DNA of 35,784 nucleotides from Dysgonomonas sp. Marseille-P4677 (GTDB taxonomy: Bacteria > Bacteroidota > Bacteroidia > Bacteroidales > Dysgonomonadaceae), in the NCBI RefSeq assembly GCF_016652235.1, contig NZ_JAEPKU010000034.1:1-35784 (forward strand), written 5' to 3'. A program made the position numbers and the translations under genes. This document shows, in pieces, positions 1 to 35,784 of the stretch. Under the pieces are notes generated by a model. It was not told the origin of the DNA and did not search any database. It saw nothing but the letters and a program-made list of their open reading frames with translations. The stretch's first letter is position 1, and each line of letters begins with the position of its first letter.

Positions 1-2
1 TC

Positions 3-290
3 TTATACCTGACAATTAGAGTGGTCAAGTACAAGATTCACCTTTGTATATGAGTAACTGAAAGAATAGCAAGTACACTTTACTAAATTTCTTTCAATTT
101 TTATTGCGTTTAGTATTCTTGATAAAATAGGTATAAACATCAAATTCTCAGATGAAAAAATATCACTAGTAATTGCAATATCCGCAATATCGGTGACTAA
201 GGATGCTATATTACTTTTCAATAACATATTTTGTAGAAATAGAACAGATTCTTCAGGTATTAAGTTTATCAAGGGCAAATATACAGTCAT
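3..290 (-). CDS. Hypothetical protein, possibly the tail of a decayed gene
   Basis: A 95-residue reading frame that I do not recognise. Its ATG overlaps the stop of the frame upstream in the arrangement TAATG, which is typical of translational coupling. The upstream frame is itself interrupted by two stops, so this may be the still-open 3' part of a decaying operon rather than a working gene. The protein is rich in Leu, Ile, Asn and Ser. It has no clear signal peptide, membrane helix or catalytic motif, and it contains two Cys near the C-terminus. It ends only two bases from the window edge, so the downstream context is unknown. Existence as an expressed gene is uncertain. Confidence 0.35.
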   Translation of the reverse strand: MTVYLPLINLIPEESVLFLQNMLLKSNIASLVTDIADIAITSDIFSSENLMFIPILSRILNAIKIERNLVKCTCYSFSYSYTKVNLVLDHSNCQV

Positions 291-592
291 TAAAATTCTC
301 CGATAATATCAAATATTATTGAATTTTTAGCTAGGTCCTGCTTTTGTACAACATTGTCACATAATTATACATTTAAGCCTATTCTTAGTTCTGGAGCCAT
401 GTCACTCAAAGCTTTCAAAAGTATATTTTGTTGCCTATACTGTTTTATTGCCTTCTGTAACAATCGAAATGTATGATCTCATAGATCACCTAAAAATGAC
501 TTCCAGAAATTCTTGCCAGAAAAGCGTGCTGAGTTAGCATAGTTAAAAAATGAGAGATAGTATAGCTGAGAATTATTAATGATATATTTAAT
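290..592 (-). pseudogene. Decayed coding remnant with in-frame TGA and TAA
   Basis: Reading the minus strand from 592 down to 290 in one frame gives protein-like sequence (for example NYANSARFSGKNFWKSFLGD, then RLLQKAIKQYRQQNILLKAL). It is interrupted by TGA at 481-479 and TAA at 367-365, and ends with TAA at 292-290, which overlaps the ATG of the next small ORF. Sequence on both sides of each stop keeps protein-like composition, so I read this as one gene broken by point nonsense mutations. Family not recognised; a remnant of a mobile or island gene is possible. No intact start is visible, and a TAG at 595-593 bounds the frame. Confidence 0.35.
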
Positions 593-859
593 CTATATTA
601 GTCGAAATAACCCCTATATATAGGGTTCAATTAAACATATTATCCAGAGCTAGATATTATTTATTTTTTGGAGAGATGAAAAAATGTATTTTTTATAGAA
701 TCTTATGAAATGATAAATTATGTATGGTATTATCGGTGTATATTACAAATAAAATCTTTAATAAATATTTCAATGGTTGTATATATTACATATGGAAACA
801 TATAATAAATACAATTTATTCACAAGCACTGATAAGTACAATGAAATATAAAAAATATA
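593..859. other. AT-rich intergenic stretch with a 14-bp palindrome
   Basis: This region lies between the decayed remnant and the AraC gene. The only structured element I see is a perfect 14-bp palindrome, CCCTATATATAGGG, at 612-625, flanked by near-symmetrical AAC and GTT. A plus-strand open frame at 724-918 runs into the 3' end of the AraC gene and has no coding character. Confidence 0.4.
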
Positions 860-1780
860 CTACTTTATTGGTAACAATTTTGAGTTCCACTCATAATCTG
901 ATTGCCGATAGGCCTTAGGGGACAGACCTACTGTCTTTTTGAAAATACGGCTAAAATAATAAGGATCATCAAAAGCCAGCTTTAAGGCTATCTGGCTAAT
1001 TTTCATATTGGTACTTTTGAGCAGCTGGCAAGCTCTTTGTATTTTCAACTGATTAAAATATTCCACGGGGGCATATTGAATCTCTTTAAAAAAAAGACGA
1101 TAAAAATAAGATTCTGAATAGCCAAAATATGTAGCCAGATCTTTTAATGTTAATTTGTTTTCTATATTTTCATACATATAGTGGGTTGCCAAACTGATAA
1201 AAAAAGTTTTCTCGGCTTTGGTATTTGAATATTTAGCCAGTCTGTAAATCGGAACATATAGAAACGTACTGATCAAATGATTAAAACCCAGATTTACATA
1301 AATTATAGTACTTTCTGTAATCTCACTTTCCATCACATTTAAAAGTTCATCGAAATAGCTGATCCTGTCGTTTATTCTGGAGTTACCGTCAATACCAATA
1401 GGTAGAACGCCGTGCAATTTTTCATAGATAGCTTCAGATTTTTTCCCTTTAAAATGTACCCAATAGATAAACCACGGATTATCCTTACTTGAACCATATT
1501 GGTGAGGAGTTTCGGCAGGAAGTACAAAAAAATGATTCTCTGGTACTACATGTTTTTCCCCATTTAATATGAACCACCCTTCGCCTTTGGTACAATAAAT
1601 AAGTATATGTTCTCCACATCCAGACTCTCTGGATATAAAATGGTTTTCAGCTTTTGGGAAATAGCCCATAGAATGTACCACTAAATCGGATGTTAAGGGA
1701 TTATTTAAAGCTTCTTCCACAACAAAAAAAGGATATACAACAAGCCTTTGCCCTGTGAAACCATGTTTTATTTTGATCAT
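860..1780 (-). CDS. AraC family transcriptional regulator
   Basis: A 306-residue regulator with two domains. The N-terminal cupin-like arm (about residues 30-140) has the sugar-sensing AraC_binding pattern, including a PAETPHQYG segment. The C-terminal pair of helix-turn-helix motifs (about residues 200-300) contains LTLKDLATYFGYSESYFYRL and ends in the classic PYYFSRIFKKTVGLSPKAYR region. Proteins of this type are usually activators of neighbouring sugar-catabolic genes. It lies on the same strand as the epimerase and kinase genes but is separated from them by 391 bases with its own -10-like box. It is the only transcription factor in the window, so it is the best candidate regulator of the divergent nanE-ROK and glycyl radical operons. 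That assignment, and the inducer, are inferred. Confidence 0.93.
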   Translation of the reverse strand: MIKIKHGFTGQRLVVYPFFVVEEALNNPLTSDLVVHSMGYFPKAENHFISRESGCGEHILIYCTKGEGWFILNGEKHVVPENHFFVLPAETPHQYGSSKDNPWFIYWVHFKGKKSEAIYEKLHGVLPIGIDGNSRINDRISYFDELLNVMESEITESTIIYVNLGFNHLISTFLYVPIYRLAKYSNTKAEKTFFISLATHYMYENIENKLTLKDLATYFGYSESYFYRLFFKEIQYAPVEYFNQLKIQRACQLLKSTNMKISQIALKLAFDDPYYFSRIFKKTVGLSPKAYRQSDYEWNSKLLPIK

Positions 1781-1796
1781 AAACTATTTATTTAAT

Positions 1797-1932
1797 ATGG
1801 CTATCTGATACTTTACCTAAAACAATTATAATTCACAGAAATACAATTAAATGTAACAAATGTAGTATCTGATATAATCTGCTAATAAATAGCTTTTAAA
1901 ACTAATATTTAGGTATAACATATGATAGCCAT
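1797..1932. repeat. 9-bp inverted repeat flanking the AraC promoter
   Basis: ATGGCTATC at 1797-1805 and its reverse complement GATAGCCAT at 1924-1932 lie on either side of the predicted AraC promoter. The spacing would allow looping by a dimeric AraC protein, but a repeat this short can arise by chance. Confidence 0.25.
1857..1864 (-). promoter_or_regulatory. Candidate -7 box for the AraC gene
   Basis: TACATTTG on the minus strand fits the Bacteroidota consensus TAnnTTTG and lies about 77 bases before the AraC start codon. No TTTG is present 20 bases further upstream, which is usual for activator-dependent or weak promoters. Confidence 0.4.
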
Positions 1933-2085
1933 TTACTTAAAGTGACACTATAAAATTATGAATAAAATTTGTCCACACAATTTTTATTCATTTATATTTT
2001 TTAAGGCTATACTAAAAGTCTGAAGTATTCAATTTCGAATGGCCAATAGTTATCACTAGGGTCTTTGCCTATTAACTACTCTCAA

Positions 2086-2108
2086 TTTATAAGTAAAGTT
2101 CTTATAAA
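2086..2108 (-). terminator. Weak AT-rich hairpin downstream of the NanE-like gene
   Basis: TTTATAAG (2086-2093) pairs with CTTATAAA (2101-2108) across a 7-base loop, about 65 bases after the NanE stop. The stem has little GC and no good T tract, so terminator function is uncertain. Confidence 0.25.
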
Positions 2109-2171
2109 TAAATCGAGCTTACGAGTGCTTCATTCTTGTGTAGTCTGTCCAATGCTGATTCACAATAATCA

Positions 2172-2912
2172 TTAATGCTTGCTGATTTCTGCTTCTCTCC
2201 AATTGTCCTGATAACCACTTAATAGATCCACAAAACGTTTAGTTATAAGATGAGGCCGAGTAATGGCACTTCCTACAACCACAGAATGAGCACCGAGAAA
2301 TAGTACCTTCATTGCATCTTCCGGCGTATAAATGTGACCTTCCATAATTATATAAACTTTATCTTTAAAATCACGGCACATGCGGGCGAATTCTCTCAAA
2401 TCGGGATATTCTATATGTTTAGTGTCGGCAGTGTAGCCATATAAGGTCGGTCCTATAATATCTGCTCCCATTTCGAAGGCTCTTACAGCTTCATTATAAT
2501 TAGCTACATCAGCAAATATTATGGCTTCAGGAATTTCTTTTTTTACTATAGGAAGTAACTCATAGGCGTGCCTGCCTTCATGAGTGATTTGTTCGGTACA
2601 GTCCAATGCAATTATTTCAGCTCCTGCTTCCCAAACTTGTTTTGCGGCTTCCAGAGTTGGAGTAATAAATACGTCTGTATCATCATGCCATATTTTATAA
2701 AGCCCTATTACAGGCAAATCAACTTCTTTTTTGATAGCCCTGATCTGATCAGGTGAATTAGCCCTAATTCCTACTGCACCACCCCATTGGGCCGCTTTTG
2801 CCATTTTTACAACAAAATCTATAGAAAAGGTTGGATCATCATGTTGAACTTGACACGACACGATTAATCCTCCTTTAAAAGATTCGATAAGTTCTCTTTT
2901 TCTTGTATCCAT
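2172..2912 (-). CDS. nanE: NanE-like N-acylmannosamine-6-phosphate 2-epimerase
   Basis: A 246-residue cytoplasmic TIM-barrel protein of the NanE family, which interconverts N-acetylmannosamine-6-P and N-acetylglucosamine-6-P. Family landmarks are present in order: GGLIVSCQ (residues 14-21), GGAVGIRAN (44-52), the catalytic Lys at 73, ITPTLEAA, GADIIGPTLYGYT, the general acid/base Glu at 191, and GAHSVVVGSAITRP near the end. Some positions differ from the usual NanE: K-IWHDD replaces the common K-R-x-Y-x-DS, and EGHIYTP replaces EGRIxTP, so the true substrate may differ. It follows the ROK kinase gene after 42 bases and is probably co-transcribed with it. No NanA-type sialate lyase is in the window, so a sialic acid role is not shown. 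It may instead serve the divergent glycyl radical pathway. Confidence 0.85.
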   Translation of the reverse strand: MDTRKRELIESFKGGLIVSCQVQHDDPTFSIDFVVKMAKAAQWGGAVGIRANSPDQIRAIKKEVDLPVIGLYKIWHDDTDVFITPTLEAAKQVWEAGAEIIALDCTEQITHEGRHAYELLPIVKKEIPEAIIFADVANYNEAVRAFEMGADIIGPTLYGYTADTKHIEYPDLREFARMCRDFKDKVYIIMEGHIYTPEDAMKVLFLGAHSVVVGSAITRPHLITKRFVDLLSGYQDNWREAEISKH

Positions 2913-2954
2913 AAAATTATATTTATTTAAGGTACTAGACTCGTCTTTATTTAA

Positions 2955-3923
2955 TTACATAATTTTTTCCAAAAATGCAGCGCCGATGATGCCTGCATCA
3001 TTTCCTAACGAAGCGCATATTACAGGGGGAACTCCAATCTCATCCCCGGCATGAGTATATATTCTTAACTTTTGATTTACCGGCTTTAAGATCAAATCTC
3101 CGGCATGGGCAATTCCTCCTCCAAGCATAATTACTTCGGGACGAAAAATAACAACAAGGCTCGAAATTCCTGCCGCTAAATAACTCGTATAATCATCTAA
3201 TAACTTTATAGCAACAGGGTCCCCATCTATAGCAGCTCTACATATAATTTCTCCATTTATGTTGTTCTCATTGTTTTTAGCCAAACTAAGAATCAAACTT
3301 GACGGTTCCTTTCTTACAGCCTCATTAGCTGCCCTTATAAGAGCGGTTGCAGAACAATATGCTTCTAAACAACCTTTTTGACCACATGTGCATAGTGCTC
3401 CATCATACATAAGCTTAGTATGCCCTAATTCTGCACCCATATTATCTGCACCCGCATATATTTTATTATCAATGATTATTCCACCACCGACACCTGTTCC
3501 AAGTGTCAGCATCAAAGCAGTGCTGTACTGACTTGCAGAACCAGCTAAAATCTCACCATAAGTCGCACCATTAGCATCATTTGCTATATAAATAGGAAGA
3601 GGTATATGTTTCTTCAAATAATCGTAAATAGGTATATTCTTCCATCCGAAACAATTAGCGTGTACAAGTAAATTTGTTTTAGGATTGATATTACTTGGCA
3701 TACAGATTCCCCATGAGGATATGTTATCAATACTCAAACCTGCTTTTTGTATAGCTTTTTTACTAACATCAGCCATATTATAAACAAGTTCATCGACCGT
3801 GTTTCCGATTTTTGCGGATATTCCTTCTTTAGCGATAATGTTATAGCTTTCATCAACAATACCTGCGACAAAGCTTGTTCCTCCGACATCCAGTCCTAAA
3901 TAATACTTTTTGGAAATTTTCAT
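2955..3923 (-). CDS. ROK family sugar kinase (NanK/glucokinase-like)
   Basis: A 322-residue ATP-dependent sugar kinase of the ROK family. It has the phosphate-binding LGLDVGGTSF motif (from residue 9), the catalytic Asp116 in ANDANGA, the GTGVGGG loop, and the ROK zinc site with Cys178, Cys180 and Cys185 in CTCGQKGCLEAY following the GAELGHT histidine. ROK kinases phosphorylate the 6-hydroxyl of glucose, N-acetylmannosamine, allose and similar sugars; specificity cannot be read from the sequence. With the adjacent NanE-like epimerase it would form a phosphorylate-then-epimerise pair. It is the first gene of the minus-strand operon and is divergent from the glycyl radical enzyme across 268 bases containing both promoters. 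Confidence 0.92.
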   Translation of the reverse strand: MKISKKYYLGLDVGGTSFVAGIVDESYNIIAKEGISAKIGNTVDELVYNMADVSKKAIQKAGLSIDNISSWGICMPSNINPKTNLLVHANCFGWKNIPIYDYLKKHIPLPIYIANDANGATYGEILAGSASQYSTALMLTLGTGVGGGIIIDNKIYAGADNMGAELGHTKLMYDGALCTCGQKGCLEAYCSATALIRAANEAVRKEPSSLILSLAKNNENNINGEIICRAAIDGDPVAIKLLDDYTSYLAAGISSLVVIFRPEVIMLGGGIAHAGDLILKPVNQKLRIYTHAGDEIGVPPVICASLGNDAGIIGAAFLEKIM

Positions 3924-3959
3924 TTGGTTAACTTTTATAGAATTTAATTTAACACTCTA

Positions 3960-3967
3960 CAAAAGTA
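3960..3967 (-). promoter_or_regulatory. Candidate -7 box of the ROK-nanE operon
   Basis: TACTTTTG on the minus strand is an exact match to TAnnTTTG and lies 36 bases before the ROK start codon. The -33 position reads TTTT instead of TTTG. Confidence 0.5.
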
Positions 3968-4108
3968 AATATTGGAATATTGAATAAAAATGTAATATAA
4001 TTGATAAAAGAATGGAGTATTATTGCATATGCTTTCAACTTTCGATTGAATCATCGTTTTATGATATTTGCATGCAAGTATAATCCATCTTTTTGAGCGA
4101 TTCTCTAC

Positions 4109-4140
4109 ATTGTCCGTAACTTTTATCTTTATTATTTTTG
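4109..4140 (+). promoter_or_regulatory. Candidate promoter of the glycyl radical operon
   Basis: ATTG at 4109-4112, a 20-base spacer, then TATTTTTG at 4133-4140. This matches the Bacteroidota -33/-7 pattern with one mismatch in the -33 box. It would give a leader of about 45 bases before the ATG at 4192. The divergent ROK promoter lies about 140 bases away, so one regulator could control both. Confidence 0.55.
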
Positions 4141-4191
4141 TCTAAAATTCAAATTAACAATTAGTTATATATTGATTGATCACGGAATATT

Positions 4192-6474
4192 ATGGCAAAA
4201 TTTGATGTGGAGATAGTGCAAAATGTAGAAATCAGCAAAAAACTGGCTAGTGAGAAATCGTTGCTTGAGCAATTAGAAATTATGGAACGATATACAACAG
4301 TTCACAAAAAAAAATCGAAATATTCAAAAGAGATGCGGGAGGTGGAATGTCTGAAGGTTCTGTACCCTGCCCTTTTTCGCAAAATAGCCGATACAGATTT
4401 GATTGCCGGTAGATTCGATGTGCTACCAATTGGTTTTGGAGCAGTAACATCTTTAGGGGGAGTCGGTCATTTTTGTGTATTCCGTAAATTACGCGATTTT
4501 CAAAAAAAACTTGAGGAAAAAGATAAATTTCGTGTAGACGCCTTATATGATTATTGGCTGGATCACGACTTGAAAACTCAGTATAATAGGGAAATGATTA
4601 CAGAAGATACCGTTGGTATGTTTATAGACTGTGAATATCCAATGATCGCAACAGCCCGTTTGTCCGGGATGATGCTCGACTATCCAAAATTGTTGGATAA
4701 CGGTATCGGCGGACTTCGCAGGATATTGACGGAGCATCTGAAAAAACAGCCTGATAATGACTTTTATAAAGCGGGCCTTCAATGCCTTGATATTTTTGTG
4801 GATTGTGCAACAGCTCTTCAGATAGATACTCTGAAACAGATGAAGTCAACAGACAATAAGCAAAGATATAATGAGCTAAAACGGATGCACGTAGCCCTTG
4901 AAAATATTAAGGAAAATAGTCCGCAAACATTTCACGAAGCCATGCAACTCTTTTGGCTGTATGCCATGCTAGCCGGAGTTATCAACTATGGCCGATTGGA
5001 CGATTACCTTGGTCCCTATCTGGTCGCAGACCTGAAGGCCGGCCGCTTGACTATGGATGAGGCTTACAACTATATCTATTCGCTTTGGACAATGATAGAA
5101 AACCGTCGAACGACAGTAAACGGGCGTGTTATTGTAGGTGGAAGGGGGCGTAAGCATCCGAAAGAAGCTGATGTATTTCTACATTTGGCAATGAAGGTCG
5201 CTAAAAACTCGAAGTATGTAGAACCTCAATTTACACTGCGTGTAGATAATGATACACCGGAAGAAGTCTGGGATGAGGCTCTCGATGCCTTAGGAGCCGG
5301 CGCAACATATCCTACTTTGTATAATGATGAAGTTAATGTTCCTGCTGTTGCTTATGGCATGAGAGTAGATGAAAAAACTGCGGAACAATATGTTCCTTTC
5401 GGTTGTACTGAATTTGTAATACAAGGACAGAGCACAGGAACGCCTAATGTCTGTATTAACCTCCTTAAAATCCTCACTATTTTTATGAATGATGGAATCG
5501 ACCCTATGGATGGTAAAAGGAAAACAGGTTCGATGCAGGTCAAAAAGTTAGAAGAATACAACACATTTGAGAACTTCTATAATGATTATAAAAAGTTCCT
5601 CGATTATTATCTGGACTTATCAGTTCAGGCGCAGTATCATTCTTATGAGGTAATGAACAAGCACGTTAGTTTTTTGTTTGCCAGCCTGCTTACGGATGAC
5701 TGTATTGAAAGGGGAAAGGCATTACTGGATGGTGGCGTTCGTTATCTCGGCGGGACAAATGAAACTTATGGAAATATCAATACTTCCGATTCGCTATGGG
5801 CAATAAAGGACCTCGTATTCGACCGCAAGAAGTATACTCTACGTGAGCTAAATAACGCAATGCTAACTAATTTTATAGGATACGAAGAAATACGAAAAGA
5901 TTGTCTGGATTGCGATAAATATGGTAACGATCTTGATACTGCCGATACTATGGCAAACGATCTGTATGAATTTGTCGCTAAAGGAGTGCGCGATAGGGGG
6001 ATTGCAATAGGAATGCAGTATTTTCTTATTGTAATAAGCAATAACCAATTAAACACGGAATGGGGAAACAGAACAGGGGCTTCCCCTGACGGAAGGCTGT
6101 CAGGTATGTATATGAACCCTGCAAATAATCCTCAGGGAGGAGCAAATAAAAGTGGACCGACAGCTATGCTGAATTCGTTAGCCAAGTTTGATGCTAAGTA
6201 TCATGGCGGATCTGTTCAGAATATCAAATTCTCTCCATCGATGTTCAATGAACACAGAAATTTGATAAAAGTATTGTTTAAAACCTATTTTGCCAAAGGT
6301 GGATGCCATCTGATGGTAACGGTCGTAGACAAGGGTATATTGGAGGATGCGGTTAAACATCCGGAAAAATATCCCGATCTGATTGTACGGGTAAGTGGTT
6401 TCTCCGCCATTTTCGTCGATTTATCACCTAATATTCAAGAAGAATTGATGAGCCGTGTTTTATATAATAAGTAG
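4192..6474 (+). CDS. Glycyl radical enzyme of the PFL-like family (eliminase/dehydratase type, substrate unknown)
   Basis: A 760-residue cytoplasmic enzyme of the pyruvate formate-lyase-like superfamily. The thiyl radical Cys405 and general base Glu407 lie in VPFGCTEFVIQGQS. The Cys-x-Glu pattern is that of radical eliminases such as glycerol, propanediol, choline and hydroxyproline enzymes, not of PFL itself, which uses Cys-Cys. The glycyl radical site is Gly736 in RVSGFSAIFVDLSP, 25 residues from the end, as expected. The PFL-like domain fills most of the protein. The GCTE...GQSTGTPN signature does not match any characterised class I know. Its activating enzyme follows after 2 bases, and a sugar kinase and sugar-phosphate epimerase are divergent. 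A phosphorylated sugar or sugar alcohol is therefore a reasonable but unproven substrate. The radical is destroyed by oxygen, so the host is anaerobic. Confidence 0.93.
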   Translation: MAKFDVEIVQNVEISKKLASEKSLLEQLEIMERYTTVHKKKSKYSKEMREVECLKVLYPALFRKIADTDLIAGRFDVLPIGFGAVTSLGGVGHFCVFRKLRDFQKKLEEKDKFRVDALYDYWLDHDLKTQYNREMITEDTVGMFIDCEYPMIATARLSGMMLDYPKLLDNGIGGLRRILTEHLKKQPDNDFYKAGLQCLDIFVDCATALQIDTLKQMKSTDNKQRYNELKRMHVALENIKENSPQTFHEAMQLFWLYAMLAGVINYGRLDDYLGPYLVADLKAGRLTMDEAYNYIYSLWTMIENRRTTVNGRVIVGGRGRKHPKEADVFLHLAMKVAKNSKYVEPQFTLRVDNDTPEEVWDEALDALGAGATYPTLYNDEVNVPAVAYGMRVDEKTAEQYVPFGCTEFVIQGQSTGTPNVCINLLKILTIFMNDGIDPMDGKRKTGSMQVKKLEEYNTFENFYNDYKKFLDYYLDLSVQAQYHSYEVMNKHVSFLFASLLTDDCIERGKALLDGGVRYLGGTNETYGNINTSDSLWAIKDLVFDRKKYTLRELNNAMLTNFIGYEEIRKDCLDCDKYGNDLDTADTMANDLYEFVAKGVRDRGIAIGMQYFLIVISNNQLNTEWGNRTGASPDGRLSGMYMNPANNPQGGANKSGPTAMLNSLAKFDAKYHGGSVQNIKFSPSMFNEHRNLIKVLFKTYFAKGGCHLMVTVVDKGILEDAVKHPEKYPDLIVRVSGFSAIFVDLSPNIQEELMSRVLYNK

Positions 6475-6476
6475 AA

Positions 6477-7385
6477 ATGGAGAAAAGAATATCTATAATG
6501 GAGATTGAGCGCTTTGCCATTCATGATGGTCCGGGCATACGTACAGTCGTTTTTCTTCAGGGATGCCCGTTACGCTGTTCATGGTGTTCGAATCCCGAAT
6601 CACAAATGATCGGGCCTCACTTGTTATATATAAAGAATAAGTGCGTCGGTTGTGGTACATGTGCAAGAACATGCATTCATGGTAATATTAGAATGGAAGG
6701 ATATTATCCTGTGTTCGATAGGAAAAAATGTGTTGCAAGCAAAGCATGTGCCAAGACTTGCGTACATAACGCCATAAAATTTGTCGGCGAATCTGTTTTT
6801 GCCTCCGAGATCATGGATGTGGTAGTACGTGACCGGGATTATTATGAAGTTTCCGGAGGCGGCATAACATTTTCGGGAGGAGAACCTTTTGTCCAATTTG
6901 ATGGACTAATGCAATTGTTGACTATGAGTAAAAAAGAAAAGTTGCATACAACCATAGAGACCTGTGGACAAGTTGAGCTGGAAAAGATAAAAAGAGCTCT
7001 TCCTCTGACTGACCTGTTTTTGTTCGACATTAAGCACGCAGACAGATATATGTTGAAAAAAGAAACGAATGCTGATCTGGATACAATATTGACTAATATG
7101 CGTTTTATAGCCCAACAAGATTCAACAAAGATTATTATCAGAATTCCAATTATTCCCGAATATAACTTTAACGAAAAAACTATAGGGAAAATATATGATC
7201 TGGCAATAGAGAATAATATAAAACAGGTGAGTTTATTACCTTATCACACATTAGGAAAAGATAAATATGAACAATTGGGAACTGAATGTACATATTCTTC
7301 TAAACAGATGCTATTAAAAGAAGATTTGCTTCCTCTAAAAAAAATGGGAGAAAGGAGAGGTTTAACGATACGGATAGGAGGATAA
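6477..7385 (+). CDS. Glycyl radical enzyme activating enzyme (radical SAM)
   Basis: A 302-residue radical SAM activase that would install the glycyl radical on the upstream enzyme. The SAM-cluster cysteines are Cys30, Cys34 and Cys37 (GCPLRCSWCSNPES), and GGGITFSGGEP is the SAM-binding GGE motif. Between them sits a ferredoxin-like insert typical of non-PFL activases. The first cluster has four cysteines (56, 59, 62, 66). The second has only Cys85, Cys91 and Cys95, with Ser88 (AGC) where the fourth would be. The gene starts 2 bases after the enzyme's stop, so the two are translationally linked. Identity as the partner activase is secure from this linkage; the altered second cluster is unusual. 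Confidence 0.95.
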   Translation: MEKRISIMEIERFAIHDGPGIRTVVFLQGCPLRCSWCSNPESQMIGPHLLYIKNKCVGCGTCARTCIHGNIRMEGYYPVFDRKKCVASKACAKTCVHNAIKFVGESVFASEIMDVVVRDRDYYEVSGGGITFSGGEPFVQFDGLMQLLTMSKKEKLHTTIETCGQVELEKIKRALPLTDLFLFDIKHADRYMLKKETNADLDTILTNMRFIAQQDSTKIIIRIPIIPEYNFNEKTIGKIYDLAIENNIKQVSLLPYHTLGKDKYEQLGTECTYSSKQMLLKEDLLPLKKMGERRGLTIRIGG

Positions 7386-7477
7386 ATTTATTTAATTTAT
7401 AGAGAATAAATTATGAAAACCCAGGGTGTAGGAGTAAAGGCCAATACTTTTATACTCTCTATTTAAAATATTAATAC

Positions 7478-9955
7478 ATGAAGAAACTAATAATCACATA
7501 TTGTCTGGTATGTTTTTGTCTGACAATACACTCGCAAATTCCAAACATAGGAGAAGTGACATCTTTTATTAAAAAAACAAATAGTATAGAAGGAGAAACT
7601 CCCTCTGCTAAATTTCAAGTAAAAGCATATAACAATCATATTATACGGGTGAGAGTTACACAGAATTCAGCTTTTAATTCGGTTCATTATGCACTCATGG
7701 ATTCGTTACCTGATAATGCTCAATGCTCTTTTTCTGAACAAGATACTGCCATAATGCTTAGCACACCCAATATTCAGACTATTATAACCATCAAACCTTC
7801 ATTTGGTGTTATTTTCAAGAATAACAATGGTGAAACTGTAAATGAAGATATGCGGGGGAAATACTTTGGTACCACCTTCTATGGGAATAAACCCACTAAT
7901 TATAAGATTACGCAAAAAGGTGAACGCTTTGTAGGCTTAGGCGAAGTATTAGGCAATCTCGACAAAAGAGGGATGGTATTTACCCTCAACAATACTGATA
8001 CATATAAATATGGTGACCCACGTCTGTCTATGTATATAAGTATTCCTTTTTATATTGGTATACACAATGGACTTATGTACGGTTTGTTTTTCAATAATAC
8101 TTACAAATCAGTATTCAACTTTGCCAGTTCTACACCGTTTACATCGGTTAGCATGGACGGAGGAGATATGGATTATTTCTTTATCTATGATACGTCGATA
8201 GATAAGATACTTGAACATTATGCGACTATTACAGGGCATACACCTCTGCCTCCCAAATGGAGTATGGGTTTTCATCAAAGTCGTTGTTCGTATTATCCGC
8301 AAAGCCAAGTGGAAAATATTGCTCAAACATTTCGTGACAAACAAATTCCGCTCGACTGTATTGTGCTTGATGCTGATTATCTACATGAATATGAACCTTT
8401 CCGTATCAATACATACCGTTTCCCTGATATAAAAGGGTTGGCTGAAAAGATGTCAACTATGGGCATCGAACTTACGGCTTCCGTTAATCCTGGTATCAAA
8501 ATAGATTCGACATACGATGCCTATCTGGACGCAATGAAAAAAGATGTTTTCCTAAAATATGCGGATGGTACAACTTTTACGTCCGACATTGCACCCAATA
8601 CCAATAATTATATAGATTATACTAATCCTAGAGGACGTGAATGGTGGATCGATAAGATGAGGTTTCTTGCCGACATTGGTATTCACGGATACTGGAATGA
8701 TATGAACGAACCTGCATTAGTGGCAAGTTACATGCCCGATAATATACTGTTTGATTTTGAAGGACGCCGAGCCAATGCGCCGGAAGCCAAAAATGTATTT
8801 GGAATGCAAATGGCCCGTAGCAGTTATTTATCAGCATTAAAATATAACCCTGACTTACGTCCCTTTGTCTATACACGTTCGGCTTTTGCGGGTATTCAGC
8901 GCTATGCCGCTGTATGGAGCGGAGACAATACAGCTAGTGATGAAGGTTTACTGACTAGCATTTTATTAAATAATCAAATGAGCCTGTCAGGTATCCCTTT
9001 TTGCGGCCCAGATTTGGGAGGCTATATCGGTGACGGGTCCAAAGATTTGTTCAAACGCTGGATACAGGTAGGTATATTCTCTCCCTTTGTACGTAACCAT
9101 AAAGAATACTTTGCCACTGCCAATGAGCCTTGGGCTTATGGAGAAGAAGTGGAAGCCATATCTAAAACCTACATCAATTTTCGTTATCGTTTGATGCCGT
9201 ATATATACGACAAATTCTATGAAACCTCACAGACTGCGATGCCTATTACACGCAGCTTATGTGTCAATTATCCGTTCGATGATAAAGTATACAGTATAGA
9301 CAATCAATATGAGTTCTTATTCGGTGATGCATTCTTGGTTATCCCTGTTACATCGAAGGAAACAACAAAAAAAATCTATCTACCCGAAGGACAATGGTAT
9401 GATCTTTTTACAGACCACTCAATAGATGGTAAAAAAGAGATAAGAGTTGATGTGCCAAGTTATCAAATACCTGTTTATGTAAAGGCATCATCCATTATTC
9501 CCATGCAGAAAATAACGCAGTCGACTAAAGAGAATCCTGGCGATACCTTGTATTTACACATATATGCAGGTAAAACACCAAATACTTATGTGCATTATGA
9601 GGATGATGGAAACAGTTTTGCCTACAAGAAAAATATGTATGCGAAACGTACGATACAATATGACCCAGATAATAAGAGAATTACATTCTCAGCGAAAGAG
9701 GGGGATTTTATATCACCCTACAAGAAAATACAAATTATATTGCATGGGTTCGATTATCTAAAGCAAATACGATGTAACAACAAAGTATTATCTCTGCATA
9801 AAGCAAATATTCCGGTACTCAACCCACTCGATAATCTTAAAGATTTTTATGATAAAACTATATATAACACAGCCATAAACAGTATATTACAAAATGAGCA
9901 ACATATCTTTGTTGTTAATAATAGTAATGCAATAATAGAAATTGACTTGGAATAA
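7478..9955 (+). CDS. Exported GH31 family alpha-glucosidase
   Basis: An 825-residue glycoside hydrolase family 31 protein with a Sec signal peptide (cleavage near IHS-Q, residue 19-20), so probably periplasmic. Domain order is typical: N-terminal beta-sandwich, (beta/alpha)8 barrel from about residue 240, then C-terminal beta domains. The nucleophile is Asp408 in GYWNDMNEP and the acid/base is Asp483 in WSGDN, both intact. Most relatives release alpha-linked glucose; alpha-xylosidase or other GH31 specificities cannot be excluded from sequence alone. It lies 92 bases after the activase gene with no obvious terminator between, and before the oxidoreductase cluster, so it may be read with either group. 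Confidence 0.93.
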   Translation: MKKLIITYCLVCFCLTIHSQIPNIGEVTSFIKKTNSIEGETPSAKFQVKAYNNHIIRVRVTQNSAFNSVHYALMDSLPDNAQCSFSEQDTAIMLSTPNIQTIITIKPSFGVIFKNNNGETVNEDMRGKYFGTTFYGNKPTNYKITQKGERFVGLGEVLGNLDKRGMVFTLNNTDTYKYGDPRLSMYISIPFYIGIHNGLMYGLFFNNTYKSVFNFASSTPFTSVSMDGGDMDYFFIYDTSIDKILEHYATITGHTPLPPKWSMGFHQSRCSYYPQSQVENIAQTFRDKQIPLDCIVLDADYLHEYEPFRINTYRFPDIKGLAEKMSTMGIELTASVNPGIKIDSTYDAYLDAMKKDVFLKYADGTTFTSDIAPNTNNYIDYTNPRGREWWIDKMRFLADIGIHGYWNDMNEPALVASYMPDNILFDFEGRRANAPEAKNVFGMQMARSSYLSALKYNPDLRPFVYTRSAFAGIQRYAAVWSGDNTASDEGLLTSILLNNQMSLSGIPFCGPDLGGYIGDGSKDLFKRWIQVGIFSPFVRNHKEYFATANEPWAYGEEVEAISKTYINFRYRLMPYIYDKFYETSQTAMPITRSLCVNYPFDDKVYSIDNQYEFLFGDAFLVIPVTSKETTKKIYLPEGQWYDLFTDHSIDGKKEIRVDVPSYQIPVYVKASSIIPMQKITQSTKENPGDTLYLHIYAGKTPNTYVHYEDDGNSFAYKKNMYAKRTIQYDPDNKRITFSAKEGDFISPYKKIQIILHGFDYLKQIRCNNKVLSLHKANIPVLNPLDNLKDFYDKTIYNTAINSILQNEQHIFVVNNSNAIIEIDLE

Positions 9956-10044
9956 TGTTAACCGTAGTCAAAAAGCTGATAAAAAGCAAAAATAATCCAT
10001 TCTTTTGGCAGAATTAGTCTATCTAATTTATTGTCGATATTGCC

Positions 10045-10052
10045 TATTTTTG
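10045..10052 (+). promoter_or_regulatory. Candidate -7 box before the 3-keto-glycoside gene cluster
   Basis: TATTTTTG fits TAnnTTTG and lies 125 bases before the first oxidoreductase gene. No TTTG is found at the -33 position, so the call rests on the -7 box alone. Confidence 0.35.
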
Positions 10053-10176
10053 TTTTAGAATACTATGAAGAAACAATTCTGCCTTACACGCAGAGCATTT
10101 TGTCTTTTAATATAAATTATCTGTTTTTTATTTTTCCACATTTGCTCTGAAATTATAATTGAAAATAATATAAAGA

Positions 10177-11370
10177 ATGAACCGTAAGCAATTTATATCA
10201 CGTTTAAGTTCTATTGGAGTTGCAGCAGTTGCCGCACCCGTCATAGGCACATCTTCTCTTGAGGCTGCTACCTCATTTGCAAAGGCCCCAACAATTTCTT
10301 CAGACAAGAAAATACGCGTAGGGATTATTGGATGCGGAAGTGTATCAGGTATGTATCTGCCACATTTAATAAAATGCCCTTATGCTGAAGTTGTAAGTGT
10401 CTGTGATATTATACCACAGAGGGCGCAAGAGGCTGCTAAAAAATATAATGTAAAGAACTGGTATCCTCATATTGATAAGATGTTAGCCGGAGTTCCTTTT
10501 GATTTATTTGTGAATCTTACAGATATGCAAGAGCATGGTCGTTTAAATCGGATAGCTCTGCTAAAAAATATCAGCGTATGGAGTGAAAAACCGATGGCTA
10601 ACACTTATGAAGAAGGGCGTGAGCTGTACGAACTTGCTAAAAATCAGGGAGTGCGGATATGGGGGGCACCAGCTGTTGTAAACAGCCCTCAATTTGCCTT
10701 CATGGCAAAGCAAATTAATGAAAATAAACTGGGACGCATAGCTGCCGCACATGCGCATTATGGACATCAAGGACCTAACTGGTCTGCGTTCTTCTTTGAA
10801 GAAGGCGGGGGAAGCTTGCCGGACCTGGGTGTATATAATATATCCACACTGACAGGATTGTTTGGTCCCGCTAAGTCGATTATTGCAATGACTAATGTTG
10901 TAGACCCTACCCGTAACACAGGGAATAAAGGTCATATTCAGGTTGTAGCGGAAGATAATGCCATGATCATTATGGAGCATCAAAATAATGTACTCACTCA
11001 TATTCAGTGTGGTTTTAACTATTTTGATCCGTATGGGCACGAGGGTACAGGTCAAGAACGTCCGACTATATCTGTAGTTGGTTCTACTGGCAATATGCAT
11101 ATGATTGGTTATGACTGGAAACCATTTGCCGTGGATATGGCAACTACAGCCCACGAAAATACGCAACGTTTTGTTACAGATAGAGGTACTTTCCTTTGGG
11201 AAGAGGGTGCGTCTATTGTCTGCGAATCAATGGCGACAGGAAAAGACCTGTTGATAAATGCAGAGCATGCCTTACATGTTTTGGAAATTATAGAAGCCGC
11301 ACGATTTTCGCAAAAAGAAGGGCGGAGGATTTCTCTGAAATCATCTTTCAAATGGCCGGTTGTAATATAA
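10177..11370 (+). CDS. Gfo/Idh/MocA family oxidoreductase, exported (first of two)
   Basis: A 397-residue NAD(P)-dependent oxidoreductase. The N-terminus MNRKQFISRLSSIGVAAVAA resembles a Tat signal but with Arg-Lys in place of twin Arg. The Rossmann fold begins at IRVGIIGCGSVSG (about residue 47) and the family Lys is Lys138 in WSEKPMA. In the C-terminal domain, the usual D-x-x-x-H catalytic pair reads DLGVY, giving Asp216 and Tyr220, so a Tyr replaces His. Members of this family oxidise or reduce sugar hydroxyls. Together with the DUF1080 protein, a second oxidoreductase and an isomerase-fold protein downstream, it fits the 3-keto-glycoside pathway, in which one member oxidises the sugar C3 hydroxyl and another enzyme breaks the glycosidic bond. 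Which of the two oxidoreductases starts the pathway cannot be told here. Confidence 0.9.
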   Translation: MNRKQFISRLSSIGVAAVAAPVIGTSSLEAATSFAKAPTISSDKKIRVGIIGCGSVSGMYLPHLIKCPYAEVVSVCDIIPQRAQEAAKKYNVKNWYPHIDKMLAGVPFDLFVNLTDMQEHGRLNRIALLKNISVWSEKPMANTYEEGRELYELAKNQGVRIWGAPAVVNSPQFAFMAKQINENKLGRIAAAHAHYGHQGPNWSAFFFEEGGGSLPDLGVYNISTLTGLFGPAKSIIAMTNVVDPTRNTGNKGHIQVVAEDNAMIIMEHQNNVLTHIQCGFNYFDPYGHEGTGQERPTISVVGSTGNMHMIGYDWKPFAVDMATTAHENTQRFVTDRGTFLWEEGASIVCESMATGKDLLINAEHALHVLEIIEAARFSQKEGRRISLKSSFKWPVVI

Positions 11371-11392
11371 AAAGTAATATATCGGTAAAATG

Positions 11393-11427
11393 AGTCTGTT
11401 AACAGGCTTTATCTCTAATAATAGAGA
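11393..11427 (+). terminator. Two small hairpins after the first oxidoreductase gene
   Basis: AGTCTGTT/AACAGGCT (11393-11408, one G-T pair) is directly followed by TCTCTA-ATAA-TAGAGA (11412-11427). The pair lies 23 bases after the stop codon. They could end or attenuate transcription before the DUF1080 gene, but no long T run follows. Confidence 0.3.
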
Positions 11428-11550
11428 CAATTTGTAACGATTAAAAGCCAGCTTGCCTAAATTTAAAAATGATAGTTATACGGTTTAATGAGTCATTATA
11501 GTGATTGATTCCTATTTATGATGTACTAAATGAATCAGAATAAAAGAATT

Positions 11551-12342
11551 ATGAAGAAGATTTTTTATTTTTCACTTATACTTATTGTCGCATCATTATA
11601 TGCGTGCAATGGTAAAAAAACAGAACAGCAAATTGCTGATTCTGAAAAAACAGTAAATGATCCGATGACCTTGTACAATGAAATCGATCGGACTTCAGCA
11701 CCTAATACTATAACAGAGACTGAAAAATCGAAAGGGTGGCAACTTTTATTTGACGGAACTACCGCCAAAGGATGGCACGGTTATAATCAGAAAGGCGTTC
11801 CTGGCTGCTGGGCTGTTGAAGATGGAACACTGACGATGAAAAGCGTAGGAGCTCAAGAAGAACAAGACCTTATTACTGATAAGCAATACAAGAGTTTTGC
11901 TCTATCGTTGGAATATAAAATGACAAAAGGAGCAAATAGCGGTGTGCTTTTTCAGATCAAAGAAGACCCCAAATATAAGTTTGCATATGAAACAGGTCCT
12001 GAATTTCAGGTCATCGATCACGAGAATTGGGCTGATCCTCTCGAAGACTGGCAAATAAACGGAGGCAATTATGCCATGTATCCACCTAAAGCAAAACCGT
12101 ATAAACCTTTAGGCGAATGGAATCAGTTGATGCTGGTAGTGAATGAAAATGATGTAACTCAGATACTGAACGGGGAAGAAACTGTACAATACACTAAATA
12201 TTCAGACGAATGGACCAAATTGCGCAATAGTGGCAAATGGTCAGATTTTCCGGATTATGGTAAATTTGACGAAGGGCATATCTCATTACAAAACCACGGA
12301 ACAAAGGTGTGGTACAGAAATATCATGATTAAAGAACTTTAA
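11551..12342 (+). CDS. DUF1080 / 3-keto-disaccharide hydrolase domain lipoprotein
   Basis: 263 residues. The start is placed at the ATG at 11551 because it opens a clean lipoprotein signal (MKKIFYFS...SLYAC, lipid-modified Cys19); a start 21 bases upstream is possible. The mature protein is one concanavalin-like PF06439 domain, with the usual opening WQLLFDGTTAKGWHGY and later GANSGVLFQI, GPEFQVIDHENW and ISLQNHGTKVWYRNI segments. Family members act on 3-keto sugars made by Gfo/Idh/MocA dehydrogenases, cleaving or hydrating the oxidised glycoside. The next gene starts 9 bases after the stop, so they are co-expressed. Membrane anchoring places this step in the periplasm or at the surface. The exact reaction is inferred from the family. 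Confidence 0.88.
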   Translation: MKKIFYFSLILIVASLYACNGKKTEQQIADSEKTVNDPMTLYNEIDRTSAPNTITETEKSKGWQLLFDGTTAKGWHGYNQKGVPGCWAVEDGTLTMKSVGAQEEQDLITDKQYKSFALSLEYKMTKGANSGVLFQIKEDPKYKFAYETGPEFQVIDHENWADPLEDWQINGGNYAMYPPKAKPYKPLGEWNQLMLVVNENDVTQILNGEETVQYTKYSDEWTKLRNSGKWSDFPDYGKFDEGHISLQNHGTKVWYRNIMIKEL

Positions 12343-12351
12343 AAACTATAC

Positions 12352-13836
12352 ATGATTATGACTACTCGTAGAAATTTCTTAAAAAAATCAGCTATAGCTG
12401 CTGCCGGTTTATATATATTTCCATCGAATGTAATCAGTGGACTAGGGCATAAAGCACCAAGTGACAAACTGAATATTGTAGGTGTAGGTATTGGAGGAAA
12501 GGGGCATCCTAATCTTGTGGGGATGAATACAGAAAATATTATTGGCTTATGTGATGTGGATTGGGCTTATGCGAAAGGCTGTTTCAACGAATTCCCCAAA
12601 GCTAAAAGATATAAAGACTGGCGTAAAATGTTTGATGAACTTGGTAAAGAGATAGATGGTGTAATGATCTCTACTCCCGACCATACACATGCCATTATAG
12701 CTGCTACTGCTATTACTATGGGAAAACATGTATATTGCCAAAAACCTCTCACTCATTCTATATACGAAAGCCGCCTGTTGACACGTTTGGCTGCGAAGTA
12801 CAAAGTAGCGACACAGATGGGAAATCAAGGCAATTCTGGTGATGGAGCACGCCAGGTATGCGAATGGATATGGAACGGAGAGATCGGAGAGATTCGTGAA
12901 GTTCATGCCTGGACTGACCGACCGATATGGCCTCAGGGACTACAGCGCCCCAAAGAAGTTGTGAAAGTTCCTTCAACTTTAGATTGGGACAATTTTATCG
13001 GGCCAGCCCCATTCCGTCCCTACAATCCTGTATATACACCTTGGAACTGGCGAGGATGGTGGGATTTCGGAACCGGAGCATTCGGTGATATGGCATGTCA
13101 TGTACTAGATCCTATCTATCAGGCATTGAAGCTGGGATATCCTACTAAAATACAAGGTAATTCATCTCTGATAAATACAGAATCACCACCTCAAAGCGAA
13201 CAGGTGGAATTTACATTTCTTGCGCGCGACAACATGCCTAAAGTTGCTATGCCAGAGGTAAAGGTATATTGGTATGATGGCGGACTATTCCCTCATCGTC
13301 CGGATTTATTGCCTGATGGAACTGATCTTATGCGTGATGGACTTGGTGGTTGCCTTTTTATCGGATCAAAAGATACATTGCTTACGGATTGCGGAGGTTT
13401 TAATCCTCGTTTGCTATCGGGGCGTATTCCGAACGTACCTCAGACACTTCGTCGCATTCCGGGTGCTACAGGCTATTTTGATGGATATCATGAGCAGGAC
13501 TGGGTGAGAGCTTGCAAAGAATCGTCTGAAAACAGAGTAGAGACATCCAGTAATTTTGCATATGCAGGGCCATTTAATGAAATGGTATTACTCGGTGTGC
13601 TTGCCATTCGTTTGCAAAGTCTGAATAAAGTATTGAAATGGGATGGGCCAAATATGAAATTTACAAATATAGGAGCAAATGAAGAATTAAGAATTGTGTC
13701 AAAAGACAGTTTCTGGGTTAAAGACGGTCATCCTCACTTTGACAGAGAATATGTAACATTAAATGCCCAATCATCCGCTTCCGAATATATAAAACATACA
13801 TATAGAGATGGTTGGTCTTTACCAGCTATGCCTTAA
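12352..13836 (+). CDS. Gfo/Idh/MocA family oxidoreductase, Tat-exported (second of two)
   Basis: A 494-residue NAD(P)-dependent oxidoreductase with a perfect Tat signal, TRRNFLKKSAIAAAGLYIF. It would be folded around its cofactor in the cytoplasm and then exported, as for glucose-fructose oxidoreductase of Zymomonas. The Rossmann glycines are in VGVGIGGKG (about residue 43), the family Lys is Lys131 in CQKPLTHS, and the catalytic pair Asp246 and His250 is intact in GAFGDMACHVLDP. The extra C-terminal length relative to the first paralogue is usual for this subfamily (PF01408 plus a long C-terminal domain). It is tightly linked to the DUF1080 gene. A role as a C3 dehydrogenase or as the reductase that regenerates the cofactor at the end of the 3-keto cycle is inferred. 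An alternative start lies at 12358. Confidence 0.91.
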   Translation: MIMTTRRNFLKKSAIAAAGLYIFPSNVISGLGHKAPSDKLNIVGVGIGGKGHPNLVGMNTENIIGLCDVDWAYAKGCFNEFPKAKRYKDWRKMFDELGKEIDGVMISTPDHTHAIIAATAITMGKHVYCQKPLTHSIYESRLLTRLAAKYKVATQMGNQGNSGDGARQVCEWIWNGEIGEIREVHAWTDRPIWPQGLQRPKEVVKVPSTLDWDNFIGPAPFRPYNPVYTPWNWRGWWDFGTGAFGDMACHVLDPIYQALKLGYPTKIQGNSSLINTESPPQSEQVEFTFLARDNMPKVAMPEVKVYWYDGGLFPHRPDLLPDGTDLMRDGLGGCLFIGSKDTLLTDCGGFNPRLLSGRIPNVPQTLRRIPGATGYFDGYHEQDWVRACKESSENRVETSSNFAYAGPFNEMVLLGVLAIRLQSLNKVLKWDGPNMKFTNIGANEELRIVSKDSFWVKDGHPHFDREYVTLNAQSSASEYIKHTYRDGWSLPAMP

Positions 13837-13855
13837 ACGGAAGTGTAATCACAAA

Positions 13856-13884
13856 AGGGAGTGTGAAAATTTAAGGCACTCCCT
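13856..13884 (+). terminator. Intercistronic hairpin after the second oxidoreductase gene
   Basis: AGGGAGTG (13856-13863) pairs with CACTCCCT (13877-13884) over a 13-base loop. The stem lies 19 bases after the stop and about 70 bases before the isomerase-fold gene. No T tract follows, so it may stabilise the upstream mRNA end or attenuate rather than terminate. Confidence 0.4.
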
Positions 13885-13956
13885 CACTTGAAAATCTAAC
13901 CTTATCTATTAGTTTAAATAAAACCTTGATCTTGTAACCTTCTGAATATAATAATT

Positions 13957-14772
13957 ATGAAATCCTTTAAGTTACTTTTATTATCTGTTATTCTATCTTT
14001 TACAGCCTGTAAAGAAGAAGTGAAGCAACCTGAATGGAAACTGGGTATCCAAACGTATACATTTCACAAATTTACATTGATGGAGACATTAGACAAATCA
14101 AAGGATCTTGGTCTTCATTATGCCGAAGCTTATTTCTTCCAGACATTAGGGGGGAATTTCGCTGACACGGCTTATCTGAATTTCGATATCACAGATAATG
14201 TAAAAAAGCAATTAAAAGAAGAATTCGCTAAACGTGATATTAAACTCTATGCATTTGGAGTAGCATTCTATGATGCGACAGAGGATTGGGAGCGCTTTTT
14301 CAGTTTTTCTAAAGATATGGGGATACATACTATAACTTGTGAACCGAAACTCGAACATCTTGATTTTGTGGAAGAACTTGCACTGAAATATAATATAGAA
14401 GTCGCGATACATAATCATCCGGACCCATCTATTTATGCAGACCCGAATGTATTATTTGGAGCGCTTGAAGGGCGTAACCAGATAATGGGTGTATGTGCCG
14501 ATATTGGTCATTGGAAGAGAACCGGTAATGATCCGATAGAAACACTTAAAAAATTTGAAGGACGTATAAAGGTCGTACACATAAAAGACCTGGATGAAAA
14601 AATGAAAGATACAACATGGGGTACCGGAGTCTTACAGGTAAAAGAAGTTCTGAATGAATTGAAAAGACAAAGGTTTAATGGTCTTATCTCTGTAGAATAT
14701 GAAGATTTTGGTGATTCGCAGTTGGACGATATTAAAAAAAGTCTGGAATACTTTAATCAGAATTTAAATTAG
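13957..14772 (+). CDS. Sugar isomerase/epimerase-fold (AP endonuclease 2-like TIM barrel) lipoprotein
   Basis: A 271-residue protein with a lipoprotein signal ending SFTAC, Cys18. The residues after the Cys are Lys-Glu-Glu, which resembles the surface-export signal of Bacteroidota lipoproteins. The mature part is a PF01261 TIM barrel with likely metal ligands in ITCEPKLE, AIHNHPD, CADIGHW, VHIKDLD and SVEYED. Cytoplasmic relatives isomerise sugars such as xylose or myo-inosose, but exported lipoprotein versions occur with Gfo/Idh/MocA and DUF1080 genes, where a lyase or hydratase role on 3-keto sugars is the established context. It ends the cluster that begins at 10177. The precise step is inferred. 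Confidence 0.88.
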   Translation: MKSFKLLLLSVILSFTACKEEVKQPEWKLGIQTYTFHKFTLMETLDKSKDLGLHYAEAYFFQTLGGNFADTAYLNFDITDNVKKQLKEEFAKRDIKLYAFGVAFYDATEDWERFFSFSKDMGIHTITCEPKLEHLDFVEELALKYNIEVAIHNHPDPSIYADPNVLFGALEGRNQIMGVCADIGHWKRTGNDPIETLKKFEGRIKVVHIKDLDEKMKDTTWGTGVLQVKEVLNELKRQRFNGLISVEYEDFGDSQLDDIKKSLEYFNQNLN

Positions 14773-15160
14773 AGTAAAAAGAATAATCAAAGCCTTTACT
14801 ATTGCCTGGTCGATTTTGAGCTGATTTTCACTTAGCTCTCTATTGTTACTATATCTCCAGACTGAGATCTTAAATCTGATAACTGTAAAATAAATAGTTA
14901 ACTTCTTACGGCGTTTTGTGGCATATTAATGCGGTTAAAAACTACGTAAATTTACCACAATTTAAATTTTACAAACATTTTATAATAATTACTTACGTCT
15001 AACAAAAATCTAATATCAAACGAACAGAACCCTACTATAAAGATAGTACTCGTCTATCATTGTGTACAAATTGGAAACAGCTAAAACTGATTTTCGACTG
15101 TTCTGCCGTTCATGGAAGATTTATTTAAAAAATGTATGTTTAAATAAAAAGCTTAAAACT
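14773..15160. other. Region upstream of susC
   Basis: 388 bases between the isomerase-fold gene and susC. I find no exact TTTG-N20-TAnnTTTG promoter and no convincing terminator; the nearest boxes are TACTATTG and TATCATTG, each one base off the -7 consensus and without a -33 box. A small inverted repeat, GATAG/CTATC, lies around 15042-15058. The main PUL promoter must be here or upstream and is probably activator-dependent. The open frame upstream of the susC ATG is treated as leader. Confidence 0.4.
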
Positions 15161-18100
15161 ATGAAAATTAAATCAAAAAAGACATTTGTTAAAAAGGCTT
15201 CGAACCTAACCTTGCGAAGAAGCTTATTGGTCTTTACTTGCCTTTTATTGGTGAGTATAGCTAATATTTATGCGCAAACAAAGACAATTACAGGTATGGT
15301 AACAGATGTTGGAGGCGAGCCTCTTATCGGGGTTAGCGTTCAAGTAGAAGGAACATCTATTGGTACTGTTACTGACATTGACGGAAAATATTCTATTTCA
15401 GTACAAAACGGTAATGTAATCGAATTTACATACATCGGAATGCAATCGCAAAAAATTATAGTAGCCTCCCAAAGTGTAGTGAATATTGTAATGCAAGATA
15501 ATGCTACAATGCTTACTGAGACTGTAATAATAGGATATGGTACTGCAAAAGCCAAGGACTTGACATCTCCAATAGCTACTATCGACGGAAAAGAAGTGAA
15601 CAAGCATCTGACTGCATCGCCAATGCAGGCTATGCAAGGAAAAGTCTCCGGATTGCAGGTTATCAATACCGGGCAGCCGGGTAGCTCTCCTAAGGTGCGT
15701 ATACGTGGAATAGGGAACTACGATAATGACAAACAGGGTCCACTATATGTCGTAGATGGTATGTTCTTTGATAACATAGATTTTCTGAACAATGCAGATA
15801 TTGAAAATATCAGCATACTAAAAGATGCCTCAGCTGCTGCTATTTATGGAGTGCGTGCTGCAAATGGGGTGATTCTCGTTACAACTAAAAAAGGCGTAAC
15901 CAACAGAAGACCTCAAATTGTATATGATGGGTATTTTGCAATACAAAAAGCTTCTAATTTGGTCAAGATGGCCAATTCGGAACAATATGCCACTGTGATG
16001 AAAGAAATTGGAAATACAACTTCAATCGATCAATCTATAGCAAAATATGGAGGTAGTAACGGCATTCCGGCTGTAAATACAGATTGGTTTGACGAAATTC
16101 TGAAACCAGCACCTATGCATAGTCATTCGATTAGTGTGAACGGTGGCGGAGAAAAGACGTCATATTCAGTGGGAATCAGTTATCTGAATCAGGATGGTAT
16201 TCTTGATACCGACAATAGTTATGAACGCCTTAATCTTAGGACAAAAGTTGATATAGGAATAACTGATTGGCTAAAAGTAGGCGGTAGCTTCATCGTTATG
16301 AACAGCGACCAGAGACTTGCCAATAAAAGTGCTTTTGGTAATGCTTATACATCACCATCCATCTATCCGGTATATAATAAGAACGGCAAAGGAGGAACAC
16401 TCAATCCGAAAAACTATGTATCGCCTGAAGAAATAGGATTAGGTCAGTATTTCTGGAATCCGGTAGCTTTAGCTGATTATTATAATGATAAAGTAGGTAT
16501 AACACAGGTACTACCAGCCATGTATATGGAATTATCGTTTCTTGAAAGTAAACTGACATTTAGGACCTCTTTCAATCAGGACCTGGCCTTCCAACGTAAT
16601 CGCCAGTTTCTGCCTCAATATGAAATTTCATCCAATCAACAGAGGGCAAAGAGCTTATTGACCAAATCAACAGAATATACAAACAATTGGCTCATAGACA
16701 ATATATTAACATATCGTGATTCATTCAATGATAGTCACAATCTGACAGTAATGGCGGGTACTTCGGTACGTAAAGATCGTTGGGAAAGACTACGTCTCCA
16801 AGGCGATGGAGTTCCAGGAGAAAGAGACGAATATTGGTATCTACATAATAGTGATGGTATCATTGCGCAAGATAGTGATGAGGATACTTGGTATGATCAT
16901 GCTCGGGAATATAGGGGCGCTTCATTTTTTGGACGTGCCATGTACGACTATAAGGGAAGGTATCTTCTATCTGCTACATTCCGTGCTGACGGATCAAGTA
17001 AGTACCAGGAAAAATGGGGCTATTTTCCTTCTGTTGGTTTGGGATGGGTGCTCTCAGAAGAAAGTTTCATGAAGAACCAAAGTATCTTTGATTTCCTGAA
17101 GATAAGGGGTAGCTGGGGATTGTTAGGCAATGACAAAATACAAGGCAATGATGGCTTTCCTTCTATTACACAGGAGACAGGATATTTCAATGGACAATTA
17201 CATACTGGTACTTCCAGTCTCTCTTTCTTCACTTTTTTGAAGTGGGAAAAGGTAGAAGAATGGGATTTTGGTTTGGATTTTACAGTTTTGAACAATCGTC
17301 TTAGTGGAGAATTTGATTATTTTAAGCGTACGACAAAAGATGCCGTATTTAGGAAAGAATTGCAACTAGGTGCAGGTTCATTATTAATGAACAACGGAGA
17401 GATACAGAATTCGGGCATTGAATTATCTCTAAATTGGGAAGACCGTATAGCTAAAGACTTTACATACAATATCGGTGTAAATATGTCGACCTTGAAAAAT
17501 AAAGTTACAAAACTGGATGATCTCGATAGAATCATTACAACCGGAGACTATAGTCGTATAAGACAAGTAGGACAAGTTGTAGATGCGTATTATGGTTATG
17601 TGATGGATGGAATATATCAAAATCAGGCTGAAATAGATAATGATCCTACATTAGCTGATATCGCCAGCAAGCCGGTTCCTGGAGATATTAAATTTAAGGA
17701 TCTTGATGGGGATGGTAAGTTAACCGATCAGGATAGGGACGTATTAGGATCACCACTTCCTAAACTATTTTTAGGAGGTAATATAGGATTCACATACAAG
17801 AATTTCGATTTTGGAACTGCTTTCCAAGGGCAGTTCGGGCATAAGATATTGAATCATAAACGCTTCATGAGACAAAAACAATCGGATATTAACTTCGACG
17901 AAAATATTATAAAAAACAGGTGGACAGGAGAAGGATCTACAAACAAATATGTATCAGGTGCTGCTTTAGGACATACATGGACATACAGTAAGTTTAATAC
18001 ATTCTTTGTTGAAAATGCAAATACATTTACAATTCAGAATATACAGTTCGGATATACTTTTCAGAATATTTTCCCGAAAAGTAATAATAGGTCTAGTATG

Positions 18101-18238
18101 AGGCTGAGTTTCACTGCAGAACGTCCTTTCAACTTCTTCTCTTATAACGGATTCACTACAGATGTTGCCGATGGTATAGATATCGATGTATATCCATTGA
18201 CATCTACATATAGTATTGGGGTGAAAATAACATATTAA
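15161..18238 (+). CDS. SusC/RagA family TonB-linked outer-membrane receptor
   Basis: 1025 residues starting at the ATG at 15161, which opens a signal peptide ending near IYAQ (residue 39); an upstream GTG in the same frame at 15062 only adds a non-signal extension. After the signal come a carboxypeptidase-regulatory-like domain (TITGMVTDVGGEPLIGVSVQ onward, about residues 42-120), then the plug with VRIRGIGNYD and PLYVVDGMF, then a large beta-barrel ending in an aromatic-rich strand as expected. It transports oligosaccharides bound by its SusD partner using TonB energy. It lacks the STN domain that talks to anti-sigma factors, so ECF-type trans-envelope control is not expected. First gene of the PUL; susD follows after 28 bases. 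Confidence 0.96.
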   Translation: MKIKSKKTFVKKASNLTLRRSLLVFTCLLLVSIANIYAQTKTITGMVTDVGGEPLIGVSVQVEGTSIGTVTDIDGKYSISVQNGNVIEFTYIGMQSQKIIVASQSVVNIVMQDNATMLTETVIIGYGTAKAKDLTSPIATIDGKEVNKHLTASPMQAMQGKVSGLQVINTGQPGSSPKVRIRGIGNYDNDKQGPLYVVDGMFFDNIDFLNNADIENISILKDASAAAIYGVRAANGVILVTTKKGVTNRRPQIVYDGYFAIQKASNLVKMANSEQYATVMKEIGNTTSIDQSIAKYGGSNGIPAVNTDWFDEILKPAPMHSHSISVNGGGEKTSYSVGISYLNQDGILDTDNSYERLNLRTKVDIGITDWLKVGGSFIVMNSDQRLANKSAFGNAYTSPSIYPVYNKNGKGGTLNPKNYVSPEEIGLGQYFWNPVALADYYNDKVGITQVLPAMYMELSFLESKLTFRTSFNQDLAFQRNRQFLPQYEISSNQQRAKSLLTKSTEYTNNWLIDNILTYRDSFNDSHNLTVMAGTSVRKDRWERLRLQGDGVPGERDEYWYLHNSDGIIAQDSDEDTWYDHAREYRGASFFGRAMYDYKGRYLLSATFRADGSSKYQEKWGYFPSVGLGWVLSEESFMKNQSIFDFLKIRGSWGLLGNDKIQGNDGFPSITQETGYFNGQLHTGTSSLSFFTFLKWEKVEEWDFGLDFTVLNNRLSGEFDYFKRTTKDAVFRKELQLGAGSLLMNNGEIQNSGIELSLNWEDRIAKDFTYNIGVNMSTLKNKVTKLDDLDRIITTGDYSRIRQVGQVVDAYYGYVMDGIYQNQAEIDNDPTLADIASKPVPGDIKFKDLDGDGKLTDQDRDVLGSPLPKLFLGGNIGFTYKNFDFGTAFQGQFGHKILNHKRFMRQKQSDINFDENIIKNRWTGEGSTNKYVSGAALGHTWTYSKFNTFFVENANTFTIQNIQFGYTFQNIFPKSNNRSSMRLSFTAERPFNFFSYNGFTTDVADGIDIDVYPLTSTYSIGVKITY

Positions 18239-18266
18239 ATCTAATAATTAAGATAATAAAAAAATT

Positions 18267-19730
18267 ATGAAACGATATAAGTACATTTTTTTATCAGCGG
18301 TGCTATTATTTAGTAGCTGTGATGGTTTCCTAGATAAAGAACCTGAAAATTCACGACCAGTCTCAAGTATAGACTACACAATTACCAAAAACATGGATCA
18401 GCCGGTAATCGGGATTTATGCGCGTGCCAGAACCGGAGATGGTTTTAGCTTCTGGGGACGATTTGGGCTAATGTCAATCAGGGGAGACGATGTCGAAAAA
18501 GGTTCTACTCCGTCAGATCAGGGAGAACTGAACTACGCAAAGAGTTTCGAGTATAATCAGCTCGGTGGATATTGGGCGCTTAATGGTTCGTGGACAGGGC
18601 TATACAATATGGTATTACAATGTAATTCAGCATTAATCGATTTGGCTAGCTATAATGAACATGTGACAAGCGATGCTGACAAAAGATTGAATTTGCAATA
18701 TCAAGCTGAAGTACGATTTATAAGAGCTTTTGCATATTTCCATATAGTACGCTTTTGGGGAGATATATTATTAGTAACAGATAATGAGCAAGTATTTAAG
18801 GCCATGGAAGTGACTTCGAGAGAAGACATTTATAACTTTATTAATGCTGAAATGGATTTCTGCGCAAATAATCTGCCTGCTTTGCGCCCAAATGAAATGC
18901 CAATGAAAGGGCGAGTAACAAAATATACCGCATTGGGGTTAAAAGCTAAAGCAAATGCGGATATAAACGATTGGGATGCCGTATTGAATGCTACTAACGA
19001 AATTATAGAAAGTAATAAGTTTGAACTTTATCCTGACTTTTACGATTATTTTAAAAAGCCGGGATGCCTGTCTGATGAAAACTTATTTGAATTGCAATAC
19101 GGTTTGGCTGGGGTTACAGATATAGAATCGGATGCCTGGTTCGAATACCAAGGACCTCGTCAGGGATTTGAAGGTACTAAAATAGGAACCGGTTGGGGGT
19201 TTATGGTCCCATCCAAGTCTCTCGAGAAACTATTTAATGACAGAGGTGAGACCGTACGTAAAGAAACAACCTTCCTATATGCCGGATCAACCACCAGAGA
19301 AGGTGATATTATGAAGCCTTCTGTAGCAGCAGATGGACACGACAGAGTATTCAATGGAAAGAATTATATTCCTAGCACACAGATGCCGGTAGGTAAGACT
19401 AAATATGGTTATGGTAATCATATCCGTATGATACGATATGCTGATATATTATTATTAAACGCTGAAGCTAAAGTACATAAAGGGCAAAATGGGGATATTC
19501 CTTTCAATCTTGTAAGGACGAGAGCAGAAATGTCCACACTGACAAATGTTACGTTAGATCAGATCCTAGAAGAAAGACAAGTTGAACTTGCATGTGAATG
19601 GGGTGAGCGATACTTTGACCTCATTCGTACAGGTAAAGCAGAAGGAACTCTACCTGGATTTAAGGCCGGAAAATCAGAATTTTATCCTATTCCACAAGCA
19701 CAAAAAGACTTAAACCCTAATTTAAAATAA
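18267..19730 (+). CDS. SusD/RagB family outer-membrane glycan-binding lipoprotein
   Basis: 487 residues with a lipoprotein signal ending FSSC (Cys18) followed by DGFLDKEPEN, the standard SusD opening. The fold is mainly TPR-like helices, with the N-terminal SusD-like part and the C-terminal RagB segment (EERQVELACEWGERYFDLIR and later YPIPQAQKDLNPNL) both complete. It caps the SusC barrel at the cell surface and captures oligosaccharides. Specificity is not readable, but the downstream GH144 and GH3 enzymes suggest beta-glucan oligosaccharides. It ends 20 bases before a strong hairpin that separates the receptor pair from the enzymes. Confidence 0.96.
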   Translation: MKRYKYIFLSAVLLFSSCDGFLDKEPENSRPVSSIDYTITKNMDQPVIGIYARARTGDGFSFWGRFGLMSIRGDDVEKGSTPSDQGELNYAKSFEYNQLGGYWALNGSWTGLYNMVLQCNSALIDLASYNEHVTSDADKRLNLQYQAEVRFIRAFAYFHIVRFWGDILLVTDNEQVFKAMEVTSREDIYNFINAEMDFCANNLPALRPNEMPMKGRVTKYTALGLKAKANADINDWDAVLNATNEIIESNKFELYPDFYDYFKKPGCLSDENLFELQYGLAGVTDIESDAWFEYQGPRQGFEGTKIGTGWGFMVPSKSLEKLFNDRGETVRKETTFLYAGSTTREGDIMKPSVAADGHDRVFNGKNYIPSTQMPVGKTKYGYGNHIRMIRYADILLLNAEAKVHKGQNGDIPFNLVRTRAEMSTLTNVTLDQILEERQVELACEWGERYFDLIRTGKAEGTLPGFKAGKSEFYPIPQAQKDLNPNLK

Positions 19731-19750
19731 AGTATTAAATATTTCATTTT

Positions 19751-19778
19751 TCTGGCATCTGTATCTGCAGATGCCAGA
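19751..19778 (+). terminator. Strong hairpin between susD and the enzyme genes
   Basis: TCTGGCATCT (19751-19760) pairs perfectly with AGATGCCAGA (19769-19778) over an 8-base loop, and is followed by TTATAATTCTTTTCTT. It lies 20 bases after the susD stop. It looks like a partial terminator or mRNA-end stabiliser that gives more susCD than enzyme mRNA. It also covers the in-frame ATG at 19771, which argues that translation of the next gene starts at 19795. Confidence 0.6.
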
Positions 19779-19794
19779 TTATAATTCTTTTCTT

Positions 19795-21963
19795 ATGAAA
19801 AAGCTGCTGTTTTTTATAGTAATACAATTGCTGTTTCTCCGGCTAGGTGCACAAGAACCGGAATATGACCATATAATATTTGATAATAGTCTGATGACCG
19901 GCTGTTATTACTATAGTAAGGCTGATTATAAATCTCCCAGCTATATTCAGAATACAAATAATAAACTACTTGTATCCGAAAAGGAATTCTTTACGGCAAA
20001 AAACTCATTATTATTCAATTATACTTCTGCTTCTGGAGGAAGTTGGTCGGCATCAGTTCTTTTCCGCGATTGGCGGGGAAAAGATTTTATTAAAGAAGGA
20101 AAATCGCTGGATTTCTGGTTACTTATCAAATCTGAAACAAAAAAAGAAGAGCTACCCCTTATCGCTATAGGTACTGTAGACAAAAACGAGTCAAAAGTTT
20201 CTTCCTTTATCAATATCGGAAAATATATAGGCACTATAGAGCAGGAAAAATGGATTTCTGTATGTATTCCGCTAACCGAATTTAAAAATATAAATTACAC
20301 TCATACAAAGGAAATAAAAGAAGTTCTTTTCAAACAGAGTTCCCAAGATGGAAAAGAACATACTCTATATATAGATCAAATAGAACTTGCACCTATAAAC
20401 AAGCCTACAAATATCGCATCTGCTCCGATAATAAAGGCGAAAGCCTATGAACGCCATGTAGATTTATGGTGGGATAAAGCAGATTTACAAAATGCAAAAT
20501 ATATAAAAATATACAGATCGGCAAATGGAAGTGAATTTGTTCCGGTTGGAATACAAGATCCTTTTAGTACTCGGTATACCGACTATAGCAACGAACCAAA
20601 TAAAACCTTTAAATACCGTATTACCTGTGTCAACTATGATTACTCTGAATCACAGCCATCTAATATAGTAGAAGCTACAACCTATGACATGACCGACGAA
20701 GAGCTCCTGACTATGGTACAGGAAGCTGCATTCAGATATTTTTGGGATGGTGCGGAATCTCAATCAGGATTAGGTTTGGAAAATATTCCGGGACGAAGAA
20801 ATATGATCGCAACAGGAGCATCAGGTTTCGGAATGATGGGTATGATAGCGGGAGTAGAAAGAGGTTTTATAACAAGGCAAGAGGCTGTGGAACGTTTCAA
20901 GAGAATAGTTACGTTTCTTGATAGAGCTGATACTTTTCATGGAGGGTATGCTCATTTTATAGATGGAATAACAGGTAAGGTAGAGCCATTTTTTGGCAAT
21001 CGCGATAACGGAGCCGATATGGTAGAAACTTCGTTCCTATTCCAAGGACTGCTTACTGCCCGTCAATATTTCGACAAAAATAATACAGATGAGAAATTTA
21101 TACGCGACACTATTACCAAACTTTGGGAGAATATAGATTGGCGATGGTATAAAAAAACGGAAGATAGTAAATATCTGTATTGGCATTGGTCACCCGATCA
21201 GGGTTGGGTTATCAATCATAAACTAATAGGATGGAACGAAACCATGATTACTTACCTGCTTGCCATAGCTTCACCTACGCATGGAGTAAGCCCTGATATG
21301 TACTATTCTGGTTGGGCAAGCCAAGATAAGGAGGCCTATGATTATCGTGCCGATTGGGGACAAACCACCGATGGTGCAAAATACTATAACGGGAATACTT
21401 ATTATGGTGTAAAACTGGATGTAGGAGTCAATACCGGAGGACCTATATTTTTCACTCATTTCTCATTCTTCGGATTCGATCCGAGAGGTCTGAAAGACAA
21501 ATATACAAGTAAGGACTATTTCGACAATCTGCGAAATATAGCTCTTATCAGCTACAGATATTCTATCGAAAACCCAAATAAACGTCTTGGATTTGGTTCT
21601 GGTTGTTGGGGGCTTACTGCTAGCGAAAGCCCTTGGGGCTATGCTGCTGCTGAAGCCATGGCACATCACGAATATGGCACAATGTCTCCGGCAGGAGCGA
21701 TTGCCTCCATCCCTTATTTAACTGAAGAATCGATGGACGCTTTGAAAAATTATTACCGTAATTTTGGAACATTTCTTTGGGGTGAATATGGGTTTCGGGA
21801 TGCTTTCAATCTGGATATAAATTGGTGTTCGAATATCTATATGGGATTAAGCCAGGGCTCTATAGCCACCATGATAGAAAACTATCGTACGGGCCTTATC
21901 TGGAAACTATTTATGAAAGACCCTGACATTCAAAAAATGAGGGATAAAGTATTTATTAAATAA
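19795..21963 (+). CDS. GH144-type glucanase (glucoamylase-like PF10091) with N-terminal jelly-roll and FN3 domains
   Basis: 722 residues from the ATG at 19795, which begins a signal peptide (MKKLLFFIV...LGAQ). Three parts follow: a beta-rich region resembling a carbohydrate-binding jelly roll (about 25-205), an FN3 domain (about 210-295) and the (alpha/alpha)6 PF10091 catalytic domain (about 300-722). Family GH144 covers beta-1,2-glucanases; from memory, the Chitinophaga enzyme's key acids fall in a D-x3-D-x2-E pattern plus a distant Glu. Here these correspond to Asp404, Asp408, Glu411 (RDNGADMVE) and Glu482 (WNETM), with near-identical spacing. Both an endo-beta-1,2-glucanase and a sophorose-releasing exo-enzyme are known in the family, and I cannot decide between them. 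The first GH3 gene starts 4 bases after its stop. Confidence 0.85.
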   Translation: MKKLLFFIVIQLLFLRLGAQEPEYDHIIFDNSLMTGCYYYSKADYKSPSYIQNTNNKLLVSEKEFFTAKNSLLFNYTSASGGSWSASVLFRDWRGKDFIKEGKSLDFWLLIKSETKKEELPLIAIGTVDKNESKVSSFINIGKYIGTIEQEKWISVCIPLTEFKNINYTHTKEIKEVLFKQSSQDGKEHTLYIDQIELAPINKPTNIASAPIIKAKAYERHVDLWWDKADLQNAKYIKIYRSANGSEFVPVGIQDPFSTRYTDYSNEPNKTFKYRITCVNYDYSESQPSNIVEATTYDMTDEELLTMVQEAAFRYFWDGAESQSGLGLENIPGRRNMIATGASGFGMMGMIAGVERGFITRQEAVERFKRIVTFLDRADTFHGGYAHFIDGITGKVEPFFGNRDNGADMVETSFLFQGLLTARQYFDKNNTDEKFIRDTITKLWENIDWRWYKKTEDSKYLYWHWSPDQGWVINHKLIGWNETMITYLLAIASPTHGVSPDMYYSGWASQDKEAYDYRADWGQTTDGAKYYNGNTYYGVKLDVGVNTGGPIFFTHFSFFGFDPRGLKDKYTSKDYFDNLRNIALISYRYSIENPNKRLGFGSGCWGLTASESPWGYAAAEAMAHHEYGTMSPAGAIASIPYLTEESMDALKNYYRNFGTFLWGEYGFRDAFNLDINWCSNIYMGLSQGSIATMIENYRTGLIWKLFMKDPDIQKMRDKVFIK

Positions 21964-21967
21964 ATAT

Positions 21968-24211
21968 ATGATGAGATTAAGACAGATTACAGCTTTAATA
22001 TTTTTTTTCTACTTGATTATATTAACTGGATGTACTAATAGAGCAAATACGGTAGATACTGAAATGGATAAATTTGTCAATGATTTACTCAGCCGAATGA
22101 CATTGGAGGAGAAGATCGGACAAACTGTATTGTACACCAGCGGCTATGATGTAATAACAGGGCCTGTAGTAGATCCCAACTATAAGGAATACCTAAAAAA
22201 AGGAATGGTGGGGGGAATCTTTAATGCTGTAGGAGCAGATTACACCCGCAGTTTGCAAAAGATAGCAGTCGAGGACACTCGCTTGGGGATTCCGTTGATT
22301 TTCGGATATGATGTCATTCACGGACAACGGACCATATTTCCTATTCCTCTTGCCGAATCGTGTAGCTGGGATTTGGAAGCAATGGAACGTTCTGCTAGGA
22401 TAGCTGCATCAGAAGCTACAGCGGAAGGTATAAACTGGATTTATGCACCGATGGTGGATATATCGCGTGATCCCCGTTGGGGACGGGTCGCTGAAGGAGC
22501 AGGAGAAGATGTATACCTCGGATCTTTAATTGCTGCCGCACGTGTGAAAGGCTTTCAGGGAAATAGTATCAGTGATTACAATACGGTAGTAGCTTGTGTT
22601 AAACATTATGCCGCATATGGTGCAACGATGGCCGGTCGTGATTATAATACAGTGGATATGTCTCTGAATGAACTGTGGAATACATTTCTACCTCCATTCA
22701 AAGCGGCGTTGGATGCCGGATGTGGAACTATAATGACTTCATTTAATGATTTGAATGGAATACCCGCTACAGGAAACAGATATCTATTAAAGGATATCCT
22801 ACGTGATAAATGGAACTTCAACGGCTTTGTCGTTACCGATTATACTTCTATCAATGAAATGATTCCACATGGCTATGCCCGAGATGAAAAACATTCCGCA
22901 GAAATAGCGATGAATGCCGGTGTGGATATGGATATGCAGGGCGGAGTATACATGAATTATCTGAAAGCACTTGTAGAGGAAGGAAAAGTATCTGAAAAAG
23001 AAATAACCGAAGCTGCACGCGCCGTTTTGAGAATAAAATATAAGCTGGGCCTATTTGAGGATCCTTATAGATATTGTGATGCTAGCAGGGAAGAAACGGA
23101 TATTCTTACAGCAGAGAACAAAGAAGCCGCACGGGATATGGCTCGTAAATCAATGGTACTGCTGAAAAATGACAATGAGACTTTACCCTTAAAAGAGGAT
23201 AAGCATATTGCCCTTATAGGTCCGCTGGCTAAAGATCAATATGAGATATTAGGATGCTGGTCGGCAATGGGTGACCGCGATACTGTCCCTGTAAGCGTAT
23301 ATGAAGGGCTGTCAGCCGCTGTAGGTGAAAATCGCATCTCATATGCCAAGGGTTGTGATATACAGAGTGATGATACAAAGGGATTTTATGAAGCTGTCAG
23401 AGTAGCTTCCAAAGCAGATGTGGTGGTTATGGTAATGGGAGAATTTCATAATATGTCTGGTGAAAACAATTCCCGTACCAATTTATCACTTCCTGGTGTT
23501 CAGCTAGATTTACTAAAAGCAATAAAGAAAACAGGGAAACCCATAGTGTTGGTATTGATGAATGGGCGACCGTTGACTATAAATTGGGAAAAAGAGAATA
23601 TAGATGCCATACTCGAAGCCTGGTTTCCGGGAACAATGGGTGGCGCTGCTATTGCGGATGTTCTGACAGGAAAATATAACCCAAGTGGAAAGCTCACGAT
23701 GACATTTCCTCAGCATGTGGGACAAATTCCGTTATTTTATAATCACAAAAACACCGGACGGCCTTTCGATCCGGATGATCCGCAATTTGCATATGGCTCT
23801 AAATACTGGGATGTGTCCAACGACCCTCTTTATCCTTTTGGTTATGGGCTTAGCTATACAATGTTCTCTTATTCGGACCTAATGTTGTCATCCAAAGAAA
23901 TAACGAAGGATAATCCAATAGAAGTAAGTGTAAAACTTATCAATACAGGCAAATGTGATGGAGAAGAGATTGTACAGCTATATATCCGTGATTTGGTAGG
24001 AAGCGTAACGAGACCAGTCAAAGAACTGAAAGGTTTCAGAAAGGTATTTCTGAAAGCAGGAGAATCACAAAGTATACAGTTTACCTTAACAGTCGATGAT
24101 CTCAGGTTTTATAATGCCAATCTGGAATATGTATATGAACCTGGCGACTTCCATCTCTATGTAGGTGGAAGTTCTGAAACAAAAACAAAAGAAGAATTTG
24201 TGTTGAAATAA
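21968..24211 (+). CDS. GH3 beta-glucosidase (BglX-type), lipoprotein
   Basis: 747 residues with a lipoprotein signal ending LTGC (Cys22), so membrane-anchored. It aligns along its length with E. coli BglX: KIGQTVLYTSG, YDVIHGQRTIFPIPLAES, DPRWGRVAEGAGED, SVKH-type KHYAAYGA, then nucleophile Asp291 in FVVTDYTS. The acid/base candidate is Glu499 in NMSGENNSRTNLSLPG. The C-terminal FN3-like domain (YIRDLVGSVTRPVKELKGF) is complete. It probably removes glucose from beta-gluco-oligosaccharides in the periplasm or at a membrane surface. The Tyr after the nucleophile replaces the Trp of many GH3 enzymes, so linkage preference may differ. It is 4 bases from the GH144 gene and 36 from a second GH3 gene. 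Confidence 0.94.
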   Translation: MMRLRQITALIFFFYLIILTGCTNRANTVDTEMDKFVNDLLSRMTLEEKIGQTVLYTSGYDVITGPVVDPNYKEYLKKGMVGGIFNAVGADYTRSLQKIAVEDTRLGIPLIFGYDVIHGQRTIFPIPLAESCSWDLEAMERSARIAASEATAEGINWIYAPMVDISRDPRWGRVAEGAGEDVYLGSLIAAARVKGFQGNSISDYNTVVACVKHYAAYGATMAGRDYNTVDMSLNELWNTFLPPFKAALDAGCGTIMTSFNDLNGIPATGNRYLLKDILRDKWNFNGFVVTDYTSINEMIPHGYARDEKHSAEIAMNAGVDMDMQGGVYMNYLKALVEEGKVSEKEITEAARAVLRIKYKLGLFEDPYRYCDASREETDILTAENKEAARDMARKSMVLLKNDNETLPLKEDKHIALIGPLAKDQYEILGCWSAMGDRDTVPVSVYEGLSAAVGENRISYAKGCDIQSDDTKGFYEAVRVASKADVVVMVMGEFHNMSGENNSRTNLSLPGVQLDLLKAIKKTGKPIVLVLMNGRPLTINWEKENIDAILEAWFPGTMGGAAIADVLTGKYNPSGKLTMTFPQHVGQIPLFYNHKNTGRPFDPDDPQFAYGSKYWDVSNDPLYPFGYGLSYTMFSYSDLMLSSKEITKDNPIEVSVKLINTGKCDGEEIVQLYIRDLVGSVTRPVKELKGFRKVFLKAGESQSIQFTLTVDDLRFYNANLEYVYEPGDFHLYVGGSSETKTKEEFVLK

Positions 24212-24247
24212 AAAAATAAGTTATTAGGATATAAAATATAATTAGAA

Positions 24248-26539
24248 ATGAAAAAACTACTGTTATCACTCTTATTGGGGTGTTTCGCATTCGTAATAAA
24301 TGCGCAGTCTCAAAGCAAGAATGTAAAAATGGATCAATTTGTTAATGATCTGATGAGTAAAATGACTATAGAAGAAAAAATAGGGCAGCTCAACTTACCC
24401 GGTTCGGGTGATATAGTAACCGGACAAGCTAAAAACAGCGATATAGCAGGTAAAATAAAGAGAGGGCAAGTCGGGGGCTTATTCAATATAAAGGGTGTAG
24501 AAAAAATAAAAGATGTGCAGCGTGTAGCTGTAGAAGAAAGCCGCCTCGGTATTCCACTTATTTTTGGTATGGATGTCATACACGGATATGAGACTGTGTT
24601 CCCTATTCCGTTGGGGCTATCTTGTACCTGGGATATGGCAGCGATTGAGCATTCGGCTCGTATTGCCGCTATAGAGGCTAGTGCAGATGGTATCTGTTGG
24701 ACATTCAGCCCTATGGTCGATATAGCAAGAGACCCGCGTTGGGGACGCGTATCGGAAGGAAATGGGGAAGATCCATATTTAGGGGGGCAAATAGCAAAAG
24801 CGATGGTCCGTGGATATCAGGGAGCTGGAGATAAGACTTTTACTGCCAACAATCAGATAATGTCATGTGTAAAACACTATGCTCTGTATGGTGCAGGAGA
24901 GGCTGGTCGTGATTACAATACGGTCGATATGAGTCGTCAGCGTATGTATAATGAATATTTTTATCCGTATCAGGCAGCAGTAGAAGCAGGAGTTGGTAGT
25001 GTTATGGCCTCATTCAATGAAGTAGACGGAGTGCCTGCTACCGGAAATAGGTGGCTGATGACTGAAGTTCTACGTAATCAATGGGGTTTTAATGGTTTTG
25101 TTGTAACCGACTTTACCGGTATAGCTGAAATGGTAGATCATGGCATCGGTGATATACAGACCGTATCTGCACGGGCACTTAATGCCGGAATAGACATGGA
25201 TATGGTAGCCGAAGGCTTCCTTACCACAATAAAGAAATCATATGATGAAGGAAAGATAACTAATGCCGAAATTGATTTGGCTTGTCGCCGTATACTTGAA
25301 GCCAAATATAAGTTAGGATTATTCTCCGACCCATATAAATATTGCGATGTAAAAAGAGCAAAAGTCGATATTTATAAACCGGAGCACCGTGAAATTGCCC
25401 GTAAAATAGCAGGAGAAAGTTTCGTACTACTTAAGAATGAAAATAATCTGTTGCCGTTGAGCAAAAAAGGAACTATTGCCGTTGTTGGGCCATTAGGAAA
25501 TACAAAGGAAAATATGCCGGGAACATGGAGTGTGGCTGCCGATTTCAATAAGGCAACTACAGTTGTTGATGGATTAAAGGCTGTTACAGGAAATAGAGCT
25601 GATATTGTATATGCAAAAGGTAGTAACTTGACAGCTGATCCTGTTTTGGAAGACAGAGCCACAATGTTCGACCGCAGTCTGAAACGTGATGGGAAAACAG
25701 AGGAAGAGTTAAGGAATGAAGCCCTACAGATAGCGAGGAATGCAGATGTTATAGTTGCCACATTAGGCGAGTCTTCCGAATATAGCGGAGAGTCGAGTAG
25801 CCGTTCCGAAATTGGGATACCAGATGTACAACAGCGATTGTTGAAGGAATTATTAAAAACAGGTAAACCTGTGGTACTCGTATTATTTACAGGACGTCCA
25901 CTAACACTTACATGGGAAAATGAAAATGTTCCAGCAATATTGAATGTTTGGTTTGGAGGAACAGAAGCTGCTTATGCAATAGGAGACGTGTTATTCGGCG
26001 ACGTAAATCCTAGTGGAAAACTGACAACAACTTTCCCTCAGAATGTAGGGCAGATACCATTATACTATAATCATAAAAATACCGGACGACCTCTAGCCGA
26101 AGGCAAATGGTTCGAAAAGTTTCGCAGTAATTATCTGGATGTGAGCAATGATCCGGTTTATCCTTTTGGTTATGGACTTAGTTATACGCAGTTTGATTAT
26201 AGTGATGTGAAATTGAGCACTGCAGCGATGGATTCCCGTGGGGAACTTACTGCAAGTGTCACTGTTACCAACAATGGGAAAATGGATGGAAAAGAAGTTG
26301 TACAATTATATATACGTGATGTAGTAGGCAGCGTTACCCGTCCTGTCAAGGAGCTGAAAGGTTTTGAAAAAATATTCTTAAAGGCAGGCGAATCCAAAAC
26401 CGTAATATTTACAATTACGTCGAAGTTATTGAAATTTTATAATTATGATCTAAAATATATTTTTGAACCGGGAGACTTTGATATAATGATAGGAGGCAAT
26501 AGTCGCGATGTAAAAACTGCAAGATTTACATTGAACTAA
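24248..26539 (+). CDS. GH3 beta-glucosidase (BglX-type), periplasmic paralogue
   Basis: 763 residues with a Sec signal (MKKLLLSLLLGCFAFVINAQ) and no lipobox, so soluble periplasmic. It is a close paralogue of the preceding gene across the whole length: EEKIGQLNLPGSGD, MDVIHGYETVFPIPLGLS, DPRWGRVSEGNGEDPY, nucleophile Asp288 in FVVTDFTGIAEM, acid/base candidate Glu515 in YSGESSSRSEIGIPD, and a C-terminal FN3-like domain. It contains a longer insert before the acid/base region (around the LEDRATMFDRSLKRDGKTEE segment), shared with E. coli BglX and absent from its neighbour. Two differently localised GH3 enzymes suggest sequential trimming or different chain lengths. Beta-1,2-glucosidase activity is a plausible inference from the GH144 neighbour. 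Confidence 0.94.
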   Translation: MKKLLLSLLLGCFAFVINAQSQSKNVKMDQFVNDLMSKMTIEEKIGQLNLPGSGDIVTGQAKNSDIAGKIKRGQVGGLFNIKGVEKIKDVQRVAVEESRLGIPLIFGMDVIHGYETVFPIPLGLSCTWDMAAIEHSARIAAIEASADGICWTFSPMVDIARDPRWGRVSEGNGEDPYLGGQIAKAMVRGYQGAGDKTFTANNQIMSCVKHYALYGAGEAGRDYNTVDMSRQRMYNEYFYPYQAAVEAGVGSVMASFNEVDGVPATGNRWLMTEVLRNQWGFNGFVVTDFTGIAEMVDHGIGDIQTVSARALNAGIDMDMVAEGFLTTIKKSYDEGKITNAEIDLACRRILEAKYKLGLFSDPYKYCDVKRAKVDIYKPEHREIARKIAGESFVLLKNENNLLPLSKKGTIAVVGPLGNTKENMPGTWSVAADFNKATTVVDGLKAVTGNRADIVYAKGSNLTADPVLEDRATMFDRSLKRDGKTEEELRNEALQIARNADVIVATLGESSEYSGESSSRSEIGIPDVQQRLLKELLKTGKPVVLVLFTGRPLTLTWENENVPAILNVWFGGTEAAYAIGDVLFGDVNPSGKLTTTFPQNVGQIPLYYNHKNTGRPLAEGKWFEKFRSNYLDVSNDPVYPFGYGLSYTQFDYSDVKLSTAAMDSRGELTASVTVTNNGKMDGKEVVQLYIRDVVGSVTRPVKELKGFEKIFLKAGESKTVIFTITSKLLKFYNYDLKYIFEPGDFDIMIGGNSRDVKTARFTLN

Positions 26540-26585
26540 CTGATAGCTACTCACTGTTTTCTATTACTTTTTAATTGCTGATGAT

Positions 26586-28346
26586 ATGAATAATTTAAAA
26601 ATAATATTATTTCTGTTGTTTTTTGTGGAATGCTTACATTTGTCGGCACAGCAGAAAACATATTGCAACCCCGTCAATCTGGATTATGGCTACGGCCCTA
26701 TCCCTAGTTTTACCACATGGGGAAAGCACAGGTCTACAGCCGATCCTGTTATTGTGAACTATAAGGGGGATTATTATTTATTCTCTACCAACCAAACTGG
26801 ATATTGGTGGAGCAGTGATATGTTGAACTGGAACTTCGTTTCAAGAAAGTTTCTTACGCAAGAGGCTATAGACACAACTCCTAACAAATGGGATGACCTT
26901 TGTGCTCCGGCTGCCTGGGTGCAAGGTGATTCGCTATGTGTTTTCGGGTCAACCTATTCCCGTGTTTTTCCTATATGGGTGAGTACCAGTCCTAAAGCGA
27001 ATGAGTGGTCTAAAGCTGTAGAACGTTTTGATATTGGAGGCTGGGACCCGGCTTTCTTTGTTGATGACGATCAACGTCTCTATATGTATAACGGCAGTAG
27101 CAATGTATACCCCTTGTATGGTATTGAACTTGATAGGACTACATTCCAACCTATAGGAACACGTAAGGAACTCCTATTATTAGATGATAACCGTATCGGT
27201 TGGCATCGCTTTGGTGAGCATATGAATAATGTATTTCTAAAGCCTTTTATGGAAGGAGCTTGGATGACTAAGTATAATGGGAAATATTATCTGCAATGGG
27301 CAGGGCCTGGTACTGAATTTAGTCATTATGGAGATGGTGTTGCCGTAAGTGATAATCCTTTAGGGCATTTTGAACATGTATCTTTACCATTTAGTATAAA
27401 AGCTGGTGGGTTTATTCGCGGAGCAGGTCATGGTGCTACTTTTCAGGATAATAGCGGTAACTATTGGCATACATCTACAATGGTGATAAATGTGAAAAAT
27501 AATTTTGAACGTCGTATTGGCATATGGCCTGCAGGATTTGATAAGGATGATGTAATGTATTGCAATACGGCTTTTGGAGATTATCCTCACTATTTGCCGG
27601 ATGGGAGATCGACCGACCATCAAAAAAGCCGTTTTACGGGATGGATGTTACTTAATTATAACAAGCCCGTTCAGGTATCATCTATTTTTGGAACGCATTA
27701 TCCTAATAATATTGTCAATGAAGATATAAAAACATATTGGAGTGCCCAGACTGCCGATAAGGGAGAATGGCTTATATCCGATCTGACAGAAGTATCTACC
27801 GTATATGCTCTACAGATCAATTATGCTGATCAGGATGTTGAGTTTTTAGGCAAGCAGCAAGGTATATATCATCAATATAAGGTTTACTATTCATTAGATG
27901 CGAAAAAGTGGAGTATCCTTATTGATAAGAGTAAGAATGACAAAGATGTGCCGCATGATTATATAGAGCTTGAAAAGCCTGTGCAAGCTAGATATCTGAA
28001 GATGGAGAATATTCATATGCCAACAGGTAAATTTGCAATATCGGGTTTTAGAGTGTTTGGTTTAGGTTCGGGACAGAAACCGAATAAGGTAGAGCAGTTT
28101 ATGGCCCTTAGGTCTGATGCAACAGACAGACGGAACGCCTGGCTGAAATGGAAGCCTGTGGACAATGCTTATGCTTATAACATATACATAGGTCAGGAAC
28201 CTGATAAGTTATATAATTGTGTGATGGTATACGATGTGAATGAATATTACTATTCTGGAATGGATAAAACGAAACCTTACTATTTCGCTATCGAAGCAAT
28301 AAATGAGAATGGAGTGTCTGAAGTTAAACAGGCTGAGGCTCTGTGA
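26586..28346 (+). CDS. GH43-like glycosidase with discoidin (CBM32-type) and FN3 domains
   Basis: 586 residues with a signal peptide (MNNLKIILFLLFFVECLHLSAQ). The first about 340 residues form a five-bladed beta-propeller of the GH43 type with a plausible triad: Asp53 in STADPVIVNYKGDYYLFST, Asp154 in GGWDPAFFVDDDQRLYMYNG, and Glu223 in FMEGAWMTKYNGKYYLQW. Next is a discoidin-like carbohydrate-binding domain (about 365-490) and a C-terminal FN3 domain (about 500-586). GH43 enzymes usually remove arabinose, xylose or galactose, so its place next to beta-glucan enzymes suggests either a decorated substrate or an atypical activity. It is the last PUL gene, 46 bases after the second GH3 gene, with no strong terminator seen behind it. 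Confidence 0.85.
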   Translation: MNNLKIILFLLFFVECLHLSAQQKTYCNPVNLDYGYGPIPSFTTWGKHRSTADPVIVNYKGDYYLFSTNQTGYWWSSDMLNWNFVSRKFLTQEAIDTTPNKWDDLCAPAAWVQGDSLCVFGSTYSRVFPIWVSTSPKANEWSKAVERFDIGGWDPAFFVDDDQRLYMYNGSSNVYPLYGIELDRTTFQPIGTRKELLLLDDNRIGWHRFGEHMNNVFLKPFMEGAWMTKYNGKYYLQWAGPGTEFSHYGDGVAVSDNPLGHFEHVSLPFSIKAGGFIRGAGHGATFQDNSGNYWHTSTMVINVKNNFERRIGIWPAGFDKDDVMYCNTAFGDYPHYLPDGRSTDHQKSRFTGWMLLNYNKPVQVSSIFGTHYPNNIVNEDIKTYWSAQTADKGEWLISDLTEVSTVYALQINYADQDVEFLGKQQGIYHQYKVYYSLDAKKWSILIDKSKNDKDVPHDYIELEKPVQARYLKMENIHMPTGKFAISGFRVFGLGSGQKPNKVEQFMALRSDATDRRNAWLKWKPVDNAYAYNIYIGQEPDKLYNCVMVYDVNEYYYSGMDKTKPYYFAIEAINENGVSEVKQAEAL

Positions 28347-28596
28347 GATCGAAAATTTATATAAGATAAAATTTTTAAAATTCGAATCTTGAGTAAGCAT
28401 AGATTTTCCAAGAGTAAGGTATTTTCTTTTACTTTCTTTAGAGATACATATGATTAAAGGGTACTCTCTATTTGACAGTGTTTTTGATTTGTAACACAAT
28501 ATATTTAACTGTGCAACTAATATTGTTCTGTGGTTTACAGTTGGTTTACGAACTCGATCAAAATACCACTAAAACCATAGGTATATAAATGACAAA

Positions 28597-28622
28597 AGAG
28601 CTACAGTTTTTACTGTAGCTCT
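28597..28622 (-). terminator. Terminator of the tRNA gene
   Basis: A perfect 11-bp stem AGAGCTACAGT/ACTGTAGCTCT with a 4-base loop (28597-28607 and 28612-28622). On the minus strand the stem is followed by TTTTGTCATT, and it lies 12 bases after the tRNA 3' end. Confidence 0.75.
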
Positions 28623-28634
28623 CTGCTTATTAAG

Positions 28635-28708
28635 TGGTCCCACCTGGGCTTGAACCAGGGACCCCCTGATTATGAGTCAGATGCTCTAACCAACTGAGCT
28701 ATAGGACC
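28635..28708 (-). tRNA. tRNA with CAT anticodon (Met elongator, or Ile with modified C34)
   Basis: A 74-base cloverleaf on the minus strand. The acceptor stem pairs GGTCCTA with TGGGACC (with one G-T), the D arm reads AGCTCAGTTGGTTAGAGC, and the anticodon CAT is at 28674-28672. The T arm GGTTCAAGCC is intact and the 3' CCA is not encoded. The sequence resembles bacterial elongator tRNA-Met, but tRNA-Ile2, where C34 becomes lysidine, has the same anticodon and cannot be ruled out by eye. It has its own promoter and terminator. Confidence 0.93.
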
Positions 28709-28738
28709 TGATTTTGGCGGTTATCCCGAAATCGGTTG

Positions 28739-28770
28739 CAATATTACTGCTTTTTGCTGAAACCCGCAAA
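28739..28770 (-). promoter_or_regulatory. Promoter of the tRNA gene
   Basis: On the minus strand, TTTG (28770-28767), exactly 20 bases, then TAATATTG (28746-28739), one base off the TAnnTTTG consensus. It lies about 30 bases before the tRNA 5' end. Confidence 0.6.
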
Positions 28771-28818
28771 CTTTTAGGCTAAAAATAACGAGAAAATTTA
28801 CTTAAAAGGGCTTCTATA

Positions 28819-29529
28819 CTATTCTATGGCTTTTTTCTTACTATTAATTATCGATAATGCAATGTATAGTAAGATGCTTCCGGTAATACCAAGGATGCCA
28901 ATATATGCTACTAAACCGATGGTGAATACGATTAGAAAATATCGATGTTCGTTCCCTCTAAACTTTATATTTTTGACCTTAAGCGAAAACATCGGAATTT
29001 CAGATATCATGAGTAAAGAGAAAACCAAGATACCAACTAATACAGTGTACATAAGCAGTGATGTTATCATAGGTGCATCGTGAACTATTCCATAGCAAAA
29101 ACTTACCCAAAACAGGGCATTAGCCGGTGTATTAAGCCCTATAAAAGAATCGGATTGCCTTTCGTCAACATTAAACTTTGCTAGTCTTAATCCTGAAAAT
29201 ACTGCAAGTAAGAAAGCAAAATAGGGAAGGTATTCAATTATAATCGGATTGTCTGATATTCGAAATGTGTTCTCTGATAAGAAATGAAAGACAATCATGC
29301 TTGGGGCAACGCCAAAGCTAACCATATCGGCGAGAGAGTCTAATTCTTTTCCTGTAGGAGAATAAGCCTTTAACATACGGGCCGAGAATCCATCCGAAAA
29401 GTCGAATAAACCTGCTATGATAACCCATACTACAACCCAAAGATACTCTCCTTGAAAAGCCATAACAGTTGCAATGCAGCCGGATGATAGATTAAGCGAT
29501 GTAAAGATGTTAGGTATATGTCTTTTCAT
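28819..29529 (-). CDS. pssA: CDP-diacylglycerol--serine O-phosphatidyltransferase
   Basis: A 236-residue integral membrane enzyme that makes phosphatidylserine from CDP-diacylglycerol and serine. It carries the full CDP-alcohol phosphotransferase motif with Asp46, Gly47, Ala50, Arg51, Gly60, Asp64 and Asp68 (SDGFSARMLKAYSPTGKELD and on). Several hydrophobic helices surround it, including the N-terminal pair and a C-terminal YFLIVFTIGLVAYIGILGI segment. The phosphatidylserine decarboxylase gene lies 6 bases upstream in the same operon, giving the two steps to phosphatidylethanolamine, the main bacterial phospholipid of this group. Confidence 0.95.
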   Translation of the reverse strand: MKRHIPNIFTSLNLSSGCIATVMAFQGEYLWVVVWVIIAGLFDFSDGFSARMLKAYSPTGKELDSLADMVSFGVAPSMIVFHFLSENTFRISDNPIIIEYLPYFAFLLAVFSGLRLAKFNVDERQSDSFIGLNTPANALFWVSFCYGIVHDAPMITSLLMYTVLVGILVFSLLMISEIPMFSLKVKNIKFRGNEHRYFLIVFTIGLVAYIGILGITGSILLYIALSIINSKKKAIE

Positions 29530-29535
29530 TATCGG

Positions 29536-30198
29536 TTATTTGAATTTTGCAATAACAGTTTGATTACCGGTTACCTTTTGATCCATTTCCACCAATATTT
29601 CACTGCCTATGGGAAGATAAACATCTACACGAGATCCTAATTTAATAAAACCAAGATGTTCGTCTATATGGGCAACTTCACCTTCTTGGGCGTACGTAAC
29701 TATTCGTCGGGCCATAGCTCCGGCTACTTGGCGCAGGAGTATTTGATGTTTGCCGTCTTCGGTTTCCATCACTACTGTCGAGCGTTCATTTTCTACGCTT
29801 GATTTCGGGAGGTATGCAGCCATAAAACGGCCATCGTGATGTTTCGACATCAATACCTTTCCATTTATTGGATACCAGTTGGCATGGACATTGAAAGGAG
29901 ACATAAAGATCGAAACAATAATCCGTTTGTCCTTAAAATATTCGCCTTCGTAAACTTCTTCTATTGCTACAATTTTTCCATCGGCTGATGCTACAACTAT
30001 ACCGTCTGTACTTCCTTTGAACTGACGGTATGGACTTCTGTAAAAGTTTAATACTATGAGAAAAACAATCAACGATGCTCCCCCTACAATATATGATAAA
30101 ACAGAATGATGGAAAAAATACCATAATGCTCCGTTGAGCAGAACAAGTATGATGAGATATGTTGTTAAAACGCCGCGTCCTTCGTGATGAACTTTCAT
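29536..30198 (-). CDS. psd: Phosphatidylserine decarboxylase, short soluble-tailed type
   Basis: 220 residues from the ATG at 30198. A longer open frame reaches 30264, but that extension contains a canonical promoter (30234-30265), so the shorter start is preferred. Two hydrophobic segments lie near the N-terminus (TTYLIILVLLNGALWYFF and a second just after it). The FMSPFNVHANWYP signature and the self-cleavage site Gly188-Ser189 in KLGSRVDVYLP are intact; the Ser becomes the pyruvoyl cofactor. It converts phosphatidylserine to phosphatidylethanolamine. pssA follows after 6 bases. Confidence 0.93.
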   Translation of the reverse strand: MKVHHEGRGVLTTYLIILVLLNGALWYFFHHSVLSYIVGGASLIVFLIVLNFYRSPYRQFKGSTDGIVVASADGKIVAIEEVYEGEYFKDKRIIVSIFMSPFNVHANWYPINGKVLMSKHHDGRFMAAYLPKSSVENERSTVVMETEDGKHQILLRQVAGAMARRIVTYAQEGEVAHIDEHLGFIKLGSRVDVYLPIGSEILVEMDQKVTGNQTVIAKFK

Positions 30199-30233
30199 TA
30201 TAGTATTTTGTAAAACATATTTAATGCAAGTAG

Positions 30234-30265
30234 CAAAAGTATCTTTATTTGATGATATATACAAA
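30234..30265 (-). promoter_or_regulatory. Promoter of the psd-pssA operon
   Basis: On the minus strand, TTTG (30265-30262), exactly 20 bases, then TACTTTTG (30241-30234). This is a full match to the Bacteroidota -33/-7 consensus and gives a leader of about 30 bases to the ATG at 30198. It rules out the in-frame start at 30264. Confidence 0.75.
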
Positions 30266-30291
30266 TTTGAATTCCAATTTTTAATAGAAAC

Positions 30292-30325
30292 AATAAGAGA
30301 GAGACGACCAAATCTCTCTCTTATT
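30292..30325 (-). terminator. Terminator downstream of prs
   Basis: A perfect 13-bp stem AATAAGAGAGAGA (30292-30304) / TCTCTCTCTTATT (30313-30325) with an 8-base loop, 32 bases after the prs stop. The sequence that follows on the minus strand is T-rich but not a pure T run. Confidence 0.7.
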
Positions 30326-30357
30326 ATTTGATAATATATCAGTTAATCTTAATCTGA

Positions 30358-31296
30358 TTATAAAACATATAATGAACTAATAGATTCATTGGAGAGTACT
30401 CTTCGTATTGCGTTTGCAAATACGTCGGCTACAGATAGTATAACGACCTTTTCGCATTTCTTTGAATAAGGTATGCTATCTGTAAATACCATCTCGGTAA
30501 GACCTGAAAGATCGACTCTATCCGATGCAGGGTCCGACATTACCGCATGACTTGCAATAGCCCGTACCGAGCGAGCGCCACTAGCTTTCATCAGGTCGGC
30601 CGCTTTTGTGATTGTTCCGGCTGTATCTACAATATCATCTACTAACAAAACATCCATACCAGCTACATCCCCGATGATTTGCATCTCAGATATCTCGTTT
30701 GCTTTCTTACGTAATTTATAGCATATGACCATTGGAACGCCAAAATATTTAGCATACGAGCTGGCACGTTTTGTACCCCCTACGTCAGGAGTTGCAATAA
30801 CCAGATTTTCTTTATCCAACGATTTGATGTATTCTACAAAAATAGCAGAAGCATATAGGTGGTCTACAGGAACATTAAAGAATCCTTGTATCTGGTCGGC
30901 ATGTAAATCCATAGTGATCAGGCGGTTTATTCCTGCTGCAGCAAGCATGTCTGCAATCAGTTTTGCACCGATAGATACACGGGGTTTATCTTTTCTGTCT
31001 TGTCTGGCCCAGCCAAAATATGGAATTACAGCGATGATAGAATGAGCCGAAGCTCTTTTAGCCGCATCTATCATTAATAATAGCTCCATAAGATTGTCTG
31101 AAGAAGGGAATGTTGATTGTACCAAAAACACTTGACATCCTCTGATAGACTCTTCGTAAGATACAGAAAATTCACCGTCAGCAAAACGCTCTATATTCAT
31201 TTTTCCCAGAGGGCATCCCAGACTTGTACAGATTTTTTCAGCTAGATAACGGGAGTTAGTTCCCGAGAAAATTTTAAAAGGTACATTCGTATCCAT
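30358..31296 (-). CDS. prs: Ribose-phosphate pyrophosphokinase
   Basis: A 312-residue cytoplasmic enzyme that makes PRPP from ribose-5-phosphate and ATP for nucleotide, His and Trp synthesis. Full family length. It has the ATP-site region WARQDRKDKPRVSIGAKLIA, the metal-binding DLHADQIQGFF, and the PRPP loop VLLVDDIVDTAGT with Asp220 and Asp221. No domain is missing. A -7 box and a downstream hairpin suggest it is transcribed alone. Confidence 0.97.
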   Translation of the reverse strand: MDTNVPFKIFSGTNSRYLAEKICTSLGCPLGKMNIERFADGEFSVSYEESIRGCQVFLVQSTFPSSDNLMELLLMIDAAKRASAHSIIAVIPYFGWARQDRKDKPRVSIGAKLIADMLAAAGINRLITMDLHADQIQGFFNVPVDHLYASAIFVEYIKSLDKENLVIATPDVGGTKRASSYAKYFGVPMVICYKLRKKANEISEMQIIGDVAGMDVLLVDDIVDTAGTITKAADLMKASGARSVRAIASHAVMSDPASDRVDLSGLTEMVFTDSIPYSKKCEKVVILSVADVFANAIRRVLSNESISSLYVL

Positions 31297-31348
31297 TTCT
31301 TCGTTACTCTTTAAGGTGACTATAGTTTATATGTTTAATAATAAGCTG

Positions 31349-31356
31349 CAAAATTA
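31349..31356 (-). promoter_or_regulatory. Candidate -7 box of prs
   Basis: TAATTTTG on the minus strand matches TAnnTTTG, 53 bases before the prs ATG, in the gap after the amylase stop. No -33 TTTG is visible. Confidence 0.45.
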
Positions 31357-31382
31357 GCAAAAACAAATTACTATAAGGGTGC

Positions 31383-33074
31383 TTATACCATAGAAAATTT
31401 AATGATTTTTGCCGAATAGGGTTGCATTCCTATGCAGATTGATTTTTCCCATTGTGGGTTAAGTGTAAATTTCTTCTTTGAAAATAACTCTTCTGCATTT
31501 TTTATTTTATAAGGGCTGATGTTTATATAATTAAAAGCTTCATCAGGGATGTTTATTGATACGTCGGTTGCTTGTTCCGAGAAATTGGCGATAACTAATA
31601 TGAATTCTTTTTTCCCTGATCGGAGAAATGCATATTGTTTAGTTGAATCGAAGCCGGGATTTTCGTAGTTAGCATACATTAAATCGAAAAAATCACCTGA
31701 ATTGATGCACTCCTCTTCTTTTGCTATCTGGATTAGTTGTATATAGAACTTACGTAATTTTATTTGGTCTTTATCTAGGTCTGTACTTGAAAAAGTTCCA
31801 TTGTTTCTCCATTTTTGTACCGAGTCGACAGACCAGTAGTCGAAAATTGTAGTTCGTCCGTCCAATCCACTAAAGCCCTCTTTATCCATGCCACGTTCCC
31901 CTAGCTCTTGTCCAAAATAGATCATTACAGGGTTGGTATTCATTGTTGTGGCTGTAACCATAGCAGGTATGGCTTTGAATGGATTTCCCGCAAAGAAATC
32001 AGAGGCTATGCGTTGCTCGTCATGATTTTCCAGAAAATTCAACATCTTTGGCTGAAGTTCACCTATCCGTTGCCAGCAAAAGGTTATGTCTGATGTCGGT
32101 TTCTTACCACAGGTGATATCCCGTAGGGTATCGTAAAGATCTACTTTATCATATAAGTAGTCAAATAAGCCCCAATGAACGTAATTTTTATATTGAGTCG
32201 GATCATAAACTTCGGCTATAAATAGAATGGATTTATTTTTCGATTTGACTTTAGGTATGACCCAGTTCCAAAATTCTACGGGAACCATCTCTGCCATATC
32301 GCAACGGAAACCGTCAACTCCTTTATCAGTCCAATATAGTAAGATGTCTCTCATCTTAAGCCATGTGTCTGGAACGGGGGTAAAACAACATATTTTTCTC
32401 ATGTTATAATTTACACCATAATTGAGTTTAACTGTTTCATACCAGTCGTTGACGCCGGGTTTATTCGAGAAGCAATCATTACCCGTAGCCTTTGCGGGAA
32501 ATTCGCTATATGCATTATCTCCTGTTTGAGTTGGAAATTGTAATTCTAGCTTCTGGTTTGGAATATAATAAAAATTATTGTCGGGATCGAAAGCTACTGA
32601 AGTATTGTCGTTTTCGCCAAAGTCTGTCACTTTATCGGGTTTAACGTCTGAATGATATTGCCGTGCAACATGATTGGGAACAAAATCAATAATTACTTTC
32701 ATTCCGTTTTTATGGGTTCGTTCCACCATGTTTTCAAATTCTGCCATCCTATTTTCTACGACATCAGCTAAATCGGGAGAAACGTCATAATAGTCTCTGA
32801 TTGCATATGGAGAGCCGGCATTACCTTTTACAATATCGGGGTTGTCTTTTTTTATATTGTATGCTGAGTAATCGGTTTTAGAAGCATGTTCTAATATTCC
32901 GGTATACCAGATATGGGTAAATCCCATTTTCTTTATTTCTTTTAAAGCCTTATTGTCGAAAGCTGAAAATTTGCCTGTTCCATTCTCTTCTAAAGAACCA
33001 TTTTCTTTATTCAGTTTTTTTTTGTTTCCGAATAGTCTGGGAAGGACCTGATAAATAAATATTTTCTCTTTCAT
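31383..33074 (-). CDS. GH13 alpha-amylase family enzyme, cytoplasmic
   Basis: A 563-residue glycoside hydrolase family 13 protein without a signal peptide, so likely acting on intracellular glycogen or imported maltodextrin. The conserved regions are present in order: DFVPNHV, the nucleophile Asp259 in GFRCDMAEM, the acid/base Glu288 in FIAEVYDP, and the transition-state Asp352 in LENHDEQR. A C-terminal beta domain follows (about 470-563). The Bacteroidota typically carry such a protein outside the starch locus. Its gene starts 32 bases after the patatin-like gene, so they probably share a transcript. Exact product specificity is unknown. Confidence 0.92.
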   Translation of the reverse strand: MKEKIFIYQVLPRLFGNKKKLNKENGSLEENGTGKFSAFDNKALKEIKKMGFTHIWYTGILEHASKTDYSAYNIKKDNPDIVKGNAGSPYAIRDYYDVSPDLADVVENRMAEFENMVERTHKNGMKVIIDFVPNHVARQYHSDVKPDKVTDFGENDNTSVAFDPDNNFYYIPNQKLELQFPTQTGDNAYSEFPAKATGNDCFSNKPGVNDWYETVKLNYGVNYNMRKICCFTPVPDTWLKMRDILLYWTDKGVDGFRCDMAEMVPVEFWNWVIPKVKSKNKSILFIAEVYDPTQYKNYVHWGLFDYLYDKVDLYDTLRDITCGKKPTSDITFCWQRIGELQPKMLNFLENHDEQRIASDFFAGNPFKAIPAMVTATTMNTNPVMIYFGQELGERGMDKEGFSGLDGRTTIFDYWSVDSVQKWRNNGTFSSTDLDKDQIKLRKFYIQLIQIAKEEECINSGDFFDLMYANYENPGFDSTKQYAFLRSGKKEFILVIANFSEQATDVSINIPDEAFNYINISPYKIKNAEELFSKKKFTLNPQWEKSICIGMQPYSAKIIKFSMV

Positions 33075-33106
33075 TATAATGGTATTAATTAATAGACTGC
33101 GTGATT

Positions 33107-33910
33107 CTAAGATATAATGTTTGGAAAATCCTTAATTAAGGATTCTTTCTTGTCTTCGAAGAATTCCATTGTGAGTTTATATCCCGCTTGAAATATATCT
33201 TCTACATGGTCGAGATCAAACATCGAGTATTGAGATAATGAGGTTGATTCGATCAGGTAATCACATAAATTACGATCAAGTAATGTGTTCGATCCTGACA
33301 TGTAGTGGAATGAACGTTCTGCAATGTATTTGATGGAGCTTCTGAATTCAGACTTTTTAATGGGACTGACATTTACTCCTATAATTGTTCTACATTCGCG
33401 CCGTATAGTAGATACTGGAAAATTCTTTAATAGGCCGCCATCTACATAATAATGATCGTTTATTTTCACAGGTCGGAATACTATAGGTACAGAGCATGAC
33501 GCTACAACGGCGGGTATTAGCGGGCCTGATTTAAAAATATGGCTCTCTCCATATTCTATATCTGTTGCTACGACATATAAGGGAAACTTTAAGCTTTCGA
33601 AGTTCTTTGCTTTAAGGTATTTCTTCAGAAATGTATTGAATCCTTCGCTTTTGAAAAAACCGCCATGTGGTATTGCGAATTCTGCAAATTCACGGAATAC
33701 TTTTTTCTTAAAAAAAGATATTATTTCTTCAGGTGTATATCCATCCGCATAAAGTGCGCCGGCGAAAGCTCCGGCACTAGTTCCTGATATGATATCAGGA
33801 TAAAGACCTTTTTCGTTGAGAGCTTGTAGTACGCCTAGATGGGCAAACCCCTTGGCTCCGCCGCCACTTAGTGCAACGCCTAGATTGTATGTGCTTTTAT
33901 TTGTGTTCAT
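33107..33910 (-). CDS. Patatin-like phospholipase
   Basis: 267 residues from the ATG at 33910. The frame stays open to 34051, but that upstream ATG lies inside a terminator stem and a -7 box sits between the two, so the shorter form is preferred. The oxyanion-hole motif GGGAKGFAHLG, nucleophile Ser45 in GTSAG, and catalytic Asp157 in VDGGLLKNFP make a complete Ser-Asp dyad. No signal peptide or C-terminal barrel is present, so it is a cytoplasmic RssA/YchK-like esterase rather than a secreted autotransporter type. Physiological lipid substrate unknown. Followed by the GH13 gene. Confidence 0.92.
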   Translation of the reverse strand: MNTNKSTYNLGVALSGGGAKGFAHLGVLQALNEKGLYPDIISGTSAGAFAGALYADGYTPEEIISFFKKKVFREFAEFAIPHGGFFKSEGFNTFLKKYLKAKNFESLKFPLYVVATDIEYGESHIFKSGPLIPAVVASCSVPIVFRPVKINDHYYVDGGLLKNFPVSTIRRECRTIIGVNVSPIKKSEFRSSIKYIAERSFHYMSGSNTLLDRNLCDYLIESTSLSQYSMFDLDHVEDIFQAGYKLTMEFFEDKKESLIKDFPNIIS

Positions 33911-33939
33911 TAAGTAGTAAGGTCCGACATCCTTGAGTG

Positions 33940-33947
33940 CAAAGATA
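33940..33947 (-). promoter_or_regulatory. Candidate -7 box of the patatin-amylase transcript
   Basis: TATCTTTG on the minus strand matches TAnnTTTG and lies 29 bases before the ATG at 33910, supporting that start. No TTTG is present at -33. Confidence 0.45.
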
Positions 33948-34050
33948 ATAAAGTTTTTTGTGGCTAGTAGTCTTATAGGTGCTTTTATGATTTGGTCATT
34001 CTGTATTTTCAGAAAGATATTTTTTTGTGTTTTTGTTATTCGTGGAAACA

Positions 34051-34084
34051 AAAAGAGTTGTTTGAACTATCAAACAACTCTTTT
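34051..34084 (-). terminator. Rho-independent terminator of the ribonuclease G gene
   Basis: A perfect 15-bp stem AAAAGAGTTGTTTGA (34051-34065) / TCAAACAACTCTTTT (34070-34084) with a 4-base loop. It ends in T-rich sequence on both strands, so it could work in either direction. It lies 90 bases after the ribonuclease stop and is the strongest terminator in the window. Confidence 0.85.
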
Positions 34085-34173
34085 TACGTTTTCGTATTTT
34101 AGGGTAGTCTTTATATATTGTTTCTTGAGATGTGATCATCTATTGATGAGTCAAGAAGCAACAATGGCCTACC

Positions 34174-35748
34174 TTATTTTACTTCAAAATCTTGTTTCAT
34201 ATCAATTTCTTCTTTGTTATCATCATAGAAGTGGTATTCGAGTAATGCTAGATCTTGATTTGGGATTATTTTAACTCCCATACCATATCTCCATCTCCAT
34301 TTCCATTTTAGAGAGACAAAGCCCTTATTGATAAATGCTGCTACATATGGATGTATATGTAAGGTAAATTTCTTTACTTTTAGATCTTTTACTAGGTAAC
34401 TGATTTTCATTCGCAAGGTATCAGTGAATAATATCGATGGCCTGATTTCTCCTTTCCCGAAACAGTTTGGACATATTTCGGTTGTGGTGATTTCCATCTC
34501 AGGGCGAACGCGTTGCCGGGTAATTTGCATTAACCCAAATTTGCTTAGAGGCAAAATATTGTGTTTGGCGCGATCATTAGCCATCAACTCTTGCATTCTG
34601 GTAATCAGCTGACTGCGGTGCTCACCTTCAGTCATATCTATAAAGTCGATTACGATAATGCCCCCCATATCTCGTAATCTTAGTTGTCGTGTTATCTCTT
34701 CGGCTGCTGCGGAATTCACTTCCCATGCATTATTTTCTTGTCCGGCTTCCGGGTTTTTAGACCTATTGCCACTATTTACGTCTATTACGTGTAAAGCTTC
34801 AGTATGTTCTATTATTAAATACGCTCCATTTCGGAAAGTAACCGTCTTTCCAAATAGGGCTTTGATTTGCTTTGTTACATTAAAATTGTCGAATATTGGC
34901 AGGTCTCCGGTGTATTGTTTGACAATATTCTTCTTTTCTGGTGCTATAAATGAGATATAGTCTTTAATCTGGTTTCCTGTGTCCAGATCGTTTACATGTA
35001 TTTCCTGAAAGCTAGAGTTGAATACATCTCGTAATAGCGCTACAATGCGTCCTGTTTCCTCAAAAACGAGAGTCGGTAATTTACTCTTTTGTATTTTAGG
35101 AAGATTATCCTCCCATCTTTTTACAAGAGTTTTTAATTCAGTATCCAGATCAGCCACTTTTTTACCTTCAGCAACAGTTCGTACTATTACTCCGAAGTTT
35201 TTGGGCTTAATGCTTTGTATTAACTGCCTCAAACGGGCACGTTCTTCTTTCGATTTAATTTTTTGTGATACGGATACTTTGTCATTAAAGGGAATAACAA
35301 CAAGGAATCGTCCAGCTAGAGACAGTTCCGACGTAAGGCGGGGGCCTTTAGTTGATATTGGTTCTTTAGCTATCTGTACAAGAATTTCTTGCCCCGGTTT
35401 TAGAATGTCACTGATCGATCCATCTTTATCGATGTCCGGTTGCAGTTTCATTTTAGAAATATTAGGCAGTTTCTTCTTGTCAGCTAAAGCTTGTTTATAG
35501 AACTTATCAACAGAATTGAATTGAGCACCAAGATCTAAATAGTGAAGAAAAGCGTCCTTTTTGTATCCTATGTCTACAAATGCAGCGTTGAGTCCTGGCA
35601 TTAGTTTTTTAACTTTGCCGGCATAGATGTTTCCAACCGCATATGATGCGTCTCTACCTTCTTTTTGCAGTTCTACAAGCTTTTTGTCCTCGAGTACTGC
35701 TATTGAGACTTCATTGGGTTGAACATCGACTACTAGTTCGCTATTCAT
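34174..35748 (-). CDS. rng: Ribonuclease G/E family endoribonuclease
   Basis: A 524-residue endoribonuclease for rRNA maturation and mRNA decay. The N-terminal S1-type RNA-binding region has NIYAGKVKKLMPGLNAAFVD. The catalytic magnesium ligands are Asp323 (VIDVNSG) and Asp368 (IIVIDFIDM), spaced as in E. coli RNase E. The zinc-link cysteines are Cys426 and Cys429 (CPNCFGKGE). It lacks the long C-terminal degradosome scaffold of RNase E, so RNase G is the better name. There is an insertion of lysine-rich sequence in the S1 region (about residues 85-110), common in Bacteroidota. The start is 36 bases from the window edge, so its promoter is outside. Confidence 0.96.
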   Translation of the reverse strand: MNSELVVDVQPNEVSIAVLEDKKLVELQKEGRDASYAVGNIYAGKVKKLMPGLNAAFVDIGYKKDAFLHYLDLGAQFNSVDKFYKQALADKKKLPNISKMKLQPDIDKDGSISDILKPGQEILVQIAKEPISTKGPRLTSELSLAGRFLVVIPFNDKVSVSQKIKSKEERARLRQLIQSIKPKNFGVIVRTVAEGKKVADLDTELKTLVKRWEDNLPKIQKSKLPTLVFEETGRIVALLRDVFNSSFQEIHVNDLDTGNQIKDYISFIAPEKKNIVKQYTGDLPIFDNFNVTKQIKALFGKTVTFRNGAYLIIEHTEALHVIDVNSGNRSKNPEAGQENNAWEVNSAAAEEITRQLRLRDMGGIIVIDFIDMTEGEHRSQLITRMQELMANDRAKHNILPLSKFGLMQITRQRVRPEMEITTTEICPNCFGKGEIRPSILFTDTLRMKISYLVKDLKVKKFTLHIHPYVAAFINKGFVSLKWKWRWRYGMGVKIIPNQDLALLEYHFYDDNKEEIDMKQDFEVK

Positions 35749-35784
35749 AAAAATTATTTAGAATTTGTGAATTAAGACTTAAAT

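Follow-up and report, generated by a model that had tools for sequence, protein, structure and literature searches.

A glycyl radical enzyme encoded beside a NanE-like epimerase and a ROK kinase: a candidate anaerobic module acting on hexose 6-phosphate in Dysgonomonas

Dysgonomonas sp. Marseille-P4677 encodes, on the stretch of 35,784 nucleotides analysed here (the window), a glycyl radical enzyme (GRE) which, judged by sequence, is outside every characterised family against which it was tested, and whose gene is kept next to that of a NanE-like sugar-phosphate epimerase in distantly related anaerobic bacteria. It seems to us about an even call that these genes, together with a sugar kinase, form an anaerobic sugar-phosphate module in which a kinase, a C2 epimerase and a radical elimination would act in turn on hexose 6-phosphate, the substrate possibly being manno-configured. 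The relevant features of the window are as follows.

860..1780, minus strand: AraC-family regulator (PF12833, PF02311)
2172..2912, minus strand: NanE-like sugar-6-phosphate 2-epimerase of the GRE-linked subfamily, 246 aa (PF04131, PRK01130)
2955..3923, minus strand: ROK-family sugar kinase, glucokinase-like, 322 aa (PF00480, 217 bits)
3924..4191, no strand: divergent intergenic region of 268 bp, from the ROK start codon to the GRE start codon (ORF coordinates); presumed promoter region
4192..6474, plus strand: GRE, 760 aa, with C405, E407, N419 and G736 present; in a clade that holds no characterised member tested
6477..7385, plus strand: GRE-activating radical SAM enzyme (activase), 302 aa (TIGR02494, 322.9 bits against a cut-off of 174.35)
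7478..9955, plus strand: GH31 family glycosidase (PF01055, 339 bits)
10177..11370, plus strand: Gfo/Idh/MocA oxidoreductase, in a 3-keto-glycoside set (PF01408, PF22725)
11530..12342, plus strand: 3-keto-disaccharide hydrolase domain protein (DUF1080; PF06439, 166 bits)
12352..13836, plus strand: glycoside 3-dehydrogenase of the BT_2158 family (NF058561, 882.2 bits, above the cut-off of 750)
13957..14772, plus strand: xylose-isomerase-like TIM barrel (AP_endonuc_2), last of the 3-keto-glycoside set (PF01261, 58.8 bits)

The GRE, ROK kinase and NanE-like genes are all intact by ORF coordinates and lie where the initial annotation had placed them, with the AraC-family regulator close by as it had also reported; this regulator probably controls the GRE cluster. 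The activase gene, which starts 2 nt past the GRE stop, falls within 2172..7385 and was left unnamed in the text of that annotation. The GH31 gene begins 92 nt downstream of the activase and is found in this position in the window alone in the operon table (the second entry, L061, being the window's own genome); its product is a possible supplier of hexose.

Membership of the GRE in the glycyl radical enzyme superfamily (PFL-like) is clear from its PFL-like and Gly_radical domains, which score 434.1 bits (PF02901) and 94 bits (PF01228), both over the Pfam cut-offs. Among the 59 places at which the family was found, 53 hold full-length sequences, and in all 53, the window included, Cys405, Glu407 and Gly736 are invariant, so that the radical site and the Cys-x-Glu pattern described at the outset are intact. 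The window reads Cys405-Thr-Glu407, residue 406 being T or G among the 11 family members displayed, and Gly736 stands within RVSGFSA; the GCTE/GQSTGTPN signature is likewise a real feature of the family. With the eliminase-type Cys-x-Glu motif in place and its glutamate present in 53/53 sequences, the enzyme would be of the eliminase type.

The initial annotation had been unable to assign the GRE to any class it could name, and this holds for the classes tested. On curated NCBIfam equivalog models the GRE scores far below the cut-offs for PflD-type enzymes (PRK09983, NF007437; 252.2 bits against 1109), HypD (NF043068; 271 against 1100), CutC (TIGR04394; 266.4 against 1050), sulfopropanediol dehydratases, indoleacetate and 4-hydroxyphenylacetate decarboxylases (211 to 249 against 1000 to 1150) and pyruvate formate-lyase (TIGR01255; 97.8 against 994.2), while benzylsuccinate synthase, isethionate lyase and glycerol dehydratase were compared by PDB sequence scores and fold rows only. 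In the tree the GRE family forms its own clade (100/100). YbiW, PflD, HypD, CutC and a propanediol-locus GRE join in another (82% bootstrap) that excludes it, and it groups neither with E. coli YbiW nor with the PflD clade; clustering inside a characterised family, which would have spoken against a new enzyme, was thus not seen in either the scores or the tree. YbiW and PflD resemble the window GRE in combining a Cys-x-Glu GRE and an activase with a pathway on a sugar phosphate, but they share only 23-26% identity with it by structure alignment (an alignment covering 28 of the 53 full-length sequences), differ in active-site residues and have a loop 13 residues longer than that at residues 303-317 of the window GRE; their partners are FsaA or a PTS, whereas those of the window GRE are a NanE-like protein and often a ROK kinase. 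Compared with the B12-independent glycerol and propanediol dehydratases, HypD and CutC, the substrate histidine region has become ARLSGMML, and Asn419 corresponds to Asp447 of glycerol dehydratase. Arg306 and His93, which may hold a phosphate, are invariant in the GRE family and lose this conservation in its sister clade. Among solved complexes, none was closely similar to the GRE pocket.

The linkage proposed for the three genes is conserved in related genomes, as a survey of neighbourhoods revealed. An activase was found in 56/59 GRE places (the three misses, L034, L046 and L058, are contig ends), a NanE-like gene in 53/59, lying at most 3 kb away from the GRE in 50/59, a ROK gene in 34/59 and an AraC-type gene in 33/59; at the 38 places flanked by over 3.5 kb on each side, the corresponding numbers are 38 for the activase, 35 for the NanE-like gene and 27 for ROK, which is therefore missing from 25/59 places, including 11 of these 38. 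These counts come from a tblastn recount that replaced a gene-finder pass in which antisense ORFs had masked some NanE genes; they exclude L059, a different GRE (29% identical), and they treat as two places L012 and L058, which are pieces of one MAG's gene on separate contigs. The family is surely larger than 59 places, since the seed patterns favour close relatives. The linkage spans two phyla, occurring in Bacteroidales, Clostridia and Erysipelotrichaceae, and a NanE match above 100 bits was obtained in just 8 of the 148 Bacteroidota genomes sampled (one of the 8 being that of the window), so that the proximity of NanE-like and GRE genes is more than chance. A minimal set of GRE, activase, DeoR and NanE-like gene makes up Erysipelotrichaceae-type loci (L041-L044, L052), which points to the epimerase and not the kinase as the core partner of the GRE. 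The NanE-like gene is lacking at three well-flanked places (L017, L037, L039), the genome of L037 having a NanE of the canonical type only, and of the six places at which no copy is linked, two are in genomes that encode one elsewhere. The GRE loci share no conserved gene that would carry out a dedicated subsequent step.

By curated cut-offs the NanE-like protein belongs to the NanE family (PRK01130, 241.3 bits against 189; PF04131, 166.1 against 27). It had been described as carrying altered residues (K-IWHDD, EGHIYTP), but these changes spare the catalytic positions: Gln11, Arg40, Lys63, Asp124, Glu180 and Arg208 of S. aureus NanE (SaNanE) are retained as Q21, R50, K73, D135, E191 and R219, each conserved in 54/54 GRE-type sequences compared (52 of the 53 linked proteins, L015 being too short, plus L111 and L117), and the equivalents of Tyr149 and Phe72, which contact the acetamide in SaNanE, are likewise kept. 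Canonical NanE thus shares the fold family and these residues, yet the GRE-linked proteins form one separate clade in the tree and have, relative to a canonical set of 12 (L070, L071 and E. coli being excluded as too divergent), class-specific residues (P155, Y158, M190, H193, Y195, Q108) and a C-terminal WRxxExxxH tail. M190, H193 and Y195 flank the equivalent of Glu180-Gly181-Asn182 of SaNanE, in which Gly181-Asn182 hold the phosphate via the main chain, and P155 and Y158 lie near the Tyr149 equivalent. According to an excerpt of PMC8482478, the NanE mechanism employs the C1 aldehyde and the C5 hydroxyl of its substrate; since all six residues are retained, the NanE-like enzyme most likely needs an aldose 6-phosphate in open-chain form, and an anhydro-sugar is accordingly disfavoured.

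Hints of the sugar involved come from the neighbours. The ROK kinase is glucokinase-like in its top NCBIfam model (TIGR00744, ROK glucokinase) and top PDB match (glucokinase 3vgk), but scores 233.5 bits on that model, under the cut-off of 260.35. GH94-like genes (15/59 places) and BT_2158-type dehydrogenase genes (12/59) occur near the GRE, and their products would yield or use glucose or mannose. A mannose-6-phosphate isomerase adjoins the GRE or the activase in 3/59, the one tested (L008) being of the ManA type with 313 bits to 1qwr, and the mannose link comes from few loci within the GRE family itself. In a sister GRE clade, NanE is absent from 14/14 loci, mannoside enzyme genes (GH92 or GH130) are found in 8/14 (GH92 was Pfam-tested at L166 and L189 and assigned at five more loci by sequence clustering) and ROK occurs at one, the basal L176, together with a PMI-like gene. 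GH92 is, on the other hand, common in Bacteroidota.

The most economical reading of the gene set has the kinase act first, then the C2 epimerase and last the radical enzyme; this part of the pathway first suggested stands, while its anhydro-sugar variant fits poorly with the retained NanE residues. The ROK kinase would make a hexose 6-phosphate, another kinase or a transporter doing so in lineages without ROK, and the NanE-like enzyme would bind the open-chain form and invert C2 via the canonical Lys/Glu mechanism. Once the activase had put the radical on Gly736, Cys405 would abstract hydrogen from a carbinol carbon of one C2 epimer and Glu407 would deprotonate its hydroxyl, whereupon the adjacent C-O bond would break, amounting to a dehydration. 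Our preferred substrate, put forward tentatively and with more doubt than confidence, is mannose 6-phosphate formed from glucose 6-phosphate; as a speculation, its axial C2 hydroxyl could be aligned with a C1 radical to yield 2-deoxy-hexonolactone 6-phosphate, and this alignment would explain the need for an epimerase.

Other readings assign the same genes differently. That the GRE opens 1,5-anhydrohexitol 6-phosphates, with the NanE-like protein then serving as C3 epimerase or as aldolase (in the role of FsaA) for a 1-deoxyketose 6-phosphate, we consider unlikely. The YbiW gene, too, has an aldolase gene nearby, fsaA, which encodes a small TIM barrel; one TAL_FSA protein (220 aa) is encoded in the window's genome, and the 3-keto-glycoside genes found near the GRE (BT_2158-type dehydrogenase and DUF1080, each in 12/59 places) could in principle feed anhydro-sugars. 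YbiW and PflD do act on 1,5-anhydroglucitol or 1,5-anhydromannitol 6-phosphate, as indicated by the PDB titles 8id7 and 8id0 and an excerpt of a review, but the GRE lies outside both clades and far below the PflD-type cut-off, and a 1-deoxyketose 6-phosphate would not, going by the excerpted mechanism, offer a C1 aldehyde and C5 hydroxyl to the kept NanE residues in a like manner. The 3-keto-glycoside genes, along with Gfo/Idh genes in 19/59 places, including clostridial loci laid out differently, could instead point to a 3-keto or rare hexose (3-ketoglucose, allose) that is phosphorylated, C2-epimerised and dehydrated; this is improbable in our view, given that DUF1080 and the 3-dehydrogenase are both absent from 42/53 NanE-like places and that 31/53 also lack any Gfo/Idh or AP_endonuc_2 match.

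Substrates with a 2-acetamido group, for which ROK would phosphorylate ManNAc or GlcNAc, the NanE-like enzyme would interconvert the 6-phosphates and the GRE would expel the C2 nitrogen group, would suit the NanE model score, the kept acetamide-contacting residues and the lack of a second NanE in the window's genome. We nevertheless hold them to be quite unlikely: E. coli nanA, nagA and nagB gave one match each in 60 loci (25-31% identity, E 1e-6 or better), although other deaminases could serve, and the separate clade of the NanE-like proteins, together with the presence of one NanE of each type in 6/20 genomes examined, suggests a different substrate for the GRE-linked type. A purely regulatory linkage, in which a pyruvate-formate-lyase-like or other housekeeping GRE happens to sit beside sugar genes, would match the patchy distribution, which resembles that of a mobile accessory cluster (of 393 genomes in the order, the window's alone has it), but is very improbable, as the window's genome encodes a separate PFL-type GRE, PFL has adjacent cysteines where this GRE has Gly-Cys-x-Glu, and GRE-NanE adjacency is kept across phyla.

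Characterised GREs shape the anaerobic use of choline, hydroxyproline, taurine-derived and anhydro-sugar compounds in the gut, and the GRE cluster is also present in a strain of Parabacteroides distasonis, a known human gut commensal. In its boldest and rather unlikely form, the preferred hexose 6-phosphate reading would join a glucokinase, a Glc-6-P/Man-6-P 2-epimerase and a glycyl radical hexose-6-phosphate dehydratase into a radical shunt of glucose, an undescribed branch of anaerobic glycolysis, within a GRE superclade with mannose-processing sisters. More generally, the GRE may cleave a bond of a six-carbon sugar phosphate via an undescribed route. If so, another deep GRE clade, tied to a C2 epimerase and often to a sugar kinase, would contribute a radical reaction on a hexose phosphate, and the automatic label of GRE-linked epimerases as sialic acid enzymes would have to be corrected.

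The initial annotation had described a NanE-like epimerase, a ROK kinase and a glycyl radical enzyme (GRE) with an AraC regulator nearby, and this module proved to be real and to include a GRE activase, with genes located by ORF and family searches as follows:

860-1780: AraC regulator
2172-2912, minus strand: NanE-like epimerase
2955-3923, minus strand: ROK kinase
4192-6474, plus strand: GRE
6477-7385, plus strand: GRE activase

On the 3' side of the activase, family searches placed a GH31 enzyme and then a 3-keto-glycoside set (Gfo/Idh, DUF1080, a BT_2158-family glycoside 3-dehydrogenase scoring over the curated cut-off, and an AP_endonuc_2 protein). Further downstream (15062-28346), the ORFs read as an apparent polysaccharide utilisation locus with glycosidase-like genes, two of them GH3-like, and a SusC/SusD pair. 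A Gly_radical family search of the 4.73-Mb genome (278 contigs) revealed one other GRE, at a different locus, which clusters with pyruvate formate-lyases.

A single scan of 84,980 species genomes returned 59 loci, of which 58 hold relatives of the window GRE (60-95% identity) spread over Bacteroidales, Clostridia and Erysipelotrichaceae, giving 59 places with the window included; the nearest relative among those fetched, from a Dysgonomonas MAG, has a 95% identical GRE. The predicted conservation of the GRE, kinase and epimerase linkage was borne out across these groups. By tblastn, 56/59 places have the activase near the GRE, the three exceptions being cut off by a contig edge; 53 have the NanE-like gene, 34 have ROK, 33 have AraC, and DUF1080 and the 3-dehydrogenase each occur in 12. 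Restricting the count to the 38 places flanked by more than 3.5 kb at each end leaves 38 with the activase, 35 with the NanE-like gene and 27 with ROK. Six places are NanE-less: L012 and L032 start within the GRE, L016 stops 966 bp past it, and L017, L037 and L039 represent true absence at the locus. The genomes of L016 and L039 carry a GRE-linked-type NanE elsewhere, only a canonical-type NanE was detected in that of L037, and a search of the L017 genome (1.6 Mb) found no NanE.

The GRE cluster is rare and patchy. Within the order, the window's GRE type occurs in only one of 393 genomes, its own, three others matching at 36-39% with the sister type; it is absent from all three congeners, and an epimerase search of the same order gave four other matches (34-36% identity) and no second GRE-linked-type member. 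In a Parabacteroides distasonis strain the gene order is ROK-NanE-GRE-activase, followed by a sugar O-acetyltransferase, and AraC and the 3-keto set adjoin. This record (L151, NZ_OY725812.1) is labelled a plasmid, yet it is probably a chromosomal contig, since dnaG, ftsH, lon, nusB and coaE are present. In Alistipes-type loci (L014:5357-10246, L019:10431-16441) the NanE-like gene is followed by nucleotidyltransferase-like, phosphoglucomutase-family and MFS transporter-like genes.

Judged from the alignment, the GRE active site is distinctive. C405, E407, N419, R156, R305, R306, R312, R320, M160, M161 and G736 are invariant in 53/53 full-length family members, and the segment at 303-317 (ENRRTTVNGR-IVGG) comprises 15 residues in this family and its sister clade versus 28 in all eleven other GREs aligned. 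Where several known GREs, glycerol dehydratase among them, have their substrate-binding histidine, the window GRE reads ARLSGMML, and it has Asn in place of glycerol dehydratase Asp447. The sister clade does not conserve H93 and R306, which are invariant in the family; at a guess, the two might be phosphate ligands.

The sister clade, a second uncharacterised group of GREs 33-42% identical to the family, derives from Persicobacter, 7/395 Bacteroidota genomes, three more genomes of the window's order and three clostridial-type genomes (L152:14995-17208, L165-L171, L172:6700-8895, L174:5941-8166, L176:5922-8192, L187-L189). An activase lies near the GRE in 13 of these 14 loci and NanE in none; ROK occurs only in L176, where PMI is also weakly matched. 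Mannoside genes of GH92 or GH130 adjoin in 8/14 (raw count) and an aldo/keto reductase in 6/14. Many also hold AraC, nucleoside-hydrolase-like and gluconolactonase-like genes. Three more very divergent clostridial GREs, each beside an activase, cluster within no known clade; by reading, their neighbours are of sugar type, namely Gfo/Idh (L175:5581-7893), a weak PMI match (L177:6115-8325), and ABC transporter and carbohydrate-kinase-like genes (L173:6656-9022).

The GRE-linked NanE proteins group tightly as a single clade, which a long branch separates from canonical NanE, to which they are mostly 38-45% identical, and six genomes (L018, L035, L036, L039, L041, L057) have one of each type. According to a study of the Staphylococcus aureus enzyme (PMC8482478), activity was undetectable without Lys63, Arg40 or Asp124 and 0.05% without Glu180, Gln11 and Arg208 contact the open-chain sugar, Tyr149 lies around the acetamide, and Phe72 occupies the position of an acetamide-contacting Tyr in C. 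perfringens. All eight equivalents are kept in the GRE-linked type. Changed in 54/54 sequences compared are P155 and Y158 (near the Tyr149 equivalent), M190, H193 and Y195 (around Glu180 to Asn182), W43 and Q108, and the C-terminal tail reads WRxxExxxH. Because catalytic residues are kept and class-specific ones changed, C2 inversion of an aldose phosphate via an enolate is very likely retained, while the substrate may differ from the canonical one. Chiefly for this reason, an anhydro-sugar, one of the options raised in the initial annotation, is not favoured, the kept residues pointing instead to an aldose 6-phosphate.

The neighbours of the GRE point to hexoses in general. In family-model and PDB searches the window's ROK kinase is closest to glucokinases; a GH5 enzyme is closest to xyloglucanases and endoglucanases, and GH1, GH3 and GH125 genes occur at single loci. 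A GH94-like enzyme is found in 15/59 places (e.g. L029:13776-16028, L018:13281-15536, L020:11910-14213, L009:14699-16873); a PDB sequence search with the L029 protein gave no match, and a phosphorylase role is doubtful because the Bacteroidota members have apparent signal peptides. The glycosidase and 3-keto-glycoside neighbours would provide glucose, mannose or oligosaccharides built from them. Mannose-6-phosphate isomerase adjoins the GRE or activase in 3/59 places (ManA type shown for L008). Amino-sugar genes show no conservation, since nanA, nagA and nagB of E. coli each match one of 60 loci, at 25-31% identity. Given these hexose and mannose neighbours, the unconserved amino-sugar genes and the GH92/GH130 genes by sister GREs, we tentatively favour a manno-configured hexose 6-phosphate, with low confidence; against it stand the retained acetamide-side NanE residues and the lack of a downstream gene common to the loci.

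No description of the module was found in the open-access literature searched, a silence that weakly hints at novelty. The P. distasonis record names its GRE-linked epimerase (L151:14180-14920; window counterpart 2172-2912) N-acetylmannosamine-6-phosphate 2-epimerase, a label that may be wrong for this subfamily. In conclusion, while the pathway is one that we infer, sequence comparison lends strong support to an unassigned GRE module.
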